This document shows, piece after piece, positions 1-64,000 of a stretch of DNA of 64,000 nucleotides; position 1 is the stretch's first letter; the number at the start of each line of letters is the position of its first letter. Source of the DNA: Actinoplanes teichomyceticus ATCC 31121 (GTDB lineage: Bacteria; Actinomycetota; Actinomycetes; Mycobacteriales; Micromonosporaceae); NCBI RefSeq assembly GCF_003711105.1, contig NZ_CP023865.1, forward strand, positions 5,109,001 to 5,173,000, written 5' to 3'. Below the pieces are notes generated by a model. That model was not told where the DNA came from, did no database searches, and saw only the letters and a list, made by a program, of their open reading frames with translations. The position numbers and the translations under genes were made by a program.

Positions 1-499
1 ACTCCCGGTCGAAGTTCTCCAGTGCCTCGATCTGCTGCTGCAGCGCCTCGCGCTTGGCGCCGAGGCTGCCGACCACGTCGTCGTAGCGCTGCTGGGCCTG
101 CTGCTTGAGCTGCTCGGCGCCGTGCAGGGCGTCGGCGCCGATGGTCTCGGCCCGCTGCCGGGCGTCCGCGACGATCTTGTCGGCGGCCCGGCGGGCCTCC
201 TCGGCGCGGGCCTGCGCCTCGCGGGCCATCAGCTCCGCGGCGGCGCGGGCCTCGTTGAGCACCCGGTCGGCCTCCTGGCGCACGTTGCTGGCGTGGGCCT
301 GGGCGTCCCGGGCGATCTGCTCGGCGGCGGCGAGTGCGTCCGTGCGGATCTTGTCCGCGTGGTGCTGGGCGCTCGCGACGTGCTCCTCCGCGGTGCGCTG
401 CGCCAGCGCCAGCACCTGCAACGCCTGGTTCGGCAGACCCGGGTTGGGCGCGATCACCTTGTGCTCCGAGGTCTCACTGTCAGTCCCATTGAGCAGCAC
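1..499 (-). CDS. Coiled-coil DivIVA-like protein, N-terminal part (runs off the window)
   Basis: This is the first 166 codons of a minus-strand gene whose 3' end lies outside the window. After a short non-helical start (about residues 1-22) the translation is almost pure heptad-rich helix: Ala, Glu, Gln, Arg and Asp dominate, with repeated segments such as AEEARRAADKIVADARQRAE. This composition is typical of DivIVA/Scy-type polar scaffold or cellulose-binding-like coiled-coil proteins of actinomycetes. No ATG is available in frame. A GTG at 499 follows an AAGGA sequence about 10 nt upstream, and an in-frame stop lies just before it, so GTG is the likely start. The exact family cannot be fixed from the N-terminus alone. 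Confidence 0.6.
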   Translation of the reverse strand, partial: MLLNGTDSETSEHKVIAPNPGLPNQALQVLALAQRTAEEHVASAQHHADKIRTDALAAAEQIARDAQAHASNVRQEADRVLNEARAAAELMAREAQARAEEARRAADKIVADARQRAETIGADALHGAEQLKQQAQQRYDDVVGSLGAKREALQQQIEALENFDRE

Positions 500-755
500 T
501 TCGACACGATCCTTATCTGATTGTCAGTCTTCGCCACGCACCGGTCCGGCTGGCACCGCAGGCGGAAGAACCCTCCGGAGCGCCATGACCGCCGAGGGTG
601 TCGGCCATGATCGGCGGGATGCTACCAAGCTGAACGGGCCCTTAGCGAGGGTCGGCGAGCGCATCTCGGAGCGGTTTTACGCGGTTACTAATTAAGGGCG
701 GTTTAGACCCATTAGTCTGATGAGAAACCTGCTCACAGATCTTCCGAGGACCGCC

Positions 756-1463
756 ATGCGATGCCGCCGCGCGCTGGTCACCCTGGTGACCGTCACCACC
801 CTCCTGTCCGGTACGCCGATGGCGGCCCACGCGGCGTACGCCGGCGAGGTCGCCTACTGGGCGATGAACGAGCCACCCGGCGCCACCCGCATGATCGACA
901 GCAGCGGGAACGGGCTGAACGGGCAGATCGGGCGGGAGGTCGGTACCGGGATCTTCCACCACGGCTCGACCGGCTACCGGTTCGACCGGCTGGAACCGGA
1001 CACCCCGCCGGCGCGGCCCGGCCACCTGGTCGTGGTTCCGGACGCCTCGGCGCTCAACCCCGGCGACCGGGACTTCGCGGTGACGTTGCGGCTGCGCACC
1101 ACCCACCACTTCGGCAACATCGTGCAGAAGGGCCAGTCGACGACCGAGGGCGGCAACTTCAAGCTGCAGATCCCGAACGGGCGGGTGCAGTGCCTGTTCC
1201 GCGGCAGTCGCGGGGTGCTCGAGGCGATCGCGCCGTACTCCATCAACGACGGCGACTGGCACGTCGTCACCTGCGTGCGGGTGAGCACCGGGGTGGCGCT
1301 GGCGATCGACGGACGGCGGGTCGCCGGCCGGGAGGGCTGGACCGGCCCGATCTACAACAACTGGCCGCTGACCATCGGCGGCAAACTCGACTGCGACCAG
1401 CGCACGGTCGGCTGCGACTACTACGCCGGCGACCTGGACTACCTGTCCATCCAGACGGCGTAG
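756..1463 (+). CDS. Secreted LamG/concanavalin A-like domain protein
   Basis: A 235-residue protein. An N-terminal signal peptide (basic MRCRR start, hydrophobic stretch to about residue 25, AHA-AYA cleavage region) precedes a single laminin G-like/concanavalin A-like beta-sandwich. Typical segments include VAYWAMNEPPG, DSSGNGLNG, FAVTLRLRTTHHFGNIVQKG and GDWHVVTCVRV. Such domains bind sugars or extracellular ligands; no catalytic domain is attached. The ATG at 756 is preferred over an in-frame ATG at 720 because GAGGA lies 5 nt before it and the signal peptide then begins normally. A TAGTCT hexamer at 713-718 could be the -10 box. Function beyond export and ligand binding is unknown. Confidence 0.75.
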   Translation: MRCRRALVTLVTVTTLLSGTPMAAHAAYAGEVAYWAMNEPPGATRMIDSSGNGLNGQIGREVGTGIFHHGSTGYRFDRLEPDTPPARPGHLVVVPDASALNPGDRDFAVTLRLRTTHHFGNIVQKGQSTTEGGNFKLQIPNGRVQCLFRGSRGVLEAIAPYSINDGDWHVVTCVRVSTGVALAIDGRRVAGREGWTGPIYNNWPLTIGGKLDCDQRTVGCDYYAGDLDYLSIQTA

Positions 1464-1495
1464 CGGGTGGCCGGCCCGCGGACCGGCCACCCGCT
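1462..1495. terminator. Bidirectional hairpin between convergent genes
   Basis: A perfect 13-bp stem (AGCGGGTGGCCGG pairing with CCGGCCACCCGCT) closes an 8-nt loop. It overlaps the stop codon of the LamG gene and lies 8 nt beyond the stop of the convergent araA. There is no U-tract, as is usual in high-GC actinomycetes. It probably terminates both transcripts. Confidence 0.65.
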
Positions 1496-1503
1496 CCGCG
1501 CGC

Positions 1504-2988
1504 TCAGCGGCCGAAGCCGCGGGCCAGCCGGTGGTACGCCTGGTTCCAGCGCACCTCCTTGGTGAACTGCCGGGTCGTGGTCGACGAGTCGATCAGCAGC
1601 AGTTCGGTGCCGACCATGTCGGCGAGGTCGGCCAGCTCCTCCGCGCCCACCGCGGACGACAGCACGGTGTGGTGCGGGCCGCCCGCGGTCAGCCAGCACT
1701 CGGCGGACGTGGACAGCGACGGGGCCGGCTTCCAGACCGCGCGGGCGACCGGCAGCCGGGGCAGCGGCTCGGTCGGCTCGACGACCTCGATCTCGTTGGC
1801 CACCAGGCGGAACCGCTCGCCCAGGTCGGCCAGGCCGAGCACGATCGCCGGCCCCGGGGTGGCGTCGAAGACCAGCCGGACCGGGTCCTCACGGCCGCCG
1901 ATGCCCAGCGGGTGGATCTCCAGCTTCGGCCGGCTCGCCGCGATCGACGGGCAGACCTCCAGCATGTGCGCGCCGAGGATGACCTCGTTGCCGGGGGTCA
2001 GGTCGTACGTGTAGTCCTCCATGAAGGACGTCCCGCCGCCCGGCGCCATCGCCTTGAGCGTGTGCACCAGCACCGAGGTCTTCCAGTCGCCCTCGCCGCC
2101 GAAGCCGTAGCCGTCGGCCATCAGCCGCTGCACCGCCAGGCCGGGCAGCTGGCGCAGCCCGCCCAGATCCTCGAAGTTCGAGGTGAACGCGCCGAATCCG
2201 CCCTCGGTGAGGAACTGCCGCAGGCCCAGCTCGATCCGGGCGCCGTAGCGCAGCGACTCGCGCCGGGCGTCGAGCAGCTCGGCGGCCACCTCGTAGGTGT
2301 CCTGGTACTCCGCGACCAGCTTGTCGATCTCCGCGTCGCCGATCTGGTCCACCACGGCGACCAGGTCGTTCACGCCGTACGTGTTGACCGAGACGCCGAA
2401 GCGCAGCTGCGCCTCGACCTTGTCGCCCTCGGTCACCGCGACGTCGCGCATGTTGTCGCCGAACCGGGCCAGCTTGAGGTGGCGCATCGCGGCGTAGCCG
2501 CGCGCGGCGCGCACCCAGGTGGCGATCCGGGCGACGACCGCCGGGTTGCTGACGTGCCCGGCCACCGTCTTGCGCGGCACCCCGAGCCGGCTTTCGATGA
2601 ACCCGAACTCGCGGTCGCCGTGCGCGGCCTGGTTGAGGTTCATGAAGTCCATGTCGATCTCGGACCACGGCAGCGCCACGTTGTGCTGCGTGTGCAGGTG
2701 CAGCAGCGGGACACGCAGCGCGTCCAGCCCGGCGATCCACATCTTGGCCGGGGAGAACGTGTGCATCCAGGTGATCACGCCGAGCACGCCCGGCGTCGCG
2801 GAGGCCCGGCGGCAGACGTCGAGGATCTGCTCCGCGCCGGTCAGCACCGGCTGCCAGACGACGTCCACGTCGAGCGAGTCGTCCAGCCTCGCCGCGATCT
2901 CCTTCGACTGCGCGGCGACCTGCTCCAGCGTCTCCGGCCCGTAGAGTCCCTGACTGCCGGTCAGGAACCAGATCTCCGCGTTGCTCAT
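1504..2988 (-). CDS. araA: L-arabinose isomerase
   Basis: A 494-residue protein close to the usual 500 residues of AraA, which converts L-arabinose to L-ribulose in the cytoplasm. Family segments include [11 protein letters not shown] at the N-terminus, [26 protein letters not shown], and the metal-site region around [10 protein letters not shown] and [11 protein letters not shown]. The ATG at 2988 overlaps the TGA of the upstream permease gene in an ATGA (2985-2988). The frame stays open further upstream, but the family start and this coupling mark the real start. It is the last gene of a sugar ABC transporter operon, which suggests that the transported sugar is arabinose or a related pentose. 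Confidence 0.95.
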
Positions 2989-4001
2989 CGTGCCCTCCGT
3001 GTGACCAGTCGCTGCATGACGATGAAGCCGAACAGCAGGACGCCGATGACGATCCGCGTCCACGCCGAGTTCAGGTCACCCTGGAAATTGATGATGGTTT
3101 GAATCAGGCCGGTGACCAGCACGCCCAGCAGCGTGCCCAAGACGTACCCGGAGCCGCCGGTGAGCAGCACGCCGCCGATCACGCAGGCGGCGATCGCGTC
3201 CAGCTCCAGGCCGTTGCCCTGCAGCGCCCAGCCGGAGGTGGAGTTGATGCTGAACAGCACGCCGCCGAGCGCCGCGCAGAAGCCGCTGAGCGTGTACACC
3301 GCGATCCGGGTGCGCCCGACCGGCAGGCCCATCAGCAGCGCCGAGTCGGCGCTGCCGCCGATCGCGTAGACGTTGCGGCCGAATCGGGTCCAGGCCAGCA
3401 CCGCCGCCGCGATCAGCACCGACGCCAGCGCGACGATCGCGATCGGCGTGGTCTTGACCCCGTCGGCCAGCGGGATGCGCAGGTCGGAGAGGCTGCGCCA
3501 GAGCTCGTCGCGGATCGGGATGGACTCCTGGTTGATGAACAGCGCCAGGCCCCGGGCCAGGAACAGCCCGGCCAGGGTGGCGATGAACGGCTCCACCTTG
3601 AAGAAGTGGATCACCGCCCCCATGCCGGCGCCGAGCAGCGCGCCGAGCAGCAGCACCAGCGGCAGGACCAGCAGCGGTGGCCAGCCGCCCTGCAGCAGGG
3701 TCGCGGTCAGCGTGGTGGTGAGCGAGATGACCGCGCCGACCGACAGGTCGATGCCGCCGGTGATGATCACGAACGTCATCCCGACCGCGACCACCAGCAG
3801 GACCGCGTTGTCGCGGAACAGGTTGACCACGACGCTGGGCTGGCCGAAGTTCTCGTAGTTGGCCACCCCGCTGAGGTACATGACCAGCAGCAGCGACAGG
3901 GTCGCCAGGATCGGGACGTACTTGGCGTTCGGCCGGTAGACCCGGCGGCGCGGGTTGACCGCCGGGTCCTTGGAGACCGCCTGGGGACTCATGATGGTCA
4001 T
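2985..4001 (-). CDS. yjfF: Sugar ABC transporter permease (YjfF type)
   Basis: A 338-residue inner-membrane permease of the ribose/galactofuranose (BPD_transp_2) family with about eight to ten hydrophobic segments after a basic cytoplasmic N-terminus. The loop [21 protein letters not shown] is the family signature. It forms the channel together with the permease encoded just upstream, powered by the double ATPase. The start ATG (4001) overlaps the stop of the upstream permease gene (ATGA, 3998-4001); an alternative ATG at 3992 removes three residues. Its own stop overlaps the araA start, so translation is probably coupled along the operon. Confidence 0.9.
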
Positions 4002-5017
4002 GCGGGCACCTCCGCCCGGACAGCCGGGCGCGGCTTGAAGCGCCCGAGCACCTTCTCCCGGAAGGTCGTGGACTGGGACAGGCAGAGGACGACCACGACG
4101 ACCGCCTTGAACAGCAGCGTGGCCTTGGCCGGAACGCCGATGGCGACGACCGTGATGGACAGCGTCTGGATCAGGATCGCGCCGATCACCGTGCCGGCCA
4201 GGGAGAACCGGCCGCCGATCAGCGCGGTGCCACCGATCACGACGGCCAGGATGGCGTCGAGCTCGATCAGGTTGCCGGCCGAGATGCTGTCCGCGCTCTT
4301 GATGTTGGCGCTGTAGATCAGACCGGCCAGGCCGGCGAACGCGCCGGACACCACGTACACCATCACGGTGATGCGGCGCGCCCGGATGCCGGCCAGCCGG
4401 CTGGCGCTCGGGCTGCCGCCGACCGACTCCAGCAGCAGGCCGAGGGCGGTACGCCGGGTCAGCACCACGATCAGCGCCACCGCGGCCATCGCGATCAGGA
4501 ACGCCACCGGCAGCGCGAGGAAGAACCCGGAGGCGATGGTCGCGTACGGGCTGGACTGCACGTTGATGATCTGCCCGTCGGTGATCAGCTGCGCGACACC
4601 GCGCCCGGCCACCATCAGGATGAGCGTGGCGATGATCGGCTGGATCCCGACCACCGCGACCAGCGCCCCGTTCCACAGGCCGAGCACGGCCGAGACGGCG
4701 ATCGCGATCGCCATGATCAGCAGCACCGGGCCGGCCGCGTTCTGGTCGCCGAGGTCTTTGATCAGCAGGCAGGCCACCGCGCCGGAGATCGCCATCACCG
4801 AGCCGACCGACAGGTCGATGCCGCCGGTGGCGATCACCAGCGTCATGCCCAGCGCGACCAGGACCAGCGGCGCGCTGCCACGCAGGATGTCGATCAGCGT
4901 GCCGAACAGGTGGCCGTCGTGGACGGTCAGGAACTGGTTGGAGGTGAACACGTTGACGACCAGCAGCGCCACCAGGATGGCGGCGGGCCAGAACAGCCGG
5001 TTCTTCAGGATGGTCAT
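3998..5017 (-). CDS. ytfT: Sugar ABC transporter permease (YtfT type)
   Basis: A 339-residue multi-pass permease of the same family as its downstream neighbour but clearly diverged, as expected for a heterodimeric channel. The signature [20 protein letters not shown] is present, as is a second hydrophobic signature near LDAILAVVIGGTALIGG. A short C-terminal tail is basic and cytoplasmic. Both ends overlap neighbours by ATGA (5014-5017 and 3998-4001). In E. coli the equivalent pair YtfT/YjfF imports galactofuranose; here the linked araA makes L-arabinose a more likely substrate. That assignment is inference. Confidence 0.9.
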   Translation of the reverse strand: MTILKNRLFWPAAILVALLVVNVFTSNQFLTVHDGHLFGTLIDILRGSAPLVLVALGMTLVIATGGIDLSVGSVMAISGAVACLLIKDLGDQNAAGPVLLIMAIAIAVSAVLGLWNGALVAVVGIQPIIATLILMVAGRGVAQLITDGQIINVQSSPYATIASGFFLALPVAFLIAMAAVALIVVLTRRTALGLLLESVGGSPSASRLAGIRARRITVMVYVVSGAFAGLAGLIYSANIKSADSISAGNLIELDAILAVVIGGTALIGGRFSLAGTVIGAILIQTLSITVVAIGVPAKATLLFKAVVVVVLCLSQSTTFREKVLGRFKPRPAVRAEVPA

Positions 5018-6546
5018 GAGGTAGCTCCGCTGGCGATGGTCTGCATGATGCGATCGGCGTCGACCCCGGCGGTGTTGTCCAGTTCCTCGACCAGCCGCCG
5101 GTCCCGCAGTACCGCGATCTTGTGACTGAGCCGGAGGACCTCCTCCAGCTCGGCGCTGACGAACAGCACCGCCATGCCGCCGTCGGACAGCTCGGCGACC
5201 AGCTTCTGGATCTCCGCCTTGGCGCCGACGTCGATGCCCCGGGTCGGCTCGTCGATGATGAGCAGCCGCGGCTCGGTGATCAGCCAGCGGGCCAGCAGCA
5301 CCTTCTGCTGGTTGCCGCCGGACAGGTTGCGGACCGGGCGCTCCGGGTCGGCCGGCCGGATCTGCAGGGCCTTGATGTACTTGTCGACGATCTCGTCCTG
5401 CTTGCGGCGCGGGATCGGGCGCGCCCAGCCGCGGGCGGCCTGCAGAGCCAGGATGATGTTCTCCCGCACGCTCAGGTCGCCGATGATGCCCTCGGTGCGG
5501 CGGTTCTCCGAGGAGAAGGCGATCCCCCGCTTCATCGCCGCCTGGGGGTCGCGCAGCGTGACCGGCTTGCCGTCGATGGTCAGCTCGCCCTGGTCGGCCC
5601 GGTCCGCGCCGAAGAGCAGCCGGGCCAGCTCGGTCCGGCCGGAACCGAGCAACCCGGCCAGGCCGACCACCTCGCCGGCGTGGATGGTCAGGTCGAACGG
5701 GGCGATCGCCCCGGCCCGGCCGACGCCCCGGGCCTGCAGGACCGGTGCGGCGCCGGCGGTCCCGGTCCGGGAGCGCTGCGCCTTGTCCTCCAGGCCCTCC
5801 AGCTCGGCCAGCTCCTTGCCGATCATCTTCTGGACGAGCTGCACCTGGGTCAGCTCGGCGGTGCGGTACTCACCGATGAGCTGGCCGTTGCGCAACACGG
5901 TCAGCCGGTCGGAGACCTCGTAGATCTGGTCCAGGAAGTGCGAGACGAACAGGATCGCCACACCGTCGGCCTTGAGCCGGCGCATCACCGTGAACAGCTG
6001 CTCCACCTCGGAGGCGTCCAGACTGGACGTCGGCTCGTCGAGGATGAGTACCCGGGCGTCGATGTCGATCGCCCGGGCGATCGCCACCATCTGCTGGATG
6101 GCCAGCGAATAGCTGCTCAGCGGCGCGGTGACGTCGAGATCGAGGTCGAGCCGGCGGAGCAGCTCGGCGGAGCGCCTGCGCATCCGTCCCCACTGGATCT
6201 TGCCGAAGCGCCGCGGTTCCCGGCCGATGAAGATGTTCTCCGCCACCGAGAGGTTGGTGCAGAGGTTGACCTCCTGGTAGACGGTGCTGATCCCGACCTT
6301 CTGGGCGGCCAGCGGCCCGCTGATCCGGACCGTCCGGCCGGCCAGCCGGATCTCGCCGCCGTCGACCTCGTAGACGCCGGTGAGGACCTTGATCAGGGTG
6401 GACTTGCCGGCGCCGTTCTCGCCCATCAGGGCGTGCACCTCGCCGGGGAACAGCCGAAAGTCGACGCCGTCCAGGGCGACGACGCCGGGGAAGACCTTGC
6501 GGATGCCGGTCATCTCGAGGACCGGTTCGGTTATGGGTTCACCCAT
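5014..6546 (-). CDS. ytfR: Sugar ABC transporter ATP-binding protein with two NBDs (YtfR type)
   Basis: A 510-residue fused double ATPase that energises the two permeases from the cytoplasmic face. The N-terminal half has a complete Walker A (GENGAGKSTLIKVL), Q-loop and Walker B (VLILDEPTSSLD). The C-terminal half has the degenerate Walker A GLLGSGRTELARLL usual for this family, a full signature LSGGNQQKVLLARWL and Walker B LLIIDEPTRGID. The ATG at 6546 is chosen over an upstream in-frame start because GGAG lies 9 nt before it and the domain begins there. A large hairpin separates it from the binding-protein gene. Confidence 0.93.
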   Translation of the reverse strand: MGEPITEPVLEMTGIRKVFPGVVALDGVDFRLFPGEVHALMGENGAGKSTLIKVLTGVYEVDGGEIRLAGRTVRISGPLAAQKVGISTVYQEVNLCTNLSVAENIFIGREPRRFGKIQWGRMRRRSAELLRRLDLDLDVTAPLSSYSLAIQQMVAIARAIDIDARVLILDEPTSSLDASEVEQLFTVMRRLKADGVAILFVSHFLDQIYEVSDRLTVLRNGQLIGEYRTAELTQVQLVQKMIGKELAELEGLEDKAQRSRTGTAGAAPVLQARGVGRAGAIAPFDLTIHAGEVVGLAGLLGSGRTELARLLFGADRADQGELTIDGKPVTLRDPQAAMKRGIAFSSENRRTEGIIGDLSVRENIILALQAARGWARPIPRRKQDEIVDKYIKALQIRPADPERPVRNLSGGNQQKVLLARWLITEPRLLIIDEPTRGIDVGAKAEIQKLVAELSDGGMAVLFVSAELEEVLRLSHKIAVLRDRRLVEELDNTAGVDADRIMQTIASGATS

Positions 6547-6566
6547 CGTGCACTCCGTTCCGCGGC

Positions 6567-6600
6567 GTGCGGACCGTCCCGGGCCCGGGACGGTCCGCAC
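6567..6600. other. 34-bp perfect palindrome between ytfQ and ytfR
   Basis: Two 17-bp arms (GTGCGGACCGTCCCGGG and its exact complement) meet without a loop in the 64-nt spacer between the binding-protein gene and the ATPase gene. On RNA this is a very stable hairpin. In binding-protein operons such hairpins commonly stabilise the upstream mRNA or partly terminate transcription, so that binding protein exceeds membrane subunits. Confidence 0.6.
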
Positions 6601-6610
6601 CTGCCTTGAC

Positions 6611-7594
6611 TCAGTACTTGCGGTCCGGGAGGGCGGCCTTGGCCTGCTCCGGGGTGAAGGTGGTCTCCTCGGTGAGGACCCGCTGCGGGACGTCCTCGCC
6701 GGCCTTGACCTTCTTGGCCAGGTCCATCAGCTGCTTGCCGAGGAGCGGGCTGCACTCCACGATGTAGTTGATCTTGCCGGCGGCGAGCGCCGTCATGCCG
6801 TCCTTGACCGCGTCCACCGTGATGATCTTGATGTCCTTGCCGGGCTTCTTGCCGGCCGCCTCGATCGCCTCGATGGCCCCGAGACCCATGTCGTCGTTGT
6901 GCGCGTAGAGCACGTCGATGTCCGGAGTGGACTGGAGGAACTGCTCCATCACAGTCTTGCCGTCGGCGCGCTTGAAGTCACCCGTCTGCGCCTTGACGAT
7001 CTTGATGTTCGGGTTCGCCTTGATCGCCTCGGCGAAGCCCTTCTGGCGGTCGATGGCCGGCGCCGAGCCCGTGGTGCCCTGCAGCTCCACGACGTTGACC
7101 GGCTCGTTCTTGCCCTCGTACTCCTTGACCAGCCAGTTACCGGCCTTCTTGCCCTCCTCGACGAAGTCCGAGCCGAGGAAGGTCTTGTACAGCGAGGTGT
7201 CCTGCGAGTCCACCGCGCGGTCGGTCAGGATCACCGGGATGTCGGCGTCCTTGGCCTCCTTCAGCACCGCGTCCCAGCCGGAGGTGACCACCGGCGAGAA
7301 GGCGATGACGTCGACCTTCTGCGTGATGAAGCCACGGATCGCGGCGATCTGCTGCTCCTGCTTGCCGCCGGCGTCGGAGAACTTGAGCTCGAAGCCCGCG
7401 GCGGCCGCCTCCGCCTGGATGTCCTTGGTGTTCGCGGTACGCCAGCCGCTCTCCGCGCCCACCTGGGAGAAGCCGAGGACCAGCTTGCCGTCGTCCCCGC
7501 CGGAGCCCTTGTCGTCGCCACCACCGCAACCGGCCAGCGCGGACACGGCCAGCAGGCCGGTCACCGCCGCCGCCATCATCTTCACACGCACCAT
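6611..7594 (-). CDS. ytfQ: Sugar ABC transporter substrate-binding lipoprotein (YtfQ type)
   Basis: A 327-residue periplasmic-binding-protein-like lipoprotein. It has a hydrophobic signal sequence with lipobox LAGC around residue 23, then a Gly/Asp linker and a two-lobed sugar-binding fold. The mature part resembles E. coli YtfQ: LGFSQVGAESGWR, SPVVTSGWDAVLKEAKDA, VVELQGTTGSAPAIDRQKG and YAHNDDMGLGAI are recognisable. A strong AGGAGGT lies only 1 nt before the ATG at 7594, so initiation could instead use the GTG at codon 2 or codon 4. The promoter region carries two LacI-type operators shared with the divergent regulator. Confidence 0.92.
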   Translation of the reverse strand: MVRVKMMAAAVTGLLAVSALAGCGGGDDKGSGGDDGKLVLGFSQVGAESGWRTANTKDIQAEAAAAGFELKFSDAGGKQEQQIAAIRGFITQKVDVIAFSPVVTSGWDAVLKEAKDADIPVILTDRAVDSQDTSLYKTFLGSDFVEEGKKAGNWLVKEYEGKNEPVNVVELQGTTGSAPAIDRQKGFAEAIKANPNIKIVKAQTGDFKRADGKTVMEQFLQSTPDIDVLYAHNDDMGLGAIEAIEAAGKKPGKDIKIITVDAVKDGMTALAAGKINYIVECSPLLGKQLMDLAKKVKAGEDVPQRVLTEETTFTPEQAKAALPDRKY

Positions 7595-7607
7595 AACCTC
7601 CTGAAAC

Positions 7608-7621
7608 TGTTACCGTTAACA
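7608..7621. promoter_or_regulatory. LacI-type operator 1 upstream of ytfQ
   Basis: TGTTACCGTTAACA is a near-perfect inverted repeat centred on CG, the usual form of LacI/GalR-family operators. It lies just upstream of the ytfQ ribosome site, so repressor bound here would block transcription of the operon. Confidence 0.65.
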
Positions 7622-7706
7622 AATAAGCAGCGGAAGGCACACTGGTGCCAGGGCCGCGGAGTTCTTACGGGGGCTGCGACCGCCGTCACAGCTTGCGTTT
7701 CGTGAG

Positions 7707-7720
7707 TGTTACCGTTCTCA
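7707..7720. promoter_or_regulatory. LacI-type operator 2 in the ytfQ-lacI intergenic region
   Basis: TGTTACCGTTCTCA repeats the first ten bases of the site about 100 bp away, with a degenerate right arm. Two copies in the divergent spacer suggest joint control of the operon and the regulator gene, possibly by looping. Confidence 0.55.
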
Positions 7721-7819
7721 ACGTGAACGTCAAGAGATCAGGATCGTTGTTTCCGGGAGATTGCAAGAACGGCGGTATCACCCCCGGTCGCCGAACGATC
7801 ACCTGCTAGGAATCGTCCA

Positions 7820-8914
7820 ATGCCGACCTCTGACCCGGCGCCGGACGGCGAGCCGGCTGCCCAGACACCCGTCACCGTGATCCGGCCGCGCCCCGGCAAG
7901 GAGCGCGGCAGCGTCATGCGCGACGTGGCCAAACTGGCCGGCGTGTCACACCAGACGGTCTCCCGGGTGATCAACGATCATCCCAACGTCCGGCCCGAGA
8001 CCCGGGAACGCGTGCTGGCCGCCATGCGCTCGCTCAACTATCGGCGCAACCTCGCCGCCCGCACCCTGGCCACCCGCGAGTCCCGCACCCTCGGCATCAT
8101 CGGCTTCGAGACCACCCTGTTCGGACCCGAGTCGATGCTCTACGGCATCGAGAGCGCCGCCCGCGCCGCCGGCTACCTGGTCAGCGTGGCGACCGTCCGC
8201 GAACTGGCCCACCGCCCGGTCCGCGAGGCGGTGGACCGGCTCGCCCAGCACGACGTCGACGGCATCATCGCGATCGCCCCGAAACCCGCCGTGACCACGG
8301 CGCTCACCCACGCGCCGACCGGCCTGACCTGTGTCGCGGTGGGCGGCGCCGGTTCCGGCGCCGATCCGTTTCCCACCGTACGGGTGGACAACGTGGCCGG
8401 GGCTCGCCTCGCCACCCAGCACCTGCTCGACCTCGGCCACGCCACCGTGCACCACGTCGCCGGGCCACCCGACTGGCCGGAGGCCCAGGCCCGGGTGGAG
8501 GGCTGGCGGGAGACCCTGTACGCGGCCGGCGCGGTCGTTCCCCCGGTCGTGCCCGGCGGGTGGGACGCCGCCGCCGGTTACGAGCAGGGCCGCCGGCTGT
8601 CCGCCGATCCGTCGGTGACCGCGGTGTTCTGCGCCAACGACCGGATCGCGCTGGGCGTGCTGCGGGCCCTGCACGAGTCCGGCCGGCGGGTGCCGGAGGA
8701 CGTCAGCGTGGTCGGCTTCGACGACATGCCGGACTCGGGCTACTTCCTGCCCCCGCTGACCACCGTCCACCAGGACTTCGCCGAACTGGGGCGGCGCGCT
8801 CTGGCCCTGCTGCTGCATCACATGTCCCGGGCCGACGGCGAGACCCCGCCGTCGAACGTGGTGGTGGCCCCGCAGGTGGTGCGGCGGGCCAGCACCGGTC
8901 CGGGCAGCGCCTGA
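7820..8914 (+). CDS. LacI-family transcriptional regulator
   Basis: A 364-residue repressor-type regulator. After about 33 poorly conserved residues there is a LacI helix-turn-helix (MRDVAKLAGVSHQTVSRVIN, residues about 34-53) with hinge segment LNYRRNLAARTLATR. A sugar-binding periplasmic-type domain follows, with motifs GIIGFETTLFGP, PDWPEAQARVEGW, VFCANDRIALGVLRAL and VVGFDDMPDSGYF. It is transcribed away from the ytfQRT-yjfF-araA operon, and the spacer holds two operator copies, so it very likely controls that operon in response to the sugar. AGGAA lies 7 nt before the ATG. Confidence 0.93.
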   Translation: MPTSDPAPDGEPAAQTPVTVIRPRPGKERGSVMRDVAKLAGVSHQTVSRVINDHPNVRPETRERVLAAMRSLNYRRNLAARTLATRESRTLGIIGFETTLFGPESMLYGIESAARAAGYLVSVATVRELAHRPVREAVDRLAQHDVDGIIAIAPKPAVTTALTHAPTGLTCVAVGGAGSGADPFPTVRVDNVAGARLATQHLLDLGHATVHHVAGPPDWPEAQARVEGWRETLYAAGAVVPPVVPGGWDAAAGYEQGRRLSADPSVTAVFCANDRIALGVLRALHESGRRVPEDVSVVGFDDMPDSGYFLPPLTTVHQDFAELGRRALALLLHHMSRADGETPPSNVVVAPQVVRRASTGPGSA

Positions 8915-8962
8915 AGCCGCGGCGACCGGGCCGGCGGGCAGTGATCCGGGCGGCGGCGCACT

Positions 8963-9075
8963 GCCCCGGCCGTCAATCATCGCAACGCGGCGTACCGCCC
9001 CGGCCCGGCAGTCATCGCAACCGCGGCGCACCGCCCCGGCCCGGCAGTCATCGCAACCGCGGCGCACCGCCCCGG
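8963..9075. repeat. Tandem repeat, 36-bp unit, three copies
   Basis: A unit containing CAGTCATCGCAACCGCGGCG occurs twice almost identically and once in a diverged form after the LacI gene. The array sits in a 262-bp gap and is not part of a gene. Confidence 0.6.
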
Positions 9076-9176
9076 TGCGCGATGGTCGGGCCGCGGTGGG
9101 CCGGCTCCGGGTGCGCCCGGGCGGACACCCGCCGGGAGCCACCGCCTGATGTCCGCCGATCCGCTAGATTGCCGCC

Positions 9177-9656
9177 ATGATCGAAGCCGGCGTTCCCGTG
9201 TTCGCGCTGCTGGTGGCGGCCTTCCTGGTTCTCGTCCCGGCCGGGGTGGGGATCACCATGATCGCTGCCGGCCTGCGCCGCTGGAACCACGTGCGCCGCC
9301 TCACCGCGACCGGCGAACGGGCGACGGCCACCGTGGTCGACAACCAGATGGAGGCGCACCGGCACGGCCTGATGCGTTTCCTGCCGGTCGTCACGTTCGT
9401 CACCCGGACCGGCCGGGAGATCCGTACGGTGCTCACCGACCAGAGCAGCAACCGGTCCCACCTGCCCGGATCCCAGCAGACCGTCGCCTTCGACCCGGAA
9501 CGGCCGGACCAAGCGGTCTCCACCACCGGCCAGGCCCCCGGAACGGTGAGCGCGGTCATCATGGGCGCCATCTTCCTGCTCTTCGCCGGCGTCGCGCTGT
9601 TCCTGACCAGCCTGATCTTCCTGTCCCCCGGCAGCCCGCTCACCGACCTGCCCTGA
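9177..9656 (+). CDS. DUF3592 membrane protein
   Basis: A 159-residue protein with a hydrophobic helix at about residues 7-30, a soluble middle and a second helix at about 122-150. The middle (GERATATVVDNQM, VVTFVTRTGREIRTVL, VAFDPERPDQA) matches the DUF3592 beta-rich domain of unknown function, usually displayed on one face of the membrane between two helices. TAGATT at 9165-9170 ends exactly 6 nt before the ATG, so the transcript is probably leaderless. The last codons and stop lie inside a tandem repeat that continues downstream. Confidence 0.75.
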   Translation: MIEAGVPVFALLVAAFLVLVPAGVGITMIAAGLRRWNHVRRLTATGERATATVVDNQMEAHRHGLMRFLPVVTFVTRTGREIRTVLTDQSSNRSHLPGSQQTVAFDPERPDQAVSTTGQAPGTVSAVIMGAIFLLFAGVALFLTSLIFLSPGSPLTDLP

Positions 9657-9790
9657 GCCGACCTGCCCTGAGCCGACCTGCCCTGAGCCGGGCCGCCCGC
9701 CACCAGCCTGCCCTGAGCCGACCCACCTTGAGCCGGCCCACCGGCCACCGGCCTGCCCTGAGCCGACCCACCCCGAGCCGGGCCGCCCGC
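9645..9790. repeat. Tandem 15-bp repeats starting inside the DUF3592 stop region
   Basis: GACCTGCCCTGAGCC is repeated three times head to tail, then in degenerate copies mixed with GGGCCGCCCGCCACC segments. The first copy encodes the last residues and TGA of the DUF3592 gene, so the array looks like an expansion of the gene's own 3' end. Confidence 0.7.
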
Positions 9791-10110
9791 CACCGGCCGG
9801 GCCGAGGCGGCACGCGGCCGCGCCGTTTCGGGCTCACCCGCAGTGGTGAATGAACCCGCGCCTCATCGTTCACGCCCGTTACAGTCCGAGGGGTGTCCGA
9901 CGGCGATCCCGTCCCGCGCGACACCGGCCCCCCGCAGTCGCCCCTTCAGCACCGCACCGGTCCCCCACGGCACTCCCCCATCCCTTCGGGCCTGAACGGC
10001 GACAGCACCGGGACCACCCCGTCGAGCGACGTCACGAGGGACCCCACCACCCTGCGACCGGAGCGCCGAGAGGACCGGACCACCCCTTCCAGCAGAGCGA
10101 CGAGAGACAG

Positions 10111-11031
10111 GTGAGCGAAGTGCGATCGGACCCCGGCCCCTCCGGAGGCATCCCGGGATGGCTGCGCCGCCGCCGGCGCCCGCGGCTCTCCGGCGCGCTG
10201 CGCATCCGTGACGCGTTCGGCCTCGATGTCACCATCGCGCTGCGGGGCCGCGACAGCGTCCTGACCGACGCCGGCACCGGCCTGCCCGGCCACGGTGAGG
10301 TGTGGGCCGTGCACACCGACGCGGACGCCACCGAGACCAGCCTGATGATCAGTTACGGCCGTACCGCGTCGCCGGCGTCGCGCGAATCCGGCCTCTGCCC
10401 GCCGGGCGGCACCATCACGCTGTCGGGAACCCGATTCACCTGGCACCCCCCGGCCATCCCTCCGCACCGGACGCCGCCGCCGGCGCCCGCCGAAACCGGC
10501 GCCCCGCCCACGGGAACCGGCGCCCCGCCCGCGGAAACCAGCGCCCCGCCCGCGGAAACCAGCACCGCGCCCACGGAAACCAGCACCGCGCCCGCACCCA
10601 CCGAAACCGGCGCGCCGCCCACGCCCGCGAGAACCGGTCCCCCGCCCCCGGAAACCGGTCTCCCACCCGCACCCGCCAGAAGCGGCATCCCGCGCCCGCG
10701 GGCCGGCGGGTCCAGCGGCGGCATCGCCGCGCGGGTCCGCCGGGACCCCGCCGACCCGCCCGCCGGCCGGCGCGGACTCAACGCCGCGCCCACCGCCGGT
10801 CACGACGCCGGCAACGCCCCGCCCACCGCCGGTCACGACGCCGGCAACGCCCCGCCCACCGCCGGTCACGAGGCCGGCAACGCCGCGCCCGCGGCCGGCC
10901 ACGACCCGGGGCCGAACCGCAACGCGCGGACCCCGCTCCCCCGCTCCGGCAACACCCGGCCGACTCCCGGCGGCCTCCGCCAGCGCGTGCGTGCCCTGGT
11001 CCGCAACATCGCCCATTCCGTACGCCGCTGA
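10111..11031 (+). CDS. Hypothetical protein with Pro/Ala/Thr repeat C-terminus
   Basis: A protein of about 306 residues that I do not recognise. Residues about 30-115 form a compact, likely beta-rich domain (ALRIRDAFGLDVTIALRG, GHGEVWAVHTD, SLMISYGRT, CPPGGTITLSGTRFTW). The rest is low-complexity: short ETGAPP-like and TAGHDAGNAPP repeats, then a basic end. There is no signal peptide or membrane helix. GTG at 10111 or GTG at 10120 (after GGTGAG) are the start options; the open frame upstream is Arg/Pro-rich and repeat-like, so longer starts are unlikely. It converges on the glycosidase gene with 12 bp between stops. Confidence 0.55.
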   Translation: MSEVRSDPGPSGGIPGWLRRRRRPRLSGALRIRDAFGLDVTIALRGRDSVLTDAGTGLPGHGEVWAVHTDADATETSLMISYGRTASPASRESGLCPPGGTITLSGTRFTWHPPAIPPHRTPPPAPAETGAPPTGTGAPPAETSAPPAETSTAPTETSTAPAPTETGAPPTPARTGPPPPETGLPPAPARSGIPRPRAGGSSGGIAARVRRDPADPPAGRRGLNAAPTAGHDAGNAPPTAGHDAGNAPPTAGHEAGNAAPAAGHDPGPNRNARTPLPRSGNTRPTPGGLRQRVRALVRNIAHSVRR

Positions 11032-11043
11032 CCGTCCCGGCGC

Positions 11044-12021
11044 TCACCCGCGTCCCGCGCCCGAGGCGATCAACCGGCGGTACGTCTCGAAGGCCGGCTT
11101 GGGCGTGTAGTCCGAGCGCAGCAGGCCGAGCTGGAAGACCGGGTCCGGGTTGTCCGAATCCGCGTCCCGGAGCGCGAAGTGCTCGTACGTGTCGATGTTG
11201 AGCCGGTTCGCGTGCTCGGCGACGACGCCGACGACCCGGTCGAGCACCTCCGCCTGGCGCCGGTAGGAGCGTCCCGGTCCGGTCGCCCAGCCGTGCTCGG
11301 TGATGTGCACCGGCACCGACTCCGGGATCCCGGCCGCGGCCAGGCTCTGCTCCCGGAAGCCGGTCAGCACCGCGGCGACGACCGCGGGCAGCCGATCGGC
11401 CGGGACGGGCTGGAAGACGTCCGGGAAGAAGTCCAGCCCCACGTAGTCCAGCGCGTCGCGGAACTCCGTTCCGCCACGCCGGCCCAGGTCGGTCCAGAAC
11501 CGCTGTTCCGGATCGAAGTCCAGGGTGGCGTTGCAGCCGATCCGTACGTCCAGGCCGAGCCGCAGGGCCTCGCGTTTCGCCTCGACGACTCCGGTGACCA
11601 GCGCGTCCCGGACGGCCGGGAAGCCACCGTCCCCACCCGGCCCGGCGTGGTTGGGCTCCTCGGTGACCTGCAGTGCGGCCAGTCGTGGCCCGTGCGCCCG
11701 CAGCTGCTCGCGCAGGAAGGCCAGCCAGCCGGTGAGGTCGGCGCCCGGCTCGCGGAAGCAGGCCACCAGGTCCAGCCGGCGCGCTCCGGTGGCGTACCGC
11801 GCCGGGTTCGGCGGCGCCTCCGGCCGGTGTGGCGCCGGAGCCCGGCCGGCACGCCGGGTGGCGTCGGCGTAGTGCGTGTAACCCCGTACCAGGAAGGGTT
11901 TGTCGCCGTGCAGGGCGCGCAGCGCCGCCTCGATCTTGTCGGGGTCTTCCGGTGGACCCGGGGTGACCTGGTCGCCGTCGGTGACGCCGAGGCCACCGGG
12001 ATAGATGCCGAAGGTGAGCAT
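11044..12021 (-). CDS. TIM-barrel glycoside hydrolase-like protein
   Basis: A 325-residue protein without a signal peptide, read as a (beta/alpha)8 glycosidase of the GH5/GH39-like clan A type. Two carboxylate motifs sit where the clan has them: LAALQVTEEPN (acid/base, about residue 140) and VPVHITEHGW (nucleophile, about residue 244). Barrel strands FGIYPGG, LVACFRE, GLDVRIGCNAT and DYVGLDFFPDVF are visible. The substrate cannot be told; the cytoplasmic location suggests oligosaccharide or glycoside cleavage after uptake. TATGCT at 12028-12033 lies 6 nt before the ATG (leaderless). It is divergent from a TetR gene with a shared operator. Confidence 0.75.
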   Translation of the reverse strand: MLTFGIYPGGLGVTDGDQVTPGPPEDPDKIEAALRALHGDKPFLVRGYTHYADATRRAGRAPAPHRPEAPPNPARYATGARRLDLVACFREPGADLTGWLAFLREQLRAHGPRLAALQVTEEPNHAGPGGDGGFPAVRDALVTGVVEAKREALRLGLDVRIGCNATLDFDPEQRFWTDLGRRGGTEFRDALDYVGLDFFPDVFQPVPADRLPAVVAAVLTGFREQSLAAAGIPESVPVHITEHGWATGPGRSYRRQAEVLDRVVGVVAEHANRLNIDTYEHFALRDADSDNPDPVFQLGLLRSDYTPKPAFETYRRLIASGAGRG

Positions 12022-12083
12022 GGCGGCAGCATAGACAGATTTTTGGTGTCACACCAAGTTTTGAGTGACACTATGATGGCGGG
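12022..12083. promoter_or_regulatory. Divergent leaderless promoters with TetR-type palindromes
   Basis: The 62-bp spacer has a -10 box for each gene: TATGCT for the minus-strand glycosidase (12028-12033) and TATGAT for the plus-strand TetR gene (12072-12077), each 6 nt from its start codon. Between them lie TTGGTGTCACACCAA (12043-12057) and AGTGACACT (12064-12072). Both are palindromes and share GTGTCAC/GTGACAC, which suggests an operator for the TetR protein covering both promoters. Confidence 0.65.
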
Positions 12084-12713
12084 GTGGGGCTGCGTGAGGA
12101 GAAGAAGCAGGCGACCCGGACGGCGATCGCCGACGCCGCGCTCGGACTGTTCCTGGAGCAGGGATTCGACCGGGTCACCGTGGCCGACGTCGCACGGGTG
12201 GCGCGGGTGTCGGTGAACACCGTGTTCAACTACTTCCCCACCAAGGAGGACCTGTTCTTCGACCGGCAGGAGCAGGTCGTCCAGCGGCTGCCGGCCGCGA
12301 TCCGGGACCGGGCGGACGGCGAGTCGGCGGTGGCGGCGCTGCGGCGGGCGTTCCTCGCCGAACTGGACCGGGAGGAGGCGACGCTGGGCCTCGATCCGGG
12401 CATGGCGGGGTTCTGGCGGGTCGTCGAGGAGAGCGCGGCGCTGCAGGCCCGGTTGCGGCAGATGCGCGATCGCACCGAGGCGGCGATAGCCGACACGCTG
12501 CGGGCCCAGACCGGCGTGGACGACGCGATGCCGCCGATCGCCGCCGCCATGATCGCCGCGGTGGATTCCGCGTTGCACGCGGCGATCCGGCGCCGGTTGC
12601 TGGCCGGGGAGGATCCCGATGCGGTACGGGCACAGGTGCGCGCGGCGGCCCGGGTCGCGTTCGACGCGCTGGAGCGGGGGCTGGGGACGTACGCGACGAA
12701 AGGCGCGACGTGA
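12084..12713 (+). CDS. TetR-family transcriptional regulator
   Basis: A 209-residue regulator with an N-terminal helix-turn-helix: KKQATRTAIADAALGLF, then VTVADVARVARVSVNTVFNYF with the recognition-helix YF..K pattern. A helical ligand-binding domain rich in Arg, Ala and Glu follows. The GTG at 12084 lies 6 nt after TATGAT with no ribosome site, consistent with a leaderless mRNA. It is divergent from the glycosidase and probably represses both genes through the palindromes in the spacer. The inducer is unknown. Confidence 0.88.
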   Translation: MGLREEKKQATRTAIADAALGLFLEQGFDRVTVADVARVARVSVNTVFNYFPTKEDLFFDRQEQVVQRLPAAIRDRADGESAVAALRRAFLAELDREEATLGLDPGMAGFWRVVEESAALQARLRQMRDRTEAAIADTLRAQTGVDDAMPPIAAAMIAAVDSALHAAIRRRLLAGEDPDAVRAQVRAAARVAFDALERGLGTYATKGAT

Positions 12714-13019
12714 CCACCGACCCGGCGCTGAGCGTCACGCCGGGTCGCGGTGCGTGCCGGCCGCCGCCCGATCCTGCGCGCCGGGCCGGCGCCGGAGGAG
12801 CGCACCGGATCGCCGCGTGCGGGACCGGCCGGCGGGAAGTCTGCCGGCCCGGGCGATGCTCCCAGTCACGCCCGGGCCGGCGGGCCGCGCCTCGCCCGGC
12901 CGGATCGGCCGGGGAGATGGCGGCGGCCCGCGGAGGCCCGCCCCGGGGCGCGTCGCGTTCTGTTCGCTCACCGGCCGTTCGCTGCCGCGACGGCCGGCGA
13001 CGCGCGCGCCCGGGGTGGG
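12714..13019. other. 306-bp gap with no recognised feature
   Basis: A GC-rich stretch between the TetR stop and the convergent araD stop. The open frames here are Arg/Pro/Gly-rich with no start context or family resemblance. I see no gene, repeat or clear terminator. Confidence 0.5.
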
Positions 13020-13733
13020 TCAGGACCTGGCGGCCGGGTTTCCGTAGTACGCGCCCGGGCCGTGCTTGCGCTTGAAGTGGCGTTCCTGCAGATGCCGCGG
13101 CGTGGACGCGGACGGGTTCAGGGCCAGCGTCTTGATCGCCATCTCGGCGACCGCCTCCACGATGATCGCGTGCTCGACCGACTTCTTCGGGGTGGCGCCC
13201 CAGGTGAACGGGCCGTGGTTGGCGACCAGCGCGGCGGGCATGGCCGCCGCGGCCTCGTCGTCACCGATCGCCTCGATGATCACCTGGCCGGTGTTGAACT
13301 CGTAGTCGGTGGCGCACTCCTGCGGCGTCAGGCCACGGGTCACCGGCACCGGACCGTTGAACGTGTCGGCGTGGGTCGTGCCGAGCACCGGGATGTCCCG
13401 GTTGGCCTGGGCGAACGCGACCGCGTTGGTGGAGTGGGTGTGCGTGATGCCGCCGATCGACGGCCAGGCGAGGTAGAACGCGCGGTGCGACTCGGTGTCG
13501 ACCGAGGGGCGCAGGTCACCGCCGAGCACCTTGCCGGTGGCCAGGTCGACCGGGACGAGCATGCCGGGAGTGAGATCGTCGTACGACACGCCGGACGGCT
13601 TGATCAGGAAGAAGCCGCCCTCGCGGTCCACGCCGCTGACGTTGCCCCAGGTCAGCTGGGCCAGTCCGGCCTTCGGGATCACCTGGTTGGCCAGCCAGAC
13701 GTCCTGGCGCAGGGCCTCCGACCCGATCGTCAC
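13020..13733 (-). CDS. araD: L-ribulose-5-phosphate 4-epimerase
   Basis: A 237-residue class II aldolase-type epimerase that converts L-ribulose-5-phosphate to D-xylulose-5-phosphate, the last arabinose step before the pentose phosphate pathway. Substrate and zinc motifs are visible: LTWGNVSGVD, IKPSGVSYDDL, GGITHTHSTNAVAFAQ (two zinc histidines), a further His in LVANHGPFTWG, and a C-terminal HGPGAYYGN. The GTG at 13733 is preferred because AAGGAG lies 6 nt upstream; an in-frame ATG at 13766 has no ribosome site and sits on the operator. No araB kinase is adjacent, and araA lies 10 kb away. Confidence 0.93.
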   Translation of the reverse strand: MTIGSEALRQDVWLANQVIPKAGLAQLTWGNVSGVDREGGFFLIKPSGVSYDDLTPGMLVPVDLATGKVLGGDLRPSVDTESHRAFYLAWPSIGGITHTHSTNAVAFAQANRDIPVLGTTHADTFNGPVPVTRGLTPQECATDYEFNTGQVIIEAIGDDEAAAAMPAALVANHGPFTWGATPKKSVEHAIIVEAVAEMAIKTLALNPSASTPRHLQERHFKRKHGPGAYYGNPAARS

Positions 13734-13752
13734 GTCGCCGCTCCTTCGCTGA

Positions 13753-13768
13753 TTGTTAGCGCTCACTA
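13753..13768. promoter_or_regulatory. LacI-type operator upstream of araD
   Basis: TTGTTAGCGCTCACTA is an inverted repeat with the GCGC centre typical of LacI-family operators, 20 nt before the araD start. It differs from the TGTTACCGTTAACA sites at the transporter operon, so araD may answer to a different LacI-family regulator. Confidence 0.6.
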
Positions 13769-13831
13769 TACGGGATCCGCGGTGCCAGCTTACCGGCTCG
13801 GGGATCTACTTGTGAGCGCGAACACGCGCGG

Positions 13832-14878
13832 TTACCGCAGGTCGGCGGCGGCCGCGTGCACCCGATTACGCAGCGTGTCCGGCAGCGGGGCGTACCCGGC
13901 CCGCTGCGCGGCGGCCTGACCGGCACGGCTGGCCGCGTACGTCAGGAAACCGCGCGCCACCTCCGAAGCGCCCGTCCGGCACACCACCTCGTAGGTCACC
14001 TGCACCAGCGGGTAGGCGCCGCTGCGCAGCCGCGGGTAGGCGATCGTCAGGCGCAGGTCGTCCGCGCCGGCCACCGTGGCCGCGGCCACCGCGGCCGCCG
14101 CGGCCTCGTCGGTCGGCGGCACGAAGTCGTCGTACGCGTCCCCGATCAGCGCCGTGGCCAGCTCGTTGACCCGGGCGTAGGAGGCCTCGACGTACCCGAT
14201 CGCCCCGTCCGTCCGGGTGATCGCCGAGGCCAGCCGGTCACTGCCGGCCCGGGCCAGGCCGCCGGGCGCGGGCCAGTCGCTCGCCGCCGGGAACGGCCAG
14301 TCGGCCCGCGCCGCGTCGGCCAGGAAACGGGTGAAGTTGGCCGTGGTCCCGGAGCTGTCCTCGCGGTGCACGGTGCGGATCGGGGTGGCCGGCAGCACCG
14401 TGTCCGGGTTGTCCGCCGCGATCGCCCGATCGTTCCAGCTGGTGATCCTGCCACTGAAGATCTTCGCGATGGTCGCCGGCCGCAGCCGCAGCTCGCCGAC
14501 CCCGGCCACGTTGTGGGCCAGCGCGATCGGCCCGATCACCAGCGGCAGGTGCACGGCCGGCTCGCCACCGCAGCGGGTCGCGGCGGCGGCCCGGTCGGCG
14601 TCGTTGAGCGGGGCGTCGGTGCCGGCGAAGTCGCCGGTCCCGGCGAGGAAGGCGCGCACGCCCGCGCCCGAGCCCGAGCTGGCGTAGGCGACGGCCGCCT
14701 GCGAGCAGGCGATCTGGTACTGCCGGATCCACTCGTTGAGCGCGCTCGCCTGGGCCGACGAGCCCTGGCCGCGGGCCTCGCCGGAGGCGCACGGGACCGG
14801 CTCGGCGGACGCCACCGGCTCGTCACAGGCGGACAGCAGCAGCAGCGCGGCGAGCGCGGCCGCCCGGAGCTTCTTCAT
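13832..14878 (-). CDS. PstS-like phosphate-binding lipoprotein
   Basis: A 348-residue solute-binding protein. It has a short signal peptide with lipobox LSAC (Cys about residue 18), then a two-lobed domain with PstS hallmarks: GTGDFAGTDAPLND, PLVIGPIALAHNV, IFSGRITSWND and the phosphate-loop-like VHREDSSGTTANFTRFL. A C-terminal segment YPLVQVTYEVVC also fits. GAGAGG lies 6 nt before the ATG. No pstC, pstA or pstB gene is adjacent; instead the gene follows a large membrane protein gene by 10 nt. It may therefore serve as a sensor or scavenging protein rather than a transporter subunit. Confidence 0.8.
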   Translation of the reverse strand: MKKLRAAALAALLLLSACDEPVASAEPVPCASGEARGQGSSAQASALNEWIRQYQIACSQAAVAYASSGSGAGVRAFLAGTGDFAGTDAPLNDADRAAAATRCGGEPAVHLPLVIGPIALAHNVAGVGELRLRPATIAKIFSGRITSWNDRAIAADNPDTVLPATPIRTVHREDSSGTTANFTRFLADAARADWPFPAASDWPAPGGLARAGSDRLASAITRTDGAIGYVEASYARVNELATALIGDAYDDFVPPTDEAAAAAVAAATVAGADDLRLTIAYPRLRSGAYPLVQVTYEVVCRTGASEVARGFLTYAASRAGQAAAQRAGYAPLPDTLRNRVHAAAADLR

Positions 14879-14888
14879 CTGCGACCTC

Positions 14889-16250
14889 TCAGCGGTATTC
14901 GGCCAGACGGCGGCGCACGCCGACCGCCACCAGCAGCACGATCAGGGCGAGGACCACCAGGGGCAGGGCGACCCAGCCGCGCAGGACGCGTTCCGCGTCG
15001 CGCCACGCGCGGTCGAAACCCTGCCTGCGTACGTCGGTGGCCGCGCCCATCGCGGCGTCGAAGTAGGCGAAGTCGAACGCCGCGTCGCCCCGGCGGATGC
15101 CGGTCAGCGCGTCCACCGCCGCGCCGGTGCGGCCCGAGTCGGCGAGCGCCAGCACCCTCTCGTGGTCGCGCTGGTAGGCCTGCCAGCGCCGGAGCGCCTC
15201 GTCGCCGGCCAGCTCGGCCAGGCCGGGACCGCACCGGTACCCGGCCAGCGGGTCGGTCGCGCCCAGACAGTACGCCTTGGCGGTGAAGCCGTCCCGGTAG
15301 ACGGCCAGGTTCGCGCTGACCAGGTAACGGCTGCTGTCCGCAGCGGCGTCGTAGCCGATCGCGCGCAGCCGGGACAGGCTGAGGTACGGCGTGAGGTCGC
15401 CGTCCCGGGCGCCGGACAGCCGGCCGGCCTGGGCGGTCAGCACGATGATCGAGCCGAGCACGAGCAGCAGGCCGAGCGCGGTGGCGGCCAGCAGGGCCGG
15501 GTTCCACGTGCGGTGGAACCGGCGGGTCAGCCATCGCTGCAGGAGCACCAGCAGGGCGAGGAGGGCCCCGCCGAGCAGGACCGCCAGAGTGATGCCGGTG
15601 GCCTCGGTGGCCCGTTTCGCGGCGTAGACCCGGTCCAGCCGCGCGGTCGCGGCGTCGCGCAGCCGCTGGGCGTCCGGCAGCAGACGCAGGTGCAGGATGT
15701 TGGTCGCCTGCGTGTAATGACCCAGCGCGTCCGGCGGCAGCCGGCCGGGCTCGGTGGCCGCCCGGCCACCGCGGTCCAGGGCACTGCGGGTCTGGCCGAT
15801 GCGCTGGTGATAGACGGCGAGGCCGTCCAGCAGGTCGAGGGCGACGGCCCGCTCCGCGGGACCGGACGCGGTGGTCAGCGAGCGCTGCAGGTCGGCGTCG
15901 GCCTGGCGGGACCGTTGCCGGTACGCCCCGAGCGCGTCCACCCGGGTGCCGGCCAGGGCGTCCGATCCGCCGGTGAGCAACAGGCGGGTGACCTGCGCGT
16001 CCATGTCGCTGAGCGCGACGTAGAGGTCGGCCGCGGTGACTGCCTGGGGGGCGGCCTCCCGGCCGATGACGCGCACCTGCTCCCGCACCCGGGCCATCAC
16101 CAGGCTGGTCGCCGCCAGCAGGACGGTCGCCATGACGATCACGAGCGCCGACCACAGGCGCAGACGGGCGGGGGTCTCGCTCCGCACCAATTGGCGGGCG
16201 GTGGCTCTGGTCGTTTCCAAAACCGCTGGCACGCCGTCACGGTAATCCAT
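14889..16250 (-). CDS. Membrane protein with two extracytoplasmic helical domains
   Basis: A protein of about 453 residues built as two similar halves. Each has a hydrophobic helix and a roughly 130-residue helical extracytoplasmic region, ending in a further helix (about residues 35-58, 214-236, 250-272 and 423-445). The pattern resembles four-helix-bundle sensor modules without an attached kinase or receptor tail. It lies 10 nt upstream of the PstS-like lipoprotein and is surely cotranscribed with it, so the two may form a surface complex. The ATG at 16250 is a guess; an earlier GTG at 16286 is also open. I do not recognise a named family. Confidence 0.7.
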   Translation of the reverse strand: MDYRDGVPAVLETTRATARQLVRSETPARLRLWSALVIVMATVLLAATSLVMARVREQVRVIGREAAPQAVTAADLYVALSDMDAQVTRLLLTGGSDALAGTRVDALGAYRQRSRQADADLQRSLTTASGPAERAVALDLLDGLAVYHQRIGQTRSALDRGGRAATEPGRLPPDALGHYTQATNILHLRLLPDAQRLRDAATARLDRVYAAKRATEATGITLAVLLGGALLALLVLLQRWLTRRFHRTWNPALLAATALGLLLVLGSIIVLTAQAGRLSGARDGDLTPYLSLSRLRAIGYDAAADSSRYLVSANLAVYRDGFTAKAYCLGATDPLAGYRCGPGLAELAGDEALRRWQAYQRDHERVLALADSGRTGAAVDALTGIRRGDAAFDFAYFDAAMGAATDVRRQGFDRAWRDAERVLRGWVALPLVVLALIVLLVAVGVRRRLAEYR

Positions 16251-16364
16251 CGCCGCACCCGCGCCACTGACCGGATAAAACGTCACCCGCCGTTCATCCC
16301 CGATTCCCCGGCGCGTTGTTCTGTCACGCGTTTTGCCACGTGGTGACGCATCTCAGGGGTCCTG

Positions 16365-16440
16365 GCGAAGCATCTGGTCAGGTCGCCGGAATTGCAGGGT
16401 TCCTGATGGAGGATATGGTCAGGTCGCCGGAATTGCCGGA
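16365..16440. repeat. Short direct repeat in the 16.3-16.9 kb gap
   Basis: ATCTGGTCAGGTCGCCGGAATTGC and a near-identical ATATGGTCAGG-containing copy follow each other about 55 bp apart. They are noncoding and sit just upstream of the membrane protein gene. Confidence 0.5.
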
Positions 16441-16592
16441 ACGACACGACTCCGGCACATTATCGGAATTCGCCGCCCGACGACCGTGATCAATCAGGAT
16501 GGGGGTCCGGCCCGGTCGTGCCCGGCGCCCTATTTTCACCGCACCCCGCCGAGCGTGGTGTCATCACCATCGGTGTTGTTTCCCGCCTGTCC

Positions 16593-16807
16593 GCTCCGGC
16601 TCGCCGCCCCGCCGTGCTGGGCTCACCGCTCGTCCGCTCCGGCTCGCCGCCCCTCCGTGCTCGGCTCACCGCTCGTCCGCTCCGGTTCGCCGGCCCTCCG
16701 CGCTGGGCTCACCGCTCGTCCGCTCCGGCTCGCCGCCCCTCCGCGCTGGGCTCACCGCTCGTCCGCTCCGGCTCGCCGCCCCTCCGCGCTGGGCTCCCCG
16801 CTCCTGC
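16593..16807. repeat. Tandem repeat, 43-bp unit, five copies
   Basis: Five head-to-tail copies of a 43-bp unit (beginning GCTCCGGCTCGCCGCCCCTC and ending CCGCTCGTCC). Only a few substitutions separate copies. The unit is not a multiple of three, so no frame is kept. It occupies the centre of the 690-bp gap 16251-16939, which holds no recognised gene. It could be a variable-number locus. Confidence 0.8.
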
Positions 16808-16939
16808 GGGCGTGCCGGGCGCCTGGCAGCGACCCCGGGGCCGCGCCGGGGCGCGCCGCGGCCGGGGCGCCCCCGCGGGCTTGACCTTGCCCCTGGGGCA
16901 GGGCTCACGGTGGACCCGAGGGACGGGCGGGTCGTCTCC

Positions 16940-19900
16940 TCAGCGGCGGTGGCGGGAGAGGCGGCGGGCGGAGTCGTGATGCGGCAGATGCAGCGGATCG
17001 GGCAGGCCGTGGGCGGCGGACAGGCCGTCCGGCTGCTGGACGAGGTGTCCCGCGGCGACCAGGTCGGCCATCAGGCCGGTCAGGCGGGCGTCGAGCGCCG
17101 TCGAGCGCCGGGTGGACCATCCGTAGAGCTTGGTGACCGCGGCCAGCAGTTCGTCGATGGCCATGACGCCGCCGTCGATCACCAGGTTCTCCAGGGCCAC
17201 CGCGAGCTCGGCGTCGGAGATCTGATCGGCCTTGCGGGCCACGCCCTGGGCCCGGCGGCGGACGACCGGGTGACCCTGGCGCGGGTCGGCGAGGAAGGCG
17301 CCGTCCCAGACCACGCCGGCCTCCTCGATCGCGGCCTCCACCGCGGCACGGGCCGGCCGGGTGATCCGGGTCAGGCCCCACTGTTCCCGCATCCGCTGCA
17401 GGACCACGCTGATGTGCACCGGGCCCTCGATCTCGGCCAGCCGCCGCACCGCGGCGACCAGCGCCGGACGCAGACCCGGGTCGGTGAGGACGGCGCCCGG
17501 CGGCAGCGGCGCCAGGTTCGCCTTGCGGTAGGGCCGAGCCCACTCGTCGGCGTGCGACACGGCCGTCCGGCCGCGCTCCGGGGCCGCCTCGACGGTCGCC
17601 TCCTCGTGGTGGATCCACCCGGGCGGAGCGGCCATCGTCTCCTCGAACTCGGCGACCGCGGCGGCGATGTCCGGCTGCCCCTCCATCGCCTGGTACCACG
17701 TGGGCCGTGGGGCCTCCCCGGCGTCCGCGTGGACGGACCGCTCGGCCACGGTGGCGGCCGCGTCGGCCAGGTCCGGGCTCAGGTCGGTGGACGTGAGCTC
17801 AGCGCGGATCTGCGAGATGGCGCCGAGACGGTCGGCGGGTTCGGTGGTCTCGTGCAGCCCGGCCAGGAACTGGGCGGCGGCCGCGGCCAGCTCCTCGGTG
17901 CCGACCCCGAACCGGGCGGCGACCTCAGCGAGGTCCTCACGGCTGGCGGCGGTGCGGTCGGCGAGGGCCGCGCTGGACCGGTCGGCCGGCGACACCATGC
18001 GTTCCGGTTCCGCGGGCTCCCCGCCGGTCGCGGCCGGCGACTCCACCGGCTCCCCGCGGGTCGCGACCGGCCACTCCACCGGCTCCCCGCGGGTCGCGAC
18101 CGGCCACTCCACGGGCGTGACCGTGCGCCCGGATTCGGCCGGCTCCTCCCGGGACGCCACCGGCCAGTCGACCGGCGAGACCGCGCGCCCGGATTCGGCC
18201 GGCTCCGGGCGGGCGATCGACGGCCAGTCGAACGCCGTGACCGTGCGTCCGCGGCCGACCGGCTCCTCCCGGGTCGCCGTCGGCCGGTCGAATGCCGTGC
18301 CGGCGCCCTCGGCGTCTTCCGCGGTTTCGCCGGGCTCAGCCGGTTGCGGCCGGGTCGCCGAGGGCCACTCGACCCGCTCGGGGACGTCGGCGCGGCTGGC
18401 GAACGGCCACTCCGCGCGGACCGGGGCGTCCTCGGCGGGCGACCGGTCCACCTGCTCGGGATCCCGCTGCTCTGCGGCGGGCACGTCACCGGCCTCGCGG
18501 TCGGCGGCCGGCCACTGCACCGGCGACACGTGACGTCCGCCGGGTCCGGCCGGGTGATCACCAGTGGCGAGCGGCCATGCCACCCGGTCCGGGGCGTCCG
18601 CCCGGCTGGCGAACGGCCACTCGGCGCGGACGGTCCGGTCGGTGGGGGCGGTGGGCCACGTGGCCGGGTCGGTGTGCCCGGCACCGGCCGCAGCCCGGCT
18701 CCGTGCGGCCGGAGCGGCGTCCTCGCCGGTCCGGGCGGCGTGCGCGCCCCGGCGGCCGGTGTCCTCGCCCCGGTAGGGTCGCAGCTCGGCGACCGTGCTC
18801 TCCAGGGTGGTGCCGAGGTAGGCCTCGGCGGCGGCGAGTTCCTCGGCTCCGGCCTGCGCGGCGGCGAACTCGGCCGAGACCCGGGCCAGGGCGGCGTGTT
18901 CGGCCGCGTGCGTCGCGGCGACGTCCGCCTCGGCGGCCTGGCCGAGGATCGGTTCGGCCCCACGCCCCCGCGCCTGGACCGGCGGCGGCTCGTCGTAATC
19001 GAAATCGGGCACGAGGGCGCCGTCATGGGGCTCGGCCGGGGCCGGCTGCGCGGGGCGGGCGCCGTCGGCGGCGTGCGCGGCGGCGAGGTCGGCCTCGGCG
19101 GCTGCCTCGGCCCCCGCCAGACCCAGGTCGTCGGCGTCGGTCCAGGAAAGGAGGCGCTCGGCAGCCACGCCCGCGTTCGAGGCGGCCCCGAGCTCGTCGG
19201 CCACCGCCTCCGTGAAAGCGGACACCGGCTGGCCGGCAGCGTGTTCGGCGAGCACGGACTCCGACTCGTCCGCAGCCTGTTCGGTGTACACGGGCTCCGA
19301 CTCGTCCGCAGCCTGTTCGGTGTACACGGGCTGAGGCTGGCGGGCACCGGCTCCCGGAGTCGCGGGCACCGACTCCTGCGCCGCGGGCGGGACGGGCCCG
19401 GCTTCCGGCACCCGTGCCACGGGCCGGACGGATCCGGCTTCCGGTGGCCGCGCCGCGGTCTGGGTGGAAGCGCCCTCCGGCGCCTCCGCGGCCGGTGGCA
19501 TCCCGGACACCGCGGCGGCGAGTTCCGCCTCCGGCACCGGCTCGCGCCGGACCTCGCCGGCCTCCGGAACGAGGCGGCCCCGCTGCGCGGCGAATGCCGG
19601 TTGCCCGGCCCCGCTCCGGTCGTCCGCGCGGGCTGCCGTCGCGGCCGGCACGACGGGCGCCTCGGTCTGCGCCGCCGTGTCGCCGTAGCCGGCGGCGTAG
19701 CTCTCCGCGGCCTCCGCCACCGAGTACTTCTCGGCAGACGGCGAGACCTTCTCCGCGGCCGGCGTGGTGGCGACCGCCAGCTGCGGCACCTCCGCGTCGG
19801 GCAGGGTGGCGAACGCCTCCTCGATCGCCGCCCGCAGCCGCGCCTCCTCCCGCTGCCGGTCCAGGTACCACGCGGTGCCCCAGATGCGATGCAGTCGCCA

Positions 19901-22900
19901 GCCCAGGCCGGTCAGCACCTGCTCGCGGATGCGGTCCCGGTCGCGGGCGGTGGGCGCGGAATCGTAGGTCGTGCCGTCGCACTCGATGCCGAGGGCGTAC
20001 GGCGCGTTGCGCCGGGCCGAGCGGCGCACCGCCAGGTCGATCCGGAACGCGCCGGCGCCGACCCGGGTGTGCACCCGGTAGCCCCAGCCGCGGATGACGT
20101 CGCGCACCGAGTCCTCGAACGGGGTCTGCGACTCGACGCCGTCCGGCTCCTCCAGCCGCAGCGCGGTCATTCCCCGGGCCGCGTAGTCGAGGTAACCGGC
20201 CAGGTGGCGCAGGCTGTCGTCGCCGTCGGGCAGGTCACGGGCGCGCAGCGCGGAGACGACCTCGACGCGCCGGCGGGCACGGGTGATCGCCACGTTCAGC
20301 CGGCGCCAGCCGTCCGCGCCGCGCAGGTCGTCGAACTCGTCACCGATCGCGAAGATCACCACGTCGCGTTCGTCGCCCTGCACGGCGTCCAGGTCCTTGA
20401 TGAAGAAGCCGCGCAACCGGTCGTCCTCGGGGGGCACGACCATGTCCGCGACGGCCGCCTCCACCGCGGCCGCGTCCTGCGGCGTGCACACCACCACGCC
20501 GAGGGTCAGTTCCGGCCGGGTGACCAGGTGATGTGCGACCCGGGTGGCGACCACTTCGGCCAGCGGCTGCTCGCCGGTGGCCGGGTAGAGCTGCACGCCC
20601 CCGTCCGGGCCGGCCGGCGCGAAGGCCGGGAAGGTGTTGAGCCGTCCCTGGTAGAACGCGTGGTTGGCGAACGCGATCAGCGACTCGTCGCGGCTGCGGT
20701 AATGCGTGGCCAGGTCGAGCGTGCGGAACGCTCCGCAGGCCAGGGCCAGTTCCAGGATCGACCGCTGGTCGCCGCCGGGGAGCGGGGCGGCGGTCAGTTG
20801 CCGGTCGTCGCCGCAGATCACCAGGGCGTTGCCCCGATAGACGCAGGTGAGCGCGTCGGGCACCGGCACCCGGGACGCCTCGTCGATGATCACCACGTCG
20901 AACGGCAGCCCGGCCGGCAGCAACCGGCTCACGTCGGCCGGCGACATCACCAGGCACGGTTTGACCGCCATCGCGGCGTGCATGGTGCGGGCGAACAGGT
21001 CGCGGACCGGCAGGCGGTTGCCGTGCTGGGCGGCGGAGGCGCGCAGCAGGGCCGCCTCGCCGGCCGCCGCCTCGGCCGGCTGCAGCGCGTCGACGGCATT
21101 CATCACCTCGGCCGCGGCGGCCCGCTGCAACCGGAGGTCCCAGATCCGGAACTCGTCGACGAGCCGGTCGCGGGAGACCGCGTCGAGCGGAGCGAGCCGG
21201 TCGTCGTCCCGGATGATCGCGTCGGCCCACGACTCGAAGAGCGCGCGGCCGAGGACCGGCAGGATTTGCTCGACCGGGAGGTCCTCGGCGGCGCAGAAGT
21301 CGACGACGGCGTCCAGGCCGTGCTCGGCGAGGATCGCACGAGCCGCCCGGTGCTCGAACCACTCCTGCTGGCCCTGGCTGTCCTCGAGGAACTCCCGCAG
21401 CAGCGCACCGGCGGAGTCGCGCTCGCCCAGGGCCGCGCCGAGGCTCGGGTGCCGGCTGGGCGCGAACGCGCGCAGGATCCAGTCCCGGGCAGCCTGCCAT
21501 TCGGCGACCCGGGCCGGCAGGACGTCGGTGAGACGCGCCCGGCCGAGAAGCTCGGCCTGCTCGGGGGTGAACGCGATGTCCGCGCCGTTGCGGATGCGCC
21601 TGGCCTCGGAGGTCCACGCCATCGCGGTGGCGAGCGCCTCCACGTCGGTCTGGGTGCCGCGGTAGGCGCTGCCGAGGACCCGGGCGTACTCCTTGGCGTT
21701 GGCCGACAGCGCCGCGGCGGCCTCCGCCGCGCTCTCCCGCAGCAGGCCGATCGCGGCCGCCTCCGCCAGGGTGAAATCCCGCCCGGCCGCGGCGCTGTAC
21801 GCCTGCACCAGCTCGGCGACCGCGGTGAGCGGCTCGACGTGGGCGCGCAGCCAGGTGACCGCGTCGTGGATCGGGCCGGCGCCCAGTTGCGGCCGGGGCG
21901 CGTGCTCGGGCGGCGGGCGCAGCGCGGCGGTCCACCGGTCGAACTCCTTGCCGGCCTCGCCGACGATCCGGATGATCGCGCTGTTCGGGGTGGGCGCGCA
22001 GATCCGCTCGATGAGGGTGGGCAGCGCCTCCGGCGGGGTGACCTGCAGCGTCTCCTCGGCGGTCCGCAGCGCGCGTTCGATCGCCTCGAAGTCGGTGTCC
22101 AGCCGCTGCCAGTGCCGGCCCAGGATGCCGGCGTGCTCGGCCTCCGCCTCGTCGAGCTCCTGCAGGGCCCGTTTCCAGGCGGCGGCAGCGCTCAGGTTGG
22201 CCACCGCCTGGGACCGTTTCACGTCGGACCGGGCGATCTGTGCGGCCGCCCGCTTGTCACGCCGGTACGGCGCCCGCAGCTTGCGGATCCCCCGGTACTG
22301 ATGGGCGAACCGCTCGGCCAGCTCGTCCACCGGCTCGGCCAGAGCGTTCTCGGTGAAGTACTCCCGGGCCCGTGTCTCGGCGGCCTTGACCACGTTGACC
22401 GCCCGCCGCAGGTGGCGCATCGCGGCGTGCGCGGCGTTGAGCCCGGGGCCGTCGAACCACGCGGGTTCCGGCTTGTCCGGGCGCGACAGCAGCTCGACGA
22501 TCGTCGCCAAGCGGGGCAGATCGGTGAACGCCACCACGTTGGGCAGCCCGAGCCGGGCGGTGACCCGGTCCAGGCTGTGCTGGTGCTGTTCGAGACGGTC
22601 GGCCTCGTCGGCGAACCGGCGAGCCAGGCCACGGGCTTGCGCGGCGGTCAACGGCAGCAGCTCGACGGCCGGCGGGCGCAGATGGCTCAGGCTCGGGATG
22701 ATCGGCAGCTTGCTGGGCGACGGCAGCGCGCTCCAGGTCACCCCGGCCCGGGCGCGGACCGCGTCCTCGGCCTGGTGCAGCGCCGTGAGATGGCGCAGCA
22801 GGCCCTCCGCGGCCCGGGCCACCGGTTCCAGGCTGTGCATGGTGAGCCACTCGTCCGCGGCCTCGGGCGGGCGGCGCGTGGCGTGCCCGACCAGCGTGGT

Positions 22901-24466
22901 CAGGGTGAGCGCCTCACCGATCGTGCCGATCGCGAACGCCTCGGCGAGCGGGTCGCGTTCGATCGCCTCGCTCAGGTGGTCCAGGGCCGTCTGCGCCTGA
23001 TGCAGGCGGGCGTCGAGGCGGTTGTGGTCGATCACGTCACGCCAGAGGAAGTCGTCGCCCTCCCGGGCCGGACGCCAGGCGCGGCTGAGGCGTTCGGCCG
23101 CGTCCCGGACCCGCTGCAACGACTGGGTGGTGAGCGGGATCGGCAGCTCGCCCAGCGCGGGTCCCTGCGGCACGTCGGTCATCTGCGCGCACATGCCCAG
23201 CACGTCGTGCAGGCGGTGGCCGAGCGGCTCGCGCACCTCGTTCATCGCCTCGGCGTACGCGTTGAGCCGTTGCCGGTGCTCGCGCAGCGCCTCCCGTTCG
23301 TCGGTGGACAGGTCCGGCGGCGGCAGCGGGATGAAGTCGAGCGCGGCGGCCAGCGCGGCCGCCACCTGGTGCCGGCCGGTCCGGCCGCTGTGCAGTTCGA
23401 GGAGGTAGTCGTCGAGACCGCTGGGGGCGAGCCGGTCCCGCACGGTGTCCAGCGCGGCGGCCTTCTCGGCGACGAACAGCACCCGCCGGCCGGCGTGCAG
23501 CAGGCAGCCGATCATGTTGGCGATCGTCTGCGACTTGCCGGTGCCGGGCGCGCCGCGCATCACGAAGGTGCGCCCGTGCAGCGCGGCGGTGATGCAGGCC
23601 CGCTGCGCGGCGTCGGCGTCGAGGACCAGCGGCACGTCGTCCGGGCTGGCCAGCTCGTCGATACGACGACCGGAGATCACGTCGAACTTGAACGCGTCGG
23701 ACTGCCCCTCGGGGCCGGTGGCCAGGGCCCGGACCACCGGATGGGCGAGGATCTGACGCTCGTGGTCGAGCAGGTCGGTGTACATCACCTCGCGGTGCAC
23801 GGCGAACCGGGTGAGCATCACCGCCTCGTCGGAGTGCCAGTCCGGATGGTCGCCGAGAGCGGCGTCCAGGCGCGCCCAGAAGACCGTGACGTCGAGGGCG
23901 GCCAGGCTGTCCACGGCGGGCAGCTCGATGTTGTGCCGGCGCAGGCAGATGTCCAGGGCCGGGTTGACGATCGGATCCTCGGCACGGACCCGCAGCCGCG
24001 GATAGTCCTGCGGATCCGGGGTGACCAGATCGACCGGGATCAGCAGGATCGGGCTGACGTGCTCACTGCCGTCGTCACGCCAGCGGACCGTGCCCAGCCC
24101 CAGGTAGAGCGAGGCGATGCCCTGTTCGAGCAGGTCACGGTGGGCGGCGCGGCGCAGCGCCCGCAGCGTGGTGTCCATCTCGGCGTCGGTCATCGCGGTC
24201 TGGAACACGTGGGTGGCCCGTGGCCGCGGCCCCTCCGCCTGCTCCTCGATGCCGAGGAAACCGCACTCACGGCCCTGCTGGAGAGCCTCCACGATGCTGC
24301 GCGGCGACGGGCTGACGATCTCCACCACGCCGGGCGCCGTGGCCCGTACGTCGATCAGCGGATTGGCGCCGGTGAGGTCGAGCAGCCCGTCCCGCCACGA
24401 CTCCAGCGTCGCCCGCACACGGGCATCAGGCCGCCCGGTCAACCCGTCCGATTGATCCCACCGCAT
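16940..24466 (-). CDS. Giant DUF4011 / SF1 helicase / PD-(D/E)XK nuclease / DUF3320 protein (Hhe-like)
   Basis: A 2508-residue protein. Order of parts: DUF4011-like N-terminus (about 15-230); SF1 helicase with Walker A GAPGTGKSQTIANMIG (about 300), Walker B VVIIDEASRVPVPDAL (about 1190), GDDRQLTAAPL, VQGDERDVVIFAIGDEF (about 1360) and RLNVAITRARRRVEVV (about 1400); a Vsr/MTES_1575-type PD-(D/E)XK nuclease (about 1440-1555; FRIDLAV and GIECDGTTYD, then RDRIREQVLTGLGWRLHRIW); a roughly 700-residue Ala/Glu/Pro-rich repeat linker; and a DUF3320-type C-terminus (about 2310-2508). This order matches the single-protein antiphage helicase-nuclease class named Hhe (DUF4011-helicase-Vsr), but with an unusually long linker. 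It is the second gene after a HIRAN protein gene. A DNA defence or repair role is inference. Confidence 0.85.
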   Translation of the reverse strand: MRWDQSDGLTGRPDARVRATLESWRDGLLDLTGANPLIDVRATAPGVVEIVSPSPRSIVEALQQGRECGFLGIEEQAEGPRPRATHVFQTAMTDAEMDTTLRALRRAAHRDLLEQGIASLYLGLGTVRWRDDGSEHVSPILLIPVDLVTPDPQDYPRLRVRAEDPIVNPALDICLRRHNIELPAVDSLAALDVTVFWARLDAALGDHPDWHSDEAVMLTRFAVHREVMYTDLLDHERQILAHPVVRALATGPEGQSDAFKFDVISGRRIDELASPDDVPLVLDADAAQRACITAALHGRTFVMRGAPGTGKSQTIANMIGCLLHAGRRVLFVAEKAAALDTVRDRLAPSGLDDYLLELHSGRTGRHQVAAALAAALDFIPLPPPDLSTDEREALREHRQRLNAYAEAMNEVREPLGHRLHDVLGMCAQMTDVPQGPALGELPIPLTTQSLQRVRDAAERLSRAWRPAREGDDFLWRDVIDHNRLDARLHQAQTALDHLSEAIERDPLAEAFAIGTIGEALTLTTLVGHATRRPPEAADEWLTMHSLEPVARAAEGLLRHLTALHQAEDAVRARAGVTWSALPSPSKLPIIPSLSHLRPPAVELLPLTAAQARGLARRFADEADRLEQHQHSLDRVTARLGLPNVVAFTDLPRLATIVELLSRPDKPEPAWFDGPGLNAAHAAMRHLRRAVNVVKAAETRAREYFTENALAEPVDELAERFAHQYRGIRKLRAPYRRDKRAAAQIARSDVKRSQAVANLSAAAAWKRALQELDEAEAEHAGILGRHWQRLDTDFEAIERALRTAEETLQVTPPEALPTLIERICAPTPNSAIIRIVGEAGKEFDRWTAALRPPPEHAPRPQLGAGPIHDAVTWLRAHVEPLTAVAELVQAYSAAAGRDFTLAEAAAIGLLRESAAEAAAALSANAKEYARVLGSAYRGTQTDVEALATAMAWTSEARRIRNGADIAFTPEQAELLGRARLTDVLPARVAEWQAARDWILRAFAPSRHPSLGAALGERDSAGALLREFLEDSQGQQEWFEHRAARAILAEHGLDAVVDFCAAEDLPVEQILPVLGRALFESWADAIIRDDDRLAPLDAVSRDRLVDEFRIWDLRLQRAAAAEVMNAVDALQPAEAAAGEAALLRASAAQHGNRLPVRDLFARTMHAAMAVKPCLVMSPADVSRLLPAGLPFDVVIIDEASRVPVPDALTCVYRGNALVICGDDRQLTAAPLPGGDQRSILELALACGAFRTLDLATHYRSRDESLIAFANHAFYQGRLNTFPAFAPAGPDGGVQLYPATGEQPLAEVVATRVAHHLVTRPELTLGVVVCTPQDAAAVEAAVADMVVPPEDDRLRGFFIKDLDAVQGDERDVVIFAIGDEFDDLRGADGWRRLNVAITRARRRVEVVSALRARDLPDGDDSLRHLAGYLDYAARGMTALRLEEPDGVESQTPFEDSVRDVIRGWGYRVHTRVGAGAFRIDLAVRRSARRNAPYALGIECDGTTYDSAPTARDRDRIREQVLTGLGWRLHRIWGTAWYLDRQREEARLRAAIEEAFATLPDAEVPQLAVATTPAAEKVSPSAEKYSVAEAAESYAAGYGDTAAQTEAPVVPAATAARADDRSGAGQPAFAAQRGRLVPEAGEVRREPVPEAELAAAVSGMPPAAEAPEGASTQTAARPPEAGSVRPVARVPEAGPVPPAAQESVPATPGAGARQPQPVYTEQAADESEPVYTEQAADESESVLAEHAAGQPVSAFTEAVADELGAASNAGVAAERLLSWTDADDLGLAGAEAAAEADLAAAHAADGARPAQPAPAEPHDGALVPDFDYDEPPPVQARGRGAEPILGQAAEADVAATHAAEHAALARVSAEFAAAQAGAEELAAAEAYLGTTLESTVAELRPYRGEDTGRRGAHAARTGEDAAPAARSRAAAGAGHTDPATWPTAPTDRTVRAEWPFASRADAPDRVAWPLATGDHPAGPGGRHVSPVQWPAADREAGDVPAAEQRDPEQVDRSPAEDAPVRAEWPFASRADVPERVEWPSATRPQPAEPGETAEDAEGAGTAFDRPTATREEPVGRGRTVTAFDWPSIARPEPAESGRAVSPVDWPVASREEPAESGRTVTPVEWPVATRGEPVEWPVATRGEPVESPAATGGEPAEPERMVSPADRSSAALADRTAASREDLAEVAARFGVGTEELAAAAAQFLAGLHETTEPADRLGAISQIRAELTSTDLSPDLADAAATVAERSVHADAGEAPRPTWYQAMEGQPDIAAAVAEFEETMAAPPGWIHHEEATVEAAPERGRTAVSHADEWARPYRKANLAPLPPGAVLTDPGLRPALVAAVRRLAEIEGPVHISVVLQRMREQWGLTRITRPARAAVEAAIEEAGVVWDGAFLADPRQGHPVVRRRAQGVARKADQISDAELAVALENLVIDGGVMAIDELLAAVTKLYGWSTRRSTALDARLTGLMADLVAAGHLVQQPDGLSAAHGLPDPLHLPHHDSARRLSRHRR
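18013..18125. repeat. 33-bp in-frame repeats in the helicase linker
   Basis: A 33-bp unit encoding an 11-residue motif of the PVEWPVATRGE type occurs in identical copies near 18040-18120, with diverged WP(F/V/S)A(S/T)R copies through 18000-18650. Identical adjacent copies point to recent expansion of a disordered linker. Confidence 0.7.
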
Positions 24467-24577
24467 TTTCCCATTCCAGCAAGGCGACGGGCCGCGTGGT
24501 GGCGTTTCCTCCGGTTAATCCGATGTTCCGCGCGGATCGGAGCAGACCGTTGCCTCAGCAGTCACACCGGTCCCACC

Positions 24578-26422
24578 TCAGTCCCAGGTGGGCACCCACC
24601 ACTGCCATCCGGCGGGCGCGAGCGGCCACGAGGCGTCCGGTCGCCAGCCCTCCGGCGGATACCACCCGTCCGGCGGGGCCGGCCAGCCCGGCGGGACCTG
24701 GAACTTGATGCCGGTGGGCGCGGGCGGGATCGGCGGGTGCCGGTTCGGCTCCGGCGCCGGCGACACCGGCGCGCTGCCGCCGGCCGCGGCCGCCTGCTGT
24801 TTCATCACCACGGCGCTGAGCGCCGGGATCACCGTGGTCTCGGCGATCTCGCCGGCCCCGCCGAACAGGCCGGCCGGCTGAGCGCCGGCGCTGGGCACCT
24901 GATCGGCCGGACCACCGAACAGACCCGACGACTGAACACCCGCGCCCGACACCTGACCGGCCGCACCACCGAACAGACCCGACGACTGAACACCCGCGCC
25001 CGACACCTGACCGGCCGCACCACCGAACAGACCCGACGACTGAACACCCGCGCCCGACACCTGACCGGCCGCACCACCGAACAGACCCGACGACTGAACA
25101 CCCGCGCCGGACACGGGGCCGGACGGGGCGTCGGCGCCGAACCGGTCGGCGGCATGTGCGCCGGCGGTCGGGGCCGGGCTGGTCGGGATGGCGCTGCCGG
25201 GCATCGGCGCGGTGGGCACGCCGGGGATCGGGTTGGCCGGGACCCCGGGGACCGGGACATCGGCGGCCTGACCTGCCGGAGCGCCGGACACCTGGCCGGA
25301 GCCGAACCCGGAACCCGGCGCGGATCCGGCGGCCGGGCCCGGGACGGCCCCGGCCGACTGGTCCTCCGGCTGACTTCTCCCGGCAATCGTCGGCACCGGG
25401 CCGCTGACCGAGGCCGCCCAGCTCGGCACCGGGCCGCTGGGCTGCACCCAGGTCGGCACCAGCTCGCTGCGGTCCATCCAGGTCGGCTGCGCGTCGCTGG
25501 GCGTGGCAGCCCACGAGGGCACGGCGTCGCTGGAACCCATCCAGCTCGGTACGGCCGACGTGCCGGCGGCGGGCAGGTCGGGGCCGGCCGCGGACGGCAC
25601 GACCGGGGTGCTCGCCGGGGACGGCGAGACCGGCGCTACCCGTCCGGCGGTGCCGCGCGCGGCCGGGCCGGTCCAGCTCTCCGGCAGGTCCTGGACCCGG
25701 GCGACGTACAGCAGCACCTCGGTCTTGACGGCGTTGCTCTTGACCACCGCGCGAGCCGCGACGACCAGGCCCCGCTCGCTCTGGTAGCGCAGCACCGGCG
25801 CGAGCTCCTGGCTCGTCTTCGGGCTCAGGTCACCGACCCGGGCGTCGCCGAGGCGTACCTCGACCAGGTGGTCGGCCATCTCGTGCAGGGTCACGTACGC
25901 CCAGCACTCGCCCTCCGGCCGCTGGAACGGCACGAGCGCGTCGAGATGCCGCTCCTGGCCGTTGACCTGGAGCGCGGAACCGGTGGGCAGCAACCGGTGC
26001 TCCTGCAGGGGCGGCTCGTTGGCCGGCACGATCATGTGCGGCTCGGCCAGGTCGAGGCGGATCGTGCCGACGAAGGCCGGTGGGCGGCCGTCGTACTCGC
26101 CCCACTCGCGTCCGTGGATCTGCGCGTTCACCTCGGGGATCAGGTTGCGCCTGGTCAGCGAGGTGAGAACGTGGACGTACCGGGCGGCCTCCGGCCGTGG
26201 CAGGTGGCCGAGGAGGGCGTTGTCGGACCAGACCCCGACGGCGTTGCGGTCGTGGCGGTTGCTGCGGTCGGGTATCAGCTGGACCGGTACGGTTATGTCG
26301 GTTCCCTGCGGGTCGAAGTCACTGCCGAAGAGGGCACGTATCGCCTTCGCGTAGTGCGTCTCGCCGACGACCTCGGCGCTTGCCCAGCCCGCTTGTCCCC
26401 AGAGTTGGAACCGATTTGCCAC
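24578..26422 (-). CDS. HIRAN-domain protein with repeat linker
   Basis: A 614-residue protein. Residues about 15-90 match a HIRAN domain (VVGETHYAKAIRALF, VQLIPDRSNRHDRNAVGVW, ALLGHLPRPEAARYV), a fold that in SWI/SNF helicases binds single-stranded 3' ends. A second folded region (about 100-235) follows, then a Pro/Ser/Gly-rich linker containing four 18-residue repeats (VSGAGVQSSGLFGGAAGQ type). The C-terminus is Trp-rich (PPGWPAPPDGWYPPEGW), like DUF2510 tails. GTG at 26422 follows TAGCGT by 6 nt, so the gene is probably leaderless. It lies 111 bp upstream of the helicase-nuclease gene on the same strand. A joint role in recognising and processing DNA is inference. Confidence 0.75.
   Translation of the reverse strand: MANRFQLWGQAGWASAEVVGETHYAKAIRALFGSDFDPQGTDITVPVQLIPDRSNRHDRNAVGVWSDNALLGHLPRPEAARYVHVLTSLTRRNLIPEVNAQIHGREWGEYDGRPPAFVGTIRLDLAEPHMIVPANEPPLQEHRLLPTGSALQVNGQERHLDALVPFQRPEGECWAYVTLHEMADHLVEVRLGDARVGDLSPKTSQELAPVLRYQSERGLVVAARAVVKSNAVKTEVLLYVARVQDLPESWTGPAARGTAGRVAPVSPSPASTPVVPSAAGPDLPAAGTSAVPSWMGSSDAVPSWAATPSDAQPTWMDRSELVPTWVQPSGPVPSWAASVSGPVPTIAGRSQPEDQSAGAVPGPAAGSAPGSGFGSGQVSGAPAGQAADVPVPGVPANPIPGVPTAPMPGSAIPTSPAPTAGAHAADRFGADAPSGPVSGAGVQSSGLFGGAAGQVSGAGVQSSGLFGGAAGQVSGAGVQSSGLFGGAAGQVSGAGVQSSGLFGGPADQVPSAGAQPAGLFGGAGEIAETTVIPALSAVVMKQQAAAAGGSAPVSPAPEPNRHPPIPPAPTGIKFQVPPGWPAPPDGWYPPEGWRPDASWPLAPAGWQWWVPTWD
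24896..25111. repeat. 54-bp in-frame repeat, four copies, in the HIRAN gene
   Basis: Four consecutive 54-bp units, each encoding 18 residues. The middle copies are identical at DNA level and the outer ones differ slightly; a diverged fifth copy lies just before 24896. The length is a multiple of three, so the frame is kept. Confidence 0.85.
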
Positions 26423-26721
26423 ACCGGAACGCTAGTGTCTGCTTTCCGTCAGTGACGTCGTCCATACGGATGACGACGGTCAGCCGGACGGTCCGTATCC
26501 GGAAGATCGACCCTCCGCGCCCGCGGGCCGCGCCAGAATGGCACGCCGCCGCCTGGACGAATCACCCAGTCGGCCCGTGCGGTAGACAAACCACCCGCCC
26601 GGCACGGCCGTCGGACAAGCCCGCGACAGCAGACAAGCCCCCGGAATGCCGCACCCGCCGACGAACCACCCGATCGCCGCGCCGGTCGCCACCCGCGACC
26701 CCGGACACACCCGGCGACGCG

Positions 26722-26907
26722 CGGCCTCATGGCCACCACCGCACCCACGCTCCGCGCGACCCCGGACCACACCCGACAACACACGGCCTCATGGCCACCA
26801 CCGCACCCACGCTCCGCGCGACCCCGGACCACACCCGCCAACACACGGCCTCATGGCCACCACCGCACCCACGCTCCGCGCGACCCCGGACCACACCCGA
26901 CAACGCG
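26722..26907. repeat. Tandem repeat, 62-bp unit, three full copies
   Basis: Three almost identical 62-bp units (beginning CGGCCTCATGGCCACCACCG) with a partial copy before them at about 26695. The unit cycles through all three frames, so apparent ORFs here are artefacts. The 545-bp gap 26456-27000 holds nothing else that I recognise. Confidence 0.85.
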
Positions 26908-27000
26908 GACCCCGGCCGCCCGGAGCGCCGGGCCGGCGCAATCCAGAGGCGGGCGGACCGTGCCCCGGACCGGCGGGCCCGGGGCGCGCAGAGCCTTTCC

Positions 27001-27996
<996 letters not shown>

Positions 27997-28036
27997 CAGG
28001 CACTCCTTCCAAAGCGTCGTCAGTGATCGACAGTAC

Positions 28037-28062
28037 GTCGAAAAACTCGACACCGCGTCGAC
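28037..28062. promoter_or_regulatory. Inverted repeats in the MDR-TetR divergent promoter
   Basis: GTCGA (28037-28041) and TCGAC (28047-28051) form an inverted repeat with a 5-bp spacer, and a further GTCGAC lies at about 28057-28062. This is a plausible operator for the TetR protein encoded at 28095, serving both directions. Confidence 0.45.
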
Positions 28063-28094
28063 TCTGCTCTGTTAACCGCGTTACCGTGATCGTC

Positions 28095-28715
28095 ATGAGC
28101 CCCGCCCCCGCCGGCCGCCGCCGCGGCCCCAGCAAGGGCGATCTGCGTGAGCGGGCGATCCTGGACACCGCCCGGGACCTGCTCAGCCGCAAGCCGCTGG
28201 CCGCCATCACCATCGACGAGCTGGCCGCCGGCGCGGAGATCTCCCGGTCCAGCTTCTACTTCTACTTCGACTCCAAGCTGGCCGTCGTGGTCGCGTTGCT
28301 GCACGGCCTGGCCGGCGAGCTGGGCCGGGACGCCGGACCGTGGCTGGAGGGCACGGGGCCGGACGTGGCGGCGCTGCGCCGCTCGCTCACCGCGCTCGCC
28401 GCACTCTGGCGCGACCAGGGCCGGCTGCTGGCCGGGGCGCTGGCGGCCGCGCCGGGCTGCCCGCCGATCGCGCAGTGGCGCGCCGGGCTGCGGGAGGCGC
28501 ACATCGAGCGGCTGGCCGCCCGGATCGAGCGGGACCGCGCCGCCGGACTGGCACCGGACGGCCCGGCGCCGCGGGTGCTGGCCGCGATGATCGACGACCT
28601 GCGCACCGCCGCCTTCGCCACCGCCAGCGACCCGTACGCCCTGGTGGACGACCTGGTCACGGTGGAGCTGCGGATCATGTACGGCGATTTCCCGGTTCGC
28701 CACTCGGACGGGTGA
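28095..28715 (+). CDS. TetR-family transcriptional regulator
   Basis: A 206-residue regulator. The N-terminal DNA-binding domain is clear (RAILDTARDLL, ITIDELAAGAEISRSSFYFYF), and a helical effector domain follows. The ATG at 28095 lies 7 nt after TACCGT (28082-28087) without a ribosome site, so the mRNA may be leaderless. A longer open frame upstream would run through the promoter and is not credible. The divergent neighbour is the MDR oxidoreductase, its most likely target. An oxidoreductase gene follows 21 bp downstream and may be cotranscribed. Confidence 0.88.
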   Translation: MSPAPAGRRRGPSKGDLRERAILDTARDLLSRKPLAAITIDELAAGAEISRSSFYFYFDSKLAVVVALLHGLAGELGRDAGPWLEGTGPDVAALRRSLTALAALWRDQGRLLAGALAAAPGCPPIAQWRAGLREAHIERLAARIERDRAAGLAPDGPAPRVLAAMIDDLRTAAFATASDPYALVDDLVTVELRIMYGDFPVRHSDG

Positions 28716-28736
28716 TTCACCGGGCACCCTGAGGTC

Positions 28737-29486
28737 ATGCGGATCAGTGTCATTGGAGCAGGGCAGCTCGGCGGCACTCTGGCGACGTGGTGCGCCGAAA
28801 GCGGGCACGAGGTGGCGGTCACCTCCCGGCATCCGGACCGGCTGACCGACCTGGTCCGGCACGGCCACGGCCACATCCGGGCGATGCCGATCCCGGAGGC
28901 CGCCGAGTTCGGCGAGGTGGTGCTCTTCGCGCCGAACTGGGAGTCGGCGCGCGAGGCGGTCGACCTGACGCACGACGCGCTGGTCGGCAAGGTGGTCATC
29001 GACGCGACCAATCCGACGCACGGAGCCGTCCGGGTGCCCGGGATGACGCCGGGCGCTCCCGGCCCGGCCGGCCTGGGCTCCTTCTCGCCGGCCTACCCCT
29101 CGACCCTCGACATCCCCGCCTTCGTCACGGTGCCGGAGCCGCCCGGCAGCACCATGCTGGAAACACCCGAGAAGAGCGGGTTCGAGACGCTGATCTCGTG
29201 GGTGCCGGAGGCGCACTGGGTGAAGGCGTTCAACACCATCCCCACCGAGGTGCTGGACCGGCGGCGCGGCCACGACCCGCTGCTCGCCGAGTACGTCTGC
29301 ACCGACCAGCGCGACGCCCGGGAGACCGCCTGCCAGATCATCCACGACCTGGGGTTCGCGCCGTTCTTCGCCGGTGGCCCGCCGGCCGCCCGGCTCACCG
29401 AGACCGGCGGCCCGCTGCAGATGCGCGAGGTCGACGTCCAGGACGCCAAGGACGTGCTGGCCGAGGCGCTGGCCACGGTCCGCTGA
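28737..29486 (+). CDS. F420/NADP oxidoreductase-family protein
   Basis: A 249-residue protein beginning with a textbook dinucleotide fold (MRISVIGAGQLGGTLATWCA) and VTSRHP at the end of the second strand, where NADP-binding residues usually lie. Further family segments are DALVGKVVIDATNPTHG, HWVKAFNTIPTEVL and LGFAPFFAGG. It resembles NADPH-dependent F420 reductases and their relatives. The partner cofactor (F420 or another) cannot be settled from the sequence. It follows the TetR gene by 21 bp and ends before a large palindrome. Confidence 0.8.
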   Translation: MRISVIGAGQLGGTLATWCAESGHEVAVTSRHPDRLTDLVRHGHGHIRAMPIPEAAEFGEVVLFAPNWESAREAVDLTHDALVGKVVIDATNPTHGAVRVPGMTPGAPGPAGLGSFSPAYPSTLDIPAFVTVPEPPGSTMLETPEKSGFETLISWVPEAHWVKAFNTIPTEVLDRRRGHDPLLAEYVCTDQRDARETACQIIHDLGFAPFFAGGPPAARLTETGGPLQMREVDVQDAKDVLAEALATVR

Positions 29487-29566
29487 CCGAGGCGCGGCCC
29501 CGGCGGCGCCCGCGGCAGCCCGCCGCCGCACCGGGACGCGCCCACGGCAACGCGCCACACCGGGCC

Positions 29567-29612
29567 GAGCCCGCGGCGGGCCGCACACCGGTGTGCGGCC
29601 CGCCGCGGGCTC
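29567..29612. terminator. 46-bp perfect palindrome
   Basis: Two 23-bp arms (starting GAGCCCGCGGCGGGCCGCAC) are exact complements with no loop. It lies 80 bp after the oxidoreductase stop and 12 bp before the -10 box of the MOSC gene. It can act as a terminator hairpin in RNA or as a cruciform or binding site in DNA. Confidence 0.6.
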
Positions 29613-29637
29613 CGCAACAGGTCCTAGACTGCGTCCG

Positions 29638-30138
29638 GTGGAGATCGTGGAACTGCTCGCCTCCCCGGCGCACCGCTTCGAGGGCCGGCCGGCCGACGGA
29701 CCGGCCCCGGCGCCCGCGGGCGAGCTGGCCGGCGAGATCCGGATCCGGGCCGGGCTCGGCATCGTGGGCGACCGCTACTTCAACCACCCGGCGCACCGGG
29801 ACGCCTCGATCACCGTGATCGCCCGGGAGTCGCTGCCGGACGGCGCCGGGCTCGCCGAGACCCGCCGTAACATCCTGGTCGCCGGGCTGCGGTTCGGCCG
29901 GCGGACGCTGGACGACCTGGTCGGGTCGGTGCTGACGCTGGACTCCGGCGACGGCCCGGTCCGGCTGGCGGTGCGGCGGCGGGCGAACCCCTGCGCCTGG
30001 ATGGACGTGACCCTGGGCCCGGGCGCGTGGCGGGCGCTGCGCGGGCGGGGCGGGATCCGCTGCGTACCGCTCGACGACGGCGTCCTGCGCGTCGGGCCGC
30101 TCACCGCCTCGGCGCAACCGGCCACGGTCGTACCGTAG
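29638..30138 (+). CDS. MOSC-domain protein
   Basis: A 166-residue stand-alone MOSC (molybdenum cofactor sulfurase C-terminal) domain protein. Family features include GIVGDRYFNHPAHRDASITVIARESL, RRNILVAG, and the conserved Cys in RRRANPCAWMD. MOSC proteins carry sulfur or transfer it to molybdenum cofactor, or act in amidoxime reduction and sulfur metabolism. The GTG at 29638 lies 7 nt after TAGACT (29625-29630), indicating a leaderless start. Upstream in-frame codons run through the palindrome and are not part of the gene. Confidence 0.82.
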   Translation: MEIVELLASPAHRFEGRPADGPAPAPAGELAGEIRIRAGLGIVGDRYFNHPAHRDASITVIARESLPDGAGLAETRRNILVAGLRFGRRTLDDLVGSVLTLDSGDGPVRLAVRRRANPCAWMDVTLGPGAWRALRGRGGIRCVPLDDGVLRVGPLTASAQPATVVP

Positions 30139-30302
30139 AAGGTCCCGGCCCGGCCACCGATCCACCGCGACCCCGCGCCCACCCACCGCGGTCCGACCGG
30201 CCCGGCGCGACCGATCGACCCGCGCGGCCCGGGCGACCGTCGCTCAGGCAATGTCGGAGACGGCCGATAGGAGCAGGTCGGACGTGTTCGCGGGAGGTGG
30301 CG

Positions 30303-32405
30303 GTGACATCTGGTTACCGGCTCTCGCTGGCCCGGACCGCGCTCTTCGCCCTGCTGTACGCCGCCGCCGTCCACGCCGGGCTGCGCACCGCGATGGTCGC
30401 CGACGGGGTCGGCATGGTCTGGCCCGCGGCCGGCGTGGCCGCGATCTGGTTCTGCGCGCACCGCGACGCGCCCACCCGCCACCTCGACGTGCTCCTGCTG
30501 GTCGCCATCCTCGGCGGGGGCACCTGGCACACCACCGGGAGCCCCTCGATCGGCGCGGTCACCGCGGCCGCCGGGCTGATCCAAGTGTGGATCTTCCGGT
30601 GGGCGCTGGGCCGCTGGCGGCCCGAGCTGTGGGGCGGCGGTGGCGCCGAGACGCTGCGCTCGCCGCGCGATCTGTGGGCGCTGCTCGGCGCCGCGCTGGC
30701 GGCCAGTGCCGGCGGGTGCGTCGCCGGCCTGCTCGGCCTCGGCCTGGTCACCGGCACGCTCCCGGTCGCGATGGCGGTCCTGTCGCTGGCCCGGCACCTG
30801 GCCAGCCTCGTGATCATCGGCACCGCCGGGATCTACCTCGGCGCGGCGGCGCACGCCCGCCCGGACCGGCGCCGCCGGCCGCGGGCCGGCCCGTGGCGGT
30901 GGGTCGAGACCGCCGGCGTCCTCGCGGTCAGCATCGCCGGCCCGGTCGCCGCGTTCGCGTACGACCACCGCCTCCCGCTCTCGTTCGTGCTCCTGGGCTT
31001 CACCGTCCTGGTCGCCACCCGGCTGGGCACCGCGTGGGTGCTGCTGCACACCGCGGTGATCAGCGCCGTGGCGATGCGGTACACGCTGCTCGGCTCCGGC
31101 CCCTTCGCGGCGGTCGCCGACGTCGGCCAGCGGGTGCTGCTCGTGCAGCTGTTCTGCCTGGTGGCCGCGCTGGTCGGGCTGGCGCTGGCGCTGGGCCGGG
31201 ACGAGCGGCACACCCTGGTCACCGCGCTCGCCCGGGACAAGGCCGAGCTGGCCGCCCGCCAGGCCGAGCTGGCCGCGGAGAAGGAGAAGGCGTCGCACCA
31301 CGCCGAGCTGCTGGCCACGATCATCGACTCGATGGCGGACGGACTCGCCGTGATCGACGCGCACGGCCGGGTGACCCTGCGCAACCCGGCCGTACAGGAG
31401 CTTCTCGGCGGCCGTACCAGCCCGGACGACCAGCTCGCCGGCCCGGACTGGTACGGCCTCCACCACGCCGACGGCAGCCGGTACGCCGACGACGAGCTGG
31501 CGTACCTGCGGGCGCTCGCCGGTGAGGAGGTCCGCGGGGTGGACATGCTGGTGCGCAACCCGGCGGTGCCGCAGGGCCGGGTGGTACGGGTGACCGCCAC
31601 CCCGCTGCCGGAGACCGACGGCACGCGCAGCGCGGTGGTGCTGTTCCACGACGTGACCGCGGAACGCCGGCACCGTGACGAGCTGACCAGCTTCGCCGGG
31701 GTGGTGGCGCACGACCTGCTCAACCCGCTGGCCAGCGTCGAGGGCTGGACGGCGGCCACGCTGGACGCGCTGGAGGGCGTACCGGAGCACCCGAACCTCG
31801 ACCAGGCGCTCGCCGACCTGGCCCGGCTGACCCGGGCCGCCGCGCGGATGCGCGGCCTGATCGACGGCCTGCTGGCCTACGCCACGGCGCGCGAGGCGGC
31901 GGTCGCCCCGGTCCCGGTCGACCTGGCCGAGGTGGTCGCGGACATCACCGGCGCCCGCTGCGACGCCGCGGTGGCGGCCGGGAAGCCGGAGCCGCGGTTC
32001 ACCGTCGGCCCGCTGCCGCCGGTGCACGCCGATCCGGTGCTGGTCCGGCAGCTCATCGACAATCTGGTCGGCAACGCCGTCAAGTACACCGCGCCCGGCG
32101 TGGTGCCGCTGGTGCGGATCAGCGCCGACACGGCCGGCGGCATGGTGACGGTACGGATCGCGGACAACGGCATCGGCATCCCGGAGGGCCAGCACGAGGC
32201 CATCTTCGGCAACTTCCACCGGGCCCACGCCACCAGCGGCTACCTCGGCACCGGGCTGGGCCTGGCGATCTGCAAGCGCATCGTGGAACGCCACGGCGGG
32301 GTCATCGACGCCGCGGACGAACCGGGCGGCGGCTCCCGTTTCACCTTCACCCTGCCGGCCGCCACGGCGCCGGCCGCCCCCGCGCAGCCGCTGTGCCGGA
32401 TCTGA
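30303..32405 (+). CDS. MASE1-PAS sensor histidine kinase
   Basis: A 700-residue membrane kinase. A MASE1-like region with about eight hydrophobic helices fills residues 1-295 (WPAAGVAAIWF is typical). A short coiled coil (about 300-330, KAELAARQAELAAEKEKA) leads to a PAS domain (about 338-455, IIDSMADGLAVIDAHGRVTLRNP). Then come a HisKA domain with the phospho-accepting His in FAGVVAHDLLNPLASVEGW and an ATPase domain (QLIDNLVGNAVKY, DNGIGIP, GTGLGLAICKRIVERHGG). GTG at 30303 has GGAGG 5 nt upstream. No response regulator gene is adjacent, so it is an orphan kinase; the signal is unknown. Confidence 0.93.
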   Translation: MTSGYRLSLARTALFALLYAAAVHAGLRTAMVADGVGMVWPAAGVAAIWFCAHRDAPTRHLDVLLLVAILGGGTWHTTGSPSIGAVTAAAGLIQVWIFRWALGRWRPELWGGGGAETLRSPRDLWALLGAALAASAGGCVAGLLGLGLVTGTLPVAMAVLSLARHLASLVIIGTAGIYLGAAAHARPDRRRRPRAGPWRWVETAGVLAVSIAGPVAAFAYDHRLPLSFVLLGFTVLVATRLGTAWVLLHTAVISAVAMRYTLLGSGPFAAVADVGQRVLLVQLFCLVAALVGLALALGRDERHTLVTALARDKAELAARQAELAAEKEKASHHAELLATIIDSMADGLAVIDAHGRVTLRNPAVQELLGGRTSPDDQLAGPDWYGLHHADGSRYADDELAYLRALAGEEVRGVDMLVRNPAVPQGRVVRVTATPLPETDGTRSAVVLFHDVTAERRHRDELTSFAGVVAHDLLNPLASVEGWTAATLDALEGVPEHPNLDQALADLARLTRAAARMRGLIDGLLAYATAREAAVAPVPVDLAEVVADITGARCDAAVAAGKPEPRFTVGPLPPVHADPVLVRQLIDNLVGNAVKYTAPGVVPLVRISADTAGGMVTVRIADNGIGIPEGQHEAIFGNFHRAHATSGYLGTGLGLAICKRIVERHGGVIDAADEPGGGSRFTFTLPAATAPAAPAQPLCRI

Positions 32406-32411
32406 GACCCC

Positions 32412-32550
32412 GGGCGGCGTCAGCGGCACGGCGTCGGGCAGCTTCCGGGACGTGGGTGCGGCTCGGGCCGGGCGGCGGCGTCAGCGGCACGGCGTCGGGC
32501 AGCTTCCGGGACGTGGGTGCGGCTCGGGCCGGGCGGCGGCGTCAGCGGCA
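32412..32550. repeat. Tandem repeat, 61-bp unit, two copies plus a partial third
   Basis: Two identical 61-bp units (GGCGTCAGCGGCACGGCGTC onward) and the start of a third follow the kinase stop. This is a noncoding spacer of the same style as other arrays in the window. Confidence 0.8.
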
Positions 32551-32602
32551 CGGATGCGGACAGCGGCCCGGGCCGGTATACGGCTCCGGCCGGACGGCGA
32601 CG

Positions 32603-32818
32603 TCAGACGAGGATGTCGACCACGCCGCCGCCGGGCTCCAGCCGGGCGATCTCGTCCCGGCTCCGCAGCACGGCGATCCGGTCCTCGTCCAGCTGCGAGC
32701 GGTCCGCGCCGCGCACCACGTGGCCGAAGAGCTGCTGACAGTCCTCGCGCAGCCGCAGCCACGCGGCGTGCGTCGCCCAGGCGGACGACGGGGTAGACGT
32801 GCCGATGCCGATGCTCAT
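32603..32818 (-). CDS. Small conserved-looking protein, 71 residues
   Basis: A short gene with a strong AAGGAG 5 nt before its ATG at 32818. The product begins MSIGIGTSTPSSAWATHAAW and continues LRLREDCQQLFGHVVRG, then a hydrophilic helical end DEDRIAVLRSRDEIARLEPG. Codon usage fits the genome. It has no signal peptide or membrane segment. I do not recognise the family. It is transcribed alone, divergent from the chemoreceptor. Confidence 0.7.
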   Translation of the reverse strand: MSIGIGTSTPSSAWATHAAWLRLREDCQQLFGHVVRGADRSQLDEDRIAVLRSRDEIARLEPGGGVVDILV

Positions 32819-33065
32819 CGCAACTCCTTGATCGTTCTGCGAGGGCCCCGACGATCGGCCGGCGTTCGGCGGACCTGAGAACTCCCGCACCGGCGATCTC
32901 GGCGGGCCGCCGCCGGAACCGGCGACCCGCTCGGCGGGCCGCCGCTGGGACCGGCGACCCGCTGAGCGGGCCGCTCCGGTCCCGGGGTGAACCGCATACC
33001 CGGGACAGTTCGGTCAGGTAGCGTCGGAACGTTGGATATCGAATGCGGACGGGAGGAGCGTGCCC

Positions 33066-33170
33066 GTGTCGGCCAGTCCCCGCCGCGCGACGGTCGCGCG
33101 CCCCGACCGCAGGACCACCCCGGGACCGGGCCGGGAGAGCGCCGTCGTCGGCGCCGGCCCCGTGGTGTGA
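33066..33170 (+). CDS. 34-residue leader peptide coupled to the chemoreceptor gene
   Basis: GTG at 33066 is preceded by a very strong GGAGGAG (33052-33058) at 7 nt spacing. The reading frame runs 34 codons (VSASPRRATVARPDRR start, basic, ending GAGPVV) to a TGA that overlaps the next ATG as TGATG (33168-33172). The chemoreceptor gene has no ribosome site of its own, so translating this peptide may deliver ribosomes to it. The peptide itself may have no separate function. Confidence 0.55.
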   Translation: MSASPRRATVARPDRRTTPGPGRESAVVGAGPVV

Positions 33171-34360
33171 TGCCGGTGTGGCCCGCCCTGACCGTCGCCG
33201 TGCTCGTCGTGCTGGCCACCGCGGCCGTGCTGGTGCGCCGCCGGGCCGGTCGCGGCGCCGCCGGGCCGGCCGACGCCGCCGGTCCGCAGACCCTGGCCGA
33301 GGCGCGCCGGATGCTCGCCGAGCTCACCGAGGCGCTGCGGGAGCGCGACGCCGAACTGGAGCGGATGCGGGCCGACCGGGACGCCCGGACGCAGGCCACC
33401 GCCCTGCAGCAAAAGCAGCTCAACCAGCGGCTACGGCGCCGCGCCAAGGAGGCGATCGACAGCACCGCGGCGGTGATCGGCGGCAAGCTGGAGGACGTGG
33501 TGACGCAGGTCAGCGCGGCCCGGGACGCCGCGACGGCCACCCATGAGCGGGTCACCGTCACCAACGACGCCGCCGAGGCCCTGGTCCGCCGGGCGCACAG
33601 CGCCGACGAGGCGGCCACCGCGCTCAACGCCAGCCTCCGCCAGGTCGCCGGGATCGCCAGCGTGATCTCCGGGATCGCCTCGCAGACCCGGCTGCTGGCG
33701 CTGAACGCGACCATCGAGGCGGTCCGGGCCGGAGCCGCGGGCAGCGGTTTCGCGGTGGTCGCCGACGAGGTGAAGAGTCTGGCCGACACCACCGCGGACT
33801 CCACCGAGCAGATCACCAGCACGATCGCCGCGCTGGAGGCGGACGTGGCGCAGATGGGCGGGACGCTCAGCGCGATCATCCGTGACGTCGGCGACATCGA
33901 GGACGCGCTGCGCCAGCTCGGCGGGATCGCCGACCAGCAGCACGACATCGTGATCCGGTTGCACCGCAGCGTGGACGCGACGATGGCGCAGATCGGCGAT
34001 CTGTCCGACGTGGCGGAGCGCCTGGACCGCCGCCGGCACGACCGGCTCGCCGTGGACGGCACGGTCCGGGTGCGGGTGCCGTCGAGGTCGCAGCCGGTCG
34101 CCGCGCGGATGGTGGATCTGAGCTCGGACGGCCTGGGCTGCACGTTGCCCGCCGACGTCCCGGTCGCGGTCGGCGATCTGATCCGCACCGAGTTCACCTT
34201 CGACGGCCTGGACGCCACGGTCGACGCGAAGGTGATGCGCCGCAGCCCGCGGGACGGCCTCACCGAGATCGGCGTGCAGTTCCACGACCTGCCCGACGCC
34301 GTGCGTCACGACATCGAGGAATACCTGACCCGGATCGGCGCCGGCTCGGACGCCGGGTGA
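33170..34360 (+). CDS. Methyl-accepting chemotaxis-type protein with C-terminal PilZ domain
   Basis: A 396-residue protein. One N-terminal membrane helix (about residues 4-20) is followed by a coiled coil and a short methyl-accepting signalling domain whose hairpin tip is ISGIASQTRLLALNATIEAVRAG, with AVVADEVKSLAD. A PilZ-type domain (about 295-390) contains DRLAVDGTVRVRVP, VDLSSDGLGCTLP and IGVQFHDL; the first is a weak form of the RxxxR switch and the second resembles D/NxSxxG. It lacks a periplasmic sensor and HAMP. This suggests a cytoplasmic receptor that couples cyclic-di-GMP to chemotaxis or another CheA-like output. Translation is probably coupled to the leader ORF. Confidence 0.85.
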   Translation: MPVWPALTVAVLVVLATAAVLVRRRAGRGAAGPADAAGPQTLAEARRMLAELTEALRERDAELERMRADRDARTQATALQQKQLNQRLRRRAKEAIDSTAAVIGGKLEDVVTQVSAARDAATATHERVTVTNDAAEALVRRAHSADEAATALNASLRQVAGIASVISGIASQTRLLALNATIEAVRAGAAGSGFAVVADEVKSLADTTADSTEQITSTIAALEADVAQMGGTLSAIIRDVGDIEDALRQLGGIADQQHDIVIRLHRSVDATMAQIGDLSDVAERLDRRRHDRLAVDGTVRVRVPSRSQPVAARMVDLSSDGLGCTLPADVPVAVGDLIRTEFTFDGLDATVDAKVMRRSPRDGLTEIGVQFHDLPDAVRHDIEEYLTRIGAGSDAG

Positions 34361-34370
34361 CGCCGGGCGT

Positions 34371-34991
34371 TCACGAGGTCTCCGGCACGCCGAAGACCTC
34401 CGGCAGCGGATCGGTCAGGTAGCGCTGCACCGACGGCCCGACCGCCGCCGCGATCACCTCGGCCGGCGCCGACGCGAGCGGCTCCACCTTGATCACGTAG
34501 CGGGCCATCGCGATCCCGACCATGTGACTGGCCGCCAGGCTGACCCGCAGCGGTCCCTGCGCGTCGTCCAGGCCCAGCCTGGGCACCGCCCGGCGGAGGA
34601 TCTGGCTGCCCACGAACTCCCGGAACAGGTGGGCGGTCCACTCGTTGCCGACCGCCGAGCGCAGCAGCGCCACCCCGGCCGCGCCGCCCGGCCCGTCCCA
34701 GATTCGCAGGAACAGCCGGACGAACCGCACGCCGAGCTGCTCCGGGTCGCCCTCGGTGGCCGCGTCGAGCAGCTCCTGCGGGTCCAGCGGCGCCTGCATG
34801 GCCGCCAGGAACAGCTTGTCCTTGGTGCCGAAGTAGTGGTGCACCAGCGCCGGGTCGACCCCGGCGCCGGTGGCGACGGCACGGATCGACGTCCCGTCGT
34901 AGCCGCGCTCGGCGAACGCCGCGCGGGCGGCGGCGAGAATCGCCTCCCGGGTGTCCGGGTTGCCGGGCCGGCGCCCGGTCCGTCGTGCCAT
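34371..34991 (-). CDS. TetR-family regulator of the adjacent ABC exporter
   Basis: A 206-residue TetR protein with motif ILAAARAAFAERGYDGTSIRAVA and the second helix pair GVDPALVHHYFGTKDKLF; the C-terminal domain is of the TetR_C type. AAGGGG lies 6 nt before the ATG. It is the third gene after the ATPase and permease of an ABC-2 exporter, 56 bp downstream of the permease, and probably controls that operon through the palindromes upstream of the ATPase. This arrangement is common for drug-efflux operons. Confidence 0.9.
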   Translation of the reverse strand: MARRTGRRPGNPDTREAILAAARAAFAERGYDGTSIRAVATGAGVDPALVHHYFGTKDKLFLAAMQAPLDPQELLDAATEGDPEQLGVRFVRLFLRIWDGPGGAAGVALLRSAVGNEWTAHLFREFVGSQILRRAVPRLGLDDAQGPLRVSLAASHMVGIAMARYVIKVEPLASAPAEVIAAAVGPSVQRYLTDPLPEVFGVPETS

Positions 34992-35047
34992 CCGAAAGCC
35001 CCTTCCCGGTACGACCGTCGCCCCGAGACGCTATACGCCGCCCCGCC

Positions 35048-35776
35048 TCACGCCGTGCGCCGGCGCAGCGTCGCGGCGCCGACCGCCAGCGCGACGATGA
35101 TCGCGCCCACCACGATGCCCAGGTCCCGCCACATCGTGCCGGTCGGGTAGGCATGCGCGCCCACCTCGGTGAGCGCCTCCACCGAGTACGACATCGGCAG
35201 CACGTCGCTGACCGCCTGCAGCCACCCGGTCATCGCCGCACGCGGCACGAACAGCCCGCAGAGCAGCAGTTGCGGCGCGACGACGAGCGGCATGAACTGC
35301 ACCGCCTGGAACTCGGTGCGGGCGAACGCGCTGCACAGCAGGCCGAGCGCGACGCCGAGCACCGCGTTGGCGACCGCGATCAGCACCACCGGGCCGAGGC
35401 CGCCGGCCGCGTGCATGTCCAGCACCCAGTAGGCGAACCCGGCGGCGACCGTCGCCTGCGCCGCGGCCGCGCCACCGAACGCGATGCCGTACCCGAAGAG
35501 CAGGTCCAGCTTGCCGACCGGGGTGGTGAACAGCCGCTCCAGGGTGCCGCTGGTGCGTTCCCGCAGCATGGCGATCGAGGTGATCAGGAACATCACGATG
35601 AACGGGAAGATGCCCAGCATGGTCAGCGCGATGCGGTCGAAGACCCGCGGCTGGTCGTCGTACATGAAGTAGATCAGGGTGATCAGCAGCGTCGGCACCA
35701 CGACGATCAGCCCGACGGTGCGCGGGTCGTGCCGCAGCTGGGTGAGGATCCGCCGGATCGTGCTGAGCAGGATCAT
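35048..35776 (-). CDS. ABC-2 type exporter permease
   Basis: A 242-residue permease with six hydrophobic segments (about residues 20-40, 54-76, 100-125, 132-155, 165-185 and 212-232). The motif RERTSGTLERLFTTPVGKLDLLFGYG after the second helix is typical of ABC-2 (DrrB/YhhJ-like) exporters. The start overlaps the ATPase stop by ATGA (35773-35776). Substrate unknown; drugs or lipids are common for this class. Confidence 0.92.
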   Translation of the reverse strand: MILLSTIRRILTQLRHDPRTVGLIVVVPTLLITLIYFMYDDQPRVFDRIALTMLGIFPFIVMFLITSIAMLRERTSGTLERLFTTPVGKLDLLFGYGIAFGGAAAAQATVAAGFAYWVLDMHAAGGLGPVVLIAVANAVLGVALGLLCSAFARTEFQAVQFMPLVVAPQLLLCGLFVPRAAMTGWLQAVSDVLPMSYSVEALTEVGAHAYPTGTMWRDLGIVVGAIIVALAVGAATLRRRTA

Positions 35777-36546
35777 GACGCGCCCCCGTCCGGGCCGCAG
35801 CCGGCCGGGTGCGCGGCGCGGACCCCGGTCCGGCCCGCGTCCCGGGACCGGATCAGGTTGAGGAACGCCTGGTCGAGGTCGTCGCTGCCGGCGGCCCGCT
35901 TCACCCCGGCCGGGGTGTCGTCGGCGATCAGCGCGCCCTCACGGATGAGCAGCAGCCGGTCGCAGCGGTTCGCCTCGTCCATCACGTGGCTGGAGACCAG
36001 CACGGTGGCCCCGTCGGCGGCCATCCGGCGCAAGTGCGCCCACAGCTCGTCGCGCAGCACCGGGTCCTGCCCGACCGTCGGCTCGTCGAGCACCAGCAGC
36101 TCGGGACGGCTGACGATGGCGCAGGCCAGCGAGGCGCGGCTGCGCTGACCGCCGGACAGGTCGGCGACCAGCTGGCCGGCGGCGCCGGTCAGCCCGACCG
36201 TCTCGACGGCGTGATCGGCGGCGTCCCGGCCGAGGCGGTAGAGCGACGCGAAGTAGCGGGCGTTCTCCCGGACCGTCAGGTCGGCGTAGACGCTGGGGGC
36301 CTGGGTCAGGTAGCCGATCCGGCTGCGCAGCGCGGGCGAGCCGGCCGGGACGCCGAGCACCGTCACGGTGCCGGCGGCGACCAGCTGCACGCCGACGACC
36401 GTCCGCATCAGGGTGGTCTTGCCGCTGCCGCTGGGGCCGAGCAGTCCGGTGACGCTGCCACGCGGGACGGCGCAGGAGAGGCCGTCCAGCACGGTCCTGC
36501 GGCCGCGTCTGACGACGAGACCGGAGACCTCGATCGCGGTGTCCAT
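35773..36546 (-). CDS. ABC-2 exporter ATP-binding protein
   Basis: A 257-residue cytoplasmic ATPase with Walker A GPSGSGKTTLMRTVVG, Q-loop YLTQAPSVYADLT, signature LSGGQRSRASLACAI and Walker B LLVLDEPTVGQD, plus the H-loop SSHVMDEA. Two adjacent ATGs exist (36549 and 36546). GGGAGGG lies immediately before the first, so spacing favours the second. It pairs with the downstream permease to export an unknown substrate, under probable control of the third gene, a TetR protein. Confidence 0.92.
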   Translation of the reverse strand: MDTAIEVSGLVVRRGRRTVLDGLSCAVPRGSVTGLLGPSGSGKTTLMRTVVGVQLVAAGTVTVLGVPAGSPALRSRIGYLTQAPSVYADLTVRENARYFASLYRLGRDAADHAVETVGLTGAAGQLVADLSGGQRSRASLACAIVSRPELLVLDEPTVGQDPVLRDELWAHLRRMAADGATVLVSSHVMDEANRCDRLLLIREGALIADDTPAGVKRAAGSDDLDQAFLNLIRSRDAGRTGVRAAHPAGCGPDGGAS

Positions 36547-36565
36547 CATCCCTCCCGGGAACTCA

Positions 36566-36583
36566 TCAACTGTTGAACTCAAC
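36566..36583. promoter_or_regulatory. Overlapping palindromes upstream of the ABC exporter operon
   Basis: TCAACTGTTGA (36566-36576) is an exact palindrome and overlaps GTTGAACTCAAC (36572-36583), an inverted repeat with a 2-bp centre. They lie 20-37 bp before the ATPase start and are the best candidate operator for the operon's TetR regulator. Confidence 0.55.
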
Positions 36584-36636
36584 GGTAGGTGAGTTTCCCG
36601 CCCGTGCGGAACACCGAAATTCGGCAAATGGTGAAA

Positions 36637-37284
36637 TCAGGCGTGCGCGTAGCGCCGCAGCACCTCGTCCACGTCCTCGTCGGTCAGCTGCCCGAAATCC
36701 TCGTACCAGCGGCCCACCGCGCAGAAGTCCGGCGGCGCGCTCAGGCACACCACCCCGTCGGTCTCCGGCGCGAGCAGGTCCCGCGCCTCCGGCGAGCAGA
36801 CCGGGACGGCCAGCAGCACCCGTTCCGGATTCCGGCCGTTGATCCAGCGGAGCGCGGCGTGCGCGGTCACCCCGGTGGCCAGCCCGTCGTCGACCAGCAC
36901 CACCACCCGGCCGGTGATCGCCGGGGCGGGCCGGTCACCGCGGTACCGGCGCACCCGGCGGCGCAGCTCCAGCCGCTCGGCGTCCAGGGTGCCGCTCAGG
37001 TCCCGCTCGGTGAGCCCGGCGTACCGCAAATTGTCCTGGTCGTAGACCGGCGGCCCGTCCTCGGCGATGGCGCCGAGCCCCCATTCGGGCCGGCCCGGCG
37101 CGCCCAGCTTGCGGGCCACCACGATGTCCAGATCGGCGCCGAGCCGGTCGGCGACCGGCGCCGCGACCGGCAGCCCGCCCCGCGGCAGCGCGAGCACGAT
37201 CGGCCGGTGCCCACACTCGCCCACCGCCTCGGCGACCCGCTCGGCGAGGGCCCGACCGGCCCGGGTGCGATCCCGGAAGATCAT
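36637..37284 (-). CDS. Phosphoribosyltransferase-family protein
   Basis: A 215-residue type I phosphoribosyltransferase fold. The PRPP loop is VVVLVDDGLATGVTAHAAL (about residues 124-142), preceded by IVLALPRGGLPVAAPVA and VVARKLGAPGRPEWGLGAI, and ending with WYEDFGQLTDEDV. The substrate base is not identifiable. It follows a dienelactone hydrolase-like gene by 4 nt; the same two domains are fused in some actinobacteria (for example mycobacterial Rv0571c of the DosR regulon), so a joint function linked to dormancy or low oxygen is possible but unproved. Confidence 0.88.
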   Translation of the reverse strand: MIFRDRTRAGRALAERVAEAVGECGHRPIVLALPRGGLPVAAPVADRLGADLDIVVARKLGAPGRPEWGLGAIAEDGPPVYDQDNLRYAGLTERDLSGTLDAERLELRRRVRRYRGDRPAPAITGRVVVLVDDGLATGVTAHAALRWINGRNPERVLLAVPVCSPEARDLLAPETDGVVCLSAPPDFCAVGRWYEDFGQLTDEDVDEVLRRYAHA

Positions 37285-37288
37285 CAGG

Positions 37289-37993
37289 TCACCCCCAGCG
37301 ACGGGTCTCGGCCAGGTGCCGCAGCGCCGGATGCCGGCTGTCCGGGCGGGGCGTCGCCTGGCCCAGGAACGTGCTGAACCACTCCCCCGCCTCCTCGGCC
37401 ACCGCCTCGAGCGCGCCCGGCTCCTCGAACAGGTGCGTCGCCCCCGGGATGATCCGCAGCTCGGCGTGCACCCGCATGGTGTTGCGGGCCTCCTCGTTGA
37501 GTTCCAGCACCGCCCCGTCGCGCTCGCCGACGATCAGCAGCGTCGGCACCCGCACGTCGATCAGGGCCGGCCCGGCCAGATCCGGGCGACCGCCACGGGA
37601 CACCACCGTGCGTACGACGTCGGGCCGGGCCGCCGCCGCGACCAGCGCCGCCGCCGCGCCGGTGCTGGCCCCGAAGAGCCCGAGCGGCAGCCCCGCGCTG
37701 GCCGGCTGCGCCCGCAGCCAGTCGATCATGCCGATCAGGCGGTCGGCGAGCAGCCCGATGTCGAACCGCCGCTGCCCGTTGTCCTCCTCCGGCGCGAGCA
37801 GGTCGGCCAGCAGCGTGGCGAACCCGCGGCGCTGGAGCGCCCGGGCCACCGCCTGATTGCGGGGGCTGTGCCGGGAACTGCCGCTGCCGTGGGCGAAGAG
37901 GACCACGCCCCTGGCGTGCTCGGCGAGGGTGAGGTCGCCGTCCAGGCACACCTCGCCGAGATCGATTCGTTCCGTGGTGCTCCAGGTGGTCAT
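37289..37993 (-). CDS. Dienelactone hydrolase-like alpha/beta hydrolase
   Basis: A 234-residue cytoplasmic hydrolase. Motifs: oxyanion-region VVLFAHGSGSSRHSPRN, nucleophile elbow GLFGASTGAAAALVAA (Ser within GAST), acid in LLIVGERDGAVLELN, and base in IPGATHLFEEPG. The ATG at 37993 has AAAGGGA 5 nt upstream. It is the first gene of a two-gene operon with the phosphoribosyltransferase, as in related actinobacterial loci where the two are fused. The substrate is unknown. Confidence 0.88.
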   Translation of the reverse strand: MTTWSTTERIDLGEVCLDGDLTLAEHARGVVLFAHGSGSSRHSPRNQAVARALQRRGFATLLADLLAPEEDNGQRRFDIGLLADRLIGMIDWLRAQPASAGLPLGLFGASTGAAAALVAAAARPDVVRTVVSRGGRPDLAGPALIDVRVPTLLIVGERDGAVLELNEEARNTMRVHAELRIIPGATHLFEEPGALEAVAEEAGEWFSTFLGQATPRPDSRHPALRHLAETRRWG

Positions 37994-38100
37994 GTCCGTC
38001 CCTTTCTGCTCGGCCGTTGCGGGCGTGCATTCCGGGGAGACAAGTCCCACCGTACGCGTCCTCAGGTGCACCGGCGGCCGGCCGATCGGGAGGGGGTCGA

Positions 38101-38371
38101 ATGCCCAGGAGATCCACCCCGATGTCTGTTCCCCGGCTCAACCGCACGCCGCAGACGCCGCCGGTGGCACCGGTCCGGGCCGCGGCCCGGGGACGCCACC
38201 AGAACGTCCGAGACGACGCCGACTCCCTCTCCGGCCGCGACCGCGGGCTGATCCACCAGGTCACCGGCCAGCGGATCGATGCCGGCCAGCACAACGCGCG
38301 GCCACCTGGAGCCGGCACTGCGCCACCTCGCCCGGCGCGGCCGGGGCAACCGCCTGGACGTGAGCGCCTGA
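38101..38371 (+). pseudogene. Probable decayed small gene (internal deletion with frame change)
   Basis: ATG at 38101 follows GGGAGGGGG at good spacing and opens a frame with DDADSLSGRDRGLIHQVTGQ, which looks like a real small actinobacterial protein. After about 62 codons the frame turns into Pro/Arg-rich sequence, while another frame reads HLEPALRHLARRGRGNRLDV and ends SA-stop at 38369-38371, which looks like a genuine C-terminus. The start and end are therefore present but out of phase and too close together. I infer an internal deletion that left a remnant of a protein once about 110-130 residues long. The family is not certain. Confidence 0.4.
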
Positions 38372-38383
38372 CGCCGGCCGGGG

Positions 38384-39085
38384 TCAGCCCCGCCGGGTCC
38401 GCTCCACCAGCGCCGCCGCCACGTCGCGCAGCTTGCGGTTGGTGTCCTGGGAGACCTTCGTCAGGATCAGGAACGCCTCGTCCGGACCGCACCGGCGCTC
38501 ACCCATGATGATGCCCTTGGCCTGCTCGATCACCGCGCGGCTCTCCATCGCCGCCTGCATGTGCTGGGCCAGGGTGGCGGTGGTGTCGTACAGGTGGGCG
38601 TTGGCGACGGCGACCCCGGCGTACCGCACGAACGTCTCGGCCAGCGTGACCGCCTCGTCGTCGAAGGCCCGCACCCGGGCGCCGTAGACGTTGAGCGCGC
38701 CGGTGACCCGCACGATGGGCAGGCCGACCGAGAGCACGCTGCCCACGCCGGCCGCGGCGGCGCTCGCCGGCCAGCCGGCCCAGCGGTCGTCGGCGCCGGT
38801 GTCCGGGACGTGGACGGTGGCCTGCGCGGCCGCCGCCTCCAGGCACGGGCCGAGGTCCCGCTCGTACTGCAGGGTGTCGAGTCGCAGCGCGGTCGCGCCG
38901 GTGTACGCCGGGGTGTACGCGCCGCTGTCCCGGATCAGGGTGACCGATACCTGCTCGGCGCCCGGCACGGTGCGCCGGGCCAGCTCGGTCACCCGGTGCA
39001 GGACACCGTTCAGGTCGGTCTCGCCCAGCTTGATGCGGCCGAGTTCGGCCAGGGCCGCGGCTGGTTCGGCTGGATCGTACGCCAT
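38384..39085 (-). CDS. GAF-ANTAR transcription antiterminator-like protein 1
   Basis: A 233-residue protein with an N-terminal GAF domain (about 20-160; VSVTLIRDSGAYTPAYTG, YERDLGPCLEAAAA, SVGLPI, GALNVYGAR) and a C-terminal ANTAR RNA-binding domain (about 175-230; HMQAAMESRAVIEQAKGIIM, DEAFLILTKVSQDTNRKLRD). ANTAR proteins bind two-hairpin RNA and prevent termination; the GAF domain probably senses a small ligand or redox state. The ATG at 39085 aligns exactly with the start of its paralogue at 39552. The two genes are divergent and separated by 466 bp. Confidence 0.92.
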   Translation of the reverse strand: MAYDPAEPAAALAELGRIKLGETDLNGVLHRVTELARRTVPGAEQVSVTLIRDSGAYTPAYTGATALRLDTLQYERDLGPCLEAAAAQATVHVPDTGADDRWAGWPASAAAAGVGSVLSVGLPIVRVTGALNVYGARVRAFDDEAVTLAETFVRYAGVAVANAHLYDTTATLAQHMQAAMESRAVIEQAKGIIMGERRCGPDEAFLILTKVSQDTNRKLRDVAAALVERTRRG

Positions 39086-39422
39086 CAACGTCAGAAATTC
39101 CCCGCAGCGGAGCGCGGGCCGCCGACAGGCGACTCGCGCTGGATCAACCGGTGACGCTGCCCGGAGGACCGGACGGTCCTCGGACCCGCGCCGCTGCTTG
39201 ACGCTGGTTGGCCGATGTTGGTGTCCGACATCGGCAGCAGGACGCCGATACTACCGATACCCGGCCGGGGATGCCCAACACGGTGGCGGGACCGGCGGCC
39301 GGCGGCGCCGCACCGGCGCGACCGGAAGAGCGGGGGCGGAACGGCGGCACCGCAGCCGCGCGACCGGAACACAGCGGGGGGCGCAACGGCGACGGCGGAA
39401 CAGCGGGGGCGGAACAGCGGGG

Positions 39423-39492
39423 GCGCAACGGCGACGGCGCAACGGCGACGGCGCAACGGCGACGGCGCAACGGCGACGGCGCAACGGCGACG
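39423..39492. repeat. 14-bp tandem repeat, five exact copies
   Basis: GCGCAACGGCGACG is repeated five times exactly between the two divergent GAF-ANTAR genes, following looser GGAACAGCGGGGGC repeats (about 39315-39422). Nothing else recognisable occupies the 466-bp spacer 39086-39551. Confidence 0.85.
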
Positions 39493-39551
39493 GGGATCGC
39501 CCGGCGGGATTCCGGTCCACCGGGCCGCCCCGGCGGGTAAGAAGGATGAGC

Positions 39552-40259
39552 ATGACGCCGGATCCGTTGGACCCCACCGCCGCCTTCCGCGAACTGAGCC
39601 GCATCAACCTGGGCGAGACCGATATGGAGGGTGTGCTGAGCACCGTCGCCGGCCTGGCCCAGCGGGCCGTGCCGGGGGCGCGGGACGTCTCGGTGACCCT
39701 GATCGGCCAGAAGCGCCCGCGCACCATAGCCAGCACCAGCGAGACCGCCATGCGGATCGACGGCTGGCAGTACGAGCACGGTCGCGGCCCGTGCCTGGAC
39801 GCCAGCCGCCAGCACATCACGCTGCGCATCGACGACGTGGTGGCGGAACGCCGCTGGCCCGGCTGGAGCGAGCACACCGCGGGCCTGGGGATGCACAGCA
39901 CGTTCAGCGTCGGGCTGCCGATCCGCGAGCAGATCTCCGGGGCGTTCAACGTCTACGCCGGGACCGCGCACGCGTTCGACGACGACGCCGTGCTGCTGGC
40001 CGAGACGTTCGCCGGTTACGCCGCGGTCGCCCTGACCAACGCGCACCTCTACGACACCACGGTCGTCCTGACCCAGCACATGCAGGCCGCGATGGAGAGC
40101 CGCGCGGTGATCGAGCAGGCCAAGGGCATCATCATGGGCCAGCGCCACTGCACCGCGGACGAGGCCTTCGCGATTCTGTCCCGCGCCTCCCAGGACGCCA
40201 ACCGCAAACTCCGCGAGGTCGCCGCCGACCTGGTCGACCGCGCCCAGCGCCCGTCGTAG
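39552..40259 (+). CDS. GAF-ANTAR transcription antiterminator-like protein 2
   Basis: A 235-residue paralogue of the divergent neighbour with the same order: GAF (VSVTLIGQKRPRTIASTS, YEHGRGPCLDASRQ, SVGLPI, GAFNVYAGT), then ANTAR (HMQAAMESRAVIEQAKGIIM, DEAFAILSRASQDANRKLRE). The ATG at 39552 is chosen over 39546 because GAAGGA then has a 5-nt spacer and the N-termini of the paralogues align residue for residue (MTPDPLDPTAAF against MAYDPAEPAAAL). It is expected to regulate RNA termination at unknown targets. Confidence 0.92.
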   Translation: MTPDPLDPTAAFRELSRINLGETDMEGVLSTVAGLAQRAVPGARDVSVTLIGQKRPRTIASTSETAMRIDGWQYEHGRGPCLDASRQHITLRIDDVVAERRWPGWSEHTAGLGMHSTFSVGLPIREQISGAFNVYAGTAHAFDDDAVLLAETFAGYAAVALTNAHLYDTTVVLTQHMQAAMESRAVIEQAKGIIMGQRHCTADEAFAILSRASQDANRKLREVAADLVDRAQRPS

Positions 40260-40346
40260 CCGGTCGGCGCCGGAGCGCCGCGGCCAGGCGGCCCCGGGCC
40301 CCCACAGCCGAGCGTTCATAGCCGCGCGGCCCGGGACTTCATAGCC

Positions 40347-40408
40347 GGACCGCCGCAGCCGGGCGACCCCGGACCGCCGCAGCCGGGCGACCCCGGACCG
40401 CCGCAGCC
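40347..40408. repeat. 24-bp tandem repeat, about 2.6 copies
   Basis: GGACCGCCGCAGCCGGGCGACCCC occurs twice exactly and a third time in part, between two convergent genes. It is noncoding. Confidence 0.7.
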
Positions 40409-40485
40409 CCTGCGGCGCCGGGCCGACCGGGCCGGCCGGGTGCGCGCGGCCGCGTCCGGCCCCGAGGGCCGCGGGACGGTGCCGG

Positions 40486-41559
40486 TCAGCGCGGGCGGTC
40501 CAGCAGGTGGCGCCAGTGGCGGACCAGCGGGGCCGGGCAGGCGATGTCCCGGATGCCGGCGGCCAGCAGCTGCTCGTGCAGGCGGGGGCCGGGGCGCAGG
40601 TCCAGGGCGAGCTGGCAGGCGATGTCGCGGGCGGCGGCGACCGAGGCGGCCCACTCGATCAGCTGGGTGACCACCAGCGGCAGGTGGTCCGGGGGCAGCA
40701 GCACGTCGTTGCGGACGCTGCGATCCCAGACCACGGTGTGCTGGGCCAGGTCGGCGGTGCTGACGCGCAGCAGGTGACAGTCGTCGACCAGGTCCGCGAC
40801 GCCGAGCGCGGCGGCCGGGGTGGCGATGTCGAGGCCGAGCCGCCAGCGGCCGCCGGTGGCCGCGACGAACGCGGAGATCTCCTGGCGCGCGGAGACCATC
40901 GGCAGGACGACCAGCGGATCGCCCGACGGGCACTCGCCGACGAGCGCGTCGAAGGCGGCCAGCGCCTCCGGGTGCAGCGAGCGGACGCCCCGGCGGCCGA
41001 AGGCGGCGGCGGGCGGCCCGCCGGCCGGCTCGTCGAAGTAGCGGATCGCCGGCAGCGGCCGGCCGGACTCGGCCAGCAACCGCCACAGCCGCACCCGCTC
41101 CGCCTCGGGCAGCGCGCGCAGGTCCTCGGCGCGCAGCGGGGCCCAGCCGTCCGCGAGGTGGGCGGCGTCCTGGGCCTCGGCCAGGTTGGTCACCTCGGCG
41201 TGGATCCGCAGGGTCGCGGCGGCCGGTGCGGGCGGCGCGGTGGTCGCCTCGTCGAAGTCGACGACCACGTCCTGACCGAGCCAGCTGTCGTCGACCGGCA
41301 CTCCGGTGAGGACCGGCACGGGCAGCGCCCAGAGCGCCCGGGCCTCCGGGGCGTACGGCGTGACCGGCTCCTCGACGATCACCCCGGACAGCCGCGGGGC
41401 GAGCGTACGGATCAGGTCGACGTCGGGTTTCTCCAGGTAGAGCAGGACCCGGCCGAAGACGATCTCCTCGATGCCGGTGCGGTCGACGAGCAGCCCGCGA
41501 TGGCGGCCGAAGCCGTACGCGATGCCGGGCTCGTGGTCGTCGCCGGTCCGGTCACTCAT
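40486..41559 (-). CDS. PEP-utilising enzyme I-like protein lacking the phosphohistidine (probable pseudoenzyme)
   Basis: A 357-residue protein resembling the mobile and PEP-binding barrel domains of PTS enzyme I or PPDK, without the HPr-binding part. The swivel segment reads GVIVEEPVTPYAPEARALW, where the family has GG(R)TSHTSIMAR; the catalytic His position is apparently Tyr. Barrel landmarks remain: PLRAEDLRALPEAE, AFGRRGVRSLHPE, VVLPMVSARQEI, DIATPAAALG, RVSTADLAQHTVVWDR, and DIACQLALDL with the Cys of the CGE motif region. Metal ligands (Glu of VEIPAA, Asn of GTNDL) look replaced. It probably cannot transfer phosphate and may sense PEP or regulate. GAGG precedes the ATG. Confidence 0.7.
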   Translation of the reverse strand: MSDRTGDDHEPGIAYGFGRHRGLLVDRTGIEEIVFGRVLLYLEKPDVDLIRTLAPRLSGVIVEEPVTPYAPEARALWALPVPVLTGVPVDDSWLGQDVVVDFDEATTAPPAPAAATLRIHAEVTNLAEAQDAAHLADGWAPLRAEDLRALPEAERVRLWRLLAESGRPLPAIRYFDEPAGGPPAAAFGRRGVRSLHPEALAAFDALVGECPSGDPLVVLPMVSARQEISAFVAATGGRWRLGLDIATPAAALGVADLVDDCHLLRVSTADLAQHTVVWDRSVRNDVLLPPDHLPLVVTQLIEWAASVAAARDIACQLALDLRPGPRLHEQLLAAGIRDIACPAPLVRHWRHLLDRPR

Positions 41560-41701
41560 GCGCCACCTCGCCTCACTGACGGGGACGGAAGTCCGCTACG
41601 GACGGTAGCTCCATCGGGGGCGTTCGCGCAGCCCGCGACGGTGCCGGATGTCGTGCCGGGGTGCCCGGCGGCGGACGACCGGCCGCCGGGCCGCGGCGTG
41701 G

Positions 41702-42613
41702 TCAGTGCGTGATCGGGATGCGCCAGAGGGCCGGTGTCTCCCGGTCGGCCGTCCGGCTCACCGATCGCAGCCACAACAGGGCGATCAGCGAGATCAGTAG
41801 CAGGCCACCCCAGGACAGCACGGTGAACAGGTGGGTCTGCGACGCGGTGGGCTCCGGCTGGTAGCCGCGCTCCAGCAGGGAGTACTGGTACGGCGTGCCG
41901 GTCAGCACCAGGGTGACCAGCAGCGCGATGCTGTGCATGCTGTCCCACAGCGCGTGCAGCACCGCGACGCCCAGGTAGGACAGCAGCAGGCGGCGGGTCA
42001 TGGCGAAGTGCCGGCGGCCGCTGGCCGAGAAGAGCACGCCGCCGAGGATCGCGGTCCACAGGCCGTGGCCCAGCGGCGCGAGCAGGCCGCGCAGCAGCTC
42101 GGTCTGCACCAGCTGGGTCAGCGACAGGCCCTGTGCGGTGAAGAGCGCGGTGAACGCGTAGCCGGCCGACTCGAACGCGGCGAATCCGAAGCCGACCGAG
42201 GCGCCCAGCACCAGGCCGTCGGCGGCGTACTTGTGACTCAGCCGCCGGGTCAGGAAGGCCAGCGCGGCGAGCTTCGCGGCCTCCTCGATCAGCCCGACGC
42301 CGAGGAAGAAGGCCGGCGACGGGTGCAGCAGGTACGTCTCCAGCAGCGACGCGGCGAGCACGCCGAGCACGCCGCCGGTGACGAACGTGCTGAACAGCAG
42401 CTCCGCGGTGACCTCGCCGCTGTGCCGGCGGCTGAACGCCCACAGCACGAACGTCACCGGAACCAGGAAGCTGCCGAGCAGGACCAGGGTGGGTATCAGG
42501 TTCGGATTGCCGGTGGCCAGCGTGACCACCACGGTGAGCAGCCAGAGGACCAGTCCGGTGAGGAAGACCCGCAACCAGTGACGGCGGCGGGGCGGTGCGG
42601 TGGTCTGGTACAT
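41702..42613 (-). CDS. PrsW-family intramembrane metalloprotease
   Basis: A 303-residue membrane protein with about eight hydrophobic helices. All PrsW motifs are present: EEAAK within GVGLIEEAAKLAAL, GFAAFESAGYA, and HALWD within GVAVLHALWDSMHS, which supply the zinc ligands and catalytic Glu. PrsW proteases cleave membrane proteins such as anti-sigma factors. No sigma/anti-sigma pair is nearby. The ATG at 42613 has GGGAGG 6 nt upstream; a much longer open frame continues upstream through the divergent phosphatase gene and is not real. Confidence 0.9.
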   Translation of the reverse strand: MYQTTAPPRRRHWLRVFLTGLVLWLLTVVVTLATGNPNLIPTLVLLGSFLVPVTFVLWAFSRRHSGEVTAELLFSTFVTGGVLGVLAASLLETYLLHPSPAFFLGVGLIEEAAKLAALAFLTRRLSHKYAADGLVLGASVGFGFAAFESAGYAFTALFTAQGLSLTQLVQTELLRGLLAPLGHGLWTAILGGVLFSASGRRHFAMTRRLLLSYLGVAVLHALWDSMHSIALLVTLVLTGTPYQYSLLERGYQPEPTASQTHLFTVLSWGGLLLISLIALLWLRSVSRTADRETPALWRIPITH

Positions 42614-42910
42614 GTCGCGCCTCCCGCGCAGATGTGAGCGGCACCGTCGTACCCACCGCAGCGGACCCGCACACGGCGGCCGGCGTTCCTCCCCGCCGGT
42701 GGCCGGCGTTCCTCTCCGCCAGCCGGCGGCGTTCCCCCCGCCGGCCGCCGGCGTTCCCCCTCGATGGCGGGCCAGGCCCGGCGCCGGTAGCCGGCCACCG
42801 GCGTGATGGTCGATGTTCACGTTCACAACGCGGGGTGTTGGCCACCGCGTGACCGGGCGCGCCGAGGGTGGACCGCGATCTTGCCAGCACCCGTACCGTG
42901 GAGTTCCCCC
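42614..42910. other. Divergent spacer with CCGGCGTTCC repeats
   Basis: About 300 bp between prsW and the phosphatase gene. It contains four to five degenerate copies of a unit with GCCGGCGTTCC(T/C)CCCCGCC at roughly 42680-42770. No gene is visible; promoters for both flanking genes must lie here. Confidence 0.5.
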
Positions 42911-44788
42911 ATGCCCTCCCTCCCCGTGAGCCGCCGGACCGTCCTGCGCGCCTCCGCCGCCGGGGCCGCCGGTCTCGTCGCCGGACCGGGCGCTCTCGCG
43001 CCGGCCGCTCCCGCCGTCCCCGCGGCGGCATCCCCGGCGTTCGTCGACAGCTACCGGACCAACCTCGTCGCGAACCTGACCGCCGAGACCAACGCCGCGC
43101 TCCGCATCCTGTCCGGCTTCGGCCGGGTGTGGTCCACCGGCGCGGCCTGGAACAGCGGCACCGTCCTGGACCGGGCGTTCCTGCGGGCGAACATCCGGTA
43201 CGTGGTCAAGGCGACCACCCACCGCACCGACGCCGAGGCGGCCCGGGCGTTCCTGGTCGACCGCCGGCACCAGAGCTACTCGGTGACCGCCGGCCTCGGC
43301 CCGCTCGCCGAGCTGTACCGGGCCGGCGCGCTCGCCGTCACCGGCGTCACTGCCGCGCCGGACACCACCCCGGCGACCACGATCAGCGATGCCGTCCCGA
43401 CCGGCGCCCCGGCCGGCTCGGCGATCGGCGCCGGCTCCCCCACCTCGCCGCTGGGCCGGGTGGTCACCCTGGTCAACACGGTGCGCGGCGGCTACTCCTC
43501 GGGCAACCCGGCGAAGCTGGCCTTCCAGTACCCGCGCCCGTGGCGGCTCACGGTGGACAGCGAGGTCGTCGACACCGGGCGGGTGGACGACCTCGGCTAC
43601 CCCGTCTACGACTCCGAGGTCGTCGTGGCGCCGGCCCTGCTGCGCCAGCGCGGGACCGCCCCGGCCGACGACGGCGGGTACGTCAGCGGGCACAGCAACG
43701 CGCTGTTCCTGGCCGCGCTCGCCTACGCGTACGCCGTCCCGGAACGGTTCCAGGAGCTCGTCACGTGCGCGTACGACCTGGCGCACACCCGGATCGTGGC
43801 CGGCATGCACTCGCCGGCCGACGTGATCGGCGGCCGGGTCCTGGCCACCGCGCTGGCCGCGGCCATCCTGCGGGACCCGGAGAACGCCACGCTCAAGGCG
43901 GAGGCGCGGGCCCAGGCGCTGGCGTACTTCCAGTCCCGGGTGGGCGCCGACGTGCACGGCTTCGCGCACTCCGGTGCCGACGAGTACGCCGACCGCGAGC
44001 ACAACGCCCGCCACGTCCGGCACCGGCACACGTACGACCTGCCGACGCACGGCCGGCGCGTCCCGGTCACCGTGCCGGCCGGGGCCGAGGTGCTGCTCGA
44101 GACCCGCCTGCCGTACCTGGACGGCGAGCAGCGCCGCGAGGTGCTGCGGACCACCGCGTCCGGCTCGGGTCACCCCGTCCTGGACGGTCCGGAGCAGTGG
44201 GGCCGGCTGAACCTGTTCGCGGCCGCCGACGGCTACGGCGCGTTCGACGCCACGGTGGCGGTCACCCTGGACGCGGCGCGGGGTGGCTTCCACGCCGCAG
44301 ATGCCTGGCGCAACGACATCGGTGGCCGCGGCGGCCTGGTCAAGCTCGGTTCCGGCGCGCTGACGCTGTCCGGTGACAACAGCTACCGGGGTGGCACCAC
44401 ACTGGCCGGGGGCACCCTGACCGCCGCGGCGCGCACCGCGCTCGGCGACGGCGACGTGACCGTCTCCGGCGGCACGCTGCGGCTGGCGGCCGGCGGGGTG
44501 CGGGTGCGCCGCGACTACCGGCAGAGCGGCGGCACCCTGGCGGTCACCGCCGACCCGCGGGGCCGGGCCGCGCTGGTGATCGACGGGGATGCCACGCTGG
44601 GCCGGGACGCGACGCTGTCGGTCACGGTCGCGCCGGGCGGCCGGCACGCGTACGACGCCCCGGTGCCCGTGCTGACCGCCCGCCGGCTGCGCGGCCGGTT
44701 CGCCCGGGTGGTGGTGGCCACCCCGGGTCACCGCGCCGAGCTGGTCTCCTACCGGGACACCGTGGCGGTGCGGCTGCGTACCGCCTGA
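42911..44788 (+). CDS. Tat-exported PAP2/acid phosphatase with autotransporter-type beta repeat
   Basis: A 625-residue secreted protein. A twin-arginine signal (VSRRTVLRASAAGAAGLVAG) is followed by a vanadium-haloperoxidase/PAP2-type phosphatase domain, whose histidine motifs are GGYVSGHSNALFLA and HTRIVAGMHSPADVIGG (about residues 255-310). The C-terminal part contains an autotransporter-associated beta-strand repeat (GLVKLGSGALTLSGDNSYRG then TTLAGGTLTAAARTALGDG), rare in Gram-positive bacteria outside such phosphatases. The likely role is extracellular phosphate release from organic phosphate. GGAG lies 7 nt before the ATG. Confidence 0.82.
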   Translation: MPSLPVSRRTVLRASAAGAAGLVAGPGALAPAAPAVPAAASPAFVDSYRTNLVANLTAETNAALRILSGFGRVWSTGAAWNSGTVLDRAFLRANIRYVVKATTHRTDAEAARAFLVDRRHQSYSVTAGLGPLAELYRAGALAVTGVTAAPDTTPATTISDAVPTGAPAGSAIGAGSPTSPLGRVVTLVNTVRGGYSSGNPAKLAFQYPRPWRLTVDSEVVDTGRVDDLGYPVYDSEVVVAPALLRQRGTAPADDGGYVSGHSNALFLAALAYAYAVPERFQELVTCAYDLAHTRIVAGMHSPADVIGGRVLATALAAAILRDPENATLKAEARAQALAYFQSRVGADVHGFAHSGADEYADREHNARHVRHRHTYDLPTHGRRVPVTVPAGAEVLLETRLPYLDGEQRREVLRTTASGSGHPVLDGPEQWGRLNLFAAADGYGAFDATVAVTLDAARGGFHAADAWRNDIGGRGGLVKLGSGALTLSGDNSYRGGTTLAGGTLTAAARTALGDGDVTVSGGTLRLAAGGVRVRRDYRQSGGTLAVTADPRGRAALVIDGDATLGRDATLSVTVAPGGRHAYDAPVPVLTARRLRGRFARVVVATPGHRAELVSYRDTVAVRLRTA

Positions 44789-44827
44789 CGCGGACCCGGG
44801 CGCCGCTGGTCCGGGCACCCGCACCAG

Positions 44828-44937
44828 CGGGACCCGGGCCAGCGGCACCCGGGCCAGCGGCGCCCGGGTAAGCAGCGCCCGGGTAAGCAGCGCCCGGGTA
44901 AGCAGCGCCCGGACCAGCGGCACCCGGGTAAGCGGCA
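44828..44937. repeat. 15-bp tandem repeats between two secreted hydrolase genes
   Basis: About seven copies of a 15-bp unit of the form GCACCCGGGCCAGCG or GCGCCCGGGTAAGCA follow the phosphatase stop. Each unit contains a CCCGGG palindrome. It is noncoding. Confidence 0.75.
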
Positions 44938-45056
44938 TCCAAGCCGGCGGCTTCGGGGCCGTCGGCGGCGGGGCCGGCGGCGGTCCGTCATGAGTCGGCC
45001 GCCGGCTTGACAAACATCGACGACCGGCCATTGGATGGGTCCGGGAGGTAACCACA

Positions 45057-46511
45057 TTGACCGTGCGCCGCAAGTGCCTCGCCCTCGTTACCGTCGCGCT
45101 GGCGCTGGTCACCACGCTGGGCGCGCCGGCCGCCGCGGCGCCGGCCTGCGCCGCGCCCACGCCCAGCACGACCCGCCCCGGTTATCTGGTCGCCGACCCG
45201 GGGTGCGACCTGTCCGGCACGCCGTTCACCCCGCTGACCGACGCGGACGGACGCACGCTCTCGCGCATCCACACCGGCGTGCGGGACGGGGCGGCGTACC
45301 GCGTCGAGGTGCCGCTGCGCTGGAACGGGCAGCTGGTCGTCTACGCGCACGGTTACCGCGGCACCGGCACCGTGGTCCACGTCGACAACCCCGCGCTGCG
45401 CGCGCACTACATCCGCAACGGGTTCGCCTGGGCCGCCTCCAGCTACGCCACCAACGGGTACGACGTGGGCCAGGGCGTCCGTGACTCGCACGCGCTGATC
45501 GACACGTTCCGGCAGGTCACCGGCCGCCGGGCCGGGAAGGTCATCATGAGCGGCGCGTCGATGGGCGGGCACATCACCGCGGTGGCGATCGAGCGCTTCC
45601 CGCGGGCGTTCCACGCGGCCATGCCGTACTGCGGCGTGCTCGGCGACACCGCGCTCTACGACTACTTCCTGGACGCCAACGTCACCGCCGCCGCCCTGGC
45701 CCGGGTGCGGATCGACCTCCCGCTGACACCTCCCGCGGACTATCCGCAGCAGTGGCGGGCCCGGGTCGGCCGGATCCTGCCCGCGCTGGGCGTCAGGGCC
45801 GGCAGCGCGCCCGCGCTGACCGCGGCCGGCCGGGCCTGGTCGGACGCGGTCGAGCGGCGCAGCGGCGGGGACCGGCCCGGATTCGACTCGGCGTTCGCCT
45901 ACTGGAACGCGGCGAGCTCGCTGGCCCCGCTGAGCGACCTGCCGTTCCTGTTCGGCCTCTACCCCGGCCTGTCCGGCGGCACCGGCGGGATCGCCCCGGG
46001 CAACGTGACCGACAACCGGAACACGTACTACCGGCTCGCCGACAGCGTCCTGCCGAGCCTGCGTGAGCTGAAGCTCAACGCCGAGGTGCTGCGGGTGCAG
46101 CGCACCGCCTCCGCCGACCCGGGCCTGGCCGGCATCCCGCGTGTCGAGGGCCGCCCGTCCGTCCCGGTGCTGTCCCTGCACGACATCGGCGACCTGTTCG
46201 TGCCGTTCTCGATGGAGCAGGAGTACGCCCAGCGCGCCGCCCGCAACGGCCGCGCCGGCCTGTTCGTCGCCCGCGCCGTCCGCGGGGTCGGCCACTGCGA
46301 CTTCACCGAGGCCGAGCTGGCCCGGGGCTTCGACGACCTGGTCTCCTGGATGCGCACCGGCCGCCGGGCAGCCGGGGACGCCATCCTGGACCGCCGGGTG
46401 GTCGCCTCCGCCGCCTTCGGCTGCCGCTTCACCGACGGCGCCCACACCGGCTTCACCGCCCCGCCCTGCCCCGCCTCCAGCCGCCCCCGGACCACCGCGT
46501 CCCGGCCCTGA
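45057..46511 (+). CDS. Secreted alpha/beta hydrolase
   Basis: A 484-residue protein with a Sec signal peptide (CLALVTVALALVTTLGAPAAAAP). The hydrolase core shows LVVYAHGYRGTG (oxyanion region), the nucleophile elbow KVIMSGASMGGHITAVAIE (Ser about residue 166), the acid region VPVLSLHDIGDLFVPFSMEQ and the catalytic His in RGVGHCDFTEAEL. Substrate is unknown. The start is TTG at 45057, chosen because GGGAGGT lies 7 nt upstream; the GTG two codons later would be too far. It follows another secreted hydrolase gene on the same strand. Confidence 0.82.
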   Translation: MTVRRKCLALVTVALALVTTLGAPAAAAPACAAPTPSTTRPGYLVADPGCDLSGTPFTPLTDADGRTLSRIHTGVRDGAAYRVEVPLRWNGQLVVYAHGYRGTGTVVHVDNPALRAHYIRNGFAWAASSYATNGYDVGQGVRDSHALIDTFRQVTGRRAGKVIMSGASMGGHITAVAIERFPRAFHAAMPYCGVLGDTALYDYFLDANVTAAALARVRIDLPLTPPADYPQQWRARVGRILPALGVRAGSAPALTAAGRAWSDAVERRSGGDRPGFDSAFAYWNAASSLAPLSDLPFLFGLYPGLSGGTGGIAPGNVTDNRNTYYRLADSVLPSLRELKLNAEVLRVQRTASADPGLAGIPRVEGRPSVPVLSLHDIGDLFVPFSMEQEYAQRAARNGRAGLFVARAVRGVGHCDFTEAELARGFDDLVSWMRTGRRAAGDAILDRRVVASAAFGCRFTDGAHTGFTAPPCPASSRPRTTASRP

Positions 46512-46540
46512 CCCACCGGTCCAGCCCCAGCACAATCCCG

Positions 46541-46703
46541 TCGTCGAGGCCGACGACCCGTCCAACCCCGCCACGACCACGCCGTCAAGGCCAACGACCC
46601 GTCGAACCCCGCCACGACCACGCCGTCAAGGCCAACGACCCGTCCAACCCCGCCACGACCACGCCGTCAAGGCCAACGACCGGGATGTCCGCACTGGGCT
46701 TCG
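46541..46703. repeat. Tandem repeat, 41-bp unit, about four copies
   Basis: A unit containing GCCGTCAAGGCCAACGACCC and CCCCGCCACGACCAC repeats at 46581, 46622 and 46663, with a diverged first copy. The length is not a multiple of three. It is noncoding, downstream of the secreted hydrolase. Confidence 0.8.
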
Positions 46704-46923
46704 TCGCTCGGCACGACACCCGCCGTTTTCGGGACCGCGCCGCTGCGCGACGACGACGGCAATCAGCGATTTGCCCTGTCGAGACAGAAGAGTCGCCGTG
46801 CCGGGTCGTCGCCCGATGTGACGCTCCGCCCGGAACATTCGAGTCGCCGCAGCGATCCGTCACATTCCGCCTTGCGGATTACCCCCGTTCCGGGGGCCGG
46901 ATGCGACACGATCGAAGTGATGA

Positions 46924-46979
46924 GAATTGGCATGATCAGATACTGACTTGAGCCCGGCGCGGAGCGGGATAATGGTGGC
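46924..46979 (+). promoter_or_regulatory. Leaderless promoter shared by the two MGQL-family genes (copy A)
   Basis: ATTGGCATGATCAGATACTG, then ACTTGAGC, and a consensus GATAAT (46968-46973) exactly 6 nt before the ATG at 46980. The same sequence with a few changes precedes the paralogue at 63763, where the spacing is also 6 nt. A TGACTT lies about 18 bp before the -10 box. Confidence 0.65.
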
Positions 46980-48035
46980 ATGGGGCAGTTGTCGATGTTC
47001 AGCAGAGCGGAAATCGCGAGAATGCGGGACCGGACCGCTTCGCGCAATTATTCGCCTGCTCGCGACGGGTTTCGTCGCGAGCATGAGCGTCGGCGTTTCT
47101 GGGGTTTGCAGCGCCGACATGCCGAGAAGTTGAGGCGTGGTGGCGCGGGGACGTCGACTGCGCCCGCCGGCAGAGCTGACCGCACTCGCCCAGCGATCAC
47201 GGCTTCACTCCCGGCGGGTTCGGCTCCACCGCCGGCCGCCCCGGTTCCCGCCCCACCACCCGGTGCCCCCCGCCTCACCGACCCCGCCTTGGGCTCCACC
47301 ACCCACCGCCCCGGTTCCCGCCCCACCACCAGCGACCCCCGCCTCACCCACCCCGCCTTGGGCTCCACCACCCACCGCCCCGGTTCCCGCCCCACCACGA
47401 GCGACCCCCGCCTCACCACCGACGGCCCTGGCCTCACCAGCGACGGGCCTGGCCTCACCAGCGACGGGCCCGGCCTTCATCCCGACATCGGGCCACCATC
47501 CCGCCACCACCGATCGCCCCGCCCCACCATCGACGCCCTCCAGCTCACCACTGGCAACCCCGACCCCCACCCCACCACCGGCGGCCCCGACTCACCACCG
47601 ACGGCGCCCAGTTCCCGGCCCACCATCGACAACGTCCGTATCACTTCTGGAAACCCGACGGCCACCTCACCACCGATTACCTCACCGTCAACACCGATCG
47701 CCCAGCTCCTGAGTCACCACCGGCCAGCCCCGCCTCACCACCGAACGCGCCAGCCGCCACCCGAGCACCGACAACGTCCATCTCTTCACCGGCAAGCCCG
47801 GCCTCGACCTCCCAGCAAACCTCAGCCTCACCGGCAGCGGGCCGACCCTCCCGACCACCGACCACCTCGACTCCACCGACGGCGAAGCTCGCCTCGGGAT
47901 CAGCGGTGTCGGGATCAGCGGTATCGGCGTCCCACCGGGCGCGCAGTCCGGCACGCAGCGAGCGGTTGCGGCTCTGGCGTCGCCTTCACGAGCGCCGATC
48001 CCCCGTCTGCGGCATCTGCCCCGGCCGCCGGTTGA
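46980..48035 (+). CDS. MGQL-family gene A: conserved N-terminus, repetitive tail
   Basis: The first about 78 residues are shared with the gene at 63763: 42 of the first 53 residues are identical (MGQLS-FSR, MRDR, SRNYSP, FRREHERRR, RRHAEKLRR). This head is strongly basic and helical. A Pro/Thr/Ser-rich tail follows, with a 24-residue repeat (LGSTTHRPGSRPTTSDPRLT type, about 47285-47410) and later degenerate copies. The later tail shifts frame: IDALQLTTGNP and IDNVRITSGNP are in this frame, but TDNVHLFTGKP at 47770 is in the next. The true 3' end is therefore unsure and the gene may be damaged. No known domain is recognised. Confidence 0.5.
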   Translation: MGQLSMFSRAEIARMRDRTASRNYSPARDGFRREHERRRFWGLQRRHAEKLRRGGAGTSTAPAGRADRTRPAITASLPAGSAPPPAAPVPAPPPGAPRLTDPALGSTTHRPGSRPTTSDPRLTHPALGSTTHRPGSRPTTSDPRLTTDGPGLTSDGPGLTSDGPGLHPDIGPPSRHHRSPRPTIDALQLTTGNPDPHPTTGGPDSPPTAPSSRPTIDNVRITSGNPTATSPPITSPSTPIAQLLSHHRPAPPHHRTRQPPPEHRQRPSLHRQARPRPPSKPQPHRQRADPPDHRPPRLHRRRSSPRDQRCRDQRYRRPTGRAVRHAASGCGSGVAFTSADPPSAASAPAAG

Positions 48036-48848
48036 TCGCGCGTTCGATCGGCGACACCGGCCGTCGCGGTTTCATCGCGTGGATTGTGCCGGGTTTCTGG
48101 CGCGCTCATCGCCGCCGGTCCGCCCGGGGGATTCCCTGAAAAGGCTGGTCACTACGGGAGGGTGGCGGAGGTGGCACTCGGCGATATCCGCTGCCGCCTG
48201 GCCCGCGGGGGTCACCGGGTGGTGGCCGAGGCGATGAAGAGCAAAATCGGCGGCCAGGATAACGAAAGGAGAGCCGCTGGCCGAGGTGAAAGAAGGCAAT
48301 TCGGTGAAAGAATGGAGGCAGGGTCGGCGCCCGGCGCAACCGAGACAGGGCCGGTGACCCGACGCAATGGAAGCACGGCCGGTGACCGAGACAATGGAAC
48401 AGCGCCCGTGACGAAAGTAATGGAAGCAGTATCGATTGCCGAGGAACAGAAGCACGGGTGGCGGCCGAAGCAACGGAGACATGGTCGGCGGCCGAGATAA
48501 CAGAAGCAGAATCGGTGAGCGAGGTGACGGAGGCGGAAGTTTCCCGCGTCGGCGGCCGGTGCCGGTTTCGCCGGTTTGGGGGTTCGACGGTTCATGTGCT
48601 TCCCGGCTGGAAATGCGGTGCGGATGCATGGTTCGCTGAGTTTGCGCAGTCGCGAAGCGCCAGGCAGAGGGAACGCAAGGCACGTCAAAACGCAAGGCAC
48701 AGGGAACCCGAGGCACACCAGAACACCAGGCACAGGGAACCCGAGGCACACCAAAACTGCAGGCAGAGGGAACGCAAGGCACACCAGACTGCAGGCGGAG
48801 GGAACGCAGGACCGGCGGAGGCGAGGCAGAGGGAACGCCGAGCCGTGG
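48036..48848. repeat. Repeat-rich block without a clear gene
   Basis: This 0.8-kb stretch holds two sets of degenerate repeats: about 30-bp units with GGTGACCGAGACAATGGAAG (48270-48480) and five copies of a 33-bp unit (AGGCACAGGGAACCCGAGGC and onward, 48662-48830). Open frames are short and cross the repeats out of phase. GC content is lower than the surroundings. Remnants of a Glu/Thr repeat protein (ITEAESVSEVTEAE at about 48500) are possible. The LysR stop lies just beyond. Confidence 0.6.
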
Positions 48849-49748
48849 TCAGGCGCCGCCGGCCACCGTCTGCTCCAGGATCTCCCGGAAGGCGCGGGCC
48901 GCCGGTGACTCCGCGCCGGCCAGCCGCTGGGCGGTGAAGATGGTCCGGCGGGGCGCGTCGTCCAGGGTGAGCAGCCGGCAGGACGCCGGGCGGCCGACCC
49001 AGACCAGGTCGGGAATCAGCGCGACGGCGTTGCCGGTCTCCACCAGGCGGATGTGGGCCTGCAGGTCGGCGGTCTCGTAGCGGACGTCCGGCTCGAAGCC
49101 GGCCCGGCGGCACAGCTGCTCGGCGAAGTGCCGGGAGGCGGCGCCGCGCGGTTCCATCACCCACGGCATCTGGCGGGCCGACTCCAGTGAGTCCACCGGG
49201 CGCAGCGAGTCCGGCTCGGCGGGCAGGGCCAGGCGGATCGCGTCGGTGCACAGGTCGCGGCGGTCCAGGCCGGGATGGTGCGGGGCGGCGTGTGCCGGGT
49301 ACTGCTCGGCGATCACCATGTCGAAGTCGCGCGCCCAGGTCTCGCGCAGCGCCTCCTCCGGCTCGCGCTGGACCATCTCCACCCGCACGTCGGGGAACCG
49401 CGCCGCGGTGGCGCGCAGCGCCGCCGGCATGAACGCGAGCGCCGCGGACTGGAACACCGCCACCCGGACCCGGCCGGTGACCCGGGTCGCGGCCGCCTGC
49501 AGCCGCGCCTCGGCGCGCTCCAGGGTGTCCAGCACCTCGCCGACCGACGCGACCAGCGCCTCGGCCTGCGGGGTGAGCTGCACCCGGCGGCCGGCCTTGC
49601 GCAGCAGCACCGTGCCGGTTTCCTTCTCCAGCTGGCTCAGCTGCTGGCTGACCGCGGACGGGGTGAAGTTGAGCGCCTCGGCGACGGCGGCCAGCGTGCC
49701 GCGGATGGCCAGTTCGCGCAGCAGGATCAGGCGGCGGATTTCCAACAC
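48849..49748 (-). CDS. LysR-family regulator divergent from putA
   Basis: A 299-residue LysR regulator with winged helix VLEIRRLILLRELAIRGTLA and AEALNFTPSAVSQQLSQLE, and an effector domain of two lobes (VRVAVFQSAALAFMPAALRA, TADLQAHIRLVETGNAVALIPDLV). GTG at 49748 is preferred over GTG at 49757: it lies 7 nt after TAACGT (49756-49761) and gives the usual family start. It faces putA across about 100 bp and probably controls it in response to proline or a breakdown product. Confidence 0.88.
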   Translation of the reverse strand: MLEIRRLILLRELAIRGTLAAVAEALNFTPSAVSQQLSQLEKETGTVLLRKAGRRVQLTPQAEALVASVGEVLDTLERAEARLQAAATRVTGRVRVAVFQSAALAFMPAALRATAARFPDVRVEMVQREPEEALRETWARDFDMVIAEQYPAHAAPHHPGLDRRDLCTDAIRLALPAEPDSLRPVDSLESARQMPWVMEPRGAASRHFAEQLCRRAGFEPDVRYETADLQAHIRLVETGNAVALIPDLVWVGRPASCRLLTLDDAPRRTIFTAQRLAGAESPAARAFREILEQTVAGGA

Positions 49749-49851
49749 CGGGCACACGTTAGCTGAACTGAAGATTACCCGTCACGAACGATCGCTTTTC
49801 CTAACCGGATCACGCCACTCAAACTGTCGCTGAAACCGGAAGGAGATCCCG

Positions 49852-52800
49852 ATGTCTGAGATCGCCGACGAGACGATCGCTCTCGTGCGTCGATGGCTGC
49901 GCGAGGCGGCGACCGTGCCGGTCGGCGGCTCCGCGGCCCAGCTGGCCGGCCTGTTGCGCGACCCCAAGGGCCTGCCGTTCGCGGTCGGCTTCGTCGACGG
50001 CGTGGTGCGGCCCGAGGACCGGCGGGTCAGCGCCCGCGCGCTGCGCGCCCTGGCCGCCGACGTGCCCGCGTTCCTGCCCGCCCACCTGCGCGCCGCGGTC
50101 AAGCTCGGTGGCGCGCTCGCCCCGGTCCTGCCGGGTGTGGTCGTCCCGGTCGCCCGGCGCGCGCTGCGTCACATGGTCGGCCACCTGATCGTCGACGCCA
50201 CCGACGCCCGCCTCGGCCGGGCGATCAGGAAGATCAGGGCCCGCGGGGTACGCCTCAACGTGAACCTGCTCGGCGAGGCGGTGCTGGGCCGCGGCGAGGC
50301 GTCGAGGCGGCTGGGCGACACCGAGCGGCTGCTGGCCCGCCCGGACGTCGACTACGTGTCGATCAAGGTGTCGTCCACGGTGGCCCCGCACAACCCCTGG
50401 GCGTTCGACGAGGCCGTCACCGACATCGTAGAGAAGCTGCTCCCGCTGTTCACCCTGGCCGCGCGGACCGGCAAATTCGTCAACCTGGACATGGAGGAGT
50501 ACAAGGATCTCGATCTGACGATCGCGGTCTTCACCCGCCTGCTGGACCGGCCCGACCTGCTGGCCCTGGAGGCCGGCATCGTGCTGCAGGCCTACCTGCC
50601 CGACGCGCTGAGCGCGATGATGCGGCTGCAGGTGTGGGCCGCGGCGCGGCGCGAGCGCGGCGGCGCCGGGATCAAGGTACGCCTGGTCAAGGGCGCCAAC
50701 CTGCCGATGGAGCGGGTCGAGGCGGCGCTGCACGGCTGGCCGGTGGCGACCTGCGACAGCAAGCAGGCCACCGACACCAACTACAAGCGGGTGCTGGACT
50801 ACGCGCTGCACCCGGACCGGATCCGCAACGTGCGGCTCGGCGTGGCCGGGCACAACCTGTTCGACGTGGCGTACGCCTGGACCCTGGCCGGCCGCCGGGA
50901 GGTGCGCGCCGGCATCGAGTTCGAGATGCTGCTCGGCATGGCCGAGGGCCAGGCCGAGGCGGTCCGCCGCGAGGTCGGCGGCCTGCTGCTCTACACGCCG
51001 GTGGTCCGCCCGGAGCAGTTCGACGTGGCGATCGCCTACCTGATCCGCCGCCTCGAGGAGGGCGCCAGCTCGGACAACTTCATGTCCGCGGTGTTCGAGC
51101 TGCACCAGGACTCCGCGCTGTTCGAGCGGGAGGAACAGCGGTTCCTCGCCTCGCTGCGCGACCTCGACGACTCGGTGCCGGCGCCGAAGCGGGTCGCCGA
51201 CCGGTACGCGGCCGTGCCCCGCTCGGCGCCCGGGCGCTTCGTGAACACGCCGGACACCGACCCGGCGGTCGCCGAGAACCGCACCCGGATCCGCGCGATC
51301 CTGGATCGCGTGCCGGCCTCCCGGCTGGGCCTGGACGTCCCCTGGGTGCACGAGGAATCCGTGCTCGACGAGATGCTCGGCAAGGCCGCGGCCGCCGGCT
51401 GGGGTGGCGTGGACCGGCGGGCGGCGCTGCACCGGATCGGCGAGGCGCTGGAGCGTCACCGCGACGTCCTGCTCGAGGTGATGGCGGCCGAGGCCGGCAA
51501 GACCGTGGACCAGGCCGACCCGGAGGTGTCCGAGGCGATCGACTTCGCGCACTACTACGCCGAGCTCTCCGCGCGGCAGCCCGACGGCGCGACCCCGGTG
51601 CCGGCCCGGCTGACCCTGGTCACGCCGCCGTGGAACTTCCCGGTGGCGATCCCGGCCGGCTCCGTGCTGGCCGCCCTGGCCGCCGGATCCGCCGTCGTGC
51701 TGAAACCGGCCGGGCCGGCGCAGCGGTGCGGGACGGTGCTCGCCGGGATCCTGCGCGAGGCGCTGGCCGCGGCCGGCGCCGACCCCGACCTGGTCACGTT
51801 GCTCCAGGTGGACGAGGGCACGCTCGGCGCGCGGCTGGTCGCGCACCCGCTGGTCGACCGGGTGATCCTGACCGGGGCGTACGAGACCGCGGAGCTGTTC
51901 CGGTCGTTCCGGGCGGACCTGCCGCTGCTGGCCGAGACCAGCGGCAAGAACGCGATCATCGTGACCCCGAGCGCGGACCTGGACCTGGCGGTCAAGGACG
52001 TGGTGGCGTCCGCGTTCGGGCACGCCGGGCAGAAGTGCTCGGCCGCGTCGCTGGTCGTGCTGGTCGGCTCGGTGGCCCGTTCGCAGCGGTTCCGCACCCG
52101 GCTGCTCGACGCGGTGTCCTCGCTGGAGGTCGGCTGGCCGACCGCGCCGCGTACCCAGGTCGGACCGCTGGTCGAGCCGGCCTCCGGCAAGCTGCTCGAC
52201 GGGCTGACCACGCTCGGCGCCGGGGAGACCTGGCTGTTGCCGCCGCGCCGGCTGGACGAGTCCGGGCAGCTGTGGAGCCCGGGGATCCGGGACGGCGTGC
52301 GGCGCGGGTCGGCGTACCACCGCACCGAGTACTTCGGGCCGATCCTCGGGATCATGACGGCGGCCACCCTGGACGAGGCGATCGAGGTGGTCAACGAGGT
52401 CGACTACGGGCTCACCTCGGGGCTGCACTCGCTCGACGCCGGTGAGGTGCGCACCTGGCTGGACCGGGTGCAGGCGGGCAACCTCTACGTGAACCGCGGC
52501 ATCACCGGCGCCATCGTGCGACGGCAGCCGTTCGGTGGGTGGAAGCGCTCGGCGGTCGGCCCCGGCACCAAGGCCGGCGGCCCGAACTACCTGATCGGGC
52601 TCAGCGGCTGGGCGCCGGCGCCGGCGACCGTCCAGGCCGAGATCGACCACCCGTCCGTGCGCGCCCTGCTCGACGCCGCCGCGTCCGTGCTGACCGGCGC
52701 GGAACTCGCCGTGGCCCGGCGCGCCGCGGGCAGTGACGCGGCTGCCTGGGCGGCCGAGTTCGGCCGGTCCCGGGACGTGTCCGCGCTCGGCGTCGAACGC

Positions 52801-53211
52801 AACGTGCTGCGTTACCTGCCCACGCCGGTGACCGTGCGGCTGTCCGCCGGCGCGCCGGTCGCCGACCTGGTCCGGGTGCTGGCCGCCGGGCTGCGGGCCG
52901 GCGCCCCGGTCCGGGTGTCGGTCGCCGCGCAGCTGCCCGCGGCCCTGGCGGCGCACTGCCCCGGGCTGGTCGTGGAGTCCGACGCGGTGTTCGCGGCCGG
53001 GCTCGCCGGCGCCGGGCGGGTGCGGCTGATCGGCGGCTCGGCGGCGGAGCTGGCCGCCGCCACCGGCGGGCGGCCCGACCTGGCGGTCTGGTCCGGTCCG
53101 GTGGTCGAGGCCGGCCGGGTGGAGCTGCTGCCGTTCCTGCGTGAGCAGGCGGTCAGCATCACCGCCCACCGGTTCGGCAACCCCCTGCCGATGGCCGCCG
53201 AGGTGCTGTGA
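49852..53211 (+). CDS. putA: Bifunctional proline dehydrogenase / P5C dehydrogenase
   Basis: A 1119-residue fused enzyme that oxidises proline to glutamate in two steps. Residues about 100-430 form the FAD-dependent proline dehydrogenase barrel (RLNVNLLGEAVLG, YVSIKVSS, FVNLDMEEYKDLDL, IVLQAYLPDA, RLVKGANLPMERVE, GVAGHNLFDVAYAW). From about 500 an aldehyde dehydrogenase follows, with NFPVAIPAGSVLAAL, Glu in LLAETSGKNAI and the catalytic Cys in GHAGQKCSAASLVV, then EYFGPILGIM and YVNRGITGAIVRRQPFGGWK. AAGGAG precedes the ATG by 6 nt. No N-terminal DNA-binding domain is present. Many actinobacteria keep the two enzymes separate, so the fusion is of note. Confidence 0.95.
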   Translation: MSEIADETIALVRRWLREAATVPVGGSAAQLAGLLRDPKGLPFAVGFVDGVVRPEDRRVSARALRALAADVPAFLPAHLRAAVKLGGALAPVLPGVVVPVARRALRHMVGHLIVDATDARLGRAIRKIRARGVRLNVNLLGEAVLGRGEASRRLGDTERLLARPDVDYVSIKVSSTVAPHNPWAFDEAVTDIVEKLLPLFTLAARTGKFVNLDMEEYKDLDLTIAVFTRLLDRPDLLALEAGIVLQAYLPDALSAMMRLQVWAAARRERGGAGIKVRLVKGANLPMERVEAALHGWPVATCDSKQATDTNYKRVLDYALHPDRIRNVRLGVAGHNLFDVAYAWTLAGRREVRAGIEFEMLLGMAEGQAEAVRREVGGLLLYTPVVRPEQFDVAIAYLIRRLEEGASSDNFMSAVFELHQDSALFEREEQRFLASLRDLDDSVPAPKRVADRYAAVPRSAPGRFVNTPDTDPAVAENRTRIRAILDRVPASRLGLDVPWVHEESVLDEMLGKAAAAGWGGVDRRAALHRIGEALERHRDVLLEVMAAEAGKTVDQADPEVSEAIDFAHYYAELSARQPDGATPVPARLTLVTPPWNFPVAIPAGSVLAALAAGSAVVLKPAGPAQRCGTVLAGILREALAAAGADPDLVTLLQVDEGTLGARLVAHPLVDRVILTGAYETAELFRSFRADLPLLAETSGKNAIIVTPSADLDLAVKDVVASAFGHAGQKCSAASLVVLVGSVARSQRFRTRLLDAVSSLEVGWPTAPRTQVGPLVEPASGKLLDGLTTLGAGETWLLPPRRLDESGQLWSPGIRDGVRRGSAYHRTEYFGPILGIMTAATLDEAIEVVNEVDYGLTSGLHSLDAGEVRTWLDRVQAGNLYVNRGITGAIVRRQPFGGWKRSAVGPGTKAGGPNYLIGLSGWAPAPATVQAEIDHPSVRALLDAAASVLTGAELAVARRAAGSDAAAWAAEFGRSRDVSALGVERNVLRYLPTPVTVRLSAGAPVADLVRVLAAGLRAGAPVRVSVAAQLPAALAAHCPGLVVESDAVFAAGLAGAGRVRLIGGSAAELAAATGGRPDLAVWSGPVVEAGRVELLPFLREQAVSITAHRFGNPLPMAAEVL

Positions 53212-53214
53212 CGG

Positions 53215-53838
53215 TCAGACGATCGTGAAACCGGGCGGGAGGGCCGCCCGCCCGGTCAGCGCGCGCAGCAGCGGCACCCCGCCGCCGACCGCCAGGGCGG
53301 TCCGGGACGCGAGCCGGACCGCCTCGGCCACCGTCTCCACCGGCAGGTCGTAGGGCAGCCCGCTCGCGGCGGACGCGTCCAGCCCGTGCACGACCAGCTC
53401 GAACGTGCGTGTCGGGAGCCAGTCCCGCACCCGCATCCCGCCGACCGGCGTGACCACCACGTCGTCGTCGCCGGCCCGGGACAGCGCCTCGGTGGCCCGG
53501 CCGATCAGTGTGCTGACCTGATCGGCCGGCTGCTCGCCGAGCGCCTTCCCGGCCGCCCGGGCGTCGTCGGTGGCGGCGGCGCGGGCGGCCGCGACCGAGT
53601 CCGCCGGGGCCGACCGGGCGTACGCGAAATATCCCTCCGGCGTCGCGACGTCCACCCGCGGGGCGTGCGTCGCGAGCACCTCGGGCACCTGGCGCAGCGC
53701 CGAGCTCACCGTGTGCCCGAGCAGGTCACGCAGCGTCCACCCGTCCAGCGCCGGCGCGTCCAGGCGGTCCGGCGGGAGGGCGGCGACCAGGCCGGCGTAC
53801 GCGATGGCGGCGGATCGGAAGGTGCGGCGGAAATCCAT
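53215..53838 (-). CDS. Maleylpyruvate isomerase-family (mycothiol-dependent type) protein
   Basis: A 207-residue protein of the DinB-like mycothiol-dependent enzyme group. Helical N-terminal core with LDGWTLRDLLGHTVSSALRQV (first metal His) and later RTFELVVHGLDASAASG (second metal His). Some relatives isomerise maleylpyruvate with mycothiol; most are of unknown substrate. The stop is 3 bp from that of convergent putA, and a WapI-like gene ends 1 bp before its start, so those two form an operon. Confidence 0.82.
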   Translation of the reverse strand: MDFRRTFRSAAIAYAGLVAALPPDRLDAPALDGWTLRDLLGHTVSSALRQVPEVLATHAPRVDVATPEGYFAYARSAPADSVAAARAAATDDARAAGKALGEQPADQVSTLIGRATEALSRAGDDDVVVTPVGGMRVRDWLPTRTFELVVHGLDASAASGLPYDLPVETVAEAVRLASRTALAVGGGVPLLRALTGRAALPPGFTIV

Positions 53839-53839
53839 C

Positions 53840-54295
53840 TCACCAATCTGCCAGATCCGCCCGCGGCGGAAAGGTCGCGATCTCGGCGCTCCAGGCGTCG
53901 GCCGCGCGCCGCAGGGTCTCCTCGGTGACCTCCAGGCGGATCCGGTGCACCCGGTCCAGGCCGGCGCCGGGCAGCCAGGGCGGCAGCGTCTCGTGCGAGA
54001 ACGCCACCTCCAGCCGGTGCAGGCCGGGCTCCGAGGGCAGCTGGCGGAACGCCACGGTCGGCTCGATGAACCGCAGCTCGTCGTAGTCGGACCGGCCGTG
54101 CAGCCAGTCGACCAGCTCGATGCTCTCCGCGACGGTCAGGCACGGGCTGTCGATCTGCCAGGTGTGCCCGTCGCAACCGGCGGCCGCGACCGACACCACC
54201 AGCCAGTCCTCGGCCGGGTCGCCGGGCGCCGCGTCGGCCTCGTAGCGCAGCGGCCGCATCCGCAACCAGCCACCGGTCTCCGAAGCGATCTGCAT
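53840..54295 (-). CDS. WapI-like immunity-family protein
   Basis: A 151-residue soluble protein. The pattern DWLVVSVAAAG, TWQIDSPCLTVAESIELVDWL, ELRFIEPTVAFRQL, VAFSHETLPPW and IRLEVTEETLRRAADAWSAEIATFP fits the WapI family of immunity proteins, which neutralise WapA-type polymorphic toxins. No toxin, WXG or secretion gene is adjacent, so it would be an orphan immunity gene or have another role. GGGGAG lies 9 nt before the ATG. It is cotranscribed with the downstream isomerase-like gene and divergent from a phosphatase gene. Confidence 0.6.
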   Translation of the reverse strand: MQIASETGGWLRMRPLRYEADAAPGDPAEDWLVVSVAAAGCDGHTWQIDSPCLTVAESIELVDWLHGRSDYDELRFIEPTVAFRQLPSEPGLHRLEVAFSHETLPPWLPGAGLDRVHRIRLEVTEETLRRAADAWSAEIATFPPRADLADW

Positions 54296-54341
54296 GACAT
54301 CATTCTCCCCGCCCCGCGCGATCACCGGATAGCCTTCGCCG

Positions 54342-54932
54342 GTGCTGCTACCCCTTCCTCCCGGCGACTTCCAGGCCTACCTGTTCGACTGCGACGGCAC
54401 CATCACCGACTCGATGCCGGTGCACTACCGTGCCTGGCTGGCGGCGCTGGCCGAGTGGGAGTGCGACTTCCCGGAGGAGCTGTTCTACGCCTGGGGCGGC
54501 CGCCCGGTCGCCGACATCGTGGCCGAGCTGAACATCCGGCACGGCCTGGCGATGCCGGTCACGGCCGTGGCGCGGCGGCAGGAGGCGCTGTTCCGGGCCG
54601 CGCTGGGCACGGTCCAGGCGGTGCCCGGCGTGCTCGCGCACATTCGGGAGGCGTACCAGCGGGTGCCGTTCGCGGTGGTCTCCGGCAGCACCCGGGAGTC
54701 GGTGGTCGCGTCGCTGGAGGCGCTCGGGCTGCTGGCGCACTTCCCGGTGCTGGTCTGCGCCGAGGACTACGCGCGGCCGAAACCGGATCCGGAGGCGTAC
54801 CTGACCGGCGCCCGGCTGCTCGGCGTCGACCCGGCGAAGTGTCTGGTCTTCGAGGACACCGAGCTGGGCGTGCGGGCGGCGCAGGCGGCCGGGATGGCGT
54901 ACGTGCGGGTGCCGCCACCGTGGGAGCGCTGA
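54342..54932 (+). CDS. HAD-superfamily sugar phosphatase (YqaB/beta-phosphoglucomutase-like)
   Basis: A 196-residue hydrolase with motif I YLFDCDGTITDSMPVHYRAW (nucleophile Asp and general acid Asp), motif II VVSGSTRES, motif III Lys in EDYARPKPDPEAYL and motif IV LVFEDTELGVRAAQAAG, plus a helical cap. It resembles fructose-1-phosphate phosphatase YqaB. The GTG at 54342 lies 6 nt after TAGCCT (54330-54335), so it is probably leaderless. An RraA-like gene follows 21 bp downstream. Confidence 0.88.
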   Translation: MLLPLPPGDFQAYLFDCDGTITDSMPVHYRAWLAALAEWECDFPEELFYAWGGRPVADIVAELNIRHGLAMPVTAVARRQEALFRAALGTVQAVPGVLAHIREAYQRVPFAVVSGSTRESVVASLEALGLLAHFPVLVCAEDYARPKPDPEAYLTGARLLGVDPAKCLVFEDTELGVRAAQAAGMAYVRVPPPWER

Positions 54933-54953
54933 GATTTCGTTAAGGTCGTCGGC

Positions 54954-55571
54954 ATGACCGCCGGCTTCCAGGACGTACCCCCGACCACACTCGCCGACCT
55001 GCTCGGCCGCGACCAGGTGATGGACGCCGGGATCCGGCCGCTCTGGACGCCGGTGCCCCGGGTGGCCGGACCGGCGTACCCGGTGCGCTGCCCGCCCGGC
55101 GACAACCTGATGCTGCACGCGGCGATCTACCGCGCCGCGCCCGGCTCGGTGATCGTCGTCGAGTCCGGCGACCTGGACTACGCGCTGGCCGGCGGCAACG
55201 TGTGCGCGGTGGCGCACCGGCGCGGCATCGCCGCGTTCGTCCTGGACGGGTTGATCCGCGACCTCGGCGAGGTGCGCGCGATCGGCTTCCCGGTCTTCGC
55301 CCGGGGCGTCATCCCGATCCCCGGGACGAAGACCCGGCTCGGCACGCACGGCGTGCCGGTCCGGTGCGGCGGCGTCACGGTACGCCCGGACGACGTGGTC
55401 GTGGCCGACGAGGAGGGCGTCGTGGTGGTGCCCGCCGCCGGTCACGCCGAGACGCTGGCGGCCGCCCGGGCGAAACTGGCCGACGAGGCCGCCACCTCGC
55501 TCGACGACTGGGAGCGGGCACACCGGGCCCGCGTCGAGCAGGCCCTCGCCGCGCACGGCTTCCCCGGCTGA
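54954..55571 (+). CDS. RraA-like protein (HMG/CHA aldolase family)
   Basis: A 205-residue protein of the RraA/dimethylmenaquinone-methyltransferase-like fold. Typical pieces: TLADLLGRDQVMDAGIRPLW, PPGDNLMLHAAIYRA, VIVVESGDLDYALAGGNVCAVAHRRGIAAFVLDG with the RD pair in LIRDLGEVRAIGFPVFARG, and VRPDDVVVADEEGVVVVP. Members with these residues are 4-hydroxy-4-methyl-2-oxoglutarate/4-carboxy-4-hydroxy-2-oxoadipate aldolases with a divalent metal. TAAGGT (54941-54946) lies 7 nt before the ATG, so it can have its own leaderless transcript. It is convergent with DUF2804. Confidence 0.85.
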   Translation: MTAGFQDVPPTTLADLLGRDQVMDAGIRPLWTPVPRVAGPAYPVRCPPGDNLMLHAAIYRAAPGSVIVVESGDLDYALAGGNVCAVAHRRGIAAFVLDGLIRDLGEVRAIGFPVFARGVIPIPGTKTRLGTHGVPVRCGGVTVRPDDVVVADEEGVVVVPAAGHAETLAAARAKLADEAATSLDDWERAHRARVEQALAAHGFPG

Positions 55572-55577
55572 CCCGGC

Positions 55578-56558
55578 TCACCAGCGGTTGCGGGTCTCCT
55601 CGGCCCAGCCGGTCAGGCCGTCCAGATCGATCCTGTGGCCGTCGGCGGCGCGCGCCCAGCCGGCGAACCGGCCGAAGCACTGGTGCGTCTCGCCGGCCAG
55701 CAGGCCCAGACCGGTCCGCGCCACCCGCTCGTGGAACGGCTGGAACGACACGTCCACCCCGGGACCGGTGATCCGCCACGGCTTGAGCCGGTCGGCACGG
55801 TCGTACTCCCAGCGCAGGTCGGAACCGATCTTGTGCAGGCGGCCGTCCTCGAACACCCCGTTCTCGGTGGTGCCGGTGCCGTCGGTCCACGTTCCGCCCA
55901 GCTGGATCGCCCGGCCCTCACCCGCGCCGGCCGCCCAGTTCCAGGTCGCCGAGTACGGCCACCGCCCCCGCCCGTGGTCCAGCGTCGCGTACGACCCCTG
56001 GGCCGGAACGGCGTGCTCGACCCCGCGCACCACCAGCCGGCCGTGGACCGGACGGCCGACGTCCTTCACCGTGTACTGGAAGCGGGTGCGGCTCCAGGCG
56101 ACCACGACACCGAGCGAGTCCCGGTCCTCGACCACCGGCATGGTGAGGTCCACCTCGAGGTCACGGGCGCTGGCGCGGAGGGTGGTGGCGTCCGGGGCCT
56201 GGTCGATGGCGATGGTGACGCCGCCGCCGGACGCCGACACCCGCCCCGACCCGCTGCGGTCGGGAAGCACCACGCCGCGGGCGAGCGGGACCGTCGCGTC
56301 CACCGCGAGCTCCCGGCCGCTGACCCGGTCGAGCAGGTAGAGGCCGTGCACCCCGGCATAGTCCAGGGACGCCACCACCACGCCGAGGATGTGCGCGGGG
56401 GTGACCACACCCCAGTACTCCCAGCGCTTGTTGCGGCCCCAGCCGGGCAGGTTCGCCCGGTGCAGCGGCCGGCGGCTCCAGCCGACGGCCGCCGGGTTGA
56501 GACGGCCGTCCGGCAGGCAGAGATCGACCGGCTCGGTGATCTGGATCTCGTGGGTCAC
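55578..56558 (-). CDS. DUF2804 family protein
   Basis: A 326-residue protein rich in beta-strands and aromatic residues. DUF2804 landmarks: EPVDLCLPDGRLNPAAVGWSR, NKRWEYWGVVTP, DHGRGRWPYSATWNWAAG, LGGTWTDGTGTTENGVF and ETHQCFGRFAGW. The family function is unknown; the fold is predicted to be lipocalin-like, and members occur mostly in actinobacteria. GTG at 56558 lies 6 nt after TAACCT (56565-56570 on the complementary strand), indicating a leaderless start. It converges on the RraA gene with 6 bp between stops. Confidence 0.85.
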   Translation of the reverse strand: MTHEIQITEPVDLCLPDGRLNPAAVGWSRRPLHRANLPGWGRNKRWEYWGVVTPAHILGVVVASLDYAGVHGLYLLDRVSGRELAVDATVPLARGVVLPDRSGSGRVSASGGGVTIAIDQAPDATTLRASARDLEVDLTMPVVEDRDSLGVVVAWSRTRFQYTVKDVGRPVHGRLVVRGVEHAVPAQGSYATLDHGRGRWPYSATWNWAAGAGEGRAIQLGGTWTDGTGTTENGVFEDGRLHKIGSDLRWEYDRADRLKPWRITGPGVDVSFQPFHERVARTGLGLLAGETHQCFGRFAGWARAADGHRIDLDGLTGWAEETRNRW

Positions 56559-56747
56559 GGCCGCAGGTTACCGCCGAGTCACCCCGGTGTCCCACCCGGA
56601 CGGCCGATGATCATTCCATCGTGGACCGTCGCGGCCTCCCACGCCGGCCACGGCCGGGTCCGGTGCCGACCATGGCCGCCGCGGCCGCAGCCGGTTCCGG
56701 CCGGGGCGCTCGTGCCGATCGCCCCGGCCCCGCGATCCGGGCGCGGC

Positions 56748-56915
56748 GGCCCACGGTCCGCTCGTCACGGTCCGCGGCCCCGGTCGTCACGGTTTGCGGC
56801 TCAGTCGCCACGGCGCGCGGCCCGGTCGCGGCGGCCCACGGTCCGCTCGTCACGGTCCGCCGCCCCGGTCGTCACGGTTTGCGGCTCAGTCGCCACGGCC
56901 CGCGGCCCGGTCGCC
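56748..56915. repeat. 84-bp direct tandem duplication
   Basis: Two 84-bp units containing CCACGGTCCGCTCGTCACGG and TCGTCACGGTTTGCGGCTCA differ at only a few positions. They open the 2.4-kb gene-poor block 56559-58998. Shorter CACGGT repeats occur within each unit. Confidence 0.8.
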
Positions 56916-57434
56916 GCGGCCCTCCCGCCCGGCAACGCGGTGATCCTCCACTCCGGACCGTTTTACCCGGCCCGATCCGCAGGGCCACCGACCGCGCCCG
57001 GTCCACGAGCGCGGGGCGTCCGGCACGTTGCGGTACACCGGTTCGCCGAAGTGATTTCCGGCTCGTTACCATCCGCCCGGAAACCTTGCCTTTCATACAT
57101 GCTCATCAATAATGAGCGCCATGAGAACAGCCGAAGCAGGAGCTACCGGGCACCGCGGCACGGATTCTCATCCGGCGGCGCAGCCCCGCCCACCCGACCG
57201 CAGCACACCCGCAGCCACCCGCATCCGCCCACCCGGCGCCACCCCGGCCACCGCCCGCACACACCCACAGCACCGCACCGCTTCCGGAACCACCCGGGTC
57301 CGGTCAGCCCGCACCGCTCCGGCAACCGCCCGCACACACCCACAGCACCGCACCACTCCCGCAGCTGCCCGCATCCGCCCACCCGGTGTCTCGCTCGGGC
57401 CGGATCGGTCGCGTGCGGCGAGGCGGGTGATGCC

Positions 57435-58823
57435 ATGACGCCGGCAGCCCACCCAGCCGCGAAACCGGAACCATCCGCCGACCCGCGGTCACCAGCTCCC
57501 CGAACCAGCCGCACCCGCCCACCCGGCCGCGACGACACCCGGCCCGGAGGCCGGAAAACCACGCGGTGGCCGGCCACCGCCAGACCGTTCCACACCAACC
57601 CTTTCCGATACGACCTGATGCTTCCGCCCAGCGACCAAGCCCCACCCCGGCCGCATCCGCACCCCGCACACCCCGGCCCCGCGACGCCCGCCCACAAGGC
57701 CCCCGCCCGCGGCACCGCCGAGCGCGCCGCCCCCAACCGCATCGCGGCTCCCATCCGCACCGCCGCCGAGCGCGCAGCTCCCATCGACCTCATCGCTCCC
57801 ATCGGCATCGCGGCTCCCATCCGCATCGCCACCGAGCGCGCGGCTCCCATCGACCTCACCGCTCCCATCGACCTCACCGCTCCCATCGGCATCGCGGCTC
57901 CCATCCGCACCGCCGCCGAGCGCGCCGCGCCCACCCGCAACGCCGCCATCCGCGCGAGCGCGGTCCCCGTCGCCACCCGCACGTCCTGTGTCCGCGGCAC
58001 CGCCACCCACGCGACCGCCGACCTCGCCGCCACCCGCAGCGTCGCGGCCATCCGCGCGACCGCAGCCCCGGTTCCACCGCACGGCGCGACTCCCGCACTC
58101 CCGGCGGGCCCGGCGACCTCCGCCCCGCTGCCGCCGCACCCGGCTCCCACCCTGGCCCGGGAGATCCCCGCTGCCGCCACGGCTGCGGAGAACCCGCACA
58201 CCGCAGCGCGCACCCACCACCGGAACACCGCCCCGGCCGAGGAGATCCCCGCTGCCGCCGTGGCCCCGCAGAAGCCCTACACCGCAGCGCGCACCCACCA
58301 CCGGAACACCGCCCCGGCCGAGGAGATCCCGGCCGCCGCCGTGGCCCGGGAGAATCCCCACACCACAGCACACACCCACCACCGGAACACCGCCCCGGCC
58401 CGGAAGACCGCCGCTGACGCCAGTCCGCACACCTCAGCGTCCACCGGTCACCCGGCTCACACCGGCGCGCCGACCGGACCTGCCACTCGTGCCGCTGCGC
58501 CCGCCGGCCACCTCGCGCACGCCGCGCGCCGAGCCGGCGCTGCGGGCGTTCGCCCTCCGGCGCGGCCGGGGACGGGACTTGCCCGTACCGGGAAAATCGA
58601 GCCGCGGGCCGCGAGCGGTGGCCGCCACCCGGCGCCGAGCCTCGCCGCGGCGGCACACCGCCCACGCCGCGCCGTCAGGTCTCCCGCCGGCGCCGGTGGC
58701 CACCCGGCCCGCCCGCCACCGTCGAAGCAGCGGTGCACTCGGCAGAACCACGGATGTCACCGGCGCCGCCGCGACGCCGATCGGACGCGGCGGCGCCGAC
58801 CGAACACAGCACCGCAGGCCTAA
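57435..58823 (+). CDS. Questionable low-complexity Ala/Pro/Thr/His repeat protein
   Basis: A 462-codon open frame with ATG at 57435. Its repeat units are multiples of three: 66-78 bp units reading APIDL(I/T)APIGIAAPIR (57738-57930) and three 81-bp units reading EEIPAAAVA and THHRNTAPAE (58160-58402), so repeats stay in frame. The ATG overlaps the stop of a preceding 108-codon repeat frame (57112-57438) as ATGA. However there is no clear ribosome site, no recognisable fold, and codon bias is weaker than in neighbours. It may be a real disordered protein, a decayed gene or chance. The rest of 56559-58998 holds only repeats. Confidence 0.25.
   Translation: MTPAAHPAAKPEPSADPRSPAPRTSRTRPPGRDDTRPGGRKTTRWPATARPFHTNPFRYDLMLPPSDQAPPRPHPHPAHPGPATPAHKAPARGTAERAAPNRIAAPIRTAAERAAPIDLIAPIGIAAPIRIATERAAPIDLTAPIDLTAPIGIAAPIRTAAERAAPTRNAAIRASAVPVATRTSCVRGTATHATADLAATRSVAAIRATAAPVPPHGATPALPAGPATSAPLPPHPAPTLAREIPAAATAAENPHTAARTHHRNTAPAEEIPAAAVAPQKPYTAARTHHRNTAPAEEIPAAAVARENPHTTAHTHHRNTAPARKTAADASPHTSASTGHPAHTGAPTGPATRAAAPAGHLAHAARRAGAAGVRPPARPGTGLARTGKIEPRAASGGRHPAPSLAAAAHRPRRAVRSPAGAGGHPARPPPSKQRCTRQNHGCHRRRRDADRTRRRRPNTAPQA
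58160..58402. repeat. 81-bp tandem repeat, three copies
   Basis: Three units of 81 bp (GGAGATCCCCGCTGCCGCC start, CCGGAACACCGCCCCGGCC end) at 58160, 58241 and 58322. The third is more diverged. It keeps one reading frame open on the plus strand. Confidence 0.85.
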
Positions 58824-58998
58824 CACAGCACCGCCGGTCGGACGCGCGGCGGCGTCCGTCAGACGCGGCGGCGTCCGTCAGACGCGGCGGTGCCGGTCGG
58901 ACGCGGCGGTGCCGGTGTGATCAAGATCCACTCTGGTTGTGGGAGCGGCTGATGCGGGTAATGGTGGGGGAACATGCCGATTCCAGAGGAGCGTTCGC

Positions 58999-59823
58999 AT
59001 GCCCTCAGTACCCACGATCGAACTCAACAACGGGATCACCATGCCGCAGGTCGGCTATGGCGTCTTCCAGATCCCGGAGGACGAAACCACGCGAGCGGTG
59101 ACCGTCGCGCTGGAGGCCGGCTACCGCAGCATCGACACGGCTTCGGCCTACGGCAACGAGGCCGGTGTCGGCGCCGCGTTGAAGGCCTCCGGGATCCCGC
59201 GTGACGAGCTGTTCGTCACCACCAAGCTGTGGAACACCGACCAGGGCTACGACAGCACGCTGCGGGCCTTCGACGCCAGCCTGGCCCGGCTCGGCCTGGA
59301 GCAGCTCGACCTCTACCTGATCCACTGGCCGACCCCGAAGCAGGGCAAGTACCTGGACACCTGGCGGGCACTGGAGAAGATCTACCAGGAGGGCCGGGTC
59401 CGCGCCATCGGCGTCTCCAACTTCCTGCCCGAGCACCTGCAGGCGGTCGCCGATCTGGGCGGCACCATCCCCGCGGTGAACCAGATCGAGGTGCACCCGG
59501 CGCTGCAACAGCGCGCGGTCCAGGAGGCGGACCAGAAGCTGGGCGTGGTGACCGAGGCGTGGAGCCCGCTCGCCCAGGCCGGCGTGCTGGACAACCCGGC
59601 GGTGACCGCGATCGCCGAGGCGCACGGGCGCACCCCGGCGCAGGTGGTGCTGCGCTGGCACCTCCAGCAGGGCCGGGTGATCATCCCGAAGTCGGCGACC
59701 CCGTCCCGGATCCGGGAGAACCTGGACCTGTTCGGCTTCGAGCTGACCGCCGAGCAGATCAGCGCGATCGACGCCCTGGAGAGCGACGGCCGTATCGGCC
59801 CGCACCCGGACTTCTTCAACTAG
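58999..59823 (+). CDS. Aldo/keto reductase
   Basis: A 274-residue NADPH-dependent reductase of the AKR5-type (2,5-diketo-D-gluconate reductase-like) group. The catalytic tetrad is present: Asp and Tyr in YRSIDTASAYGNEAGVG, Lys in VTTKLWN and His in YLIHWPTPKQG. The cofactor segment VIIPKSATPSRIRENLDLFGF near the C-terminus fits NADPH. ATG at 58999 has AGAGGA 8 nt upstream; a longer open frame exists but lacks this context. It stands alone, followed by a strong hairpin. Confidence 0.93.
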   Translation: MPSVPTIELNNGITMPQVGYGVFQIPEDETTRAVTVALEAGYRSIDTASAYGNEAGVGAALKASGIPRDELFVTTKLWNTDQGYDSTLRAFDASLARLGLEQLDLYLIHWPTPKQGKYLDTWRALEKIYQEGRVRAIGVSNFLPEHLQAVADLGGTIPAVNQIEVHPALQQRAVQEADQKLGVVTEAWSPLAQAGVLDNPAVTAIAEAHGRTPAQVVLRWHLQQGRVIIPKSATPSRIRENLDLFGFELTAEQISAIDALESDGRIGPHPDFFN

Positions 59824-59837
59824 CCGGGGCCCCGCCG

Positions 59838-59869
59838 GAGCGCCGGCCGCGCCTCCACGGCCGGCGCTC
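59838..59869 (+). terminator. Hairpin terminator after the aldo/keto reductase
   Basis: A 12-bp perfect stem (GAGCGCCGGCCG with CGGCCGGCGCTC) and an 8-nt loop, 15 bp after the stop codon. No U-tract. Confidence 0.65.
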
Positions 59870-59992
59870 GGCTCTACCGCGGCCGGCGCAACCGCTTCCC
59901 GGGGACGGTGCAGCGGGCCCCGGCCGCCGAAGCACGTGAGGCCGGCAACCGACCCAGCACCCCACCGACATACCCCCGCGAACCGGCAACCC

Positions 59993-60350
59993 CGCCGCCC
60001 GCGCACGCAGCGGACCGGCAACCAGCCCAGCACCCCCACCACCGACACACCCCACGGACCGGCAACGCCACCACCGGCGCACGCAGCGGACCGACAACGA
60101 GCCCGGCACGCCCACCGCCGACACCCCACGAAGCAACAACCTCGCCACCGGCGCACGCAGCGGACCGGCAACCAGCCCGGCACGCCCACCGCCGACACCC
60201 CACGAAGCAACAACCTCGCCACCGGCGCACGCAGCGGACCGACAACCAGCCCAGCACCCCCACCGCCGACGCACCTTACGGATCGGCAAGCAGCTCAGCA
60301 TCTCCACCACCGACACCCCGCGAACCAACAACCTCGCCACCGGCGACGCG
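59993..60350. repeat. Tandem repeat, 74-bp unit, about five copies
   Basis: Units starting CCACCGGCGCACGCAGCGGA occur at 60071, 60145 and 60219 at exact 74-bp spacing; the middle two are nearly identical, and diverged copies flank them. It fills most of the 541-bp gap between the reductase and the flavoprotein gene. It is noncoding, since 74 is not a multiple of three. Confidence 0.85.
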
Positions 60351-60364
60351 GTGCGGGCATCCGG

Positions 60365-60865
60365 TCAGTGGGCGGGGAGGAGGTCGAGGGCGGCCTGCCA
60401 GGTGAAGGGCTGGGCGGGATCGGTGAGCCGGACGCCGGCCGTGCGCAGCAGATCGAGGTGCGCGGCGAAGGCGGGATGGGCGGCCAGCGCGGGTTTCACG
60501 TGCACGGCGGCGACGATCGGGACCGTTCCGCCCAGGTACTCGTTGAGCAGGCCGACGGCCAGATTGTCGTTGACTCCGGTGGCCCACTTGTTCAGCGTGT
60601 TGAAGGTGGCCGGGGCGACGAGGACCGCGTCCGGCGCGAGATCGGGCCACGGCTCGTCGGGCCGGGGCATCCGGTGCAGCACGGGGCGGCCGGTGCGCTC
60701 GGCGACACCGGCCAGGAACGGCCAGCTCGCGGCGGTCGGCGTGGCGAGCACGGTGACCTGCCAGCGGGCGGCGTGCAGCAGGTCGACGAGTTCCCCGATC
60801 CGCCGCAGCGGGGTGGCCGCGCAGGTCACCAGGAGCAGTTCACGGCGGGTGGCGGTGTCGGTCAC
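60365..60865 (-). CDS. Flavoprotein (HFCD / PPC decarboxylase-like)
   Basis: A 166-residue Rossmann-like flavoprotein. LLLVTCAATPLRRIGELVDLL starts the FMN-binding fold, and APATFNTLNKWATGVNDNLAVGLL corresponds to the PXMNXXMW-type substrate loop of homo-oligomeric Cys decarboxylases in a diverged form. The key His of true phosphopantothenoylcysteine decarboxylases is not evident, so the reaction is uncertain. GTG at 60865 lies 7 nt after TAGCCT (60873-60878, minus strand), suggesting a leaderless start. Divergent from yggT. Confidence 0.8.
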   Translation of the reverse strand: MTDTATRRELLLVTCAATPLRRIGELVDLLHAARWQVTVLATPTAASWPFLAGVAERTGRPVLHRMPRPDEPWPDLAPDAVLVAPATFNTLNKWATGVNDNLAVGLLNEYLGGTVPIVAAVHVKPALAAHPAFAAHLDLLRTAGVRLTDPAQPFTWQAALDLLPAH

Positions 60866-60958
60866 GCACGGCAGGCTAGACCACAGGCGACGCTCAGGCG
60901 GCTCACAACCGGGCGCGTCACAGTGGGGACACGTTCACCGGCACCCCGGAGGTAAGTG

Positions 60959-61231
60959 ATGGGTCTCCTCGGCATCATCGGCCTGGCCCTGCTGATCGTG
61001 CAATTCCTGCTGCTCGCCCGGGCGGTGCTGGACTGGAGCATGGTGCTGGCCGGCCCAGCCGTGCCCGGCTCGTTCCGCTCCCGGCTCTCCGGCGGCGTCC
61101 ACGCGGCCACCGAGCCGATCCTGGCCCCGGTCCGCCGGGTGATCCCGCCGCTGCGCGCCGGTGGTGTCTCCATCGACCTGGCGTTCATCATCGTGTTCTT
61201 CGCGGTCACGGTCCTGCGCAGCCTGATCTGA
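60959..61231 (+). CDS. YggT-family membrane protein
   Basis: A 90-residue protein with two hydrophobic helices (about residues 4-25 and 70-88) separated by a loop with the family motif region ATEPILAPVRRVIPP and a preceding RAVLDW. YggT proteins are small membrane proteins linked to cell division and osmotic tolerance; in actinobacteria one copy usually sits in the division cluster next to sepF, so this stand-alone gene is probably a second copy. GGAGGT lies 5 nt before the ATG at 60959. Confidence 0.88.
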   Translation: MGLLGIIGLALLIVQFLLLARAVLDWSMVLAGPAVPGSFRSRLSGGVHAATEPILAPVRRVIPPLRAGGVSIDLAFIIVFFAVTVLRSLI

Positions 61232-61401
61232 TCGGTGCCGGTGCCGGCATCTGCGAGCGAGGGGGCGAGACCACGCGTCCCGGGGTCAGCGTCGGCCCCA
61301 CATCCTAGGACCGAGACCGAACTTCCCTGGACCCAACTCTCCCGGACCGAACTCTTCCCCGGACCGGGCTCCGTCCCGGGACCGATCTTCTCGGCCGGGG
61401 T

Positions 61402-61510
61402 TCCCTCCCCGGACCGACCTTCGAGGCCCGGGCTCCCTCCCCGGACCGACCTTCGAGGCCCGGGCTCCCTCCCCGGACCGACCTTCTCGGCCCGGGCTCC
61501 CTTCCCGCAC
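61402..61510. repeat. 32-bp tandem repeats in the 61.2-62.1 kb gap
   Basis: TCCCTCCCCGGACCGACCTT begins units at 61402, 61434 and 61466, with looser copies on both sides (61330-61560). The whole 839-bp gap 61232-62070 is built of such short GGACCGA- and CCGAGCC-type repeats and shows no gene. Confidence 0.8.
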
Positions 61511-61782
61511 CGAGCTCCCCCTCGGACCTAACTTCTTCCTCGGCCCGGAGTCCTTCCCCCGACAGAGCTACTCCCCCGGACGGAGACCGAGGTTCCCCCG
61601 AGCCGAGACCGAGCCTCCCCCGGGCCGAGAGCGAGCCTCCTCCCAGGAGCAGCACCGAGCCGTTCCCCAGACCGCGGTCAAGCCCCCTCCGGAGCAGCGC
61701 CGAACCTCTCCAAGGCCAGGCGCCAAGCCCCTCCTGGAACAGCACCGAACCCCCGGGAAAGGCCGGCGCCAAGCCGCACGCC

Positions 61783-61895
61783 CAAGACCAGCGTCAAGCC
61801 GCACGTCCTGGGACCAGCGCCAAGCCGCACGCCCTAAGACCAGCGTCAAGCCGCACATCTCGGCACCAGCGCCGAGCCGCACACGCTGGGACCGC
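61783..61895. repeat. 26-bp tandem repeats
   Basis: About five degenerate copies of a unit with AAGCCGCACGCCCTAAGACC form. They directly precede the lipoprotein gene's 3' side. Noncoding. Confidence 0.7.
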
Positions 61896-62070
61896 GCCAC
61901 CACGGGTCCCAGGACCGACGCCGACCGACGCATCCTGGGAACGACACCAACCGACGCGCCGGGACCGCGTTCCTACCGGGTCTCCCGTGGTGCACGGCCG
62001 CGGAACGCGGAGCGGTGAGTAGGCGCCGCAGTTCTCCCGGCATCCGCTCGGCGGATGCCACTCGCGCCGG

Positions 62071-62724
62071 TCAGAGCAACGTGGAGATCGAGTCTCCCAG
62101 GCTGCCGTCCAGGGGCGTGCTCACCTCGCAGAACCGCCACCTCTTGTCCGTACCGCGAATCAGCGAGATCCGGACCGTGGTCGCCTTCAACTCCGGCAGA
62201 TACGCCAGCACCTGCGTCTTGGCGCCGGTCTTGCGCGGGGTCACCGCCTCGGCCGGGCGGCTCACCTGGATGTCGAGGCTCACCTGGTCGCCGAACGGCG
62301 CCGAGGTGGCCGACGGGGACGGTGACGGCCAGCGCAGCCCGGTCACGACCGGGGTGGACGTCGTGACGTAGGCGCCCTGGTTGACCAGGGACCGCGTCTC
62401 CGCGATCAGCTGGTTGGCAGCGGCGCAGCCGGGTGCGGCGACGTTGACGACCAGGGCCGGGTCGGGGTTGGCGATCAGCCACTGGCCGTACTTGATCAGG
62501 GAGCCGACGACGACGGGCAGGTTCGTGCCGGTGTTCGCCAGGCTCGGCGCCGGGTTGCTGGCGGCGACCGGGGTCTGCACGAACGTGCTGACCGGACCGG
62601 GTATCACGGTCGGTGCCGGGGACACCGAGGTGGTGGTCGAGCCGAACGCGGTACACCCGGCCAGACCGCAGGCCGAGGCGAGAGCGGCGGTCAGCCGCAG
62701 GGCACGACGGGGGGTCGGTTGCAT
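62071..62724 (-). CDS. Hypothetical lipoprotein
   Basis: A 217-residue exported protein with a signal peptide ending in lipobox LAGC (Cys 24). A Ser/Thr/Pro linker follows, then a folded part with SLIKYGQWLIANPDP, CAAANQLIAETRSLVNQGAYV, VSLDIQVSRPAE and KATTVRISLIRGTDKRWRFCEV. Two Cys residues in the mature part could form a disulfide. GGAGGAA lies 5 nt before the ATG. I recognise no family; the end VRISL...WRFCEVS resembles NTF2-like secreted domains only loosely. Confidence 0.75.
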   Translation of the reverse strand: MQPTPRRALRLTAALASACGLAGCTAFGSTTTSVSPAPTVIPGPVSTFVQTPVAASNPAPSLANTGTNLPVVVGSLIKYGQWLIANPDPALVVNVAAPGCAAANQLIAETRSLVNQGAYVTTSTPVVTGLRWPSPSPSATSAPFGDQVSLDIQVSRPAEAVTPRKTGAKTQVLAYLPELKATTVRISLIRGTDKRWRFCEVSTPLDGSLGDSISTLL

Positions 62725-62896
62725 GGGGATTCCTCCGGGGTACGACGTTGCGCGGAGAGTCCCGTCGGTTCCGGAGCCGCCGGCTTGAGGAATCGTCGGC
62801 GGGAATCCGCGGCGCGCCGGTGACCCGGGCCGGGGCGCTCGGCGGGGATCGTACGTTCACGGGGCGACAGACTGCTGGCGTCCTGACCGGTACCGG

Positions 62897-63319
62897 TCAG
62901 GACGCGGCTGGTTCCCAGAGCAGGAGCTGGCGGTGCTGGCTGAAGCCGTTGCGCAGGTAGAAGCCGACCGCGCGGCGGCCGGAATGGACGGTCACGTGCG
63001 ACAGGCGCCGGGTACGGGCCTCGGCCAGGATCGCAGCCATCAGCGCGGTGCCCATGCCCTGGTTACGGTACTGCTCACGGACCATGACCGATGGGACGTC
63101 GCCGTAGCGCCGGTCCAGCGAGTCGTTGCGCGGCACCCGTTCCGCGACGAGCAGCCAGGCGGCGGCGACCACGCCACCCTCGACCTCGGCGACGAACGGC
63201 AGATGCGTCTCGGCATGGGCAGCCACCCACTCGGCGTACGCCGCCAACCTGTCCGGTTCGATGTCCTGCAGCTCCGCGAGCGCCGCCACATCCGCGGCGT
63301 CGGCCATCCGCACGATCAC
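62897..63319 (-). CDS. GNAT-family N-acetyltransferase
   Basis: A 140-residue acetyltransferase. The acetyl-CoA loop is REQYRNQGMGTALMAAILAE (R/Q-x-x-G-x-G/A pattern: RNQGMGTA), preceded by strand VPSVMV and followed by HVTVHSGRRAVGFYLRNGF. Substrate unknown. The chosen start is GTG at 63319, 6 nt after TACACT (63326-63331, minus strand), which gives a leaderless mRNA and a normal domain start (VIVRMADAADV). A longer frame to 63400 exists but would place the promoter inside the gene. Confidence 0.85.
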   Translation of the reverse strand: MIVRMADAADVAALAELQDIEPDRLAAYAEWVAAHAETHLPFVAEVEGGVVAAAWLLVAERVPRNDSLDRRYGDVPSVMVREQYRNQGMGTALMAAILAEARTRRLSHVTVHSGRRAVGFYLRNGFSQHRQLLLWEPAAS

Positions 63320-63706
63320 CGGCGCAGTGTAGCCGGGTACGAGATCCACCGCTGTCTCGTCGGCGTCAGGGAAGGCCGTGGCCGGATGCCAGGGAGCCAC
63401 TCACACTGAAGGCGGGTCCCAAGGCCGCCGCGAAAGCGGTCACGCTCAGCGGCGTCGCCGGACTTGTCGAGCGCTGTCCGGCGGTTGCTCGGCGACGACT
63501 CGAAGCACCCCGGATATCGCGGAGCGCGACACGCCGGATAACGCCGATTCGAGTTTCGGGCAACGGCTCTTCTTGCAGCGGTGGAAAGTTCGGATCGCAC
63601 TGACCCATACGTCATTGCCCGTTTTGGATTTCCCCTCACAGATGACGACCAGCAGCATCACCAGCCTTCGTTCCGGCAGCCGAAGGTTCAGCTTCTCATG
63701 CAATGG
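63320..63706. other. Gap upstream of MGQL-family gene B
   Basis: About 390 bp with lower GC than average. A CCTTCG...CGAAGG hairpin lies at about 63665-63686, possibly a terminator. Short open frames on both strands have no start context or family resemblance. I see no gene. Confidence 0.5.
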
Positions 63707-63762
63707 AGATTGGCATGATCAAATACTGACTTGGGCACGGCGGCGAGCGGGATAATTGAGGC
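63707..63762 (+). promoter_or_regulatory. Leaderless promoter of MGQL-family gene B
   Basis: ATTGGCATGATCAAATACTG, then ACTTGGGC, and GATAAT (63751-63756) exactly 6 nt before the ATG at 63763. Nearly identical to the promoter at 46924-46979, while sequence further upstream is unrelated. Confidence 0.65.
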
Positions 63763-64000
63763 ATGGGGCAGTTGTCGCTGTTCAGCAGAATGGACCTCGC
63801 GGGGATGCGGGACCGGGCCGGTTCGCGGAATTATTCACCGGCTTGCGACGCGTTTCGTCGTGAGCATGAGCGTCGGCGCTTGTGGGGTTTGCGGCGCCGT
63901 CATGCCGAGAAGTTGCGGCGCGTGGGCACCGCGCCGCTGACCGCGCCCGCCGGCAGGGGTGACCTGACCTGCCCGGCGATCACGGCTTCGCCCGCAGTGG
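63763..64000 (+). CDS. MGQL-family gene B, N-terminal part (runs off the window)
   Basis: The first 79 codons of a paralogue of the gene at 46980. Start MGQLSLFSRMDLAGMRDR, then SRNYSPACDAFRREHERRR and RRHAEKLRR. Similarity continues through TAPAGRGDLT and PAITAS before the window ends. The head is very basic (Arg/His-rich) and predicted helical, as in nucleic-acid-binding or scaffold helices, but no family is recognised. Two copies 17 kb apart with matching promoters suggest a lineage-specific gene family. Confidence 0.6.
   Translation, partial: MGQLSLFSRMDLAGMRDRAGSRNYSPACDAFRREHERRRLWGLRRRHAEKLRRVGTAPLTAPAGRGDLTCPAITASPAV

Follow-up and report, generated by a model that had tools for sequence, protein, structure and literature searches.

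We found that a gene for a HIRAN-domain protein and a gene for a giant DUF4011-helicase-nuclease protein adjoin each other on the same strand of the window (the whole 64,000-nucleotide stretch of Actinoplanes teichomyceticus DNA that we analysed), as a preliminary description had observed. To that observation we add what looks like a tandem HIRAN arrangement, PDC-S37 as the best match of the giant, the pairing in 27 genomes and a pair in Nocardioides albus. We propose, as a plausible reading that is still short of probable, that the two genes are a two-part DNA-surveillance module whose most likely role is to give standing protection from phage or other linear DNA that enters the cell.

The two genes and their products

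The HIRAN gene (24578–26422, minus strand) lies upstream of the giant gene (16940–24466, minus strand), separated from it by an intergenic gap of 111 bp (24467–24577). It has a GTG start and encodes a protein of 614 aa with tandem HIRAN-like modules, a low-complexity repeat linker and a Trp/Pro-rich tail. The HIRAN assignment made earlier was right, and the HIRAN fold is present in the predicted model; the PF08797 score straddles the Pfam cut-off of 24.7 (23.9 in one search, 25.9 in another), with relatives at 28.1–32.8 and one at 23.3. Based on predicted structure and a half-against-half match, the HIRAN part seems to be a tandem of two HIRAN modules. Module 1 (residues ~7–133; 26024–26404, minus strand) has N55 and the invariant D58, and 22/22 alignment rows keep the Asp that aligns with NPYDKNA of HLTF; by our numbering, HLTF Y93 corresponds to His57. 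The HIRAN-like module 2 (residues ~146–244; 25691–25987, minus strand) is without the N..D motif. An A/G/P/S low-complexity linker (24743–25672, minus strand), inside which a 54-bp repeat occurs 4.7 times (24861–25114), leads to the conserved Trp/Pro-rich C-terminal tail (24578–24715, minus strand). Some relatives of the protein have DUF2510 at the C-terminus.

In the giant (2508 aa), the domain order given in the preliminary description held up. DUF4011 (residues 28–172; 23951–24385; 87 bits, cut-off 22.2) is followed by the N-terminal SF1 helicase motifs including Walker A (residues 285–349; 23420–23614), the C-terminal SF1 motifs (residues 1354–1405; 20252–20407), a Vsr-like MTES_1575 nuclease (residues 1450–1548; 19823–20119; 110.9 bits, cut-off 38.2), a long linker of low complexity that contains short tandem repeats (residues ~1581–2330; 17477–19726) and DUF3320 (residues 2331–2369; 17360–17476; 29.1 bits, cut-off 25), all on the minus strand. 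The SF1 motifs are conserved across 28 orthologous loci, and the catalytic-type residues of the nuclease are kept in 28/28. The DUF4011 domain model (pLDDT 79.9) gave no confident PDB match, and among Pfam families to E 0.1 we found no HEPN or transglutaminase domain in the giant. In the MTES_1575-type giants of PMC3710099, the wHTH domain is said to overlap DUF3320.

When the giant was compared with PADLOC, its best match was PDC-S37 (880 bits, E 9.7e-265, four stretches), a comparison for which no curated cut-off is provided. PDC names denote candidate families, and PDC-S37 is a candidate single-gene defence. The class Hhe, to which the giant had been likened, is not supported because the giant fails the NCBIfam cut-off (540 bits against 2000 for NF042953). 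The giant likewise misses the cut-off for anti-phage ProA (NF058533, 825.5 bits against 1500).

Pairing in relatives and the company of HIRAN proteins

Among 67 genomes of the GTDB genus, the HIRAN orthologue is present in 27 and the helicase orthologue in the same 27; neither is found in the other 40. The two are adjacent and on the same strand in 27/27 genomes and 28/28 loci, so that the conserved same-strand adjacency expected in relatives is borne out wherever either orthologue occurs. Helicase homologues lacking a HIRAN neighbour had been named as evidence against the pairing, and here the outcome is divided: in all 27 genomes that carry it the orthologue is with HIRAN, but the paralogues of the same genome and most DUF4011 matches of a family-wide draw are not. 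The A. teichomyceticus genome has two further DUF4011 paralogues, about 63 and 98 kb away, with no HIRAN match near them, and it holds a single HIRAN match above cut-off as compared to three DUF4011 genes; in a family-wide draw, 3/46 DUF4011 matches had a HIRAN match within 10 kb.

Across the 28 loci, the intergenic gap ranges from 81 to 1030 bp and the giant's linker from 184 to 885 aa, and the linker lengths of the two partners do not increase together (rho –0.37). The upstream flank of the pair is syntenic among relatives and the genes after the helicase vary. Enrichment near defence genes, raised in the preliminary description, did not materialize: at E 1e-5, PADLOC profiles matched none of 10 gene calls around the pair, and the 8/10 that have Pfam matches appear metabolic, transport, signalling or regulatory. 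The window locus is no defence island. Because both genes lie in one syntenic block, their co-occurrence is confounded by descent, and with the block syntenic and the neighbours metabolic, 27/27 may therefore count as one inherited event. In this lineage the module is fixed on the chromosome and apparently inherited vertically. Plasmid records gave 0 matches to the HIRAN part at E 1e-5; distant relatives of the helicase are on 315 of them, all below 60% identity.

Among 32 non-orthologous HIRAN loci, we found one outside Actinoplanes at which a member of this HIRAN family is paired with a DUF4011 helicase. In this Nocardioides albus locus (L082), the helicase (3122–9562) reaches 1590 bits with anti-phage ProA, above the cut-off of 1500, and 872 bits with PDC-S37, a tandem-HIRAN gene follows 39 bp after it on the same strand, and the pair lies between the type I restriction genes HsdR and HsdM. 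At another of the 32, the only helicase match is weak (42 bits) and 8 kb away. At the 23 non-orthologous HIRAN loci of the genus, the helicase is found at none (~17–20 kb per locus); at 9, a SNIPE-type DUF4041+GIY-YIG nuclease is encoded downstream of HIRAN on the same strand, in 7 of these in one frame with HIRAN N-terminal. The fused proteins have no strongly hydrophobic segment (KD19 up to 1.37). In Micromonospora haikouensis, a HIRAN relative adjoins the DISARM genes DrmMI (1574 bits) and DrmD (1382), with DrmA (993) 6 kb on. A locus in another actinobacterial genome encodes a HIRAN-SNF2 fusion, which we take to be the layout of Rad5/HLTF. At a further locus, the neighbour of a HIRAN gene reads as HipA-like (PADLOC PDC-M03A at just 28.9 bits). 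Class-wide, 0/7 matches reaching both HIRAN modules had a flanking DUF4011 or SNIPE match, with three flanks shortened by contig ends or without gene calls.

What the two proteins may do

HIRAN is best read as a sensor of DNA ends, or as an adaptor, that serves nuclease effectors. In the module that we infer, the tandem-HIRAN protein would use module 1 to bind DNA ends, of which single-stranded 3' ends or fork-like structures are the likeliest; its linker, long and flexible, and its Trp-rich tail would let it interact physically with the helicase-nuclease and bring or license it. The helicase-nuclease would translocate along the DNA by its SF1 motor and read it with its DUF3320/wHTH end, and the MTES_1575 nuclease would make the cut in the presumed target, incoming DNA. 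We favour this module because the orthologues are paired in 27/27 genomes with motifs conserved in 28 loci, because a separate pair exists in Nocardioides albus, and because HIRAN relatives accompany SNIPE-type and DISARM nucleases, in line with a proposal for HipL/HipN (PMC8262856, in part). Against the two-part module we counted the absence of a defence island, the syntenic block, the one outside pairing, the gap of up to 1030 bp, the 0/7 class-wide flanks, the linker rho and the two missed NCBI anti-phage cut-offs.

Housekeeping repair or fork rescue, with HIRAN locating 3' ends at breaks or stalled forks, as it does in HLTF/Rad5, for processing by the SF1 helicase-nuclease and with no role in defence, would suit the fact that 27 genomes keep the pair in synteny with its motifs conserved, the metabolic and regulatory neighbours, the HIRAN-SNF2 fusion and the action of HLTF HIRAN in fork remodelling (PMC4666394, in part). 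We nonetheless consider it somewhat unlikely, given that both orthologues are missing from 40/67 genomes, the closest named families of the giant are anti-phage proteins, HIRAN relatives are found in restriction, SNIPE and DISARM loci, and distant helicase relatives are on plasmid records. Defence is the likelier role of the pair, if unproven. That the two genes only share an inherited block and have no common function, each being useful by itself and acting alone like the HIRAN-free paralogues, is in our view unlikely: the two unaccompanied paralogues, the promoter-sized gaps in some loci, the syntenic upstream flank and the lack of a DUF4011 neighbour for most HIRAN relatives examined speak for it, but same-strand adjacency persists in 28/28 loci despite the variable genes after the helicase, and the Nocardioides pair is separate and 39 bp apart. 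It is very improbable that the HIRAN protein is a brake that holds the helicase-nuclease inactive until titrated off by DNA ends, as proposed for HipN with HipI. HipN proteins are putative antitoxins with HIRAN domains (PMC8262856, in part) and a HIRAN gene lies beside the HipA-like reading; however, helicase paralogues exist without a HIRAN protein, and in 7/9 SNIPE cases HIRAN forms the N-terminal region of the nuclease chain itself, a region suggested as a possible adapter of SNIPE (PMC13190303, in part).

Beyond the pair, Actinomycetes tandem-HIRAN proteins might be an exchangeable DNA-end-sensing adaptor, taken up independently by PDC-S37/ProA helicase-nucleases (here and in Nocardioides), SNIPE-type GIY-YIG nucleases and DISARM, an idea that we hold loosely; one sensor would thus direct several effectors to DNA for cutting. 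In the HIRAN-SNIPE fusions, which suggest a second way of aiming SNIPE besides a membrane anchor, HIRAN might take the place of that anchor. The pair may bear on how restriction-like nucleases of the DUF4011 group, without methylation marks, distinguish foreign from own DNA. Since only one of the genome's three paralogues has a putative separate end-sensing partner, this is testable: the paired helicase can be compared with the unpaired ones in the presence and absence of the HIRAN gene.

Comparison with known systems

The preliminary description knew of no two-gene system of such make-up; searches of open-licence papers, in which the source of the ProA family was not found, did not contradict this. 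PDC-S37 shares DUF4011, helicase, MTES_1575 nuclease and DUF3320 with the giant, whereas the HIRAN partner and the ~730-aa linker are extra here. With ProA (NF058533), the giant's best stretch is the second half, and the HEPN_Swt1 and (weak) transglutaminase parts of the ProA-type Nocardioides helicase are not matched in it. Hhe (NF042953, PADLOC PDLC02194) belongs to the DUF4011 family and its helicase-nuclease part matches the giant, although in PADLOC it gives 352 bits as compared to 880 for PDC-S37. The giant HEPN-transglutaminase-SF1-Vsr-wHTH proteins (MTES_1575), predicted to work without modification genes, have the SF1 helicase, Vsr-family nuclease and wHTH/DUF3320 in common with the window giant but also HEPN and transglutaminase domains unmatched in it, and the available part of their source does not mention HIRAN (PMC3710099). 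SNIPE/PD-Lambda-1 (DUF4041 + GIY-YIG), to which relatives of the HIRAN protein are fused or adjacent, has a different effector, and HIRAN is not mentioned in the available text (PMC13190303). Unlike HLTF/Rad5 HIRAN and bacterial lp_0118, the HIRAN protein of the pair has two tandem modules and no SNF2 motor joined to them. HipN/HipL and diDNase-HipA-HIRAN clusters resemble the pair in having bacterial HIRAN domains in a proposed defence setting, and HipL/HipN HIRAN domains were proposed to perhaps recognise phage DNA ends; their partners are a kinase or a dinuclease, while here the partner is a helicase-nuclease (PMC8262856, PMC11706625, both in part).

Conservation of the HIRAN-helicase pair

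The nearest named relatives of the HIRAN protein (24578-26422, minus strand) are from Actinoplanes. In a scan of named genome contigs with the HIRAN part we found 48 loci, of which 16, all in Actinoplanes, are HIRAN orthologues (73% identity or more), and in all 16 the helicase lies downstream on the same strand. Of the 32 non-orthologous loci, only L082, from Nocardioides albus, has matches to the DUF4011-side as well as the nuclease-side part; in another, L063, a weak helicase match (42 bits) lies 8 kb away. In 67 genomes of the GTDB genus, HIRAN matches numbered 50 (27 at 73-100% identity and 23 at 49-58%), and helicase orthologues (72-100%) are present in the identical 27 genomes that carry a HIRAN orthologue. 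The pair is kept in relatives in the same order: 27/27 genomes with either orthologue have both; nine of these 27 carry an extra non-orthologous HIRAN copy.

When we compared 28 loci (the 27 pair-bearing genomes and one further named strain), the strands of the two genes agreed, the gap ranged from 81 to 1030 bp, and linkers measured 184-810 aa in the HIRAN protein and 184-885 aa in the helicase. A HIRAN gene call was obtained in 16 of 17 loci (the window and the 16 named loci); in those 16, an oxidoreductase lies upstream (an extra ORF intervening once) and the helicase downstream (a 62-aa ORF intervening once), and the genes beyond the helicase differ. A draw of 101 genomes from across the family had 3/46 DUF4011 matches and 3/13 HIRAN matches within 10 kb of each other, and all three neighbour cases belong to the window's genus. 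The pairing is strongly constant, yet it probably reflects one inherited event.

Paralogues and other company of the HIRAN family

The genome, a single contig of 8,287,152 bases with the window at C1:5109001-5173000, encodes two more giant DUF4011 helicase-nucleases, paralogues that both lie no farther than about 111 kb from the pair: L008 (G000:C1:5197482-5202092; PDC-S37 796 bits, ProA 749 bits) and L011 (G000:C1:5231820-5236559; PDC-S37 988 bits, ProA 963 bits). An own-genome search found no HIRAN match beside either. Among the matches listed, most other pair-bearing genomes show at least two more to the helicase, with identities of about 44-51% and frequently on the same contig. The preliminary description had set helicase homologues without a HIRAN neighbour against the pairing; in the genomes compared the orthologues are always paired, whereas the own-genome paralogues have no HIRAN neighbour, and such paralogues offer a natural control for what the partner does.

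The HIRAN family also keeps other company. The L082 helicase (2146 aa; HEPN_Swt1, DUF4011, MTES_1575, DUF3320) scores 1590 bits against NCBIfam anti-phage ProA, above the cut-off; a HIRAN/DUF2510 gene begins 39 bp after its end, and both lie between HsdR and HsdM. In Micromonospora haikouensis (L071:2607-10978, 17253-20753), HIRAN comes directly after a DrmMI match that has a DrmD match upstream, and a DrmA match lies 6 kb farther along; the search for Drm genes, DrmB and DrmC included, covered the fetched stretch. Of the 23 non-orthologous HIRAN loci of the genus, nine have a same-strand DUF4041+GIY-YIG (SNIPE / PD-Lambda-1) reading downstream, seven in one open frame with HIRAN (L097, L099, L101, L102, L104, L105 and L106) and two separate. 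The PD-Lambda-1 profile gives 355 and 373 bits with two such proteins. No strongly hydrophobic segment was found in the seven fusions. Domains were assigned by Pfam only for P0068 and for L060, whose stretch 10010-12334 seems to be the L102 locus. At L073:6041-9566, two GTPase/dynamin-like genes directly precede a HIRAN-SNIPE reading. The reverse direction is weaker: in the family draw, checked manually, 1/16 DUF4041 matches has a HIRAN neighbour.

In a class-wide draw, 22/394 genomes, the window's own included, had HIRAN matches; 16 of the other 21 were fetched, 15 of them recognisable by tblastn. The outcome speaks against association with DUF4011 or SNIPE as a general rule: 0/16 have such a match near HIRAN; a type I restriction locus surrounds HIRAN in 1/16. 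One HIRAN family common to several nuclease systems is a more interesting lead than the pair itself, and is only partly supported.

Individual cases of note are a 110-aa single HIRAN gene call within a type I restriction locus (L171:4596-10651; HsdR and HsdM by tblastn), a 997-aa bacterial HIRAN-SNF2 helicase fusion (L112:8060-11053), precomputed TerD domains (PF02342) in HIRAN proteins P0098, P0101 and P0102, and a 955-aa HIRAN protein (L109:8228-11095) in which neither Pfam (E 0.001) nor PADLOC (E 1e-5) recognised an effector domain.

Surroundings and possible role

Enrichment near other defence genes, also proposed as a check, is not seen at the window locus, where PADLOC at E 1e-5 matches 0/10 neighbouring gene calls (one farther off, at 49852-53211). 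By Pfam, eight of them are aldolase, solute-binding protein, zinc-type oxidoreductase, TetR regulator, F420-type oxidoreductase, PAS histidine kinase, MCP/PilZ protein and proline/aldehyde dehydrogenase; the other two have no Pfam match. The company of the families speaks for defence rather than repair, and this fixed, housekeeping location speaks for repair. A fixed locus alone does not exclude a link to defence, because a DUF4011 gene of P. aeruginosa is described as present in every isolate and flanking a defence hotspot (PMC10250203).

The giant proteins have been predicted to restrict DNA without modification genes, with the C-terminal wHTH as the probable DNA reader (PMC3710099). If this prediction is joined to the binding of DNA ends by HIRAN domains and the translocation of SF1 motors, the HIRAN partner may mark ends or forks and the giant would act there; binding, interaction and cutting by the pair are putative.

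Family placement of the giant protein

The giant ORF (16940-24466, minus strand) has the described order of DUF4011, SF1 helicase (AAA_11/AAA_12), MTES_1575 nuclease and DUF3320, each above its Pfam cut-off. Its matches in the PDB (9 sequences) cover solely helicase motor parts (SMUBP-2, SEN1, UPF1). An antisense open frame across both genes (16499-26455, plus strand, 3318 aa) was rejected, by composition, as a shadow of GC-rich coding.

PADLOC ranks PDC-S37 first (880 bits) and Hhe second (352), and the NCBIfam scores are 825 bits for anti-phage ProA (cut-off 1500) and 540 for Hhe (cut-off 2000), so the initial likening to class Hhe is not supported. These scores put the giant in the neighbourhood of these families; by best match it falls within PDC-S37, and it is outside both NCBI equivalogs, ProA and Hhe. 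The pair is real and well conserved: a giant helicase-nuclease of known kind, in a new form with a tandem-HIRAN partner.
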